This document shows positions 1-64,000 of a stretch of 64,000 nt of DNA, one piece after another. The translations under genes and the position numbers were made by a program. The stretch is taken from NCBI GenBank assembly GCA_037043015.1, contig CM073321.1, forward strand, positions 24,379,510 to 24,443,509. The letters are read 5' to 3'. Below the pieces are notes generated by a model that saw only the letters and a list, made by a program, of their open reading frames with translations, made no database searches and was not told where the DNA came from. The number at the start of each line of letters is the position of its first letter. The first letter of the stretch is position 1. The DNA is from Bryum argenteum (lineage: Eukaryota; Streptophyta; Bryopsida; Bryales; Bryaceae).

Positions 1-197
1 ATTTATGTACTTCTAGACAGTAAAAGACCACTTGCTACTTGACATCTTTCATATGCTACACCCCTATCCTATGCATGATATATAGGATAAGGAACTCCTC
101 ACTCCTTGCTAATCTTATCGTATAGTAGCCCGTATTCACTACTGATATTCCATCGCCATTCCGATTTACTGTGTCAAACCGATCAAATCATCATCTT

Positions 198-845
198 AAG
201 AAAATGTAAATAAATCCTTGACTGAAGGAACTGAAGGTATCACCTCGTTCGAAGCTTCAATACCAGGACCAGGTGGATTCGGTATAGTTATGTCACAAGA
301 CTGCACAGGATGATCAGATCCAAGTGCCGAAATCCCAGCTTCAGATCTCACCATCGATCTAAAGGCAGGGAACAAAGGAGACCGCTTCGCATCCGCAACT
401 TTCTAAATAATCTGCTGCACTCCCGGATGCTTTTGGGGACCTAGTACCACCTGGCAACGACCACATCAACAAAATCATGAATCTACTTAACAGTTTACCA
501 ACATCAAAAACAGTAGCACTCTCTGAAGATAGTAGTACCAGACGATTCTCCTTGATGATACCAACTTTGGCGACTGCAATGGACTCCAACGAACCACCCA
601 AAGCTGCTAAGTGCTCACAGCCGATGCCAACAATGACAGCGGATGCAAGTCCTTCCGGTGAGATCACGTTAGTCGCATCTCGTGCTCCTCCTAAACCTGT
701 CTGTGAACACCATCAATCTCAAATTAGGGTTCATCTCAACCACATGGATCACAAACCACAACGGGTTTTACGTACCTCAATTACTGCGACGTTCACATTC
801 TCTAGCGCAAAGTGCGTAAAAGCCAGAGCTGTCATCACCTACAAA
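198..845 (-). pseudogene. DHFS: Dihydrofolate synthase / folylpolyglutamate synthase, partial, with an in-frame TAG
   Basis: This is a plant-type dihydrofolate synthase, which joins glutamate to dihydropteroate in folate synthesis. Three exons are visible. 776-845 encodes TALAFTHFALENVNVAVIE. 539-700 encodes [10 protein letters not shown] and then [17 protein letters not shown]. 198-450 encodes [17 protein letters not shown] and later VQSCDITI. The introns at 701-775 (GT...AG, 75 bp) and 451-538 (GT...AG, 88 bp) join in frame. The N-terminal P-loop exon (GTKGKGS type) and the C-terminal ligase domain are not seen. The third exon has a TAG at 405-403, between QQII and KVADAK, with clean coding sequence on both sides up to a TAA near 198. 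Either the copy is dead, the base is an assembly error, or the stop is tolerated. The family call is firm; the pseudogene status is inferred from the stop and missing parts. Confidence 0.8.
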
Positions 846-1702
846 TAACCATGAAAACATTAACAAATAAGCAGCATAAGAACATAAAATATCAGCATTT
901 TCAAACTTAGGATAACTCCTTCAAGTGATTTGAAACTTGATCTAGATAGCAACATACTCGCAATCAGGGATATAGTCACCTGGGTGACACCTCAAAGTGA
1001 GTGAGCAAGCCTGACTCCGCAGCAACATGGTATTCTAATCCTCTGGTATGACACCTGCCAAAACCATAACAAATCTATCAATCAACCAGCTCTTCGTCCC
1101 AAATATCCCTCACCCCACCCCTCCTCACACGATCAATACTCCAAAGACCCACAACTACTCAGGTTCATATCAGCTTATCCGCAGTTCCCACAACTATCTC
1201 AAATTACATCCACGCCATCAAAAAGTTACAAAACTACGACCTGCCTCCAAAATACAGTATATCTACATCCAATCATCCGCTTGTTAACGCCAGTAACACC
1301 GATAACCGTGCAACCACTCCTCACTTCTCCATTTCTCCAATCCCGAAGCTCTTTCTTCAGCTCTTTAAAACCCTAATCGACCACAGTGCTGAAATCGCCA
1401 TCCAGAAGTATATGGGCGCAGTCTTTCGTTCAGAGGACGAAGCAACAGCCTTCGAAAATCACTCATCGAAAAGTCCGACCTAAATCATCTGCTGGAAAGC
1501 AGTTGAAGAGCTTACTTGGACAAGGCTCAGCACAAACATTGTCCAGAGCGTGACACCAGAGGCTTGTGATTTGTTCCGTAACACAAATCCTTAAGGGCCG
1601 AAAATCCTCACCCCGATACAAAAGTTTGTCCTCGACATCATTCACTTTCTCCAAACGAACATAGCCACATTACAGGAAACAAATGTAACTTAGTAACCGT
1701 AG

Positions 1703-2010
1703 CTACATTGTAGAAGAATCAGAAGCCGGTACCGGCAGATAAGGATCGGCCGCCGTCGCGGAAGCGGAGTAATTGCTGTAATCGACTGTTACCGGGCCGG
1801 GGACCAACGCCCGTTGCAGTAGCTTCACGGCTTCTGTCACGTCGTACGTTCGGACTACTAGCTCTCCTCCGGTTGTGTTTCGGAAGGCCACTAGTGCTAG
1901 CGTGCCTGACATTTGGAACTTGCGGGGTTGATCCCCCATGCTACCCACCCGTTTGCAGTTTGAAAGTCCTCTGCATCACCACACACACCATGCTTGAAAC
2001 GCTACTGATT
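1703..2010 (-). pseudogene. DOMON-domain fragment (AIR12 / cytochrome b561-DOMON type), frameshifted
   Basis: On the minus strand the motif NGWVAWGINPASSK (about 1975-1935) is followed, in another frame, by MSGTLALVAFRNTTGG and then VVRTYDVTE. Plant DOMON proteins (AIR12 and the cytochrome b561/DOMON family, apoplastic haem-binding redox proteins) have exactly this order: GWVAWGINP, then GTQALVAF, then tY.iT. The two halves are separated by a one-base frame break near 1935, so this copy cannot be translated as it stands. A candidate splice acceptor (gatgCAG) lies just upstream of the first half. The later part (VPGPVTVDYSNYSAS) is less typical and ends at a stop at 1703. Only part of one domain is present, so this is a gene fragment or captured exon. 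Confidence 0.5.
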
Positions 2011-2193
2011 GTTTCTACAGAGTGTTGCTGCCATACCTCATCTCAATGATGTTTTAACCTTGTTCAACTGCTTCAAGAACCCCATTTCCAATAGTAATGG
2101 TTGGAACTTAATGTTTCAACAAGTGTTTGAACCATGATTTTGTACTAGTGGTTCCAGTCCGGAAGGGAATTGCATTAACACTCGTGTAGAAAG

Positions 2194-3342
2194 ATGATTC
2201 AAACATTGTATGCATCGTTCGTAGGAGAAGAGATTTTCGGATCCACGAAGAGGAGGCTCGATGCCGAACCAGGTTGCGACGACGACTCTCACCGGTTCGA
2301 CAAGGTCAACTTTTCGCAACTAAAGACTATGAAGACCCGGCAGCAAGGTTCGCCTTCTACTCCGATTCGCCTTGAGGATAACCGTGACGACAGCGATGAT
2401 GTCCATGTAGTAGTGGAGACAACACCTGTTTAGTCACGCCCGGTGCAGCACGTCACGAAGGTTTTGGAAGAGGACTGCTCACCAAAGATGTGGCACATTC
2501 GCCGCATGCCTTCAGTGGGTTCCCGGATTTGTATCGCCATAATTCCCAACTCCAACCAAAAGTGCAATCGTGGGCTTCAAAATGGCGATCCTGCTCCAGC
2601 ATACCACGGCGTAAAGCATGTCCGCTCTAAGAACAAAAATTATGCACAATTTTTCTATTTATGTGCAAATAGTGTCGCAGGGTGCGTAGCGGGGAAGCGG
2701 CGGAGGTGGTTCACTGATTCGCCCAAGGTTCCACGTATCTGGCCGGTGTTAAAGGGAACTAACCTCACGACACGCGAGATTTTGACTTTGGAGGAGGCAG
2801 GATTCCAGCTGCAACAGAGACCACCTATGCCGAGCGAGAGGCAGTTTGGAGATGACATGGCGATTGCCGCCAGTATTGCAAGTATTCCAGCACCGGAGAA
2901 ACTCGACAAGTTCCTCAACATACGAAGTTCTCGTCCCTGTCGTCGCAACGCTACAAAGAGGGTGGCGACTGAGCAGTTAAACAAGTGGGAATCGGCAATG
3001 CTACTCGATGTCTAGCTAACCCGGATTATGTTGGTGCCAAGCCCGGGACTCAGGGCCGTCATTGATTTCATTTCCAAGAAGGGTCCCGAGAAGGAAGCTC
3101 AGAAATACAAGGTCAGCATTGTTACATTTCCTGAGTGTACTTGCCCTAGCTTTACAAGCATGTACGTCAAGTTCAAGTCGCGTGGATCCTATGCTAATTG
3201 CAAGCACCTATACTACATTTACCGTGTGGTTTGTGGCCTTGATTGAGAGAGAGATCGGTTTGTCCATGCTCCGACTCTTAGCTTCAACGAGATCAAGCGA
3301 CTTCTCCTAGGAGGAATTGTTCAATGTGTTCCACGCGCATGA
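2194..3342 (+). pseudogene. SWIM zinc-finger protein, decayed
   Basis: One reading frame runs from ATG 2194 to TGA 3340-3342, broken by TAG at 2431-2433, TAG at 3013-3015 and TGA at 3244-3246; both sides of each stop remain coding-like in the same frame. The recognisable part is a SWIM zinc finger at about 3136-3235: CTCPSF, then about 17 residues, then NCKHLYYIYRVV, giving the CxC...CxH pattern. SWIM domains occur in plant MULE transposases, FAR1-like proteins and ubiquitin ligases. Upstream is a Cys-rich segment (CNRG...CANS..GC) and a basic stretch (GKRRRWF). No transposase core is visible nearby. It is convergent with the ADD-finger gene at 3591-4231. Confidence 0.55.
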
Positions 3343-3463
3343 TGCTCTTCTAGAGATTACGTACGACATGGTAGGGAGCTTTAAGTTGATATTGTGGTTT
3401 AAACAACATTCCACATTAAAAGTAAAATGTTGCGCCTGTTTTGATATCGAGTCACTTTATACG

Positions 3464-3467
<4 letters not shown>

Positions 3468-3513
<46 letters not shown>
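3468..3513. repeat. (TA)n microsatellite
   Basis: About 23 uninterrupted TA units lie between the SWIM and ADD gene remnants. Open frames across it that translate as alternating Ile-Tyr are artefacts of the repeat. Confidence 0.95.
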
Positions 3514-3515
<2 letters not shown>

Positions 3516-3590
3516 ATATATATCTATCCATATTATTTTATGTCGACTGACATACGTCACACATCTACATTTACATCCAAATTGTACTCA

Positions 3591-4231
3591 CTAAGGGATA
3601 CTGTTATCGTCAATACATTCCTCTACTGCATCTTCCCAAATGGATGGTGATAGTGGACGGTTGTAGTTCTTTGCTATGTCACGGAACTCTTCCCATGTCT
3701 TGGTCAATTCGGTGTACGTGGTGTTGTCACAACTAAAGCACTTCCAAATATCTGCAGAGCATTGGATCTTTAGTATGTACTCGTCACCTTTGTTGTTTGA
3801 TATACAACCGGTACACCACACCTTCGGACACGTTCCACAGCTGATCATATTGTACTGATGGTCGAAGCACCAACTGCAGTACTCTTCCTTCTCAGCCTCA
3901 TTTTGCCGAACACAGGTGGAACACAAATTAGACCAGTTGTGAGCATTCATTGATTTGAACGGAAATTGTAACATCAGACAGCAGGACGTCTACAACACAT
4001 TCCAATCTGTAACATTCCTACCTTTGTCCACTTCTTCGTTGCATAGTCTGCACCGCATTGACAACAAAGACCAACTGCGAGACGCGGGTGCTGCTTAAAG
4101 GAAATCTGAAACCTGGTATTCCCACAGACGAAACAATCATAGGTTGGACCATTGAGAGTGACCAAACCTATACTTAAGAATCCTAGCGTTCTCGCAACAA
4201 CAACATACGAAAATGAACAATCCGTTGCCAC
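3591..4231 (-). pseudogene. ADD-type zinc-finger protein (ATRX/DNMT3-like chromatin reader), probably with one intron
   Basis: Minus strand. The first block has CFVCG, HPRLAVGLCCQCGADY: the GATA-like finger of an ADD domain (CxxC...HP.L...CxxC). The second block has CSWCFDHQYNMISCGTC, VWCTGCI and WKCFSC: the PHD-like part of ADD, very close to the ATRX/DNMT3 pattern. A GT donor at 4021 (AAAG|GTAGGA) and an AG acceptor at 3897 (weak, ATGAG) would remove 125 bp and join WTK to AEKEEYCSW in frame, restoring a complete ADD. ADD modules read unmodified H3K4 with H3K9me3. No SNF2 helicase or methyltransferase domain lies in the flanks; the protein would end at IDDNSIP (3591). It could be a small real gene, a gene end, or an exon captured by a mobile element. 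Confidence 0.6.
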
Positions 4232-5448
4232 TCTATATACTTATGTAATATGATCTCTCAACCACTCCTTCGATTGACAATATCTACTTTTCAAAACAAA
4301 ATCATGATCTCCCACGAAGATTTCTTCAATTTTCAAGTACGCTAGGTCCATAGCATTGTGTGTCGGCCCCACCAACACGTGCTAGGTCCACCGCGTTGTG
4401 CGCCCGCCCCACTGACAGTCCTAGTCGTGGCCACCATGGGGTTCGCCGGGGCAAGCAATGGGTCCGCCAGTGCAACATATGGTAAGCCGCCGCTACGGGT
4501 GCCCCATTTGGATTCTCCCCGCTCTTTGCCGGCCTCCGTTCACTGGCGGCGGGTGCCAAGGCTTGTTGCGGAGCTCATTTGGAGGGTGCCGGCGATAGAT
4601 GCGCGGCCCCTTTGACAGCCACTGTCGGAACTTTGCGGATGTCGGGGAGAGGTGCGAGACTGCCGGGTTTTCAGACGGTCGCAGTGCCGAGAATTGGGGA
4701 ACAGTGGAGGCACTTGCTAAATTGCCAAACTCATATGACGTCCGGCACGTGCTAAGACTGGCCGAGAAGGCGCGTGCCAAGGCAGACGGTATGCCGGGAG
4801 TGACCACATGCTGGGCCTGGCTCATGTACGGGATGCACATGACCTGACAACTCTGTGGCACCAAAGCCTGGCACTCTCTTGCGTGCTGGAACTGTATAGC
4901 CTAGAGGCGTTTGTAGACAAATTTAACCATTACTGGCTATTATTTGACCCATCACAATTTTTTATTGATAATTTTCTAGAAACGAGGTTATTGGAATAAT
5001 GGTGGCATATTTGTAAAAGGTGATTCAGTCATTGCACGAATCCAGACTGTAACTTGTTCACATCAAATCAAACTTGTCTCGATTTTTGGATGTTTTTAAG
5101 TTTTGGATGTTTTAAATTTTTGGATGTTTTTTGTTATTACTATGTAATGATCTTGCAATCTACGTGCACTCGTGCCAAGGATGGACATATCTCACGTACA
5201 ATATGTGATGTGTCTACCCCAAGACTCTACATTTTAGATGACTTAAACCTAGCTTCACTTTCATTCTTGACAAGTTTCTAAGACCATTTCAAGGATAAAT
5301 AATGGTATTTATTTAATTCACCACGGTCATAGGATCAAAAGTGTTGTACATTTTTGACTTTATAACGGTTTTAGGGGTACCAAAACATCTCACTTTTCCA
5401 ATCAAAATTTGTTAATATTCTCCTTTGGCAGGAATATTCCCAAAAAAA
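4232..5448. other. No gene recognised; GC-rich patch in AT-rich DNA
   Basis: A GC-rich patch runs from about 4340 to 4860. It has open frames on both strands, none with a recognisable motif and each overlapping another, so I call no gene. From 4900 to 5448 the sequence is AT-rich with no supported feature. Confidence 0.5.
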
Positions 5449-5530
5449 TCTGCTCAACGCTCATTCAAATCTGCTCACCGCTCATTCAAATCTGCTCACC
5501 GCTCATTCAAATGTGCTCACTGCTCGCACG
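5449..5530. repeat. Short tandem repeat, ~22 bp, about 3.5 units
   Basis: Units built on CTGCTCACCGCTCATTCAAA follow one another with few changes, ending about 20 bp before the left end of the giant inverted-repeat element. Confidence 0.85.
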
Positions 5531-5955
5531 GTAATCACATTGGTCCGCTAGTTGTCGGACCCCGTTTTTTGGATTGGGTATTACATATGTGTAATGCGAA
5601 ATAAGAGTAAGTATAGCGTCTAGAATCCGACCTAAGTATGTGGTAGGCCGTATATTATAAGACAAATAAGTTTGAATAAATATGTGTCATCATTAAAATT
5701 TAGTTTTGAATAAGGTCGGGTTTACGAACCCGTACTACGCACTTGAAAAGCAAGGACGTACTGTCTGAAGCCGGACAGGGGTTTGAAGGACTGCGGCCGA
5801 AGGACGGAGTGGTGAGAAGTTCAATAATGACGGGAGTGGCCTAAGACGGCTCCGTACAAGGTCGGCCATAATGGCGTACAGACGAGTTATGATGGCAAGT
5901 TTTAAATCCGGCCCTTCTTGTTAGACACGACCCGTCCCCCGTTGTCGTCACCTGC

Positions 5956-7511
5956 TGTGAGCCAAAAAACCACCATGGAGTGGCCTTTGGTCACAAGGGG
6001 TTATAGGAAACAAGATTACATAAAGGAAAGAAGAAGAGAGAAGAGGAGAAAAGAAGAGAATGAGGGAGAAAGGAAAGAAGAAGGAAAGAACCACCGGCCG
6101 GATGCCTTCAAAGTGACCTCTAGTGTTTTGATCACTATTTCTTCATCGTAACTCCAAATGGGGCGTGCTATAACTTTTTGCAAAGCTAACTTCATTTTTC
6201 ATGCATTCTTAAAATCTCAAAAGCATGGGGTTAAAAACCCGGGACTGATTGCCATTTGACTGTGGCTCTTTTTCGCCACTGCCGGGGGGGAAACCGTTTT
6301 CAACACCCCAACTTTGGGAGCCGATTTCTCCCTCTCCACAATTGGATGGAAGCATGCTATATACCCCTAGAAAGCTCTCTTAGATTTCTACTTGTCCTAG
6401 AAATTTCAACAGCATTGAACAAAAATTCTGTGACAAGTTGTCATTTGAATATCGCTAATTTGTTCATTGTCGGGGTGGGAACTCTTCCAACACCCCGAGT
6501 TTGGGAGCCAATTTCTCCCTCTCTCTAATTCGGAATTAGACACGCCATATACCAATAGAAAGCTACTGAGAAGATCTACCATCACCTTAAATCTTGAAGT
6601 ATTTGAACAGAAACTGAAGTACTGAGGCGGAAAAAAAACTGAGAGGCATTTAATGGGTATTGAGAGAATTGATAGAAGAGGCCCACGGCCTCCTTCTTCT
6701 ATCGACAACTAAGCAATTCAAGAAGAGATCAAGAGAAACAAAATGGAGAGGGAGGTCTACCTACCTCCCTACTCCTACTCTAACTAAGTATTATAAAGAA
6801 GAAGAGGTAGACAAACAAGAGATTGATGAGACAAACAAGATGGAGGAGGAGGCCCATGGCCTTCTCCTCCTACTCTAACTAGATTGAGTGGTCATGATAG
6901 CGTGGAAACAAGCTATTGAGTACAAAATCGGAGCCCCCAAAGAGGCGGCTGACCCTAGCCCTAACTAAGGCTCAAGTCCTAACTAGGCCTCTATGGATGA
7001 ATGTTGCTCCCAACCTCCATGGCGCCCCATCCTTGAAGCACTCCACTACCTCTATGAATGAATGTAACTTGCAAATACCACTACAAATTCAAATAGGCAA
7101 AACGAAGGGCATCAAGTTATACAAATAATCATGGATATCAAAAATTAATTGTGTGAGGCAATGGTAAAACATTTAACTCAAAGTCAAGCAACTAATCCTA
7201 CTTCTAATTTTCGGATTCACTAGGGAGGATCTTCCCTCCTCTAGTCCTTCTCCGTCATCATTGGATTTACTAAGGGGGATCTTCCCTCCTTTAGTCCTTC
7301 CCCATCTTAACCTAATCTAAACTTGAAATTGAGGATAAATGAGCTACCAAAGGCCTTACAACAATCATCCTTCAACATACATATTGTGTCCACAACCTAA
7401 CTAGCTTAATTTCAACAAATTGCTCCAAGGTTGCATTTGCTTGTTAACAATTCAGTCATAAAAGCAACAACAAACGAGATTTAAACAAGAAGGCGTTTTC
7501 ACGCTCTCACA
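5956..7511. mobile_element. LTR-like insertion (probable solo LTR), 1556 bp
   Basis: It starts TGTGAGCC and ends GCTCTCACA, flanked on both sides by CCTGC (5951-5955 and 7512-7516). The right arm of the host element has one CCTGC at the equivalent place (about 16125-16134, reverse strand), which is the empty site. TG...CA ends and a 5 bp duplication fit an LTR retrotransposon. No coding domains are seen, so a solo LTR is most likely. Inside are an imperfect ~190 bp tandem duplication (about 6240-6620) and a ~57 bp duplication at 7215-7310. Confidence 0.7.
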
Positions 7512-7647
7512 CCTGCCTTCACGCTTTCCTGCATTCTCACCTTCTTGCGATCCTGCTTTCTCTTGCTTTCCAACCTGCTATTTCCGATCCGGCCTCCTGT
7601 GAGATCTCAGCTCAGCAACGCGTTACTTCCTTTCTTTCTTCTTCCCA

Positions 7648-9541
7648 ATAGCAGGATCAGCATCAGCTTCCCCTCCGGCGCAGGAGGAGCTCAAGATTTC
7701 AATAAAGTTACTACTTCCGGTGATTCCGATCGAAGACGAGGAGAAGAAGTCGTTAGAAGAGGACCTTGATCGGATAGGGCTTTCAAGGTTGTTGGAGACT
7801 TCGTGGGGTATACGGGATGCAAAGATAGTGCGCAAAATCTAGGGAGGCGCGCCAAACCAATTTGAGGGAGCGGTCAGAGGGAAGCCGCTCACGTGGACAG
7901 CCGATCATTGGAGGTAGGTTTACGGCTTCCAGGGAAGCAACGGCGTAGGGACATGCGGCCGGAAGACCAAGTATGCGAAGACGGCCTTCAACAGAAAGCC
8001 GCACGAGCACAACGGCTACGCCATGGAGGACTGCAAGGATTGGAGAGAGCACGCGGTGATCATGTTCTTAGCGCCAATCATCCATGTGGAAAAGCTGCAT
8101 CGTATCACTGTCCGGCTCGCAAACACCGTCCTCGTCGCTTTCGGCGGAGAACGTGAGGTGGATTGGGAAGTGGTAGTCTAGGACCTAGTCTCATGGTTGG
8201 CCAACGATGTAGGTAAAGCCGTCCTAGCCCCATCTCCCCGTTTCTTTATCACCTGTATCACAAAGAGAAAGTTCTGACGGAAGAGGAGGAAACGACTTAC
8301 GAGCTAGCGTACGCGGCGCAAATCCAAGGGATCTTCGATTCCGAGGAGGACGTTGACAACAAGGCCGTCTACTCTGAGACGAAGAGGAGGCGGGCTCAGA
8401 AGATGACGAGGTGGAGCCGGAGGCATCCTAGGAGCCAGTGGAGGAGCTGGCCCTACAAGCAGCACCGGAAGTTATAATCCTTCCGTCCGCGTCCTCCACT
8501 CAGCGTCCGGCTACGGAAGGAGTTCGATCCGCCCGAGGCGAGACTTCCGCGGCCGGATCAAAGGAGCAGGCTACACCGATCTGGCCAGACGACCCCCGAC
8601 TCTGTTCAGCGATATCATCTTTGGACCACCCGGATCATATGATGAGAGCGTGGCGCTATTTTACGGACGTTCGCACGTCCTACTTTGCCCTTCAGGACTT
8701 GATTAAAAACATGTCCAAGGATTTTGGTGTTGAGTCCTTGGCCATAGTGAGGAAAGCCGTGGATGCCAGGCCAACCCAGGAGCAAGTCCAGAAGTTGGAG
8801 CTGAAGATTACGAAGCTGACCGTAGACAACACCCGTCTCCGAGAACAAATCAAAATTCGGGATGACGCGCTGGCATTGCGACAACAAGCGTTGGAGACGG
8901 CTCACGAGCAGGTACTAACCAAGCTTGTGCAGGTTTGTGAGAATCTGGCCGAGGTACTCCAAAAGGCCAATCTGTTCGAGGTTGGAATCCTCGAGTCGAA
9001 AGTATTCAAGGGGGGCAATTTCCGCAAATTCCTGTTGGCGGCCAAGACGTATGCGACAAAGATCAAGACAAGCAACAAGGAGGTGAAGGTCGTGTTGGAC
9101 TCCGTCCGTGAGCGGATTATTGCTATTGCTGCGCTTCTGGCGTTCACAGGTACACCAACATAGACTCCGGTCGAGGGTCCCCCTCCTGTCAAAGTTCAGA
9201 GGTTGGATGCAGGACCCTCCTATGCGACCACTCCCAAGGGCAAGGCAAAAGTGGAAGAAGGCGCACCCGACCTAGCTGATTCTCCAGCCAAGAACACCCG
9301 TTCTGTGGCTAGGCGACTTACGAGTGAGGAATGGGAGAAATTCCCAGCCGCACAGAAGCTTCACGATATCGGCATCAACATACTGAACGAAGAGGAGCTC
9401 AAAAGCAAGGCACACACGGATTACGGGGGTGATGAGGAGTTCATGCTCGTGTATGGGAAGAGAGTCCGGACAGGCCGGATTTCAGCAACACCTGTGAAAC
9501 GCTCAAAAAATGATGTTAGTCGGCGAGACAGGAGGAAGTAG
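7648..9541 (+). pseudogene. Gag-like gene of the inverted-repeat element, left-arm copy
   Basis: This is the paralogue of the gene at 14121-15993. The order is an N-terminal segment with the start codon changed to ATA (7648); the conserved part NQFEGAVRGKPLTWTADHW, CGRKTKYAKTAF and HRITVRLANTVL; an acidic segment; a coiled-coil-like stretch at about 8780-8935; KANLFEVGILESKVFKGGNF; and a basic C-terminus. It is broken by TAG near 7840, 7916 and 8180 plus frameshifts after 8220. The 3' part (8438-9163, then 9203-9541 in frame after the TAG at 9161-9163) is still largely open. The length and layout (globular N-terminus, coiled coil, charged tail) suggest a structural Gag-like protein. I do not recognise the family. 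Confidence 0.6.
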
Positions 9542-11867
9542 GACAAATTTAGAATCCGTAGTTATTATCCGACCTGGGGTTAGCAAGTCGGCCTAGGACA
9601 GTAGGTAGAATCTTTTTGTGAAATCGAGTCTCTTTTCATGGAGTAGGCCATGTAGGACGGCCGCCGCTTACTTGTTACGGCTCAAAGTCTTTGAGTACTT
9701 ATAGGTGAATGTTTGGTCACCTAAATATTCCTTACTTGTTAATCAACACGCTCTTATGCGCAAATTCAGTGTGATCCTTGCTCTGTCTCCGTTTTGAGGT
9801 CGAGTGCTTAGAAGTCGTATCTACTGTTTCTGAGTTGTAAGTTGGAGGTTATGAATCCGGATTCCTTGCTAGATCGTATATGTAGAATTGGAGTTGAGTT
9901 AGGGATATTGGCGAGTGCATTGTCGCTTGAGTTGGTCTAGGGTGTCTAAGAGAATGAAACAGTTGTAGCAAACACTTTACGGTCTAAGCGGTCTAAGAGT
10001 AAAGTGGGCGAGGCCGGATTGCTATCCGACCTCCAACTGCTACAGACTTGGGTCCTTCTGTAGTCTTAGAGGACGGATCAGGAGCGTTACGTAACCGGAA
10101 TACGTGTAGCCGTCCTCTAGCCGAATTCGGATCTTTTGGAGTTTGTCGTTGTAATAAGTGTGATAGGGCAATCACGACATTTTGCGTGACCTGCTGTCGT
10201 AACGTGCTTTCCCGATTCGTGCCCGGATAACCCTTTTTCACGGTAAAAGAGGTTTCCTAAACAAGAACCCGAGTATTCGTTCCACGGAGATCTGTGAAGT
10301 GCAAACGCAGCAGTTTCACTGATTAGCTAACCCGGATTTGTGCTATCCGGGTTCTATCCTATCCCCTCTGTGTGCCCTATATCCCGTCCCGGAAGGAAGA
10401 GCCGCCCGGACGGAGGAGAGGAGAGGGTGTTTAGTCTTTGTGGTTTAATTTAGCCTCTGTATTCACCTCGGAGGGATTTTCCCGGACTTAGATAAGTGGG
10501 GGATTAGGCCACTTCTCCCGTTGATTAACGTGACCGGAAAGGTCACCGAGACTCTCTCTCTCCTTACCCTGTTAGGAACTTCCCTTATACCTCCTCTACG
10601 CCTGGACTCTAAATCCACACGCATGTCACAAAGGTTGGTATCCGGTTCTCCTATGGTCCGGTTATCACAACTTACTACCCGGGTTAGTAGATCCCGGGTT
10701 CTTCGGGACTGGGGATGGTGCGACCGCCCGGAGTTCACCGCTATCACCTACGAGACAAACCCGCCTACCCGGACTTGGCGATCTAGGGGACTCAACCGAT
10801 GGTGTTCTCGGGAGTCGGTTGAGCGGCCGGAATCCCTTCCCGGCCGCCGTAATCCCGCACGCTACACGGATGCACCGGACCGAACCCTAAGTGGCAAGTC
10901 TTTGTTCGCTAGCCGCACTCCTCCCCCCGTCGCCTTCTCTACCTCCCGTACTACTCTCCGTTCAAGGACGGAACCGCTCTCTCTCTTGCCCGGATAGCAA
11001 GGGTCCTCCGGACTCGCAAACACCCCGACCAATGAGACAAGACAGAAAAGGAGAAGGACACACAATCAGACACACACGCACACACACGAGGGAGATGAGA
11101 AAGAGGCGTGCTTGCACTGGATTAGGGTATTGCAGAATCACAAAAAGACCCCGAGGGAGTATCCTCCCCTCGGCTAAGTAGCGGATCCTCCCTGGCATCC
11201 CAGAGAGGACAAAACCCTGTGCCAGGGAATCTTTCTAAATCTAGCCTCTGACACTCTAGCGCCGTCATTCTCCTACTGCCATAAAGGCACTAAAATCTAA
11301 CCCTATCCTCGGCCAGTGCACCCGCCATCAATCAACTCGGCCCTAGTCCTTCCTTGTCGCGCTCATCCTACTTGCGACCTCGCGATCTCGCGATCTCGGC
11401 GGTCTCAACCTTCTGCGCTCCCAAACCCGGGTTGGGAGGTGACCTCCTCCTCCTCGTTCCCGTCTCCCGGAGCCTTTGGAGCGGTATCCTCACTCCCAAG
11501 GATCTCGGTGTCTCCGAAGGCATCGGGGGAGGTGAGGCCGGGAGGGCCTCCCGATCTCCGGGACCTCGATCAAGTCCTCGTGGATGAGGGGATGATCTCG
11601 CGGCGTGCCTTCTCGGGAGGGCCCCGAGATCGAGATGGCTCCAATGGGACGACCGGATCCGGCAGGGGGTGCCTGCAGCATCTCTATGCCTAGTCCGGGT
11701 TGCCGGGTGCGGCTTCCCTTTCGGTCTGGTTGGATCGTGGCCTCCGCAGTGAGGTTAGGACTCTGTTGTCGGGGTCCACGGTCCGGTTCGGGAAATGGGA
11801 GAGGGATTTCTTACCTGGTATCCTCCTCTCATTGTTCGGGAGACCTCCTCCTCCTGCCCGGGAATCG

Positions 11868-11962
11868 CCTCGACTACCCGGGTTGCCCCGCCTCGACTAC
11901 CCGGGAAGCCCTGCCTCGACTACCCGGGAGCCTCTACCTCGACTACCCGGGAGCCTCTACTT
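11868..11962. repeat. ~23 bp tandem repeat, 4 units
   Basis: Four units of CCTCGACTACCCGGG plus a variable tail lie at a 22-24 bp period inside the 10195-12809 insertion. Confidence 0.85.
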
Positions 11963-12399
11963 CGGTGCTCTCGGTAAGTCGCTTGAGGGGATGTGAAGTC
12001 CCTGTCTCCTTCGGGGTCTTCTCCGGGCTCAGGCTCGGGCGGAACGGTTCCTCCATTACCGCGGGTGCGGTGGGCTCCTCCTCCTCGGCCCCGACATCCT
12101 CGATCACCGGGGGTCGCCCGGATGGGATTATCCTCGGGAGGAGTGGCGTGCGCTTGCCCGGCCGGAACCTTCTCCGAGTGCGGACGGGCGGAGGAATGGG
12201 CTCCTCCATAGGCTGCGGGGTCGGCGAGACCCCTCTTCCTCGCTCGGACGGCCTCCGCGAGACTCGGATGCCCCCGGGTAGGAGGGTTTTCAACTGCCTC
12301 CGGTGGGGGTGCTTCTCCGGGAAAAGCCTTAGCCATTTCCCCAATGAGGGTCCTCATCTCCTGGAGGGCTCCCTCCATCCTCTCTGCGGCCTTCTTCAT
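11920..12399 (-). CDS. Possible gag-like N-terminus, frameshifted
   Basis: The start MKKAAERMEGALQEMRTL (12399) is helical and charged, and is followed by proline-rich sequence. A second frame (12344-11943) then looks more protein-like, with PPVIEDVGAEEEEPTAPAV, suggesting a frameshift near 12250. It lies within the 2.6 kb insertion. GC-rich DNA gives long open frames by chance, and the opposite strand has a 348-codon frame here, so this call is weak. Confidence 0.25.
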   Translation of the reverse strand: MKKAAERMEGALQEMRTLIGEMAKAFPGEAPPPEAVENPPTRGHPSLAEAVRARKRGLADPAAYGGAHSSARPHSEKVPAGQAHATPPEDNPIRATPGDRGCRGRGGGAHRTRGNGGTVPPEPEPGEDPEGDRDFTSPQATYREHRSRGSRVVEVEAPG

Positions 12400-12814
12400 G
12401 TACGCCGCCGCTGTGGTTGTCGCCCGACCCGTTCGTGGCTACCGACCCGCCCATTTGCCTTCCCGGTTGAGGTATACCCGGTTGAGGCAGCCCTTTCCCG
12501 GGTAGGAGTCAACCCGCGAAGAGCCGCTACGCGTTATCCGGGTCCGCAGCGGGCCGACTGGATACGACTAGGCAGGATCCTGGCTCGAGAACAGGAGATA
12601 CAAAGCAAAAGAAAATTCAAAAAGGTAGTGCTACCCTACCCCGTCCACTAAGCCTAAGAATGCTCCCAGGCAAGGGGTTCTGGCCGAGCTAACCTTACCC
12701 GGTCATTACCCGGGTAGGCCAGGATATGGGCGTTTATTTCTCCTAATTAGCTATGACTAACCGCTATCCGGACTTACGTGGGGCAAAAACGAAAAAATGA
12801 GGTTTGACACCTGC

Positions 12815-13430
12815 TAGTCCGGCCTGATTGGATTAGTTGTGAGGACGTAATGTATGGCTAATTGTGTGTGTGTGTGTGAGTAGAGTTTAGAGGTGGAAGT
12901 TTTCGCCACGGTAAATATAAGGGAAAGAGTCTTTGTGCATCCCCTCTTGCAAATGGATACTCTTGTCAAGCAAGGCTAAAAACATAAGTTTGAGTATAGA
13001 AATGATTGGAGTTAGTTGTCATAGCACTACTCTGTCTCGGTTACTTCACAGAATCCCTAGAACGATACACAAGTCACCTAAACACGGGTATTACTGTCGG
13101 ATGCCATGTATTCACTTTATCTTCCCTTACACGTTTACTGGTGTAAAACCCGTGTTCACGTGACTCGTGTATCGTTCCAGGGATTCTGTGAAGTGACCAA
13201 GACAAGTAGTGCTAAAACAACCGAACCCACAAACGTTTCTAATCCCAACTGATGTTTTAGCCTTGCAGGGCAAGGGTATCCCTTTGCAAGAGGGGATGCA
13301 CAAAGATTCTTTCCTTATGTTTACTGTGGCAGAAACTTCTACACTTAGACTCTACTCACACACACACACACTAAGGCACACATTACGTCCTCACAACTAA
13401 TCCGTCCTATCCGTCCGAACTAGCAGGTCA
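12815..13430. repeat. Centre of the giant inverted repeat
   Basis: Arms at about 12815-13094 and 13147-13430 are inverted copies, including a (GT)n tract near 12860 and its (CA)n partner near 13360. Between them lies a 52 bp loop (13095-13146) beginning TGTCGGATGCCATGTAT. A copy of this loop also lies just outside the right end of the element (16532-16584, reverse strand). Confidence 0.85.
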
Positions 13431-14120
13431 CGCAGGCCGTCCTGGGTACCCTATCACCCTTACTACAATGACAGACTCCAAGAGCTCCGAATCCGGCTAG
13501 AAGACGTCTACACGTATTCTGGTCACATACTGTGCTTGATCTGTCCTCTGAGACTACAGAGGAACCCAAGTCTGTGGCAGCTAGAGGTCGGATTGGAATC
13601 CGTCCTCACACACTATACTCCCATGCCCTCCTAGACCGTAAGTTTTTACCACAGCAGTTTCCCTCTCTCAGACACCTAGACCAGTTCAAGACACAAGGCA
13701 CTCAAGAATACGCCCAACCCAACTTCAACTCCACAGAAACAATCTAACAAAGAATCCGGATTCCTAACTCCCAACTCACAACACACAAGGTAGATCCGGC
13801 TTTCCAAGCACTCAACTGAAAAGGAGACAGGGAAATGATCACACCGAATATGCGCATAAGAAGGTTCGATTAACACTCAAGCAAGGAATGTTTAGGTGGC
13901 CAAAACTCCCACCTATAAGTACTTCTAAGTCAACGACTTAGATACCTAACTGGATTGCGGCGCCGGCCTACCAGGCCTACTCCTCAAAAAGCGGCACGCA
14001 TTCCCAAAAAGAAAACACTATACTGGCCTAGGACGGATTCCAGTCCGACCTCCTAACCCTGGCCGTCCTCTGACTGCCGGCCTCTAAGACGTCCTACCTC
14101 TTCCTTCGCGAACTAACACC

Positions 14121-15993
14121 GTGCTTCGGCCGCTTCAGTGGCGTCGCTGCGATACGTCCTGCCTTGACTCTCTTGCCCGTATCCGTTATCACGTACTCAT
14201 CCTCGCTGGAGTTGGTCTCATCCCCGCTCTTCAACTCTTCCTCTTCGGAGTGCTCGAGGGCGATGTCGTGAAGCTTCTAGGCCCCGGGAGACTTCTCGTA
14301 TTCCTCGGCCGTGAGCTTCCTCTTCGCGGTGCGAGTGTTCTTGGCCGGAGAGTCTGCTTGGGCGGGTGCGTCCGTCTCCGTCTTCACCTTCGCCTTGCCC
14401 TTCGTGTCGGTCGGACTGGAGGGCCCAGCATCCGTCCTTGTTGGATCCGGCCGCGGGGTCTTGGCCGGAGTAGAAGTGAAGGCCGGCATGACTACCTCCT
14501 TCATCTGCTCCCGGACGGCGTCGAGGAGCACTTTGACTTCCGCGTTGCTCTTCTCAACTTTCGTGGCGTACGTCTTCGCCGCCAAGAGGAACTTCTTGAA
14601 GGTCTCCGCCTTGAACACTTCCGACTCCAGGATTCCGGCCTCGAACAGGTTCGCCTTCTGCAATACATCGGCCGGAACCTCGCAGATTTCGACGAGCTTT
14701 ACGACTGCTCGTTTGCCGTGATTACGGCCCGCCTTCCGACCAGGAGCTCTCCTCCCTTCTTCTTCGACCGTCTCGCGAAGACGTCTATTCTCCAGGATCG
14801 CTTGGTCACTTGCTTCTCCATCTGCCGAAAGCGCTCCCGCGTCCGGCTTGATTCCCACTTCTTTTTGACCTCCAAAGAACGTCTTCACTCCAAATTCTTG
14901 GCATAGTTTTGCCAGCGAGTCCTTGGTAAAAGAAATACGCACTGGCTTCCGTGAAGTGGTGCCATGCTCGCCTCATGGGATCCGGGTGATTGGCGGACGG
15001 ACTGAGAGGTGGGGGAAGTCGGGGGTCGTTTGGATTCATGGGGTTCTCCCAATCGGCCGTAACTTCCTCTTCATCCACCGGCCTTGAAGGCTGTCCTCCC
15101 TCAGTCTGCGTTCCGGCCTCGGTCGGGTTCGTGGGAGGGGACGGGGACGGAAGGATGATTACCTCTGGACCCGTCCGCGGTGGGGTTGCCTCCGGAGCTG
15201 GCTCTTCTGGCGCGTCCGGTGGGACGTCCCCGTCGTCTCATCCGACCTCGTCCTCCTCCTCGTCCGAGTACACGGCCTTGCTATCCGCGCTCTCCTCCGA
15301 CTCGAACACGCCGTTGTTTTGCGACGACAGCGCGATCTCATAGTTCGACTCCTCCTCCTCCGTCAGCACCTCCTCCTTCTTGTACAGGTGGTAAAGAAAA
15401 GGAGTAATAGGGCTAGGACGGGTTTTACCTACATTCGCCGCAAGCCGGGCGACCAAGTCGCGGATGATCATCCCCCAGTCTACCTCCCGTTCGCCGCGCA
15501 AGGACCCCAGGACGGTGTTGGCCAGCCGTACGGTGATGCGGTGCGGCTTCTCTCCGTGGATGATCGGCGCCAAGAATTTGATGATGTCGCGCTCCCTCGG
15601 ATTCTTGCAATCTTCTATCGAGTAGCCGTTGTTCTTGTGCGGATCCCCGTGGAACGCCTTCTTCGCCCACTTGTGTTTCCGGCCGCACAACCCTACTCCG
15701 TTGTTTACGGTTAGGCCGTAAACAGCTCTCCAATGGTCGGCCGTCCAGGAAGCCGGCTTCCCTCTAACCGTCCCCTCGAACTGGTTTGGCGCGCCGACCT
15801 TGATCTCGCGCACCATCTCCGCGTCGCGCAAACCCTAGGGCGTGTCCAGCAGGCCGGCTAAGCCCATCCTCTCGAGGTCTTCCGTCAAGGATTTCTTCTC
15901 ATCCTCCTCGATCGGGATACACGGCGACACGAGTTTGATGGAGATCTTCAGCTCCTCCTGCTCCTGAGCGGAAGTGGACGCCGTTCCTGCCAT
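14121..15993 (-). pseudogene. Gag-like gene of the inverted-repeat element, right-arm copy
   Basis: This is the better preserved of the two arm genes. It starts at ATG 15993 (MAGTASTSAQEQEELKIS). The first part is read through one TAG at about 15835-15837, where the other copy has TGG. Then follow NQFEGTVRGKPASWTADHW, CGRKHKWAKKAFHG, HRITVRLANTVLGS, VDWGMIIRDLVARL and an acidic stretch to a TGA near 15238. The frame resumes with PSRPVDEEEVTADW and a coiled-coil segment, and the conserved KANLFEAGILESEVFK leads to a TAG at 14279-14277 (SPGA, stop, KLHD). The left copy has CAG (Gln) at that exact position (9353-9355). Both genes face the centre of the element. Function is unknown; the role as a structural Gag-like protein is inferred from position and composition. 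Confidence 0.6.
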
Positions 15994-16536
15994 CGGAAAG
16001 TAGTGGGACAAGAAATACAAGGTCGTCGGGCTGAGATCGGCCAGTGGGCCGGATCGGAGCTAAGGGACGGAAAAGGAGAAGACGGAAGGCGAGGCGCAAA
16101 ACGACAAGGAGCGCAAAAAGCGAGGAGGCAGGTGACGACAAGGGCGGACGGGTGGCCTTTTATCGAGGGGGCCAGAGTTAAGTCCGACCATCATGACATG
16201 GTCCGCCGCCATCATTGTCCTCTCCATACGGAGTCGCCTTCTAGATTTCTTGCCATTATTAATTTCTTCGCCACTCCGTCCTTCACCTACCATCATAACT
16301 CCTAATCCGTCCTCTGACAGCACGTCCTAGCCGTACGGGGACAGAGTACGGATTGGCAAATCCGTCCTACTTAACACAAACTAGATTTTAACTAATTCAT
16401 TTATTTGTAAAAACGTAATTGCCTTATAATATACGGCTTAGCAAATACATAGGTCGGATTCTAGACACTATACTTATTCTTAATGCGCATTAGAACTTAA
16501 TGGCCAAAAATCGAAAAAACGGGGTCCGACAATTAC

Positions 16537-17150
16537 ACTAATGAACGTGTAAGGGAAGACAACATTGATACATGGCATCCGACACTAGTCCTCTTGGGAC
16601 GATGCCCTGAATTAAGTAGGCCATGCTATCCTGTCTTCAATCGTTGCCGCATTTAGTTTGCAAAAGTCTACACAAATTTGTAATGCATCGTTCTTTTTGA
16701 GGATGATCACCATCGTAGACAACCATGGTGCCGAGTCTACCGGGGATATGAATTTGGCACTAAGCAACTAACTCCGTTTTGACTCTGGTAGCGAAGTGAG
16801 TATTCATTCTATATGTGCGCTGCTATACCGGGTGCGCGTTTGGTATCAGGTCGATCTTATGTTCGGCTATAGTCTTGGGTATCCTTTTCAAATCTTCATG
16901 CGTCCATGGGATGATATCTTGGTATTCTTTGAAAAGAGCTATTGTAGCTTGTTTGATAGCGCTGGGTGCGTCGGCGTTAATTTCTACATTCTTCGGATCT
17001 TGTTCGGTACCAAGGTTAACCAACTCCACTTGTTCTTTAGATCCATGCGTCCATCTTCTCACCACGTGTTGACTCAAGGCCTTAGTTGTTGGAGTGTTAT
17101 CAATGGTGATTCTCTCGAAACTTCCGTGGTAAATCTTGGCGGGATATCGA
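16537..17150 (-). pseudogene. Ty3/gypsy reverse transcriptase fragment
   Basis: Minus strand. EYQDIIPWTHEDLKRIP and then IDLIPNAHPV form the segment just upstream of RT in Ty3/gypsy Pol. After a TAG at about 16846, QRTYRMNTHFATRVKTEL is followed by a one-base frame change and SPVDSAPWLSTMVIILKK, then ICVDFCKLNAATIEDR, the first RT blocks. The fragment stops where the giant inverted-repeat element begins (16531). The catalytic YxDD block, RNase H and integrase are absent. It lies in the same orientation as the gag and protease remnants at 18.3-20.8 kb and is probably the same element. Confidence 0.8.
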
Positions 17151-17159
17151 GCGTCTCGT

Positions 17160-18183
17160 CCTGAGAGACCACGCTCGCCAAGTGAATCTTTGCTAACGGG
17201 ATTAGATCTCGGTCGGCGTGGAACCCTAAAGCCTCTTGTTCTTGAGTAAGTCCTTTGTCCTATCCTATGCTAGCCTGTTTCTTATTTGTCTGACTTTCGC
17301 TCGAGTGATACAACTATGCACGGGGATTATCATGGTTTTCTCATATCTGCGGATTCTAATCTGGTTCCTTGCTTAGTCTTGAATTGCATTCACGTCTCGT
17401 GTGGCACGAAATCCATCGTGCAAGGAACTTGGGCACAAGTTGGGCCGGGAGAAGATGTGCTCAATTAGTTGCCTTCCAAGCAATAGATCAATTTCACACA
17501 TGCATAACTTATTCCAACCATGCAATCACCCAAGCACCATAACCCACACTACACCCCATATGCAAGCAACCATTTAAGGGTAATGCACTAGCAACCAAGC
17601 ATCAAATTTCAAGCAAACAATGACCAATTGCATGCGTCCAACCACCAAGCAACCACACAATTTTGAGGCAATTAGATTGTCATTTCAATATTAGGTTCCA
17701 ATTTATACTACTAGGATTCTAAAACACCGAATCGAATGAACAAAATCGCAAAGAGGTAGGAAAGAATGAAGAGAAGATCTGCCTCTTTGTTGGTTCCGCC
17801 GCTACTAGACCCTGGCCACGGAAACGGCCCGCAGTCCGTCGTCCTTAATCCAATGAGGTCGAGCCTAGTTTTTTCGAGAAGACCACTTGGAAACGCTCCT
17901 TGATCCGAAGTCTCGTTTTCTGGTTCCTCCAAAAACGTGAGCTATGTCGCCTCAAAGTTGGTCTTCAATTCGGCCACCGCAGCAGACCCACCTCTACTTG
18001 ATCGGCCGCCAACCCTCCGGATCTACACTCCTACACACACACACACATCAAAACATTTTTTCTTGCTAATCACACGGACACACTCAAAAAAAAACATCAT
18101 GCCCTCAAAATTTTAGATCTCAATCATACACACATTTCCCCAAAAAAAACATACAACACTCAAAAACCTAACTCGCTCTCTCT
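17160..18183. other. No gene recognised
   Basis: Between the RT fragment and the 18.2 kb dispersed repeat I see only AT-rich, CA-rich and short A-rich runs and no supported coding frame. Confidence 0.5.
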
Positions 18184-18500
18184 TCCCCCACCCAATTCCG
18201 CCTAGTTGGATGGAGTATAAGGTTCATCCGTTTTAGCGGATGAATCTGTATTCATCTGACAAAATTCATCCGCATGGTCTCATTAAGTTCCTTGATTATT
18301 AATTAGGACAACTTTAAGCACTCACATGTATATCTCCTAATTAATGAATAATAATGGGGTATATAACATGCCCGAGAACACGCCATAATACTTTGGCACT
18401 CATCAATATTACTAAATTAGAATAAACTGGATTAACGCCAGGGCATTTAAACAAAATTCCATCCGAGACATAGATTTCCCGGGAACCGGAAGAATTGGCC
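18184..18500 (-). repeat. Dispersed ~320 bp repeat, copy 1
   Basis: Read on the minus strand it is clearly similar to 50210-50530 on the plus strand. Both begin with CAATTCTTCCGG or ATAATTCTTCCGG, share GTTTATTCTAA..TAGTAATATT, then CCTAATTAATAATCA, and end in short inverted GGATGAA / TTCATCC motifs followed by CCATCCAA. The GGATGAA motifs could fold. It abuts the protease remnant, so it may belong to a gypsy family. Confidence 0.7.
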
Positions 18501-18549
18501 TTAATGTCCCAATTTAGGGAATTAGAATATGAATAACTTAGACTAAAGC

Positions 18550-19402
18550 TTAAAGAAAACAATTCGCACAAGCGTGAACCGTTTCGGCGGTTCACATCTC
18601 GTGACCAAGGTTGTTCTAGAATCATAGGAAAATTACTGCTATCCAGCATGTCTATGACAACAAAGGTTGCCGATGTAGAGATACCTTGGGTAGTGATGGC
18701 TACGGGCAAGGTTGTCATTCCAGACGGGCACGCCGCCCGCCCGTCCGTCCGCCTTGTTCGTCCGAATGAGTTGTGGCTCGCCCGATAGGGTCAAATGGCT
18801 GTTGACTTTTAGTTTAGGTAAAAAAACAACGACGTGGCAAGGATTTAGGTGAAATTTAAGCCACTTGGCCGCCGCGTACTGGTCGCCTGACACGCCACAC
18901 ACGCTTTTTACTGCAAATTTTGTTACTCACGAAAAATTACACACCCCCTACAATCAAGGTGGGCGGACACGCCCGTCCGTCCGGGACAACTCGTACGCCC
19001 GTTTTGCCTGCCTGATTACCTCAACACGCCCGATATGACAACCTTGGCTACGGTAGATTATATCCCTAACAGAGTTACCAGGGCGTCGTTTGCCATTCTC
19101 ACGACAAACAGGGTTGTCGTTGGTGGTGGAATTCTTAATTGTTGACGAAGGTGGTTGCTGATCACGTTGACTCCGGAGCCTACGTTGACTCCGGAGCCTC
19201 CGTCGACCGATACATTAGCCAATTGATGTTGTTCTAATTGTACATGGATGACGGCAGCATCAATGTCAATTGTGGTTGCATTGACTTTCACGGTAGCTAT
19301 GGCGGTGTTTGTCGTTTTGTGCATATTTTGCATGTATGATTGCAGTTCTGGACTGATTTTCAGTAAGTCAGCTAAGGTGATCCGTACATCGGTTTTGTCC
19401 AA
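18550..19402 (-). pseudogene. Retroviral-type aspartic protease of a Ty3/gypsy element, split by a MITE
   Basis: VSVDGGSGVNVGSGVNVISN matches the active-site region of gypsy proteases (usually DSGA...NVIS, here D-G-G-S). It is followed by LRQQLRIP and MANDALVTLLG, then a TAA at 19060-19058. After the MITE, VAITTQGISTSATFVVIDM and NFPMILEQPWSRDVN give the second half of the fold (the usual ILGRPW replaced by ILEQPW). The target-site duplication of the MITE shows the reading frame was continuous before insertion. A tandem repeat (VNVGSG) sits inside the active-site segment. Confidence 0.7.
18707..19045. mobile_element. hAT-like MITE, ~340 bp, inserted in the protease
   Basis: The ends are CAAGGTTGTCAT at 18707 and its complement ATGACAACCTT ending at 19045. 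The 8 bp GGCTACGG lies on both sides (18698-18705 and 19046-19053, with one extra G on the left). Terminal CAAGG/CCTTG and an 8 bp duplication fit the hAT superfamily. Short subterminal motifs CGCCCGCCCGTCCGTCC and CACGCCCGTCCGTCCGG are inverted relatives. No coding capacity. The ends and subterminal regions match those of the 5.4 kb element at 37897-43334. Confidence 0.85.
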
Positions 19403-19456
19403 GACATGTTGCAGGTCTAGGACTACAGGTGTTTCAAGGTCAGCTTGAATCTCCGT

Positions 19457-20760
19457 TCAGAGGTTATGCAATCTTTCCCAATGTTGCTCCGCGAAAGGTT
19501 TGCGGTGTTCTACCACGTGATTATCCATGATAGATTTGGATCTTGTGGTTACCGCAGCAGTGCTTATGGTAGCCACATTGGTCCCATGTACTTTGGTAAG
19601 CGTAATTCCCCCTCTTCGATTGCTTAAGTTTACTTCTGAGCTGTTTGTGGTTGCCTTGGTGTTTGTCGAAATACGGGTATTGGCCCAATGTTGTTTTGAA
19701 ACCGGGAATTGACCTCGTCTATAATGAAGTGATCCACATTCGTCGCTCCTGCCAGGTTGGAAAGCATCTACGTTGATTTCATCCGGAAACATGGTTGCGG
19801 CCGTGGCCCGCGTGGGTCGGGTATCTTCTGTCCTTGCTGATGCATTGGGAAACCAACAACGTCGAGCGTGTAATTTTCCACAGATTGTGCAAGGTGCGGG
19901 TGTAGAGCGGGTGGCCGCTTGAAATGTTGGAAGTGACAACAACGGCGTCTGAGTCTTATCGATGACACTGAACTCCCTGCTCATATCGTTGGCATTGGCT
20001 AGTATGTCCTGTAATGTCTTGACACCGCGGATGATAATACCCTGTTGTATCATGGTAACAGTCTCTTTTTGAACCATTTGCACAGGTAATCTTTTCGGGT
20101 CGTTGGCTGAGTTTGTCTGCTAGTTGTTTAAAACGGTCGTAAAATTTGTCAACTGGTTCGTTTCTTTCTTGCTGGATGTTTCCTAAAGCCCGTAGTATTT
20201 TGGAGCTTGTCTTTAGTTTTCGGAATTTTCGTAAAAAACTCTGCTCCATTTCTTCCCATGCTGGCAACAAGTGTTCAGCCTCAAAATCAGTGTACCAATT
20301 TATGTGCTTGCCTTGGAGCGTAGTTCCAAATATGTTTTGCAAGTCTTCAGTGCTGGTGACTCCATTGGTTTGTGCTTTAACTTTAAATCTGCGAACATGT
20401 CAATCGGGGTCCGAGAGTCATGAAAGACTGAGTAAGGTATTTTTGGTAACTTAATGAGCGTGTTACGTTCCCTGGATGCCATGGAAGCGGCCACCGTGGG
20501 ATCGATGGGGTGGCAGTAGTGATGGTCCTATGGTGACTATAGGTGGATCTGGAAAAGTTGTTGACGTTCCTACCCCCTGAAGATAGTGCAAATTTAGCAA
20601 TTCGATCTTGGCATTGGTGGCATCGTTTTTTGCTGCCAAATCTGTCATTTGTTGTTTTATCCAGTAGAGTAGTTTTCTCGTGGTATCTTGGTCATCTTGG
20701 GGTGTGGCCTCCTCGGGTTCCGTATTCTTCCCTGTTGGTTTCCATGGAGTCATGGTGTCT
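19457..20760 (-). pseudogene. Ty3/gypsy gag
   Basis: The order on the minus strand is an N-terminal part starting MTPWKPTGKN (20753), then LIKLPKIPYSVFHDSRTPID, then the gag core INWYTDFEAEHLLPAWEEME followed by FLRKFRKLKT and QQERNEPVDKFYDRFKQL (20342-20085), which matches the retrotransposon gag domain. A zinc-knuckle-like CTICGKLHARRCWFP lies at about 19890. Several frame breaks (near 20465, 20300, 20085 and 19450) mean no intact protein. The protease remnant follows directly. Confidence 0.8.
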
Positions 20761-21150
20761 CGTACGAGGTTGTTTTATTTGTTTTTGGGATGACTCAACA
20801 TTCCATCCCTAGCATGGTCGCCAAAATCTTAGCCTGAGTTAGAGCAGATGGAAATGCTTTACGAGTTCATCGAGAATAGCGGGATAGTTTCTTAGGACAG
20901 GAGGGACGGAATGAGGTTGAGGGAAGCTCGGTTCTTGAGGAGAACTTTGGCTGAATACCACAGTGTTGTTAGAGTCGGAGAGGAGAAATTCTGGCTTTCT
21001 TTCTATAGAGTCTTTGGAAGAATATGGATATCGAGGATGGTGGTCGGGCAGACTACGCTGTGCTAAGGAGGTCTCGGAGGAGGTTCAGTGCCTCGGGACA
21101 AATGAGGTTGTCGAGGTATGGTGTAGACGTCCGCAATTCCAGCTACGGTT

Positions 21151-21161
21151 ACTCTGATACC
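21151..21161 (-). other. Primer binding site for initiator Met tRNA
   Basis: ACTCTGATACC on the plus strand is GGTATCAGAGT on the minus strand, which matches the 3' end complement of plant initiator tRNA-Met used by most plant LTR retrotransposons. It lies about 400 bp 5' of the gag on the same strand, as expected. Confidence 0.7.
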
Positions 21162-21167
21162 GCGGAG

Positions 21168-21650
21168 AATGTTGTTAAGGTAAAGGAACAGAGTGGATGT
21201 CGAGGGGTTAGGATTTTGGCCATGGCCATTCAAGCAATTACGGCAATCAGACAGAGAGGAAAGAGAGAGAGCTTCAATGGGAGAGAGAGTGATTGGCTCT
21301 TGGCCTTTTCATTTATGCCACGGAATCTGAGTACATTGTAGTATCGATTGAGCTAGCCTGAAAGTTTACTTCTATGGTGACTACTATGAGTGTCTCTTCT
21401 CCTGTTTTCTACTACTTATATCCTATGTCGCACCGTGGAGGTCCTGGTAATTGGGCGGTGCCTTTATCCGAAGTGTTGTGGTGTCTTCGATCAGCAGCTA
21501 TTGCCTCTGCCTTAGTCGGCATGGTGCCCTGTTTGGTGGCTATGGCCTCATTCAAGTGTGCCGTGGTTGCCCTGTGACGTCAGCCGCATATCAAATTGTC
21601 AATTTGTCATGCATGCACTATCACCTAATCAAAGTGCTGAGGTATATCAA
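21168..21650 (-). mobile_element. Probable 5' LTR (boundaries uncertain)
   Basis: Directly upstream of the primer binding site on the minus strand, the sequence ends CCTTAACAACA, a suitable CA terminus. I cannot fix the outer TG end, because the opposite LTR is missing from the window. Confidence 0.35.
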
Positions 21651-21699
21651 GTCGTATATAAATATATAATTAGTTCATTCATTATCTATTGATTTTAGT

Positions 21700-22690
21700 T
21701 GATTTGCAAGTCCTATGTCGTCGCTGATTGGTCATTCAAATTGCACATGAGAATTCAAGTCAGTGATCTATAGCAATTTGTCTCTACACTGATGCATTTT
21801 AGCTAAGGCAATTGGTCTTTGCGTCAATGTAGGTAAGGTCTGAGAGTAATACTCAGAATAAAATTGTCAACCGGCTTGCGGCGCTAATTAGCCCTTCTCT
21901 CCGAGGACCACTCGTTTATGTGTCCAACTTCATAGCTCCATCAACTCGTCAGCCTGCTACAGTGAGCTCTACCAGTAACCTCAACATTTTTGAAGGGGAT
22001 ATTCGTTATTTTGAGATGTTGAAAAACACACACGCAAGGGGGATAAGGAAAAAATTGTTGAAGTATTTCAAAGATATGAAATTTAAATTCACATGCCAAG
22101 CAAAAAGAAAGAGTTGAAGGGTCCAATAACAAAGCAATAGGTTAAAAAATGAGATCTTACTATAAATAGAAGGAAGTAGAGATCGATTTGGTAATTTAAT
22201 ATTTCTAAAAACAGACATTGAACAAAACATAGTAAAGAATCACATAAGAACCATGTTCACATTAATTCCCATCAGAAGTCACACTTGATTCAAGTCAGAT
22301 CATAGTTGGAAGACATGGTAAAGGCTGTATTGGAATATGAAGAATACGTACAATTGTACAAGTGTACACTATATTTTGACATTGGTATATCATGAAAGAA
22401 TGAAATAAGAGAATGAATGTAGAGGCATTAACTGTTGTGCCTTTAATAATACTAAAGATAGAGTAATTAGAAGAAGGTATGTAGAATATACAAGGAATAT
22501 ACGACGAATATGCTAATCACATAAGAGCTATAAATGCACAGTCAAGAAAGGGGATAATCCTCAACTAAGCACAACTAGCTAAGTGGTGATATTTTCGATT
22601 TATTAGGTTCCATCAAAACGCGAAACACTTTATGTTGAATATATCCTGCCAATGAAGGATATCGAAACCGAGTAGGAAGACTACGAAGGA
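21700..22690. other. AT-rich, no gene recognised
   Basis: Only short frames in AT-rich DNA; nothing recognised on either strand. Confidence 0.5.
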
Positions 22691-22696
22691 GAAACA

Positions 22697-23600
22697 TTAA
22701 GGCTTTGTCTCTTTAGACTTAGAGCCATTCAGCTTGATTGAATTCTCCAACAACTTGGCTTTGGCCTTGTGCTGCTTCATAAGCGCGCGAATAAGATCAT
22801 TGCGAGGAGAGTTTGGCAAGCAGTTAGTACCCAAAGTCTGACTCCAACGGGCAAACCAGGTGTCAAAACATTCCCCATCACGCCTACGAAGGGAGTCAAT
22901 TAATTTCTTTGCCACGCCTACAAGAGAACGCGAAGGACGAGAAGATGAAGGAGCTGCCAATTCCCTATGCGGACGGGGTGTGCAAGAAGCTCGCCTTGAT
23001 GGTGGGGGACGCGATGCTAGTGGCTTTGCAAGAGGCAAGAAATCCCCCTTCGAACGAAGTTGTCGCGGGGCACCGCCGAGGGATCTTGTTGTCTTACTAC
23101 TGTTATGATTGTTGACTTGGAACACGGGTTGTGATGTTTTGGACGTCCCACCCACATTAATGGTGGAAGGAGATGCAATTGAATCTCGCAAAGGAACGTC
23201 CATAGTTTCCACACCGGAATAGAGCTGCCTCTGAGGTGTTTTTGAATTCAGAGCATCAGGCGACATGGAGCACCGCCGCGATGGTGATGTACGAAGCCGC
23301 TTCAGGGGAGACGGAGAGCAAACAAGAGTCCAAACAGGACCACAACTCGGCGGGCTGTCGACAACATTGTCATCCACACTATCTCTTGTAAAATCCATCG
23401 TTGCGGATGCTGCGTCCGTAGCCGTGAACATATCAAAATGCCTCGACGCGAGAGAGGCGGCAACACTTGCTGAGAGTGAAACAGAACATTCGGGGACGGA
23501 GGTCCGGTTAGAGACATCATCCTCATCACCGGACTCGTCAAGGGTGGAAGGCGCCTTGACGTGTAGAACAAAACCAGAAAGTCAACGCGTGGGTCAAGAA
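22697..23600 (-). CDS. Uncharacterised Ser/Arg/Pro-rich protein
   Basis: An open frame runs from about 23600 (KAPSTLDESGDEDDVSN) through an internal ATG at 23431 to TAA at 22697. It has SP-rich motifs (SPSPLKRLRTSPSRRCSMSP), a basic middle (PPPSRRASCTPRPHRELAAP) and a more conserved-looking end, LVGVAKKLIDSLRRRDGE, then CFDTWFARWSQTLG and a lysine-rich tail. It looks intrinsically disordered and nuclear. I do not recognise the family. A 5' exon upstream of 23600 is possible. It is transcribed in the same direction as the FCP1-like gene upstream. Confidence 0.4.
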
Positions 23601-24033
23601 AAGATGGATGTGGGAACATGCAAGAGTTATCGACGAAGCGGGGATAACTCAAGCAGGGAAGAACTGACATCAGGTTCACAAGCACATATCATACAAGAAC
23701 TTAAGAAGGAAACAACCAAATTCGACATAAAGAGAACAGAAGACTGAATGCATACAAGTTGATAATTCAAAAGATTATCTCCGGGTCAGGTAAAAATGAC
23801 GTCTTAACTAACAACAAATAAAGAATCATACAACAGAAACAATCATCAACATCAATCCTAAGTGAACATGCATCTACAAATGACGAATGAAAATTGAGCA
23901 CATCGCAATGCGGTACATAAAGGATGATACAATAATCGGCTTCTTTATTAAACCAAAGTGATTCATACAGTAGCAACCAATTTACATAACTATCTATTGC
24001 GTCCTCAAAAAGGTATAAAGAGCGCCCTTACCA

Positions 24034-25050
24034 TCATTGAGACAATGACTTAAGAAAGGAAGGAGTGTCATAAGTATGCCCTAAGTTCCTATGCGACGGC
24101 GCCATACCGTCTAAAATAAACCTCCCTAAATTGCTATACTTATTGAGAGGCAGAATACCAATCCTATGATTGTCGACATAGGACCAAAGATTCTCAGGCC
24201 TGCAATTGGCAAGAAGAGAGAGTAGTCACGGACTAAGCATGGCGGAGAGAGTATTGTCGTCTCGACTAGATTTCGCCCAAGGCTCGAGGAAAATGGCGTT
24301 TCCGGTGTGGTTGCAAATACTCTTTTCAGGACTGTTGTTAATGAGGAGAGTGTTATCCAACCCAAACACAACAGCACCGTGACTAAGCGGGAACACCGCA
24401 GAAGACAATGTTTTCAAAAATATCCTCTTTTGAGCATTGGTTGGGTACGACAAATAAACACCACTGCTAACCTCAACCAATCCACAAGACTCTTGTCCGA
24501 GGATCTCAAAAGGCTTAGGAAGTCCATTGAAGAGGTAGTCAATGACGGCCTCACCAGTGGACTTCTTCATCGAACTCCATATCACAACCCTCGCAACATG
24601 GGCGGACATGGTCTCCAAGAAGTCCCTCACTCCCGGGCGGCGGAAGACCGCCTTTGGAGGCACCTTTGCTGGGATGTCCGGCACGTAGAGCCGGTCCGTA
24701 AGAGAGCACATGGGAGAATTCTTCCCTAGCGATGGCAGATGCACACATTGATAAAGGATTCTGTTGATGTCGAGGACGACATTCAACCATCGAGGCGGCG
24801 CCGTCTGCCCGAGTGCAGACCTTGGCCGCCGGATACAGTCAAATTGGGAAATCAATTCTAACTGGCAATCAAAGGAAACAATAATGTTGAGGATACCTGA
24901 TTGAAAGCAGAGACACTGCAATCTCAGCAAATCCACAATGACGGCATGCATTACATCCGTAGCATTGGGGCAAGATTGATCGGATTCTGATGCAATCTCA
25001 CGGCCCTTGGGTGCAGAATGAATCCCACAGAGGTGAATTGAGAAAGACAT
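24034..25050 (-). pseudogene. FCP1/NIF-homology (CTD phosphatase-like) protein lacking catalytic Asp, one in-frame TGA
   Basis: ATG at 25050. PRWLNVVLDINRILYQC (motif I), then RRPGVRDFLETMSAHVARVV IWSSMKK in sequence (motif II), then NTLLINNSPEKSICNHTGNA (motif III) and a C-terminal part ENLWSYVDNHRIGILPL ending at TGA 24034-24036. This is the HAD-superfamily FCP1-homology fold. In active members motif I is DxDx(T/V) and motif III has DNSP; here they read DINRI and NNSP, so the nucleophile-neighbouring acid and the metal-binding Asp are both Asn. A TGA at 24228-24226 sits where the family has Trp (SP, stop, LLSLLANC). Catalytic inactivity is an inference; similar plant paralogues with DLN-type motifs exist. 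Confidence 0.65.
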
Positions 25051-25436
25051 TGAGGAACATCAAATTACACTCCAATTTGTAGGCAAAAAGATTGATGTCA
25101 AAAATATATTTATTTACATCAATCATGTACAATCATTTACAAAGGATATGTTTGTCAACTTTGACTGAAACACTAAGCTGAGAACTAACACTACCAAAAA
25201 TCTTTAATACATGACGCGCCACAACAAACGTTGACAACTCCAGAAATATCATAACGAGTAAGGGTCGTCCATCTCCTGCAGGAGAAAATAGACGAATAAG
25301 CAAAGTTCAGGCAAGCAAATCGGGAGCGTTTGGACCAAGACAAACAATATCATGATGGTTTTGACGACGACGAGTTATGCAGTCGTGGTGGGACGTTATC
25401 ATGTGGCTCTTGCAGTTGATTTGCGTCCGTCGGGCT

Positions 25437-27425
25437 CCACTAATAGTCCACCAACTCTTGGACATAGGCATCGACCTGAGTCCTCGCCGGAGTGCTTGCA
25501 AACTCTTGCTCATCGGACGCCGGAGTTGCAGCGGGATTAGGAATTACCTCCGCACTCTCCTCTTCAACACCTCGAGCTCCTACGGTGTCCTCCACTTCGA
25601 CTATTGGCTCCGCAATATCCCCGGCCCGGGCATAATTCATCAACTGGTTATACTGAGAGAGTTCTAGACGAGAATCGGGTGGATGAGCAGACTCAACTAC
25701 TGGAGCAGCACTTGACACAATCGAATAATCGAGATCCACGGCAGGCTGGTTGGCGGGAGGGGACACCTCAAAGGAAGAGTCTAGATTATCCTCGGGCTAG
25801 GGATAATCTCCTGCCGTATCGAGCTGATCGGCAACAGCCTCTCCGAATCCTTCATTCCCACCAAGGATATTGTCGATATGCTCAGGTTCCCTCTCGGCGG
25901 TAATTGGCTGCGCCTGGGAGTCGGAGCCAATAGCTGCAAGATTATTCCCGGCTCGGGGATAATCTGAAGAGGCTGTGCCCAACGGCAGCGGCAAGGGCTG
26001 CACCTCGCTGTTAGGTAGAGCGGCGGTGGTCGTGGCAGTATTATCTCCGGCCCGGGGATAATCTGCAGTAGTCTCGGAACTCGGGGCGTCCGAGGTCGAA
26101 GGAAAAGTCGCCTCCTCGCTAGCAACAATCGCAGCAATGTGGGCTGGCATCGGCTTGCGTTCTAAATCGGTCCTCATCCACTCGATCATGGCGTGACGTT
26201 TTGCAAGCTTCCTAGCATCCTATGCTTCCTTCTTGGCCTTCTCTACTGCCAGTCTGGCCTCCTCGGCTAACTTCCTCCTGTATTCCCCATAGTGTTCTTC
26301 AACCTTCACACCCGGAGCACCTGGAGGAGGCGCAACTCCTGGTGCATTCACCATCGGGTCAGTAGAGGGGTTGCACCAGAGCAACCTTCTCTTTCTTCAC
26401 CGGCGTGTCAGCATTAAGAGCTGGCAGCTCGGTAAAGCCACCCGCTTGGTTTTAACGACGGGAGCTCAATGGTTTCGCCTTCGGGAGCTGGGACGTCGAC
26501 GACATAGAATTCATCCGCTAGATCTCCGCCGTCATTGTCACTCAGATCGATGGAAACGTGGGTGGGCGCCACGATTGTATAGAGTGGTTTCCCCCTTCTA
26601 TGTAAGACTTTACTCTGAGGGGTTGTGTCCACTGCAGGTGCAACAGTAGATGAGGGCATGGCGCAAGATGCCCCATCCAATAGTTGACTCGGAGTCGTGG
26701 TCTCAGCTGCAAGATCGAGCCGACGTTTGAATGGCCTCCGCGACTCAGCAAGCGCCTCCAGGTTGCCCCATGATCCAACGACAACATCCGCAGATGATTG
26801 AACAGGCATTGTTGTTGTTGTGACGAGCCTCGACGGGATCATTGGCATAGGCTCCTTACCAGGGCGTCGGGTCTCGATATCAGGCCCCTGTGCCTGGTGC
26901 TCCTCACTTATCGGAGTGGACCTAGGAGGAGATGTCTCCATTGCAACCGCTGATGGTGCTGTTGGCGATGCCTCTGCTGATGGTGTTGTGGGCGTTGCCT
27001 GCGCTGATGGTGCTGTGGGCGATGCATGCGGAGATCGCATGATCGGGGAATCTCCAGTAGCCTGACGAACCGAACGATAGTCCGAGTCGTTTGAATCGTC
27101 ACTGTCGGAGTCGCTGGAAGAATCATCGCTATTCTTCTCCTCCGAGGAGTCTGAAGAAGTATTTGGGGCCTGAATTTGAAGCGACCGCGTACTCTCAGCT
27201 CCCAGGTCAGACATCGACTCAGCTGCAGAAGATGATAGTTGGCTTCTCTCGAATGAAGCCCTCGTTACAAGGCTGAGGTCAGCCATTTCGCCAGAAGATG
27301 AGTTCTTCTTGGTGTTGTAGGGACAGTCATCGTGGATGAAGTCATTATAATCAACCCTCGCCCTTTTACCCGCAGAGAGCAGGTAACCCCCGTAGTAGTG
27401 CTTGTCAAAAGGCATGTCTTAGGAT
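25437..27425 (-). pseudogene. 3' exon(s) of the ParB-like gene: Ser/Pro/Thr-rich region with palindrome-encoded repeats
   Basis: After a likely acceptor (tgCAG) at 27426-27428 the frame reads FDKHYYGGYLLSAGKRARVD, then acidic and serine-rich sequence, then repeats of the type PTAPSAQATPTTPSAEASPT (about 27010-26940), and RRPFKRRLDLAAE. After frame breaks near 26410 a second part reads EYRRKLAEEARLAVEKAKKEA, a TAG (about 26218), and DARKLAKRHAMIEWM. In the last part four copies of the palindrome are translated as DYPRAGDN, DYPRAGNN, DYP-stop-PEDN and NYARAGDI. Ends at TAG 25437. Probably a disordered tail. Confidence 0.4.
25615..26063. repeat. Four 23-24 bp palindromes inside coding sequence
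   Basis: Copies lie at 25615-25637, 25785-25808, 25941-25963 and 26040-26063. Half-sites are variants of TTATCCCCGG facing CCGGGGATAA. All are in the same frame of the minus-strand gene, giving the peptide DYPRAGDN or a close variant. Confidence 0.85.
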
Positions 27426-27620
27426 CTGCATGGGAAGAGAAGTAACGATCAGTCACGGTGGACTGGGTTCTCTGGCTCGGGGATAACTGATAGAACTTGA
27501 CACCGGGAGATAAGCTAGATTATCAACAGCACAAATACATCTGAATAAAAAATCTATCTAGATGACATGGCCGAATATCAAAACTAGAATACAACAAAAG
27601 TTGTAAAAGCACGGGAGCTA

Positions 27621-29315
27621 TTTATTCCCGGGGCGGGGATAATAGTACTATTTCAATCCATGAGAGTATGGTAGATGTCGAGCTTACCAGGGACGATATT
27701 ATGAATTTGGAGCCGGAGAAGATCTCGAGTGTTGATTGACCTTTCTTGCAGTACTGGCGGATGAGTCCAATGTAAAACTCCATCCGCAGCTCCGAGTACT
27801 TAGCACACTACTTGGATTCCTTATAATGCCCACTATCTGTGGAATATGGCACAAGTGGGGCTTTGAACCCCGAGGGGTTGGTGCCGATGAAGGCTTGCCC
27901 TTCTGGTGTCTTCTTGAACAAGAAGACAATGAACATGTCGTTCGCAGATTTCTCTGGGGCTTGCGCGTTGAAGATCTTCTCAGCTTTTGACACCACATAC
28001 TTGGACTTGCTCATTGTGTAGTTGGGGTGGTGGAGCTGAATCATCGCCTTCAGCTTATCAAGCTTCTTGCAGTGGCGCCGTTCACGATCGAGACCCATAC
28101 AGTAGGATCTGTGCAAGCTCGACTTGATATCACCGCGAACTTTGCTACCAAGGCTTTGAAGAACTCCTTCGCAGAATTGGAATCCTTGCACAGGGAGAAG
28201 ACAGTGTCTCGCAAATCGAACAGCCGTAGCGAAACTGTTCCTGCAGGCGCCTCTATCGACTAGTGGCCAGTGAGAGTCATGGCCTTCGAGTCGAAGGTTC
28301 AAAGATCAAATCCCTTGCTAGACTCCCAATGCTTGGACTTCTCCGGCAGGAAGTTCTTGAAGAAGTCCTCGATGTTGGGGAACATGAGCTTCATCTCCCC
28401 GGCCGTCTTGCACCTCCCCTGATTCTGCAGTCGGGTCGAGTAGAATTTAGCCTCGACGTGGCTGAGCAGCATGTTCCACAACGCCGTCAAGAAGCCCTTC
28501 CTCGACTTCCATTTCTCTGGGCATATTACTCCGCCGTTGGGAAGGAAAAATAGAGGAGATGGTCTGACCGCCTTCAACTCTTGATACACGATTGCCTTGC
28601 ACTTCTGACGAATTATCCTAAACCACACGCGTGGCTCAAGCGATGAAAGTATTTGGTTTTGTGGAAGGACAACCTTGGATACTTCATCGCTCCATCAGCG
28701 GTTTCAACATGGACAAGGAAAGTGATGACCCTGTCGATGTCATCATCAGAAAGATTTCTGAACTTTCTGAAGAACTCCCGGCTCACATGATGTTTATCGT
28801 GTGTGAAGTAAGATGGGTTCATGCGATAAGCCACACCTGTGTCGGGGTTGATCAAATTCCCAAGCAAATGGAGTTTGAAGAAATCTTCAAACTCATTGTA
28901 CATGGAGTCCGCAAATGTGATAATCAGGATCTTGTGCTTGAGGTCCGATGTAGTCAGAATCGTCTTCCCTGCCTTGTTGGGATCGATGTTGCAAAACCGG
29001 ATGTTTAGCAGATCCGTAAATTTCTGAGAGGACATTGAAAGAAAGTGTTAGATGCGAAGAGTGTAAGTACTAAGAGCCTACAAGGAGTTTGTTGTTGCTC
29101 ATTTCTGAGTACTAGAGCGTAGTTATTCCCGGGTCGGGGATAATTGTTCCAGTCTTCCTGGTAATAGCATGGGTTCTAGAGAAGACTTACATCAACCATG
29201 GAACTAAACAAGTGCCCGAAAATTGTAGCGACATAATCCAGAGTGAGAGTCTAAATCTTAGGCAGTGGGACTAATACTGAAACAGATGGTGGATTATCCC
29301 CGGCCTGGAGATAAT
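27621..29315. repeat. Three intronic palindromes
   Basis: Copies at 27621-27643, 29122-29144 and 29293-29315 fall in predicted introns of the ParB-like gene (one in 27429-27687, two in 29024-29341). A weaker half-copy is at about 27472-27490. Confidence 0.8.
27688..29023 (-). pseudogene. Middle exon of the ParB-like gene, with frame breaks
   Basis: Acceptor tctCAG at 29026-29024 and donor CTG|GTAAGC at 27687. The coding reads KFTDLLNIRFCNIDPNKAGK, then DDIDRVITFLVHVETADG, a one-base break near 28625, then WFRIIRQKCKAIVYQELKAV, CPEKWKSRKGFLTALWNMLL and NIEDFFKNFLPEKSKHWESS. After TGA (28299-28301) and TAG (28262) the frame continues with SIEAPAGTVSLRLFDLRD; another break near 28130 leads to KSKYVVSKAEKIFNAQAPEK and ends after a TAG near 27819. 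I do not recognise the family of this part. It is collinear with the upstream ParB-like exon. Confidence 0.45.
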
Positions 29316-29341
29316 CTATGGGAAATGTGTATTGTCTTACC

Positions 29342-30750
29342 TTGAAATTGGTGGGATCGTAGACCGAGTCGTTATTCCGAGTCGCCTTCTTGTTCACGCT
29401 TGCAGAAGAACGCCCACAGTTGATCCAAATAGACCTCCCACGTTTTATCTGGTTGCCCCACGTTGGCTGGGCGTGCTTAAGAGGGTTCGTGGTGTTGTAG
29501 AATGCCGAAATCGCTGTAAGGCGCTTCAGGTCGGTCTCATAAAGAATGTACGCATACCACAATAGAAGTTCTTTCTTCCTGTCCTCTGTCACGGGCTCGT
29601 TCCGAAGCTCCCTCGAGGCTTCCACGGAGTGCTGGCCATCAATGATGGCAAATCTTCCATCCTTGATTGCCTCCCATGATGTCGGCCGCCTAGGGAGCAA
29701 ATTTCCATTGGCGTTAAGGGGAGTGATGATAATTGTCTGCCTCCGGGTAATATCTCCCATCCTTGAGAGGTATTGCTTGGTGTTCAATACAATGTCCCTT
29801 TCAAGACTTCGCACTACCGACGTGTGCTTTCCCCTCTCAAGCTGCGAAATGGGCACCAGCTTCTGTTTTTTCTTGAACAGGAACGAGTCTTTGAAGCTGG
29901 CGTTAAAGATTGTTTGCTCAGGTGCAAACCTCGCATAGTCTGCCACTTCAGCCGAAGGTTTGGATGTGTCCTTCTGTCGAGCGGGCACTTTGACTGTAGA
30001 AGTTAAGGCAGGTACTTGACTTGCGGTTGCCGGGGGAGCGGTACGCTGTCTCTTCTTTTTGGGGGCGGCTCCGCCCGCTACAATCGCATCATTCATCAGC
30101 CTCTTCGCAGGCACTCGCAGAGGAGCCGGCAGGGCACCAGTTGACAGCGGAGCTGAAGCTTCAGGATGCAGGACAAGTGCAAACGCGGCGGGTGCCTTCT
30201 TCTTCTTTGCCGCTTTACTGCTTGATGCTTCATGCGTCTGTGATAGTCTTGACAGCATTGTCGTAAGCTTCCGAACTGTATCTTCCTGGTTGATGTTCTC
30301 CCAGCTGTTGATGTTGTCCTGCCAGAACTAGAGAAAGCCATGCCGAGTCTTGCGCCATTCCTCAAGAAAGCCGTGCGGGTCGAACTGTGTTCCGCAGTCT
30401 ACTTCCACCTCTACCACAATTCCAAAGTGGTAAGGTTCCCTACCCTCGTTCTGCTATAGAAGGACACACTTGAGCAACATGTACTTCTGCCTGTGTGCTT
30501 CGATTGCTATTACCCTTACATTCTGGTGTAAGGGAAAGAAAGGGTCCGTGTAGACCAACTTGGTCATGACGAGGACATGGTTCTTGACGATCTTAAGTGT
30601 CCAGCTGACGACCACATCTTTGAAGAGCCAGAGATCAAGGCTTTCGTCATCGTTATCGCGCATGAAGGGGTCAAACCCGAATGGGTGCTGGACCTTGTCC
30701 AAGGACATGTCAAGGGGGTTTGTGGCGCTTAGAGCCATTGTTTTGTCTGC
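29342..30750 (-). pseudogene. ParB / DGQHR-like domain protein, 5' exon
   Basis: The start is probably MALSATNPLDMSLDKV (about 30737). The frame then runs through TAG at 30456-30454 and a second TAG near 30328 to the donor AAG|GTAAGACA at 29341. Residues after MLSRLSQTHE (30258) include a nuclear-localisation-like stretch (PKKKRQR). The domain follows: QLERGKHTSVVRSLERDIVL, then IIITPLNANGNLLPRRP, FAIIDGQHSVEASREL and LTAISAFYNTTNPLKHAQPT. The (I/V)xDGQHR.x.A signature is the hallmark of ParB/sulfiredoxin-fold and DndB (DGQHR) proteins; here Arg is Ser. In bacteria such domains bind palindromic DNA or act in DNA modification. The eukaryotic role is unknown. A palindrome array lies directly upstream. 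Confidence 0.5.
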
Positions 30751-30820
30751 AATTGTAAATGACAAAGTTAGAATTTGAAATCTCTGAAACAATCCAAAGT
30801 GTAGGTGCGTAGACATATGA

Positions 30821-31557
30821 AATTATCCCCGTGGCGGGGATAATTATACCAAGATCTGAGTTGACTATGGCGATGTGGTTAGAGGGCATTGGGATATCTG
30901 CGATTAAGTTAAGGATTTATCCCCGGAGCGAGGATAATCTCCTGTCGTTCTATGTAGACCTGAAGCAAAACGGCAGAATTATCCCTGGGCCGGGGATAAT
31001 TTTTACTTCAATGTTTTGTTATCTACGACAAAGTTTCAGAGTAATCCCTGATGCGTGGATAATCTCTATATGTTCTAAAAGGAACTGAGGCGAAACGGCA
31101 GAATTATCCCCGGGTCGGGGATAATTGTTAATCTAATGGATAATTTGTCTGATTCTGTTCAAGATATATCCCCGGGTCGGCGATAATCTACTATATTTAT
31201 GTGTTGAAACAGGGCGAGATGACGGAATTATCCCTGGACCGGGATAATTTCTACTTTTCTGGTTGATATTTACGGTTATGTTTAGGATTTATTCCCGGTT
31301 CGGGGATAATCTATTGATGTTGGGTGGAAAATCTTGATGAGAAGTAGCAAAATTATCCCCGGGCGGGGGATAACTGTTTGTTATAGGACTTATTTTATGG
31401 TTTTTTCAGGAGTTATCCCCGACCCGCAAAGAGTTCATAGTCTTCTTTTTTATAGCATGGGCGTATTACAATATTATCCCCGGGCCGGGGATAATTCGTT
31501 CCTACATAAGCCAAATACTCGGCTATGCGCAAGATTTCTCCCCGGCCCGGGGATAAC
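30821..31557. repeat. Palindrome array A2, 12 sites at ~62 bp period
   Basis: Sites of 22-26 bp begin at about 30821, 30916, 30978, 31041, 31102, 31164, 31226, 31288, 31351, 31411, 31472 and 31533. Each is built from TTATCCCCGG facing CCGGGGATAA with small, often paired changes. Apart from the first gap the spacing is 60-63 bp. Spacers fall into two alternating diverged types (one ending near CGGCAGAA), so the base unit is a ~124 bp dimer. The palindromes are much better conserved than the spacers. It lies 5' of the ParB-like gene. Confidence 0.9.
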
Positions 31558-32074
31558 ATTGGTAGCCAGTGATGAAAATTCGTGCATTGGCATACTGGCA
31601 ATCATGTGAAACGAGGTATTATCTGCATGCGTTGTAGATTTTAGAATTCAACAGCAATCCCAATCAATTTGAATGAGTTCTTCAATCGAAACAAAGCAAG
31701 TAGAATTCGGAGCCCACCTGAAAGAATGCGAAGTAAAGGCTGGATGTGTTATGACAAACTAAAACCCAACTCAATGATGAGATTAGTTCTGTACTGGACG
31801 TGCAACGCCTTCCAAGCAGATACCTTGAACATCAAAAGAAAAAACAATTGACTTAGCTGAAACCTTAGTATGAATTCGGATACCATGTGCTTCAAACATC
31901 AAAGCTGAAAATGCTAAAACGCAACCTCATAAACAGTAATTCCACTCTATTCAAGCAAAGTACAGAAATAAAAACTAGAAAAGCTCTTATTCAAAGTGCA
32001 GTAAGCACAAAACCCGAAATGCAAAAGCAGGAGCGAGAACCCTGAATTGTGATCATATCTGTAACAATCAAAAC

Positions 32075-32640
32075 ATGGAAAGGAGAGCGCAAAACCTGAA
32101 TTGCAAAAGGAGAAGCTTTGAGGCAGCCGCAAATCGAAGGATGGTGAAGTGCACCGAAGTGTGTGACGAGTGCAGCAGACAGGAAGATGCGAAGTCTGGT
32201 GAAACAGGGAAACGCGAACCGCAGAAACAGCGAAACAAGGAAATGCGAGCTGCAGAAACTTCAAAACAGGGAACGCGAGCTGCAGAACTGACACGGAAAC
32301 GCGAAGGCGTAGCTAACAGGGAAACGCGAAGGCGGACGGAAGCTGAAAACGCATAGGCGGAGGGAAGCAAAAAATGCGAAGGCGAGAAAACGCGGCGCTG
32401 CGGAACGGGTGCAACTCTGAACTGCTAAAGCTGCTGGTGCAACGCTGAACTCCGACCTGCAAGAGCTGCGAAAACGAATCGAAGCTGCGAGCTGCGACAC
32501 GGAGCTGCGAGCTGCAACACGGAGCTGCGAGCTGCGAGCTGCAACACGGAGCTGCGAGCTGCACTCAGAACTGCAAAAGCGCGAAGTGCGGAGGGACGCG
32601 GAGCTGCGGAACACAAAATAAAAAATGAGGAGCAGAATGA
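32075..32640. repeat. GC-rich short-period repeats (GAGCTGCGAGCTGCAACACG and GAAACGCGAA types)
   Basis: Many imperfect short repeats fill this segment, 5' of palindrome array A2. Open frames across it are low-complexity Ser/Ala/Arg artefacts. Similar GC-rich stretches lie at 57540-57720 and 63640-63980. Confidence 0.75.
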
Positions 32641-32682
32641 CGGTGGAAAGGGGTCATCATAACCCCCTCCTATCATTACACT

Positions 32683-32757
32683 CATGGCCATGCCCATAAT
32701 GATGTGTATGGGAATGGTCATCTACATAACCATGCACATGATCATGGGCATGGCAAG
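32683..32757. repeat. Imperfect hairpin
   Basis: CATGGCCATGCCCAT on the left faces ATGATCATGGGCATGG on the right, with several further CATG-rich copies between. It marks the border between the GC-rich repeats and AT-rich DNA. Confidence 0.5.
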
Positions 32758-32919
32758 TTTTTTTTTCAGAAATTATATTAGGATACTTTTCATCAGTTTT
32801 CATCTAAGTTCGCTTTTATCTAATTTACATGTACACTACTTTCCACGTACACTAATCTGCAAGTACACTAATTTAAGTATTCTTTGTTTAGATTCTAGTT
32901 CTCTAAATTACTTTTAAGA

Positions 32920-33640
32920 AGTTTGTGTTGAAGGTTTAGTATTCTAAGTCTAATTTTCTAAATTAAGTTTTTAGTTTTCTTCTACGTATTCCACGTACTT
33001 AGTTTATTACAAAGAATAGTATTCTAAGAAAGTTATTCTTTCTTTGATAAATAGTCTTGTTGACATATGAATACAAAGTTTGTTATTCTAAACTTGATTC
33101 TTAATTTGAAATATATTCTTCAACTAAAATTCCTTATACATGTATTTTGAATGTCGCTTTCATTGTCCAACTTTGTTACTAAGATAAGTACTGGCCTTAG
33201 GTTTAACTTTGGTAAGAATTGGCTAGTTTACTGAGCCTATTAGTACCCAAGTGACAAATTTCCATAAGTAAAATTGTTAATAAACATACTTAAATCGCAA
33301 TCCTAGGTTTCCATACTTCCTAGACTTATTGTACGTGGTTAGGTCCCAAACCCTAGTCTGCACTCGAGCAGATGCACAAGAGGGAATTCGAGCCTAGGAA
33401 TCAAATTTGGAGTCTTGATGCTTTCCAGATTGCGTGAATTTAAGTGTGATTTCTCCAAAGATATCACAAAGTTTCATCATTCTCAATTTCAAACAAAAAT
33501 AAAGGACCCTAAACCTTAAATCCTATATCTTAAGCAATAATTTGCAAGGGCATAATATGCGTATAAGGTCTAAATATAATGTTCAAAATTAGTACTACTT
33601 GTATTTGAAATGGAAAACCACTATTTCTTCATGTCAACGA
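32920..33640. other. AT-rich, no gene recognised
   Basis: No supported frame or repeat. Confidence 0.5.
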
Positions 33641-33779
33641 CACGGAAAGACACAAGGAAATTCGAGAGAAACTAACAAGAACTTGAATTAACAGAACGAG
33701 AACACAATCAACACCATGAAATGTGAGAACTACAAGGGATGTGTTGTCGAGACTGGAGAACCCTTTAGCCTCGACTCCT

Positions 33780-33895
33780 ACATATACTACCAGATAGGAA
33801 GCTTCTTCCGAGACTTCTTAACCGACTTCCAAGACTTCTCAAGCGCCTTTCGAGACGCTTCCAGACGCTTCTCAATCTTCTAGAAGTTTCTAATG
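33780..33895. promoter_or_regulatory. Heat-shock-element-like cluster
   Basis: TTCTAGAAGTTTC at 33878-33890 is a textbook three-part heat-shock element (nTTCnnGAAnnTTC). It is preceded by a run of related GACTTC/GACGCTTC motifs at ~10-20 bp spacing from 33800. Such clusters occur in LTR promoters. No gene start is seen just downstream. Confidence 0.35.
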
Positions 33896-34079
33896 TATGT
33901 CCGTGACACTTCACATGAAATTTTTTCTAATATATTAGTAAAATATATTGCTATTGGACTTGTGGAAATTTTGAAAACATAAGGAATAAAACATGGTTTA
34001 GTGAAATCTTAATTAGCAGTCAAATTTAGGCCTTATCTTACAAACATCTATAATTGAAATAAGTTTTCATGAAGTTAAC

Positions 34080-34333
34080 ATATGGGCATGTAATTGCGCT
34101 TTTTTCATTCTATGTAAAAATAGCACAATAAATGCCTAATTTGTATTCAAATTTATCTTATAAACAATTGTAATTGAATTAAGAATTAATTGATTTTACT
34201 TCTATACTCCTATATATATTTATTATCTATTTGTCTATTTAATTATTTTTTTCTATTATTGCAATTTTTATATCTATATAAATATTATATATTTAACTAT
34301 ATATATTAATAAATAAATAAATAAATATATATA

Positions 34334-34365
<32 letters not shown>

Positions 34366-35150
34366 TATTAATTTATTCATATATATTTTTTACGTGTATG
34401 GGCATTTAATTGCGCTTTTTCATTCTATAATAAGTTAGCACAATAAATGCTTAATTTGTATATAAATTTATCTCATAAACAATTGTTATTGAGTTAAGAT
34501 ATTATGTATTTAACATCTATACGTGTTTCGATATATTTCTTTATTCATACTCGTGTCTATATCTCTATCTGTTTATGTATATTAATAATTTATTTATTCC
34601 TATATATATTTGATCTCGCATGAGCATGTAATTACGCTTATTTATTTCTATATTAAGAGAGCACAATAAATGCTTAATTTGTTTTCATCTTTATCTTAGA
34701 ATTTATATAATTGAATTAAGATTTGATGAATGTAACTTCTATACTAGTATCTATATATATATCCATATCTGAACTCGTATAGGCATATTATTGCGCTTTC
34801 CTTATTCTATATTAAGATACCACAATAAATGCTCAATATGTATTCTAATCTATCTCATAATCAATTATAATGGAGTTATGATATTATATATTTAACATCT
34901 ATACGCGTATCTATGTATATAAACGTAATTATTTATCTATTCATATACATTTGTACTCGTATATATATCTATATATACATATATTTATTTATTTGTTCAT
35001 ATATATACATGTTTGAATTCGTATTGGCATATAATTGCGATTTTCCTATTCTATATTAAGATACCACAAGAAATGCTCAATATGTATTCAAATTTATCTT
35101 ATAATCAATTATAATAAAGTTATTATATTATGTATTTAACATATTATGTA
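34080..35150. repeat. Degenerate AT-rich satellite, five copies of a ~125 bp core
   Basis: Cores begin near 34080, 34395, 34620, 34785 and 35020. Each has GGCATRTAATTGCGCTTTT, then TTCTATATTAAG..AGCACAATAAATGC, then ATTTATCTTATAATCAATT and a TTTAACATCTATACTCG-like end. Variable TA/ATTT runs of 40-190 bp separate them. A partial sixth copy begins near 35180. Confidence 0.8.
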
Positions 35151-35199
35151 AAAATAGATGTATTTTTATATTGATTCATATGCCCATTTATTTGTGCTA

Positions 35200-36100
35200 T
35201 TTTTATTCTCTGTTAGTATTCTATGTTTTTTTGAGGTAGTTTTTATTATTAGTGTACCATATATTTGATTCCATTGATTGTGCGTTATTAAGTAAAGTTT
35301 TGTGAATGGAATGCTCCCAATTACTCTAGTTATTCTAATTTTGTAATTATTATACTTATTCAATAAATATATGAATACAAATTTGTATTTTTTTTCCACC
35401 ACTGATAGTTATGTATAAAATGTTTGATTTTATAGAGAAAAAATTAAGACACAATTGTTTGTAAAAAGTAAAAAATCCATAATTATGAATGGACTTCCCT
35501 CCAAAATCAGTTTCCCACTGAAACATCTTTGCCGCCAAATATTTTCAAAATTGAGTTTTAAAAAGTAGAATCCTACTTAGGAGCCCAATGAAGACAAAAT
35601 TCATGTTGCGACAAAATGTGTTGGCTTTTTGCACGATATCAGGCATTGAGGATACTCCCACGATGTTGCCGTTGAGGTCGGGCTAGGGTTGCTAACTCAG
35701 TCTCTCAATCTTTCCTTTTATTTTCTCTCACTCTCGTCCGTGCTCTCAAGGTGGGCTTAGTTTGATATTTTGTTCCGGTGTCTGTATTCAAGGTTGCGTG
35801 TTTGTGTAGATGGAATTTGAGTTGGTGCTGACTACGTCCGATATAGTTTCTCATTTAGAGGTTTCAGTACTGTAGAAGAGGCGCATGATGTATTCGTTCG
35901 ATAATGTTTCAAGTTACGACAGTTGCTCACCATGTATTTTTCGACTTCTGTATTAGCTACTGATTGTTGTGCGTGGTTTCTTTAGTTGCGAGCCCTAGTT
36001 TTCCTTTCGAAATCTGCAATTCGCAGGTGAGCACGGTTTGCGAATTGAGTGCAAGGCACAATTCCTTAGTGTTTCCGCACTTACTATTAATAGCATGCAC
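35200..36100. other. AT-rich to mixed DNA, no gene recognised
   Basis: A polypyrimidine stretch at 35700-35740 (CTCTCAATCTTTCC) lies about 360 bp upstream of array A1 and could be part of a 5' leader. Nothing else is supported. Confidence 0.4.
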
Positions 36101-36951
36101 GTTATCCCCGGGCCGGGGATAACTTTTAATGTCTGTAAGGACTATGTCCTGGAATCTTTGATCCGATGAGTATCCACGCCCCGGGGATAGTTTTGCACCT
36201 TATACGTCACTGTATATATTATCCCTAGGGCGGGGATGGTAAAGTTTTTCATGGGCTGTTGCATAGTAATTTCTGGGTCAGGCATAATACTTGTTATCGT
36301 GGGTAGTTGCATAGTTATCCCCGGCTTAGGGATATATCCCTTTACATGACATACTTATTGTTATTCTAAGAATGAGAATATTTGTGGTTCTAGCAGCAGT
36401 ATAATAATTATGCCCGGGCCGGGGATAATATCCTACTATATTCTACTAAACGTCATTGCGGGCCGAAGACATAATTTGCCTGCATTGTCATGGGAACATT
36501 TATCCCCGGTCCGAGGATAAATCCTTGTTCAGGGCTTAATATTTATCGATCCTGAGTATGGGGATATTAGTGCTTTCGGGAGCAGTTTAATAATTATGCC
36601 CGGGCCGGGGATAATATGCTACTCTATTTTACTAGACGTCATCCCCTAGCCAAAGATATAATTTGACTTTACCGTCATGGAAAGAATTATCCCCGGTCCG
36701 GGGATAATTTCTGTTTTCCTCATACTCTTAGTGATCATGGTGTTGAGGACCATTCTCCTCTTCTCCTTGATGTACTCATCAAGCCGGGGATACTATGTTC
36801 GTCTCAGAGAAAGAAGTAAGAGTCTTTTGCATCAAACATGAATATTCTGAATCGGATGCTGTCTACGCCTATGGTTAACATTGTTGTTGTCGGGCAAGGT
36901 GTCATCTTTTCTTCTCTAAGGATGGCCTGTTATCCCCGGGCCAGGGATAAC
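36101..36951. repeat. Palindrome array A1, same palindrome at ~47 bp period
   Basis: Good sites begin at 36101, 36219, 36314, 36407, 36498, 36592, 36686 and 36929; degenerate ones at about 36169, 36267, 36452, 36543 and 36640. Spacing is mostly 45-50 bp. The half-site TTATCCCCGG is the one used in array A2, but the period differs. About 36395-36530 is duplicated at 36580-36715. The last site ends two bases before the open frame of the DUF7869-like gene. Confidence 0.9.
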
Positions 36952-37896
36952 TGTGGCGCATCTTTTGCCATTGATTTCTATTTTCATCATCTCGTATACT
37001 ATTAACCAAGCACTAATTTCTCTTTTCAATCCTCTTCCTTTTTGTATGTTGGAGACATTTGTTGTCAATGGTGTTGATTTCCGTCCACCAGTTCTACCTA
37101 ACGGAGTTGCACTGTACGAGGGTTTCAACCGTTCATTAATGGTGTCCAAACGAGTTACTCTTCTAAATGACGCCGGTGTCGACATTGCTAAAGCCGTTTG
37201 TCAATCGGTTGACTCTAGCGTCGTCCCTAAGATTGGTGGTCGGCCTCTCGGATCTAAATTTGTCTGCCTGGAGATAGCAGAATCATTAGTAGAAGCAGAG
37301 GTTCCTTTTGGTTGGATCTACTATTTGCATGCATGGCCGATCAAGCATGTCCTTCTCAACGGAGCAAGCCTCTACGACCACGACCAACGCGCCATCTTCA
37401 ATGCTGCTTGTAAGGTTTTCGGTCGGCCACCACGAGTTGATCTTCGCGAGTACAAGAGCAAACGTCAAAGGCGTCTGTGGGATTCACCACCAAAGAAGGA
37501 GTACTCTCTTACACTGGAGTCGATCAACTTTGTTGCCACAACTTATTGTTGTCCAAAGAATTGTGTGCAAGCCCTATCTTCGAGGCAAAATTAGAAATCT
37601 GAGGTTCCAGTTCTATGTTTGCGGCGATGTTTACCTCAGAAAACATTGTCTCCTTAGTGTGCATGGTCAAGTCTACGAAGCGGCGAATGGAAATGACATG
37701 ATCATGTTGGAAGGTATTGAGGTGTGTTGCGTTGCGTGGTACTTGATTATGGGTGTTCCACATGTTACATTTTTCTGATGGAGGTTTGCCTATCAAGACG
37801 GACAACAAGCAGAGGACCATGGAAATTGTGGTTCAAAGAAACCTCGTATCCAGACTTTGCAAGTCACAGCATCCCTTCTAGCCATTGTGGAAAATG

Positions 37897-40800
37897 CAAG
37901 GTTGTCATACCGGGCAGGCACGCCGCCCGCCCGTCCGTCCACCTTGCCCGTCCGATTGAGCTCTCGCTCGCCCGATATGGTCAAACCTCTGTTGACTCTT
38001 AGTTTAGGTAAAAAAACGAGGACGTGGCAAGGGTTTAGGTAAAAACCAAGCCACTTGGCCGCCACGTACGCGCCACGTGGGACCGATGACATGGCGGGGG
38101 AGGGAAAGGGGGGGCAGGTGACTCGGAAGGGGACGAGAGAGAGGAGAGGGGGGGGCGGAGGAGGGAGAGGGGAGGCGGGGGGAGGAGAGGGGAGGGCGGG
38201 GGGGAGAGGGGGGGCGGGGAGGGAGAGGGGAGGGGCGGGGAGGGAGAGGGGAGGGCGGGGGAGGGAGGGGGGGAGAGGAGGGGAGAGGGGGGGGGGGGGG
38301 AGGGGGGAGGCGAGGAGGAGGGGGACGGGACGGACGGAGGGGGAGAGGGGGGAGGAGAGGGGGAGGGGGGGGGGGAGAGGGGGGGGGGGAGGGAGAGGGG
38401 AGGCGGGGGGGAGGGAGAGGGAGGGAGGCGTGGGAGGCGAAGGAGGGGGCGAGGGGGGAGAGGGGGGCGGGTAATGGAGAGGGGGGGGTAATGGAGAAGG
38501 GGGAGGGTGACTCGGGCGGGGGAGGGAGACGGGAGGCGAGTGATGGAGAGAGGGGGAGGCAAGTGAGGGAGAGGGGGCGGGTGACTCGTGTGGGGAGAGA
38601 GGGAGGGGCGGGTGAGGAGAGGGGCGGGTGACTCGGGCGAGGGCGGGAACCAAATTATGTTTTTTTCCTTTGTTTTCTTAAGAGTAGGGTGGGTAATAAA
38701 TGAGGTAGGGCGGGCGAGGGGGGAGGGGGGTTGGTACCAATTTTTTTATTTTTTTTTTAACTTTGTTTTCTTAGGAGTAGGGAGGGTGCAAAATGGGGTA
38801 GGGCGGGTGAGGGGAGGGGGCGGGTGACTCGGGCGGGGGCGGTACCAAATTATTATTTATTTATTTTTCAATTTTTTCCTTTGTATTCTTAGGAGTAGGG
38901 TGGGTGCAAAATGGGGTAGGGCGGATGAGGGGGAAGGGGGGCGGGTGACTCGGGCGGGCGGGTACCAAATTATTTTATATTTATTTTTAATTCTTTCCAT
39001 TGATTTCTTGTGAGTAGGGTGGGTGCAAAATGGAGTAGGGGGTGAAGGGGGGGGGGGCGGGTGAGGGGGGGCGGGTGACTCGGGCGGGGGGCGGGTGACT
39101 CGGGCGGGGCGGGTGACTCGGGCGGGGCGGGTACCAAATTATTTTATATTTATTTTTAATTCTTTCCATTGATTTCTTGTGAGTAGGGTGGGTGCAAAAT
39201 GGAGTAGGGCCGGTGAAGGGGGAGGGGGGCGGGTGAGGGGGGAGGGGGGCGGGTGAGGGGGGAGGGGGGCGGGTGACTCGGGCGGGTGACTCGGGCGGGG
39301 CGGGTGACTCGGGCGGGAGGCGGGTGACTCGGGCGGGCGGGTACCAATTATTTTTTTTTTCTTTGTTTTCCTATGAGTAGGGCGAATGCAAAATGAGATA
39401 GGGCGAATGCAAAATGAGATAGGGCGGGTGAGGCGAAAAGGGAAGATAAGTGAGGGGGGAGGGAGGGGTAAGTGAGTGGTGAGGGGGGGGGGAGTGAGGG
39501 AGGAGGGGGGGAGGGAGGGTAAGTGAGGGGGAGGGGAGTGTACAATCTTTCCCTTCTCTTCTTTTTTTCTTCTTCATAAACTTGGATTTTTCATTAAAAT
39601 AGCAAAGGCTCTCGGATTAGCAAGGAAAATCCAAACATTCTCCCACAATATTCGGGAAATCAAAATCCCGGAATATATAGAAGAATGTTTGGATATGTTT
39701 ACTCCAAAAATACCCTTGCCTTGTTCAAAGAAGGAGAATGGTGGGAGATGAGGAAAGCTTTGGCAAACCTCTTGCCAAGGCTCTTGGGAGGGTAAGGGCG
39801 GGTGAGGGGTAGGGGGAGGGCGGGTGAGTGAGAGGGGGGGGGGTGACTCTCTTACCATTTTTTTTAATTTTTTAAAAAAAAATTAATTTGTTTTTTCTTC
39901 TCTCCTTTCTCTTGGAATCCTTTTAATTTCCAAATCCTGCACTTTTTTAATATGGGTTACCACATCCCAATTCCCCCTCTTATTCAAGATTTGAGCTATG
40001 ACACGAGAAACTCGCACCCCCCTCTTATTCGAGTTTGGAATACAAAAGTTTAGAATTGTAGCTTAACAATGATTTAAAAAGACTTCCATCCCTCCCATGC
40101 TTGTAAAACACTTCACCCTTCCATTGTAATGTAGCCCAATATTTATACTTGTTTTGTGAATTATATTATGTTTTTTGGATAACTTCGAAATCATAAGGAG
40201 AATATAAATGTATCTCACGTTGAGAAATTTGTTGAAGAACTAAAAATAATAAGAACCATTTTGAATTACGTTAACATTAATATTAAATAGTACAAACGTA
40301 GCTACGCAAATGATATTATATGTATGTTCGAGTACTTGTTGTCAACATTTATATCGTTCCATGTTTTAAATATGCATTTAATTAATACAATTGAATTAGT
40401 TGTGTATCTAAAACAAATAAAGTATTTGTGAAAAATTAAAGAAATAAAATAATTATAATTCAATATTTGTTGTTGCAACTTCTATCATTCTATGTTCTGC
40501 ATATACATGTATTTAGAACAAATAAGATACTCGTGTATTTAATACAACTCAAATATTTGGATGAAATACGAAAGAATGTTTTTGTTTTTATACATATATA
40601 ATAACGTTGCATTCTGTATTATGAACAAGCTCTTTCAAATATTTATTGTTTATGGTATTCAGGTATATAATGGTTTGCTATACGCTCGCCATCACCTTGG
40701 TAGTATGAAATTTAAATTTTGACAACAATTACTAAAATAAATATATAATGTCATTTGTGTGGCTACGTTTGTACTATTTAAATTATTGTCACCTTAATTC

Positions 40801-43334
40801 AAAATGATTCTTATTATTTTTAGTTCTTCCGCAAATTTCTCAACGTGAGAAACATTTATATTCTCCTTATGATTTCAAAGTTATCCAAAAAACATATTAT
40901 AATTCACAAAACAAGTATAAATATTGGGCTACATTACAATGGAAGGGTGAAGTGTTTTACAAGCATGGGAGGGATGGAAGTCTTTTTAAATCATTGTTAA
41001 GCTACATTTCTAAACTTTTCTATTTCAAATTTGAATACGAGGGGACAAAGTGGGTTTTCCTTGTGCCCGTGTGGTAGCTCAAGTTTTCATAAGAGGGGAA
41101 TTGGAATGTGGAAGCCCAAATTCTGAATAAGAGGGGGAATTAGGATGTGGTAGCTCAAATTTTGAATAAGAGAGGGAATTAGGATGTAGTAGCTTAAATT
41201 TTGAATAAGAGGGGGAATTAGGATGTAGTAGCTCAAATTTTGAATAAAAGGGGAAGTGGGATGTGGTAACTAAAATTTAGAATAAGAGGGGCAATTAGGA
41301 TGTGGTAGCTTTAATTTTGAATAAGAAAGGAAATTAGGATGTGATATATCAAATTTTGGATAAGAGGGGGAAATGAGATGTGGTAACACAAATTTGAAAA
41401 ATGCGGAATATGGAAAATAGAAGGGTTCCAAGAGAAAGGAGAGAAGAAAAAACAAATTAATTTTTTTTTTAAATTAAAAAAATGGTAAGAGAGTCACCCC
41501 CCCCCTCTCACTCACCCGCCCTCCCTCTACCCCTCACCCGCCCTTACCCTCCCAAGAGCCTTGGCAAGAGGTTTGCCAAAGCTTTCCTCATCTCCCACCA
41601 TTCTCCTTCTTTGAACAAGGCAAGGGTATTTTTGGAGTAAACATATCCAAACATTCTTCCATGTATTCCGGGATTTTGATTTCCCGAACATTGTGGGAGA
41701 ATGTTTGGATTTTCCTTGCTAATTCGAGAGCCTTTGCTATTCTAATGAAAAATCCAAGTTTATGAAGAAGAAAAAAAGAAGAGAAGGGAAAGATTGTACA
41801 CTCCCCTCCCCCTCACTTACCCACACTCCCCCCCTCCCCCTCACTTACCCACCCTCCCCCCCTCCTCCCTCACTCCCCCCCCTCACCACTCATTTACCCC
41901 TCCCTCCCCCCTCACTTATCTTCCCTTTTTGCCTCACCCGCCCTATCTCATTTTGCATTCGCCCTATCTCATTTTGCATTCGCCCTATCTCATTTTGCAT
42001 TCGCCCTATCTCATTTTGCATTCGCCCTACTCATAGAAAAACAAAGAAAAAAAAAAAAAATTGGTACCCGCCCCCCTCCCCCCTCACCCGCCCCCCTCCC
42101 CCTTCACCGGCCCTACTCCATTTTGCACCCACCCTACTCACAAGAAATCAATGGAAAGAATTAAAAAATAAATATAAAATAATTTGGTACCCGCCCCCCG
42201 CCCGAGTCACCCGCCCCCCTCCCCCCTCACCTGCCCTACCCCATTTTGCACCCTCCCTATTCTTAAGTTTAGAAAATGAAAAAATTTTAAGAAAAAAATA
42301 AAAAAATTTGGTAATCTCCCTCTCTCCCTCACCGCCCCCTCTCTCTCACCCACCCCCTCCCTTACTACCCCCCCCTCTCCCTCACCCGCCCCGCCCTCTC
42401 CACCACCCCCTTTCTCTCTCTCTCTCTCTCACCCGCCCTACCCCATTTTGTACCAACCCTACTCCTAAGAAAAAAAAAGGACCCGCCCCCGCCCGAATCA
42501 CCCGCCCCCTCTCTCTCCCCGCCCCCTCTCCCTCTCTCTCACCCGCCCCTACCCCATTTTGCACCCACTCTACTCCTCAAAAAATAATAATAAAAATAAT
42601 AATAATTGGTACTCGCCCCCCCCTCTCTCCTCTCTCTCACCCGCCCTACCCCATTTTGCACCCACCCTACTCTTCAAAAATAATAATAAAAATAATAATA
42701 ATTGGTACCCGCCCCCCCCTCTCCCTCACCTACCCCCCCTCTCTCTCCCCCCCTCCCTCACCTACCCCCTCTCTCTTCCCCCCCCCCCCTCTCCCTCTCC
42801 CTCACCCACCCTACTCTATTTTGTACCCACTCTACTCCTAAGAAAAGAAAGGAAAAATTTTAAGAAAAAAAAATTGGTACCGCCCCCCCCTCCCTTCTCC
42901 TTCACCCCCCCCTCTCTCTCCCCCCCCCTCCCTCCCTTGCTCCCCCTCCCTCCCTTACCCCCCCTCCCTCCCTCCCCGCCCCTTTCCATCCCCCCTCCTC
43001 CCTCCCCCGCCCCTTTCCATCCCTCACCCGCCCCCATCCCCCCTCACCCGCACCGCCACCAATGTCACCCGCCTTCTCTAAAGTTCACCCGCCCCCCTAA
43101 AGTTCACCCGCCCGAACAAAAGGTCACCCCCCGCGCACAATGTCACTCGCCCCGATGCCGCGATCGACTTACATGTCACATCCTATGTGGCTTTTTACTG
43201 CAAAGTAATCGCCGTCATACGAAAGATTACACACCCCCTACAATCAAGGTGGGCAGCACGCCCGTCCGTCCGGGACAACTCGTACGCCCGTTTTGCTCGC
43301 CCGATTACCTCAACACGCCCGATATGACAACCTT
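37897..43334. mobile_element. Foldback hAT-like element, 5438 bp, giant palindrome
   Basis: It begins CAAGGTTGTCATACCGGGC and ends GCCCGATATGACAACCTT, with an exact 8 bp duplication GGAAAATG (37889-37896 and 43335-43342). The outer ~170 bp on the left and ~180 bp on the right match the 340 bp MITE at 18707-19045, whose middle is replaced here by two ~2.4 kb inverted arms (to about 40345 and from about 40720). The arms hold G-rich (left) or C-rich (right) low-complexity DNA with a repeated module (GAGTAGGGTGGGTGCAAAAT) and then AT-rich DNA (AAACTTGGATTTTTCATTA and its complement near 39580 and 41750). No transposase gene. Long frames in the arms are proline- or glycine-rich artefacts. Confidence 0.9.
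41086..41400. repeat. 39 bp tandem repeat, about 7-8 units, in one arm only
   Basis: Units carrying GAATAAGAGGGGGAATTAGG recur at 41125, 41164, 41203, 41242, 41280, 41319 and 41358. The opposite arm has only one or two equivalent units near 39960-40030, so the array grew after the palindrome formed. Confidence 0.9.
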
Positions 43335-45215
43335 GGAAAATGCTGCCGATCTCATGCCTCATCGAACGAAGACTATTGATACAGGCGAGAAGGTAGTGTC
43401 CAAATGCTTGCCCTCTTCCTACCGTTGGAGGGACAATTTACTAGAGGTGAATGCCATCAATGCCGTCCACGGTCTTCCTCCTATATCAAATTCAGCTCTA
43501 AGTAGGATCCGGCAAGACTCATTCCAAGAGTACTATTCCAAGCAAAAGAATGACACATTTGCGCGTTGTGGTGAATGTGACAAAATCAAACAACTTTGAG
43601 CCTCCAGTACTCGAGGCAGTCGCGCATGGGCTCTTCATGATGCCAAATTCAAACGTCATAATACTTCTCAAATGGCGCATAGGTTGCTCTAGTATAGCAA
43701 CCGTTCGGAGTCTAAGGCACGGCCCGAATCATCTTTGTGCAATATTCATGACAAAATGGATCATTCCAAGACAACCTCTCCGCAATTCTCTCACAAGAGT
43801 AAATCAACCGATTCCTTCATGAAATTTCTGGTTTCCATCATAGGCATGATTGCTCATGAACACGGAGATGTACTTTACACACATTACGGCCTTGATATAT
43901 ATCCGACGGATTCAAATCATACTATCGGTTCATTTGCTCAACTGCTAAGAGATTTAGAATCTCCTCCGAAGTGCTCTTCCAGGCAATTGTTTGCGGGTGG
44001 TAGAAGTAGCCCTCTCTATGAGGCTGTTTTGGATGGGGCGAACATGTGCTTGGATTCGCTTGGTCTTCTCCCGGAGACACCAATCCCGGGAAAGACTCTT
44101 TCTCCGGTGCTACACATGCAGCTTGATAATGCTTGCGGGGATAATAAGAATCGGTTTGTTTTTGCATTCTTTTCACTGCTCGTTTACAAGGGCGTTTTTA
44201 GAGAAATTTACTTGAACTTCTTTATCGTGGGTCACACTCATGAAGATATTGATGCACTTTTCAGGCGATGGAGTAGTAAGCTCAAGACCAACAGCTACCC
44301 TACTGTTCCCCTTTTCATGAGATCCTTCATGGACACAGAGGATAAGCCGGTTATTCCTCACTTAATTGAGGAAGTTCCGGATTTCAAAACGTTTATCAAA
44401 GGTTACCTTTGTGATGGCGACGAGGCGTTATCTGGGCATACTAGTGCCCAAAAATTTAGGTTTTCTAAAGATGCTTCCGGCTGGCCTTTGATGCAGTACA
44501 AAATTCTATGTACCGATAGCGAGTGGCTTCGTCAAAATAGTGCAGGGGTTAGGTTGTGGAAAGTTATGCCAAATGGTCAACCTCAAGTTCCTCTTGGAGA
44601 TCCAACCTTACTAGTTCCAAATGAAATGAAGAATATAGAAGACATTCGAAAGGGAATTAGTGGTTTTGTGAGCTTGTGGGAGTCTTTGGCAGATGCAGAT
44701 CCAACAGGCGACTAGCGTAGACATCATGAACAATTCATTTACTATTGGAAAGCAAATCGTGAGGCTTTAGATCTACCCGTCCTTGCTCCATCAATGTTTA
44801 GGGATGGATTTTGGCCTACTTCTAGGTACCCTCCAAGTGAAGATGATCGATTTGAAGATAACGGAGAATTGCGCGAGGAATTTGCTGTTGATCCTCCGTT
44901 TGTAGAGCAAATACGAGATCGTCCACAGGCATCATTCAGAGTTGGACGAGATGTTTATGAGGGATACCTACTTATGCTACGTCTAACTGATGGAGATCTC
45001 AAGAAATTCTGGATAGCTCGTGCGTTGAGCAACCCAAATGCTAGTGTAGAGCATCCTCAAGAAATCCACATTGAGTATTGGAAGCCAATATCTTCTAAAC
45101 ATGTCAATCCTGACATATACCAAGGGTGGGATACAAGAAGAGGTAACTCTTGGTGTAAAGATATGGATTATAATCCAACTTGGGTGGCTACAACATCAAT
45201 CATGGGAGCTTAGAA

Positions 45216-48200
45216 GCCAAGATTTGGTCTTGAAACCGTTAATCCCAAGATGTGCATACCGGAGCTACAAATTTCAATCATTAAGGACTCTATTATCAAT
45301 TTTGATGAGTAGTTTTCACGTTATATTAGATCATACTAGTTTCAATAGTACACCCTTTCTCATTGCAATGTAGCCAACGCAAATTAGAGTAGTATGACAC
45401 TACTTTTAAACATGATTTATCTATTTATAGTAAAATGTTTATATCCATTTCAATGTATTTCCATGGGATTATTTCCTTCCATTGGTGTTGTGATAATTTT
45501 ATTTATCTATAGATATTATGTCCTTAGTTTCGTTGGATTACTTCTTGTATATATTTTTCTTTGAAGTAATGACTTTCTTCATGCAAGATAATTTTTTGGT
45601 CCTTGAAGCTTGCAATCTACGACACGAGTATTGAGATGTGAAGTAGTCTCAATATACTTTACGTCTCAAAATAATGAATATCAAAGATCAACAAATATAT
45701 TGTTAGAATTTCTGGTATCGAGGTTTCATCTTACATTCTTTTGTTGAATTCATTGGAGTCTCATTTTCATTTTAGTCTCATTTTACTTGACACCAGATTT
45801 ACTATTTTTTAACCATTGATTTAAATTGAGATTGCAAATTGTCTCAAAATACTTAATATTCCCTTTTTGGACTATTTGCCTTTCTACACTTACTATTCAG
45901 TTCGTCTCTGATTTACTATCAAATAGCTTTTCGGCTTCTTCAATTGGTCTCTGTTTCAATTCCCCACTTTTACAACACTCAATTGGTTCAATTAGAATCA
46001 ATTGGACATATAAAATTTCACTTGAGATCTATCTGCATATGCGGCAATGACTACTCTCGTATTCCAAATTTGCAATCTATAAAGACTGGTTTGATTTAGT
46101 TCACAATTTCCTTCACCATATAGCTTACACCAGTAAATGACAAGAAATCAATCAGTGTCAATTTGCTCTCTTCCATTTTCACATCTCAAATTGCCATGGC
46201 ACATTTATAATCAATCAACACTCACTCAAATTGCTGAACTGAATTCTCTCTCAGAGAATCAACATCAAGAACAAGTCGCTCATTCCCTTGTCATACATGA
46301 AATCTCAAATAGGCTACCCCCCTTTACTTATACAATATAATCTACTTTGGATAATTGCTCTCAATTATGACATACAAATAACAAAATTTGTACTTTGGGA
46401 ATTGACCAAATTAACAATACTAGACTCACTCCAATCTACACAACAAATAGACTTAACCAGTCTCTTGAACAAAAAGACAAATTTCTTCAACTCGCACGAT
46501 ACAAGTAGACAAACAAAAAGAATTGATAATACAATTCGATAATATATTTACTAAGTGCAAAGAGTTCACAGAAGACAAATTGCATAAAAGTGAGTTCTAC
46601 CCGAACTAAAGAGAAAGATTCAACTATTTTCCTGTATTAGGCTCATGATAGTAATGACTATTTGCCTAAACCATCACAAGGTCGAAATTCCACCCTCTGA
46701 AGCTGCCTGTTTGTTCTAATTTGAATCTAATTGTCTTTCTATAGCTAATCCTCCCAACATATAGAAATCACATGTCTATTCGTCTCTATTTACATCAAAA
46801 TTTCAAAAGTCATGCAAATTCACAAAATGTCTCGTTCACATAGCCCCCTACTTAGGGAATTGATGTCCTCGTCAATTATACTTGACTTCTTATTCCTATG
46901 CATATTGGTGCGATTAATTAGGTGGACTGCGGATTTGTCCACTACTTTTTGAACATCTGCATCCTCGACTAATACTCCTCGATTGTGGTTTCGATGTCAC
47001 TAAGACCTTGTCTTTTAAGCATAGTATCCAGTGCAAGGAAATTTGTTTACCCAGTTTAAGTGTGGTCCGTATAACAAACATGTAATTGCCATTACCTCGA
47101 AAACTCGATGCCGCCTCGTGCTTTGGTGTTAGATCTTAATCATGATATGAAACTCCGGTCGATTCGGATTTAATTGATTGACATTGATGGTAATTGGAAG
47201 TATCATAGGAAGTAATGAGAAGATTCTAATAGTTGAAATAGGACAACAAAGTTTGGGATTTTGAATGAAATAAGAATGTATTTTCTTTCATTATATAAAT
47301 AATTACTATTTGAGCATAAGGAGTATTGGAGAGACTAGAGTATTGCGATGTTTTTGTGCACTCTATGCACATTGATGTTCTAAAGTGCAGTGTACGGTGA
47401 AGTAAATTGAAAACTAAAATCACATTATCTACATATAAAATTGAGTGTAGAAGTGGATAATAGTTGTATATGAGGACGTTACTTTGCGCAATTCCTATTT
47501 TGTATAAGACGTACTTCCAAGATACAAACCCATGCAGTGTACTTAATTGCTATATATGAATATTCATTTTGAGTACAATACATGATTTACTTTATACTAT
47601 TGTCTTATAAAAAATTAATTTACATATTCGAAATTGATGATGTGAATTTCTGGATGCAATTGTAGACCCCGTCATTTTCATTTTCCATGTCTAAGTGTTG
47701 TAGGGCAACAAAATTTGTTCAAGGCTCATCCGTTGAAAACCTCTATTGTCATGTCATTATGGATGTTCTATGTGACAATAGCAACCAATTCAGACACCGA
47801 TGGTGTAATGCAGGACGAGCAGTAGGATGTCGTGCATGTCATCTTTGTATACATCTTTATGAACATTCATGTCAACATTTGCGTCGAGATTTATGCATGA
47901 GTGTAGTCCTAGTAAGTTAGACATCATGTTAGATGTAATATAACTGGTCAAGTTGTCCAACGTAGAATTCTCATTGCCATGTAGATAAAGCGCCATAAAT
48001 TACTTTTTTCATATATGTCCGCGTGTTTTTTGAAGATTAAATATTAGCAGAATTACTAACACTATTAAAATCTATTTTTTTTTAGCAATATTATTTTACT
48101 GATATTTTATTACTTACATATTATTATTTTATTAGTTTTATATTTTATAATAATAACAAAAAATAATAATTTAATTTTAATATATTATTTTAATATTATT

Positions 48201-48738
48201 AGTCATTTAAACAAATTTAGAAACTACATGTTATATCTTATACAATTATAAAATTATATTCTAATACTATTAAAAAAATGGACCAATGACAAATCAGGGA
48301 GAATACCTTAAAATTAATATATCCTATATTACCATATTAAAAAATTATTTTTTAATGGCGGAAAAGTAAAGACTTCTCAAAAGTGTAACGGCTTTTTTTT
48401 CACTTTTGAAAACCACTGCCCAATGAGCTACTTTTCAACATTAGGTCAGCATTTTATCCCGCCTACCAGTAATTTGACACGTCTTTACCTCGTTGGACCA
48501 AAATTCCTTACTAGTGTGGCAAATAAATGTCATGGTTGATGTCTTGTAAGACATCTAAAAACTCTGATGTCTCGATCGACATCTTCAGACATCCCCGTTG
48601 AAATGCCCCTCCAATCTCAAGTCATCTTATAATCATCCTACAAATCTAGACGTCCTCAAGGACATCATAAGACGTCCTAAGACATTCTACAAGCTTGAAG
48701 ATGTTTGTTGAAACATAAAAAAAAACAAGGTTTTCTTA
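45216..48738. other. AT-rich, no gene recognised
   Basis: Short frames only. A Cys/His-rich frame at 47687-47920 (VGCRACHLCIHLYEHSC) is suggestive but matches nothing I know. From 48050 to 48420 the sequence is nearly all A/T. Confidence 0.5.
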
Positions 48739-49330
48739 ATGTCTCTAGTGAAGCAAATGTAGAACGGGGGTAACTTGGAAAAGGCTTTGATAATGTTCGA
48801 CCATGTCCAAGGTGTCAGGTCGTTGACAACGATGACGTGCCACGTTTTGGATTTTACATATTTCCGAGTTATGACGATTGTAGCATGCGACGTGCAGTGG
48901 GACGACAACCTAATAAGTGGTCTTAAAGAATCTCAATTATGACAAAGCACGGTTTTGAGAACGTGAATTTGAAGGCCTACATGGTTGACAACGTTGAGGC
49001 TAAGGGGAATGCAATACGCATCATCTATAGGAGCAAAGATGCATCTGAGAAGATAATAGATGCGGAAAGGACATTTCTTTTTTGTTGGATCCAATTCCTA
49101 GAGAAACACACAAAGGCTGACATCTGACAAGACCTCCAATCTCAACACCCAAAACTCTACTAGCGGTTCAAGAATGCGAAGTCAAATGGCAGAAGCCAAA
49201 ACAAAGTTTAAGGCTATTCGACCATGGTAGATGTATTGGGTGCGCTGACGGAGTAAGGACTACTTCACTTGAAAGGTGGGTTGCCTTCTAGCACTTCTGG
49301 TATCGCCAATGGGGAGGCTTTGTGGAGCTC
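48739..49330 (+). pseudogene. Remnant of a plant transposon protein (transposase-like)
   Basis: ATG 48739 reads MSLVKQM, then a TAG where Trp would be expected, then LEKALIMFDHVQGVRSLTTM, HVLDFTYFRVMTIVACDVQW. The frame changes to 48939: GFENVNLKAYMVDNVEAKGN, AIRIIY, ERTFLFCWIQFLEKHTK. The alternation (CD.Q followed by a .A.WNAVR-like block and an ER..LFHW..SL block) resembles transposon-encoded proteins common in non-seed plants; I recall the pattern but cannot name a Pfam family. Both DDE-type acids (CDVQ and MVDN) are present. No terminal repeats were found. Confidence 0.35.
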
Positions 49331-49339
49331 GTAAACTCT

Positions 49340-50200
49340 TGCTCTTTCTTCAATTTTTGTAGCATTTCAATTTGGCTAACATCCACTTAATAAACATTAA
49401 ACTAACTGGCCTACCTCCTTTGTTTCTAGAATCTCAATGAAGACAAACTCGTAGGGATGCAATCATGCAATCTTGCAGAATCAATTCACAACAAGTGGAA
49501 GGAACACTCTAGAGATCCGGTAGCAACTTGTATGTGGCAGTCATGGACAACTCCATATAGCTGTTTATGCAATCAATTGGGTACTTCGAGTTCTTAAAAA
49601 GAGAGGGTCCTAGTCTCCTAGAAAGAATCCGTCAAAGGAGGAGCTCAAATTGAGACGCATAGAGAGATCTCCAGCCAAAACAGAAAATTCAAAATTACTA
49701 TGCAAACCGATTCTGAAGATGTCTAGGTCGTATGAGTGGTGCATCATAGACCAACATCTCCAAAGAGAGAGGTACATGTTCCTTTGAAACAGAAACTTGA
49801 TTCCGCTTCCGGAGAGAAGTGTGGATCTTACATGCCGGATAAAATTAGTGTATCAAGACCTCGTGTCAAGAGTAGATCTGCACGCATAGAGAGCGACAAT
49901 CTTACAAGTGGTCATAGTCAACTCCTCAACAACCGACAAAGAAGAAGGGGACCTTTTCTTTCAACAAATTCTTTTGCTAGTGGACCGCTACCACGTCACC
50001 ACTGCAAAGGAGACCGCTTGCAATCCTTCTCAATGATACATCGCACGTCCTCCCAAGATATCTGCCAAAGCTTGCTTTGCTTAATAAGGAGTTAGAAATA
50101 AGAAGCGCGTCACACGGATTGTCAGAACAAGAAAACCCAACTGCCACCTACACAAGCCTAATAAAAAACTACAAGAAGAATAGGCAAGACACAATGCAGT
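49340..50200. other. No gene recognised
   Basis: Open frames here have no recognisable motif and no support from splice or repeat context. Confidence 0.4.
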
Positions 50201-50209
50201 TTTTTTTTC

Positions 50210-50530
50210 TTAGGATAATTCTTCCGGATCCGGGAAAATTCATGATAATTGAAGGAGTCTTGCCTAAATCGCCCGGCGTTTATTTAGTTTATTCTAAAAT
50301 AGTAATATTAATGTGTGTCAAAGTATCATGACATGTTTTTGGTTATGTTTTATGACTCTATCGTTATTTAAAATTGCATAGATTCATCCTAATTAATAAT
50401 CATAATAAAAAAAACTTAAGTAAACTCTGCGGATGAATTTGCCGGATGAACAAAGTTCCATCCGTTTGGAACGGATGAAGCTTTACCCCATCCAAATATC
50501 CAACTAGAGAGATTTAGGGCTCTATGTTGG
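50210..50530 (+). repeat. Dispersed ~320 bp repeat, copy 2
   Basis: Inverted copy of 18184-18500. A frame across it reads GVLPKSPGVYLVYSKIVILM, matching GILFKCPGVNPVYSNLVILM from the other copy, so the shared segment may once have been coding or at least is conserved in frame. Confidence 0.7.
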
Positions 50531-50982
50531 AAGAAGAGTGTGTGTGCGTGGGAGATTGAGGGGGAATTTGTGTCACGTTTTTGTGAGGTTTTTGGTAGTG
50601 GAAGTGTGCAAGTGTGAGAGTTAGGTTTGGGATGTTTGTTTGGTACATGTGCCTATTGGTTTGGAAAAAATTAGTTTTTTGGGAAGAATGTGATTGCAGG
50701 ATCCAAGGCTCCTTCGTGAGAGTCACATCCAAATAAGGGAGTGCGAGCACCGAGCGGATCCGTCGGAGATCAACGGGGCCCGCGATCAGCATTGGCAAGG
50801 GCGACGTTGGCGGCACAAAGAAGACGAACCAAAGATTGATCCCGACTCAACACCGACACTCTCACCGGCCATTGCTTCAGCAGCCATAGAGGCGGTGGAA
50901 TCAGAGCGGTGATCTGCAACGACGCGCAACACGGAAGCGGTGGCTGGGAACTGAGCAGCAGTACCGGAGGGACACCATAGCT

Positions 50983-51260
50983 CGAGCAGGGCGATCGGAT
51001 TGAAGGCGATCAGCGCCGTGACCGCTCAAGCCGGCTGAGCATCGGCAGAACAGACTGCCGAACACCGACGCACGGGGACGGAGAGACGGCCGGTGAGGAG
51101 GCCAGCCGACAACGCCGGCAGTCTAGCATTGTCGGCGTAGCAGACACGAGCAGGGTGATCAGATCGAAGGCGATCAGCGCCGGGACCGCTCAAGCCGGCT
51201 GAACCTCGGCAGTAGATCGCGAACACCGACGCACGGGGACGGAGAGACGGCGGTGAGAGG
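50983..51260. repeat. GC-rich ~165 bp tandem duplication
   Basis: CGAGCAGGGCGATCGGAT at 50983 recurs as CGAGCAGGGTGATCAGAT at 51148, followed in both by GGCGATCAGCGCC, GACCGCTCAAGCCGGCTGA and CGACGCACGGGGACGGAGAG. Open frames in this GC-rich patch (50700-51600) overlap on both strands and are not called. Confidence 0.8.
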
Positions 51261-51609
51261 AGAGCTGCATCACACCGACACGGCGATCCCGAGCAGCACA
51301 GGACGAGCCTTACCTCCGGATTCCCGGATCAGTCCCTGGCTCCGGTCACTCAAGCGAGAGCAGCAGAGCGGAAGCATCGACAGCACCGCCGCGAGGAGCG
51401 GCACCAGCGACGGAGACCGCGCCGGCCCGGAAAGCGCAATCGACAACAGCAATCGGCGGTAGCATAGTAGTGATAGCACCGCACCTCGGAGCATTGATTG
51501 GCGCGCAGCAGAGCGCGCTCCAAAGAAGAAACCTCCCGAACAAAGCAGCCCACGGCAATCAACCTCTGCCCCTCCGTGTGATAATACGGAGGGTTGACAT
51601 GGGACATTA

Positions 51610-53400
51610 GAGAGGGAGATCCTCTCTTTCCCCCCTTTTTTTGCTGAAAATGTATTCGTGTTGCTTTCTTAGGTTGTTGGTTTTGATTTGTAAACCTTTC
51701 TTAAAAATGGCAAGCGTAATTGCCCAAAAATTCGTTGTGTTAATTTAATTCGTGTTGCATACTCTTGTTTTTGATGTTTGCCTTGGTTGGGATGTTTGAG
51801 CCTTGCTTGCCTATGCTGTTTTGAATCATTGGATGCTAGTGTGCACCACGTGTAAAGGTAGTGCGGAAGCGCTGCCAAAATTTTTAGGCTGAATTTATGC
51901 AATTAGGTTAAAAAATCGGGAATTTGAAAATAAGCGCGGAAGCGCTGCCCAATTCACTCCGAACTTCAGGGTTCATCCTAGAATGATTGAAATGATTGTC
52001 TAGAGGGTTTGTAAAGGCGTCCATTGTTTGGAAGATTGTATTGGTTGCACCCCCCCCCCGACCCAACTTGTGAGCTAGAACCAGACAACCGGAATTTAGC
52101 CTCACATAATTGGTGTGTTTGCCGAGAGGGTTGGATGCTTTGCTCTAATTTTTGTTTGTTTTTTGTCTTTTTTTGAAGCATTCGATTTGAAGAAAAAGGA
52201 CCAGATTACGATAAATAGTAAGTTGTGATTTCTTTCACAATCCAAGCTTGATTGTTTTGGTTCTTGCTTGGTGGTTTGTGTGGATTGGGTTTTGTTTCCT
52301 CATTGGTTGTTTCTTGGACTTTATGGGGTTTAAACTGATTGAGTAATTAGTTTGAAGAATCTTGCTTTGAAATTTTGGTTGATCCTTGGACTTGGTCCAT
52401 TTAAGTTGATGTAAATTGCATCAATTTGAATTTAAACATATTAAATTGATTTTAATTAAATGGAAGCAAACTAGATTAAAGTGAATTGAATCACATTGAA
52501 GTGAATGGAATTGCATTGAAGTGGTTTTGTTGTAGGTAGGCGCTTGTGGTTCTGACTTTCTTGTTAAGCCTTGTGTGGTATGAAGGAAGGGGACTTGGAG
52601 CTTGAGGAGTCAAGCAAGGAGAACTTGCTTTGATGAATGCTTAATTCATGTTTGAAATTCTGATTTGAGTTGCTTTTGCTTCATTGCCTTGTTTTCACTT
52701 GAAGCATTGAAGTTCATTGCTTTGTGAATTAATTGATTTGGTGCATTGTGTAGGTGCACTCCTAGGGAGGAGGGGGGCAGATTACTATATATAGTAATCT
52801 GTAGCCTTGGGTACTTGAAGGACAAAACAACGGTTCTTTTAAAACCGAGTCTCATTTGCCTTGCTTATTGCATATATGTGTGTGAATTGTATGCAAGTTG
52901 ACCGTGTTTAGTTTGTATAGCCAAGATCGGATGTGATTTTTGTAACTCTATGTTGTTGATTTTTGTTGAGGGTGGGTAAACACGTAATTCGTTATAATGG
53001 GAATATTCAAACTCTCAAAAACCAATCGACCTAAATTGCAACATATATATCGAGCTAAACGCGCGTGTTGTAGAGCTAAACTGAATACAAAAGATGATGA
53101 AAGTAGCAAAAGCAAAATTCATCCCGACAACAATTCGCAAAAAGAGCACAATAAACGATAAACTCAATTAAACTGGGAATCGACAATCAACTCCGAAAAC
53201 TTACAAACTCTTGAATTGTTGACTTTAAGGCATAACAACTATACCAAACCTTAACTATGGATAAGAGGTAGAACTTCTACGTGCATTTCTAAAATGAATC
53301 TATTGGCAAAAAGTCACGACACGATAAATTGATAGCTCAAATTGCACTGAGATCATTTACCTCGACTAGAGCTAAATTGGCATGCCCAAATAAAGTAGGG
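51610..53400. other. No gene recognised
   Basis: Moderately AT-rich with many TTG/GAA runs. Includes a C10 run near 52050. No supported gene. Confidence 0.5.
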
Positions 53401-53408
53401 ATGTCAGG

Positions 53409-56210
53409 CTACTCCTCTCCACCGTCGAACCGCTCAATACTTTGTTTGATGATGTCGATTTGACGCTTCGATAATGAAATAATCGGACTCCGAGAGCCAA
53501 GTTTTGCACTTGATTTCCATGACGTAAAAATAGCATCAGCATGAAGCCATTCCGGAATGTGAGTGTCTTTAACTGTCCATTTCAAAGTCTTCTTCGTATC
53601 CCAACCAGCATAGGTTTCTTGAACAACACTATTTTTTGATGCAGGTTGAAAATATTGCATTTGAATACAGCCTGGATAGTTGTGATCAACATCGAGATCA
53701 ATTAAAGCCCTAGTAATCCAGAAAGGACGAGCATCCCCATCAGCTGGACGTAGAGCTACAAAATATCCAGAAAAAACATCTCGACCAACCCGAAACGACT
53801 CCCTTGGTCTATCACACAACCGTCCGATAAAGTGCGGATCACGCCCATATTCCTCTCGCAATTCGCCAGTATTTAGGAACTCTCGTGTCGGAGGTACTCG
53901 AGTTAAAGGCCAACACCCGTTCTTCAAAAATGAAGACACTTCTATAGTCTCAACCAATGCAAGCTTCACAGCTCACCAATAGCGAATAACAAATTCATGA
54001 CGCCGACCAAATTCTCCAAATATGTCCTCCGCACATGAAGTCTCCCACATCTTAATAAACCCTCCAATGCCTTTTACAATGTCATCACGGTTCTTCATGG
54101 GAATGGGCGCCAAAGGTTTCATCTCACCTGTAGGTAACAATGGTTTTCCTGTACTTCGGTCCTCTCTCCACAATTTTATACCTCCATTAGTAGAAGGTAA
54201 CCACTCATTGTCTGTGCCTAACATCTTCTATTGCATCATGGGCCATCCATTGTCATGCTTGTAAAACTTGAATTGCTGACCTTCCGAATGCCCAACTAGA
54301 ATTTCATCTCTAGAACCAATGTAGTCTTTGATATAACCCTTAAAGTCAGGTATTTCCTCTATCAAATGAGGAATGACCGGCAAAGACTCCGCGTCCATAA
54401 ATGACTTCATCAACTGAGGAAGTGTGAGAAAGTCATTCTCTTTCAGATTCATGCTCCAACGTCCGAAGAGGGCGTCAATATCTTCGTGGGTATGTCCAAC
54501 TAACAAGAAATTGACATATACTTCACGGAACACACCCATGTGTACCAGAAGAGACCAAAAGCAAAACATAAATCTATTCTTGTTGTGAGAAGCTGCGTTG
54601 CCCAGTTGCACATGCAAGACGGGAGGTAGAGGCTCCGCCACGCCAGAAACTTCACTTTCAGGAAGAAGAGAGTTTAAACACCCTTCTTTTCCAAACAATA
54701 CAGCTTCAAATATAGGCAACGACTCCAAATTTGCGAATAATGATTTCGAATATGAGATCGGAACACCTTCTAGATCTCGTAAAAGCTTTCATATTGATCC
54801 AATAGTGTGATTGCAATCACTTGGATAAATATCGAGCCCATAATGAGCATACCGGACATCGCTATGCCCGTGCGCAATCATGCCAGTCACAGCAATTGGA
54901 AGCTTCATCAATGCATCATTTGCCTTTGTTTTATGTGAAAATACAGGGCACGCAGTCTTTGCATGATCCATTTTGTCATATATTATACAAAGTACATCTC
55001 TCGGCTTCTGAATAGAAAGAAAAAGATTTGAGTAATAATACTCACGATGTGTTTCTTGATGATGCAAATGCTCCTCTAGCTTCTTGATCCACATATTCTC
55101 TTCACATGAATCAGGTACCATAGACTTGATCATTGTCTCCATCCTGTCACAGGTTGAGCAACGAGCAAAGTTGTCCCCCGGCACCTTCTTTGAATACTCA
55201 GAAAATTTTGACCTCCTAATCCTGCTAAGTGTGCTCTGAGAAATGGACTTCAAGCCCAACCTCTCATTGATGTCATTAATCCCGGGTATGGCATCCTTCC
55301 ACCTGAAGGACGACGGCAAGGACCAAGACACAACCTTCTCACCAAATGTCAACATCTTCGTCCTGTGAGGCATATGATCAGCAACATTGTTAATGAATGT
55401 CTTCAGAGTAGCTACAGCTTGCTTAACATGCAATCGTGGTTTCTTCTGACCAACATTGCCATGATGGCGAGCACGTAGTCCAGCTGCAACTTCTGCCTTC
55501 CCCCTGTAGAATGTTGAAATTGGAACTCCACTTATATTTTGCCATGCACGCGCGCAAACGTCAATGCCTTCAGTCGTTACCATCATCGTGCCGTCTGGTG
55601 CCTGATGAAAACGATTATGAGCATCTATCTTGAAATGTGACTTAAATTTAAAACCCGACGCCTCGTACATCTGCTTTCAGAGAGCCATAATTTTGTCTTG
55701 AGGGAAGGGTTGGCAACAGTTCTTACTGCAGCAAATCTTGCTTGCAACCAAGTTGAGAGAATCTAACGTCAGGAGCTCCTCTTCTCTCTTGGTTCTTAAG
55801 AATCGTGAGTTCCGATGTTCTAACTCATACGGTCGCACCCCCTTTCTCTTTGGATGATCGCGGGCATAAACAGCGACGTTAAATTGATCAACTCGTAAAT
55901 GATCAAGTAGTGACCAGCCCTCATGGATAGCATTGCTGAGCTTCCAACTCCTAGTTCCATATATAGTCTCAGCAGGTACGAAGTCGAAATTCAAGCACTT
56001 CACGATCTGCACAACTACCTGATCTTCACATACGGGCTCGTCATTACTCTCTAACATTCTTTCAGCGTCCAGAGTCTGATAAATGCCTTCACCTACAACG
56101 TCCCCACTATCGTTCAGAAGTGTCACAAATTTCGTAACCCATTTACTTCTGGGCAGTTCGGGGCAATCTTTTAAATGGTTTGGAAGAACAAGCTCGGAGG
56201 GGACATCCAA
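53409..56210 (-). pseudogene. DUF7869-like transposase-type protein, copy 2
   Basis: Near full length (about 930 codons) in one frame apart from stops: TGA (~55676), TGA (~54787), TAG (~54230) and TGA (~53972). The order is MDVPSELVLP (56210); KWVTKFVTLLNDSGDVV; LTLDSLNLVASKICCSKNCC; KSHFKIDAHNRFHQAPDG; GVPISTFYRGKAEVAAGL; HMPHRTKMLTFGEKVVSWSL; SQSTLSRIRRSKFSEY; CSTCDRME; DKMDHAKTACPVFSHKTKAN; YGLDIYPSDCNHTIGSI; LHVQLGNAASHNKNRF; VGHTHEDIDALFGRWS; PHLIEEIPDFKGYIKDY; and a C-terminal ELREEYGRDPHFIGRLCDRP. Copy 1 has LDNACGDNKN where this copy has LGNAASHNKN, so the first presumed catalytic Asp is lost here. Array B lies directly 5'. Confidence 0.65.
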
Positions 56211-56453
56211 GTCCTATAAGACCACAAACAAAGATGAATTAGTACGCATGGATAAACTCAAGACAAAAATATATTAAGCAAAATTAGTAAATCTTATACC
56301 TTAGAAAAAAGACGCTAAAAATCTGCGTCGCCATCAGATTCACTCAATTCCATGATTACCTGAAAACCAGCAATTAACACACAATCATGAGATATTAGTG
56401 GTAAATTAATATACCTGCAGTCAGGAATGTGTATGACCATTGAGAATGTATGG

Positions 56454-57123
56454 CCATTTAGCTCGACTCGAGCTAAATGGTCATCAAGATTACTGTCCAT
56501 CACTTACTCCGAAGTAATTCTAAAAGGAAGACCATTTAGCTCGACTCGAGCTAAATGGTCTTCTTTTCACACATGCATCGTGAGCGCGAGAAACTGTGTT
56601 CTTGATGCCCATTTAGCTCGACTCGAGCTAAATGGGCATCAAGATAATTGTCCATCACTCACCCCGAAGGACGTGTAAAAAGGAGACCATTTAGCTCGAG
56701 TCGAGCTAAATGGTCATCTAGCTTCAATAACTTCGAGGTGAGCGTGATGAACAGTTATCTTAATGACCATTTAGCTCGACTCGAGCTAAATAGGCAACAA
56801 GAAAACAGTTTCTCGCGCTTACGATGCATGTGTGAAAAGAAGACTATTTAGCTGGAGTTAAACTAAATGATCCTCCTACAATCATCTCCGTAGAAAAATC
56901 AAATAATACTTAGGTGGATGACCATTTAGCTCGAGTCGAGCTAAATGGTCTTCCTATGAATCATCAAGTATACGACTTCGTGAACTCGAAGCATTTTGAT
57001 GTGGATGCCCATTTAGCTCGAGTCGAGCTAAATGGTCTTCCTTTGAATCATTCAAGTTCACGACTTAGTGAGCTCGAAGCATTTGGATGCGGATGCCCAT
57101 TTAGCTCGAGTTGAGCTAAATGA
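56454..57123. repeat. Palindrome array B, nine 27 bp palindromes at ~78 (then ~88) bp period
   Basis: Sites at 56454-56480, 56532-56558, 56609-56635, 56687-56713, 56767-56793, 56844-56870 (degenerate), 56922-56948, 57009-57035 and 57097-57123. Each is CCATTTAGCTCGA, one base, then TCGAGCTAAATGG. Start-to-start distances are 78, 77, 78, 80, 77, 78, 87 and 88 bp. Spacers are 50-61 bp and related. Spacer 2 (56559-56608) recurs as its reverse complement at 56794-56843, and spacer 3 at 56714-56766, making a larger inverted repeat centred near 56700. Confidence 0.95.
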
Positions 57124-57539
57124 GCTTGTCCATATTTTATGCATTACTGATAAAAAAGTGCCTCGATATTCGTGCACAGTAATTTGTGAGAATGATTCTT
57201 GGGAATTGTGCACAAGTAAAATAGTATATTTGCCTCGATTTCTGTGGACACCAACTCCGACGAAATCCACTTTCCATCAGGAATGCACTACGATGAAGGC
57301 AACATATGACCAGTCAACAACAAATTCTTGTTACACATTGAAATTGAGGATATTGATTGAACTCACCTTCACGCCGTGCCGGACAGCTGCAATACTTCAA
57401 CGAAGGCCCTGGGCATCCTCAAAAGCAGCAGGCGCATCAACTCCAGAGCTACTAAGAGTCCCAAATCCTAATCAGAATTTACTAATTAAACCGGAAGCAC
57501 AGATGGGAAACGGAGTATAGGCAAAACATAGTATACTGA

Positions 57540-57720
57540 GACGAAGGGCGGAGGTGCGGTGGTGCGAAGGTGAGGCGAAGGGCAAATGTGTGAAAGTACG
57601 AAGGTGCGGAAGAGCGGAGGAGCAAAGGAGCGGAGCAGCAGAGGAGCGGAGGAGCGGGATAGTGCGCAATGAGAAAGAAGAGCGAGCAACACCAAGCGGG
57701 AAGAGAAATGGCGCCAAAAA
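57540..57720. repeat. Purine-rich GGAGC-type repeats
   Basis: Repeated GGAGCGGAGGAGC and AAGGTGCG motifs. It lies 5' of array B, as the GC-rich block at 32075-32640 lies 5' of array A2. Frames through it are low complexity. Confidence 0.7.
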
Positions 57721-57919
57721 AGAGCACGAACTGGACAGAGAAAGGGCGCCAAAAAAGGCCTCTAACGGTCAAAGAATTTTGAGTAAAAGCGATGTGGTTG
57801 GGAACTTTGGGAGGAACGAGGAACTTCACGAGGAACGGGAAACTTCACAAGGAACGGGGACATCTTGGGAACTTTGGGAGGAACGGGGACATCTTGGGGG
57901 AGTAAAAATCATTTGAAGT

Positions 57920-59360
57920 TAAGTCTCCGAGAAATCCGGAATGTTTCCATCCAAAATGTCGTTTTTCGAAATCTATTTGCTTTACTTCCATATTTCACTC
58001 TTAACAATTGTTAGGTTTATTCTAGTGAATTAGCATGTGAAATGGTGAACGCTTTTAACATTTGCTAAGCCTTTATGTCTAGCGTTTATGCTCAATTTAA
58101 CAAACTTGATAATTGATGTGAAGTATTGTAAGTTTTGTATTTAGTAAAGTACGTGTAATATCAAAAGATTAATACTTTGTACATTAAAATAGTTATAGTA
58201 ATAAATTATTTAATTTATTTAAATGTGATTCTATAAGATTAGTTTCTACTTAATTAGGTGTGGATTAGGTATATTAAGTATGATATTCAATTATGTTGAA
58301 TGAGATATTCTACAAATGGATTTTATAAACACAATATTCAATATATTTATGTGAGATATTATTTTATAAGTATTTAGACAGTGAATAAGTTGTGGAATTA
58401 TAAGTTTATTACTTACTTCTTTCAAGTGTATTATTCCATACATGATATTTAAAGTATAATATTATTGGTTTAGAATCAAGTCTTGTTAACACTTAGTGAG
58501 TAAATATATTTTGCAGATTTAGTATTCTATGTGTGATATTCGAACGTAATAATATTTAGTTTTACTTCAGTTCTTATGCTAAGGTGATTTTAATATTATG
58601 GTATTCTAAACCTATTTTCAAAAATTTAGAATGTATCCGCATTTACACTTTCTTCCATAAAGTTGCTATCTAGCTTCTATCTTTACTTTTTAATCTTAAA
58701 TCTTTAACTTCAAAAATAATTAACCTTTAATCCTAAACCCTTAACCCTATAACCAAAACCTTAATTCCTAAATTGTATAGCCTAAATTCTATATAGTAAA
58801 CCCTATACTAAACCCTTAACCCTAAACACTTAACCTTGAATCATAACTACTACACTGTAAAATATTTTAAGCTTGGTAGTTACTTTGAACTCCAATCCGT
58901 AATTATGGAAAAATATCGAAAAACACTAATTTTAGAATTTGCCCGTCGAACACTAGATAATTTTTGAGATTACAGCTATTTTAAAGTTAAAGGTATTTTT
59001 TAGTATTACGTAAACATTTTTAAGAATATAAAAAATAAATTGTTTTATAGAATAAAGAATAAAAACCATATGTAAAAAAAAAAAAACTTAGACAATGTTT
59101 AAATAAAAAGTTATCATTTATTTAACTAGGTTAAAATTATTATGAACTAAGGCTTTTAGCAATTTATCCTTATGATTCAAGTTATATACTATTTCCGTAC
59201 ATAATTCTCATTTCTACAACTAACACAAAACACGTGACATTACACGTAAGTATGCATTAGGTATATATATGGCCTCTTAAATTAAGGATTGGTGCGGCGG
59301 CAAATAAACTTGTATTATGTTTTACAAGTATATTATATTATATTATAATATATTATACGA
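57920..59360. other. AT-rich; degenerate CCCTAAA-like stretch at 58690-58860
   Basis: Within AT-rich DNA, 58690-58860 has many CCTAAA, CCCTTAACCC and CCCTATA motifs, resembling a decayed plant-type (CCCTAAA) interstitial telomeric tract. The fit is loose. No gene is seen. Confidence 0.4.
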
Positions 59361-59363
59361 AAA

Positions 59364-59507
59364 GGTGACCGAGATGCTACTAGCAACGTTTTGATTACAG
59401 AGACCCAAGAAGCATTTTGGCAACTTTTGAAGGTTAGGAAGAAACAACATGAAGATGAACGTGAGGTGAGTCGTTTACTTGAAGACTTAGAAGAAGACAT
59501 CGATTGA
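59364..59507 (+). CDS. Orphan C-terminal coding fragment
   Basis: In AT-rich surroundings an open stretch of 47 codons without an ATG start reads GDRDATSNVLITETQEAFWQ and LLKVRKKQHEDEREVSRLLE, then DLEEDID and TGA. Base composition and charge are protein-like and unlike the flanks. It could be a terminal exon or the acidic end of a lost transposase. Function is unknown. Confidence 0.3.
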   Translation, partial: GDRDATSNVLITETQEAFWQLLKVRKKQHEDEREVSRLLEDLEEDID

Positions 59508-59509
59508 AG

Positions 59510-61690
59510 TGATCAATCGATTTCACGTAAATTGAAATAGACTGATTGTGATTGCCTCTAGGATGGTGTATCTCTTATATCGATTCCGGTTTATTTTATA
59601 ACCTTGGACGTATATTGCATGACTCTCTTGGGAATTTGAAGTCATGGCCGAATTATTAGTATTTTTAATTTTTTTTGATAGGGATTACTATGAGTTCTTC
59701 AAAGGGCCGGTTCACATTTTAGCAAAAATGCGAGAAAATTTTGGATTTTATAGTTCATTAAACTATATCAAACCAGATTTATTATTTTATTATATTAAAT
59801 TATAATAATTTTTATTTGATATACTATTATGTTTTATTTTACTATATTATACTATATAAAAATATATTTCTTATTTAAGTATATTAACTATTAACAAATA
59901 TGTTATTATATAATATTTTACTATATTAAAATATATTAAAATAATAATTATTATATCATATCATGTTAAGTTATGTTATATTATACTATTATACTTTGAA
60001 TTTTATTATTATACATAGAATAATCTATTGTACTTTGAATTTTTTAATAATATTTGGTGCCTATCAGTTCTAGTAGTTGAATGTGAATTTTTATAATTTT
60101 TTTTCGTAAGGATATTTCCCTGCTAAATGAGAAAATGTAGATTTGCAATCATGTGCATTCTTCATTCATAAATTAAATGCAATTTGAATTGAGCGTTTAT
60201 ACTTTATTCCGTTCCTTGCTAACAATATGCTTATTGCATACAAAATTACCTAATGTAGGTGAAATAAATTAAATTTTAACCCTTTTCAATAAGATAATTA
60301 CGTTGCAACAATAAAACTTGTTCTAATTTTGAAATCAAACATCAAAGAGAACCATTTTAAACAAACAGTGAAGGAAATTAGTGAAGAATTCTGAGCACAG
60401 ACTGTAATGTCAATCGAATATGTCAGATGTCAAGACTTAAAACGAGGGAGATTGATAGCGTTATGAGCATACCAACCTACAAAGGTAGGATTGATCTTTG
60501 TAGGATTGATCTACTTGATTTCGCTCCCCGCTTGGTTCCTCCATTGAATCAATCTGATAGTTGCTACTGTAGAATGTCTGCAAACGAGACAAGTTGAGTA
60601 TCGTCCCTTAAGACAAGTTGGGTGTCGTCCCTCCTATTTTTTTCAAGGAATGTAAGTAATCAGGATAGAAGGGGATGTGGTTGAAGCACAAGGGGTTCTT
60701 CTTGCTTGATTCAAATTTTACAATGTCGCCCGTCACATTGGACGTCAAAGTTTCCTCGTGAATTATGAGCGACAGAAATGAAAATATAAATAATACAAAC
60801 TTAATTGTTTAAACTTTCGTTTTATTCATCAATTTTAATAAAATTATAAAATTAGATTCCTAAAATTCAATGTAGATCTAAAATAAATATTTGAGTGATA
60901 CTAGTTTGTACTAGAGGATCACAAGTGTCAAGTTAGTACTTGCGGGTTTCAAAATTGTAGTGGCGGGTCACAAGTTCGTACTTCTAGTTTTAAGTTTGCA
61001 TTAAAGGATCCGAAGTTTGCATTTAGGCTTGAAAACAATAATAGTAAAGGAGTCTTTTGTATTTCATATTTAAACAATCTTAAATAATTGAATCCAAATT
61101 GAATTTCTTTAGAATTCAGTTCAATGCAATAATTTAAATAAAATAATAAAATTAGATTTTTAAATTCGATTGGGATCTCAAGTTAGTTCTTGAATGTCTC
61201 TAGTTTGCCTTTGAAAGCAATAATCCGGCTTAGACCTGTATATAGTAAGATTATCAATCTATAATATATTCATCTTTATCATAATTGGAAACTTGTTGAA
61301 TGAGGTACGCAGTGATTGTAATTGATACCGTTTATAACGTTTATGGTGACAAATTCATACATGCTATATTTTGAGTCTATTTAGGCGCTTTAGGGTTAAT
61401 CGACATGTTCGGTTTAAATTAAAATTGCTTATAATCCCCATATTTACATAAGTTTAAGCTTAAACGTCATGTCCAAAACTAAATCTCATAACATGAATAC
61501 CATAATTCTTATGATGAATGCACTAAAATAGGTTCAAATGCACCAAATCGGTTACCAAAATTTTGCATGCAAGTAGGTAACTTGGAATCGTACTTGAAAA
61601 AAAAATATGCCATAAATTTTTGAGGTAACGAACTTCAACTTGCCCTTCGCACTATTTGCACTATGTGTCCAGGGCAACAGCCAAAAAGAC
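59510..61690. other. AT-rich, no gene recognised
   Basis: No supported feature; near 59780-60060 the sequence is almost pure A/T. Confidence 0.5.
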
Positions 61691-61910
61691 TTTTGCATCA
61701 ACTTTGAACTTTACGATCTCACAAATAGAGAAGATCCAACGGTTGAAATTTTCAACAACAGATCAAAATCAAGTAAGGTACAAGATCTTACGGTTGGATT
61801 TCTCAAATTTGTGAAAAAGTTTGATGCAGATGGCTGGGAGTGAACGGGACTCAAAACAGGCACTTTGAGACTTCTTGCTTACAAAACATCAAGGAAATTT
61901 AGGATTTAAT
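61691..61910 (+). repeat. Direct repeat copy 1 (~220 bp)
   Basis: TTTTGCATCAACTTTGAAC through AAAACATCAAGGAAATTTAGG is about 85-90% identical by eye to 62944-63165, in the same orientation 1253 bp away. A short frame here (FLKFVKKFDADGWE) is conserved in the second copy. Confidence 0.85.
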
Positions 61911-62500
61911 AAGTTACTCCTACGTATCGACTGATGATCAAGTCATTGATCTGCAGGAATTTCCCATCGAATTTGACGATTGATTCATCATCAACATCAC
62001 TATGAAGTGTAAATTCGCGAGCGACTGGGAGCTCACTTGCAAAAGAGATAATTGTGGACAAAGTTTGAATTCAAATTAACATATAATGCACTTGAATTCA
62101 CATAGTTGTTTTTAGCATATGATACTTTTAACATGTTTACTACAAATAAATGATCTTATTTCCGTATTTTAGAAATAATAATATCCTCCTTATTCAAACT
62201 TAAGAGGGAACGACACTAATGCGTTGTGTGCAAAGTCAAGAGACCGCACACTTATTGCTACAAGTGTGGCAGTAAGTTTATGTGTCACCCCAAGGGAGGT
62301 TGCTATGAGCGTTGGCATACCGCCATAGCACGGTGTCATGCAGGTCGTTATTGATACTCTAGGTATAGATTTCTTGTACCCATTGAATATCCTCCCACCA
62401 TCTATATATATAATAAAATTATTAAAACTAAATAAAAATATGTAATTTAAAAAAAAAAATATGTAAATAAAAAAATTCAAATTAAAAGTATAAGTATCCC

Positions 62501-62632
62501 AAACGCATTGCTGGGGGGCCCCAGACGCACTGCTCGGGGGCCCCAGACGCACTACTCGGGGGCTCCGGACGTACCGCTTGGGGGCCCCAGACGTACCGCT
62601 CGGGGGCCCCAGACGCAGTGCTCGGAGGCGCC
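62501..62632. repeat. 22 bp tandem repeat, 6 units
   Basis: Units CGGGGGCCCCAGACGCACTG begin their AGACG box at 62523, 62545, 62567, 62589 and 62611, with a diverged first unit at 62501. The period is exactly 22 bp. Each unit contains the self-complementary GGGGGCCCC. It lies between the two 220 bp direct repeats. Confidence 0.95.
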
Positions 62633-62943
62633 AGTGAAAGATAGAAAAATGATAATACGGTTTGATAAATGGTAGTCACGGGATAATTTTTTGAAAGTAC
62701 CATGTAAAGATTTTCCCCGTGGGGAGGACAAGGACCTTACTAGTTTGATATGTTACAGTATTTTATGAAATCATATTTTTTTGTAATTTTTGCAAGCACT
62801 TTGCGATTCTATTTTTGTTTCCACTACTGTAGGATTCAAGTATGATGACATTGGAGCACTTCCCCATCTTTACTTGGACACACAATTGGGCTCATGTTAT
62901 TGTGAAAGGAACTTAATTTTCATTTTGTTTTCGTTTTTTTTTT

Positions 62944-63165
62944 TTTTGCATCAACTTTGAACATTATGATCTCACAAATGGAGAAGATCCGACAGTTGAA
63001 ATTTTTAGCAGCAGATCAAAATCAAGTAACGTACAAGATCTTACGATTGGATTTCTCAAATTTGTAAAAAAATTTGGTGCAGATGGCCGGGAGTGAACAG
63101 GACTAAAAACTGGCTGTCTTGAGACTTCTTGCTCCCAAAACATCAATGAAATTTAGGGGTTAATG
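62944..63165 (+). repeat. Direct repeat copy 2 (~220 bp)
   Basis: Second copy of 61691-61910. The pair may be the diverged ends of a ~1.5 kb element, but clear TG...CA ends or target duplications were not found. Confidence 0.85.
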
Positions 63166-63698
63166 TAAATGATGACAAGTACATTCGTTACTCTTATCTT
63201 TTATTTGTTGGATCATTTCATTTCTTTAAGGTTCTTTAAGGTAAAACAAGTACAACAATCTTATTCTCGTATTTTATTGATTTACATTTTACTTATTATT
63301 CACAGTTTGAATGTATTAAAGCTTTTGCAAGACACTCGTAGTATATAAAGTCAATTTTTTTACAAGTTATACAAGTTATAAATATAACCATCATTTTTGT
63401 AGGATTCCTTTTTCAGATTTAAAAAATCTTTATTTACCTTATTTTGATTTCCTTCCAATTAATCAAAGTTTTAAACATACAAATAAAGTAAAGTGATTGA
63501 ACTGTAAAAACAACAAAAACAATAAAAAATAAAAATTTCAAAAAAGCAAACGATCAACCTAGGCAGCCCGGGCAGCTCGGACAGAACCCAAAGGCGGCGG
63601 ACGGGCAGCACCCAAAGGCGGGAGCGGCCTTCCCGACAGCCCTCTGCGACCGTGTCCCCCCGCCCATCTCCGCGCCTCTCTGTGTTCGGCTCCTTCAG

Positions 63699-63782
63699 CT
63701 CCGCGCCTCTCCTTCGCAGCTCCGCGCCTCTCCTTCGCAGCTCCGCGCCTCTCTCTCGCAGCTCCGCGCCTCTCTCCCGCGC
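63699..63782. repeat. 21 bp tandem repeat, 4 units
   Basis: CTCCGCGCCTCTCCTTCGCAG at 63699, 63720, 63741 and 63762, the last two with small changes. It lies in a GC-rich block (63560 to the window end) resembling those at 32.1-32.6 and 57.5-57.7 kb. Confidence 0.95.
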
Positions 63783-64000
63783 TCATCCTGCGACTCCCGC
63801 GCTTCCTCTTTTCGACCTCGCTCCTGCTCCGCGTCTGCTTCGCGTCTTCGCATCTTGCCATTTGCTCGTCCTCGTCCTTGTTTGAGCTTCGAGCGCATTC
63901 TTCCACGAGGTTATTGCGCGTCCTCGTCCTCGTTTCCTGCTCGTTTTGTTCATGCTCGCTGATTTAGGGCGCTGCCGCATCCTCATCGCATTCTTCCACG

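Follow-up and report, generated by a model that had tools for sequence, protein, structure and literature searches.

Palindrome arrays beside a DUF7869 gene in giant moss transposons: putative protein-binding sites with inverted spacer blocks

We found that the palindrome array at positions 56454..57123 of the window (the whole 64,000-nucleotide stretch of Bryum argenteum DNA that was analysed) is an internal part of a giant transposon, 14-28 kb long, because opposed terminal inverted repeat (TIR) pairs of this element were flanked by a perfect 4-bp TSD in 14 of 14 cases. An earlier reading had treated this array (array 1) apart from its transposon context. We think it probable that the array serves the transposon as a cis-acting control region, in which a dimeric protein encoded by the element would bind the palindromes. 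In the descriptions that follow, strand is given for TIRs and genes, and the other features are strandless.

Array 1 consists of nine odd-centred units of the form CCATTTAGCTCGA-N-TCGAGCTAAATGG. The nine palindromes reported at this place by the first-pass annotation are present: six (at 56454, 56532, 56609, 56687, 56922 and 57009) are perfect across 27 bp, the fifth (56767) has one mismatch, the ninth (57097) has two, and the sixth (56844) is degenerate. Their spacings of 78, 77, 78, 80, 77, 78, 87 and 88 bp agree with the repeat of 77-80 bp, with the last two at 87-88 bp, that had been described. This arrangement is far beyond chance. With ≤2 mismatches, the half-site had 23 matches in the whole window, 17 of them within array 1, compared to a mean of 1.56 matches in 100 shuffles. 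All six odd-centred palindromes of the window with a stem of at least 13 lie inside the array, and none was found in any of 20 Markov-1 controls. The spacers are also partly symmetric. Within the inverted block 56532..56870, spacers 2 and 5 are inverted copies of each other, as had been claimed (once reverse-complemented, spacer 5 at 56794-56843 agrees with spacer 2 at 94% of 50 positions). The best axis of symmetry lies at ∼56701 (77% symmetric, runner-up axis 44%, inner 14 bases excluded), so that the block does have the fourth palindrome (centre 56700) at its midpoint, to within one base. The statement that spacer 3 matches the reverse complement of spacer 4 was too strong (68%; spacer 1 reached 74% against the same sequence).

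The left TIR of the element (F1) is located at 52979..53006 on the + strand (AACACGTAATTCGTTATAATGGGAATAT). Other F1 copies are homologous to the window rightwards from 52979, and beyond this point the flanks differ and are unrelated. We searched a genome of 258.8 Mb in 25 contigs (the window is on contig C1, 44.09 Mb) and found 600 + 614 matches to AACACGTAATTCGTTATAATGGGAATAT with ≤3 mismatches (control 0 + 0). The TIR pairs were drawn from 100 places listed among these matches, in which we counted 15 opposed neighbours 13-30 kb apart; one (C1:13745433/13774848) was left out, and the 14 that were used, 14-28 kb apart, carried 14 different TSD sequences. Counted apart from these pairs was a 151-bp element beyond the end of the window (L094, C1:24448644-24448794) with the same TIRs, the TSD CTAA and, as judged by eye, degenerate half-sites; we regard it as a MITE-like derivative.

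Sequences resembling the palindromes recur near the end of F1. Subterminal half-site-like sequences (TCGACCTAAATTG and TCGAGCTAAACGCG) lie at 53026..53079, and in 25 of 26 F1 left ends a half-site (≤1 substitution) was present within 110 bp of the TIR. A single degenerate palindrome (53356..53376) adjoins the DUF7869 gene at its 3' end, and 24 of 26 left-end copies have a palindrome near this gene end (≤5 substitutions). Genome-wide, the full F1 palindrome was found at 2915 places with ≤2 mismatches, and its reversed control at none. Immediately outside the F1 left end there is a perfect 24-bp palindrome, CAGATTACTATATATAGTAATCTG (52778-52801). On the other side, F1 continues past array 1 (57124..57947) until its homology to other copies breaks at ∼57947; the right end of this copy was not found inside the window. 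At 57947-58000 the window copy carries the reverse complement of sequence that is sited further downstream in other copies, which we read by eye as a local rearrangement.

The F1 gene at 53409..56231 (- strand) is a broken DUF7869 gene, one frame with in-frame stops, that encodes a putative DDE/D transposase. A protein (P0001) could be aligned across 56231-53412 (82.7%), and by structure comparison a core (398-613) resembles integrases and transposases. Pfam places the element protein in DUF7869, a family of unknown function with members in Ceratodon and Physcomitrium, and gave no match of this protein to a CACTA-like family. The DUF7869 family thereby gains a testable identity as transposase. 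By hand count, ∼120 of 150 scored F1 DUF7869 matches were on contig C1, which makes up 17% of the genome; this enrichment might be the pattern of a repeat-rich sex chromosome. The fullest F1 copy examined contains two outward-facing genes, each with a palindrome array upstream: DUF7869, and a second, multi-exon gene that includes a NIF/FCP1-like part (its exons are ORFs rather than gene models). In the fuller C10 copy, array 1 is upstream of DUF7869 (- strand) and array 2 is upstream of the second gene (+ strand). Single palindrome sites were also seen near the element ends and inside the second gene.

The same window contains a second giant element, F2 (recognised across 21993-45682), which shares the ORF order of F1 and carries palindrome arrays of its own. 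Its left TIR is at 21993..22015 (+ strand, AAGGGGATATTCGTTATTTTGAG); the inner 19 bases had 189 + 193 genome matches with ≤2 mismatches (control 2 + 3), and one of two F2 TIR pairs had a 4-bp TSD. The ORFs of its second gene (24226..30258, - strand) comprise a NIF-like part at 24226-25050 (PF03031, 8.9e-13) and further ORFs that are homologous to and collinear with the second gene of F1. In this NIF/FCP1-like part (24226-25050 and, in another locus, L073:5296-6156) the catalytic motif is altered; 18 relatives were found. One F2 array, with units AATTATCCCCGG-N-CCGGGGATAATT and a period of ∼62 bp, is at 30821..31558, and another, at 36100..36952, is directly upstream of the F2 DUF7869 gene (37091..45306, + strand). 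The F2 palindrome was found at 799 places in the genome (control 0). The F2 DUF7869 gene is in two parts, 37091-37898 and 43327-45306, with ∼5.4 kb between them. This interval (37900-43300) contains G-rich and C-rich repeats at 38.1-39.9 and 41.8-43.2 kb as well as a 39-bp tandem repeat at 41070-41395.

Palindrome arrays were present beside the DUF7869 gene in all four groups studied (F1-F4, our own grouping of the DUF7869 matches), and their letters differ between groups. The arms are CCATTTAGCTCGA-N in F1, AATTATCCCCGG-N in F2, CAGTTTAGCTCGA-N in F3 and TTATCGTCGG-N in F4. F1 and F3 have the inner 21 bp in common and are told apart by the three outermost bases in each arm, while the arm ends TTATC and CGG are common to F2 and F4; the array periods across the groups are about 46, 54, 62, and 53 or 77-80 bp. 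F3 and F4 had been picked to test the expectation of palindromes, an expectation unrecorded in advance: we inspected 2.2 kb upstream of two DUF7869 copies from each group, and palindromes were present in all four stretches. The F3 palindrome was strong in both loci and the F4 palindrome was strong in L109 and weaker in L110. A 25-bp tandem repeat, AAGTATAGCCTCGGCAGTAGAGCTA, adjoins the F3 array (L107:1099-1198). Four element groups thus keep symmetric sites of differing sequence by the same gene, and the co-evolution of a transposon DNA-binding protein with its sites, which has been raised for CACTA elements (PMC2613891), becomes testable within one genome.

Comparison of copies documents block inversion in this eukaryotic palindrome array. 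We searched the half-site and tabulated spacer orientation in 33 F1 loci with 300 spacers (the mutually overlapping loci L018 and L019 were excluded for want of orientation). Spacer order and orientation vary between copies, so the uniformity that the first-pass annotation had named as speaking against its reading did not appear. Types A (20+/28-), C (22+/14-), E (28+/2-) and G (20+/2-) occurred in both orientations, and these reversed counts are low because reversed types partly split into separate clusters (A/K, H/I). Spacers 2-5 of L013 are spacers 5-2 of L011 inverted (1.00, 0.92, 0.89 and 0.94), with spacer 1 forward (0.96). Over the four-spacer block, L013 and L020 agreed with L011 at 92% when inverted versus 79-80% forward, and the flanks of the block were forward between L013 and L011 (93-94%). 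Against L015 the same block reached 89% inverted and 80% forward, again between forward flanks. The spacer order of L020 is the same as that of L013, and the inversion in both may be a single event. Tandem duplication was observed as well, with L038 carrying the series C- E+ D+ three times. The earlier proposal that spacer blocks were inverted between palindromes is borne out to this extent: the aligned copies support blocks having flipped during evolution. Identical palindromes that recombine, undergo gene conversion or prompt template switching would suffice for this, and nothing that we found points to a dedicated recombinase.

In the bacterial shufflon (R64-type), segments invert between identical sites, and an element-encoded recombinase could in the same way invert the spacers at the palindromes and alter expression or binding. 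The likeness lies in the segments inverted between sites: the block inversion of L013 and L020 ends at palindromes, an inverted unit E is common to the window copy and L010, and inverted spacers also occur in F3 and F4 loci (clear ones were not seen in F2 among the inverted pairs listed, a filtered subset). However, no tyrosine or serine recombinase family was found among the ORFs scanned, a subset of all ORFs. The spacers (50-61 bp) are not alternative gene ends that could be switched, since the array is 5' of the gene whereas the inverted segments of a shufflon are alternative 3' gene ends; the setting is a eukaryotic transposon, and duplications also occur. In addition, none of 43 B units and none of 33 D units was inverted in the 33 F1 loci, which argues against a free switch. 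The shufflon analogy that had been drawn for this array is unsupported on these points, and we judge such a switch most improbable.

Could the array be a passive tandem repeat, a selfish passenger of the transposon without any role, which recombination expands and flips? Array length and order do vary among copies, with tandem duplications and inversions. Yet the four groups retain palindromes beside the DUF7869 gene despite their differing letters, the palindromes remain alike between unlike spacers and the single sites by the element ends are conserved; we consider a passive repeat unlikely. The palindromes could also work as hairpins of a transcript (in a 5' leader or in introns) or as extruded cruciform DNA, for example by provoking or evading silencing. 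Perfect stems, the palindrome copies within the second gene and the fact that both halves differ together between groups are in line with such a role. Among 454 F1 units (a count that includes the overlapping loci L018 and L019, so that some units were counted twice), 194 were perfect, and 371 one-sided site changes stood against 23 two-sided ones. Of the latter, 13 were complementary, and 12.2 two-sided changes were expected. The slight surplus of two-sided changes, seen in three of the four groups, speaks for pairing and is a hint against a protein site. However, pairing alone would permit many stems, and the letters themselves are kept. Because the letters are conserved, and not pairing alone, the pattern of changes favours a protein site over a hairpin in F1, and we regard an RNA or cruciform role as quite unlikely.

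Most likely, the palindromes would be places where proteins of the element itself dock. In the proposed mechanism, a dimeric element-encoded protein, either the transposase or the product of the second gene, would bind the palindromes, and the bound protein would regulate both promoters and/or help to assemble the ends for cut-and-paste movement, in the manner of TnpA at CACTA repeats. Any two palindromes repeat each other in direct and in inverted orientation alike, which would allow template switching, conversion or ordinary recombination at these sites to duplicate, delete or invert the spacers. This reading of the array as a control region is supported by the arrays beside the gene in all four groups, the one-sided changes, the kept subterminal sites and the half-sites in the 151-bp element, as well as by the TSDs, the array positions in the C10 copy, the genome-wide occurrence of the palindrome, the ORF order of F1 and F2, the structure match and the TnpA precedent. 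A further idea, which we hold to be very doubtful, is that this superfamily of giant transposons encodes a palindrome-binding protein whose sites are used for recombination too; inversion would then let an element rearrange its control arrays, while site and protein co-diverge by family.

Finally, we compared the elements with known systems. Sherlock elements of the moss Ceratodon are a DNA transposon group that is abundant on moss sex chromosomes, and DUF7869 relatives occur in Ceratodon, including KC19_VG078600, which from its name we take to be on the V chromosome. In having TIRs and a TSD of fixed length (all 14 F1 pairs, one of two F2 pairs), the elements conform to what is expected of cut-and-paste TIR transposons. 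Sola elements, according to the passages cited, have a 4-bp TSD, variable TIRs and a DDD transposase, are in some cases >15 kb long and are present in the moss Physcomitrella (PMC10741241, PMC9033089). Our elements resemble them in TSD, size and host, while those passages mention neither palindrome arrays nor a NIF-like second gene (PMC10741241, PMC9033089). By TSD, size and host, and as a comparison of descriptions, the superfamily is possibly Sola. The nearest described mechanism appears to be that of the TnpA-binding repeats of CACTA elements, on which our binding-site reading is modelled. Soybean Tgmt*, as described in the cited portion, is a 20.5-kb CACTA (En/Spm) element with TnpA-binding subterminal repeats; CACTA motifs can pair into palindromes and differ between families, which is thought to match different DNA-binding proteins, and the En/Spm repeats are cis-determinants of excision, for which TNPA and TNPD are both needed (PMC2613891). 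Judged by their termini (AACACG in F1, AAGGGG in F2) and the 4-bp TSD, our elements fall outside CACTA/EnSpm, which has CACTA termini and a three-base duplication, and the main arrays are upstream of two outward-facing genes whereas CACTA repeats are subterminal. What our elements have in common with Tgmt*, as far as that account goes, is a very large TIR element with many copies of a short palindrome-forming motif that varies by family.
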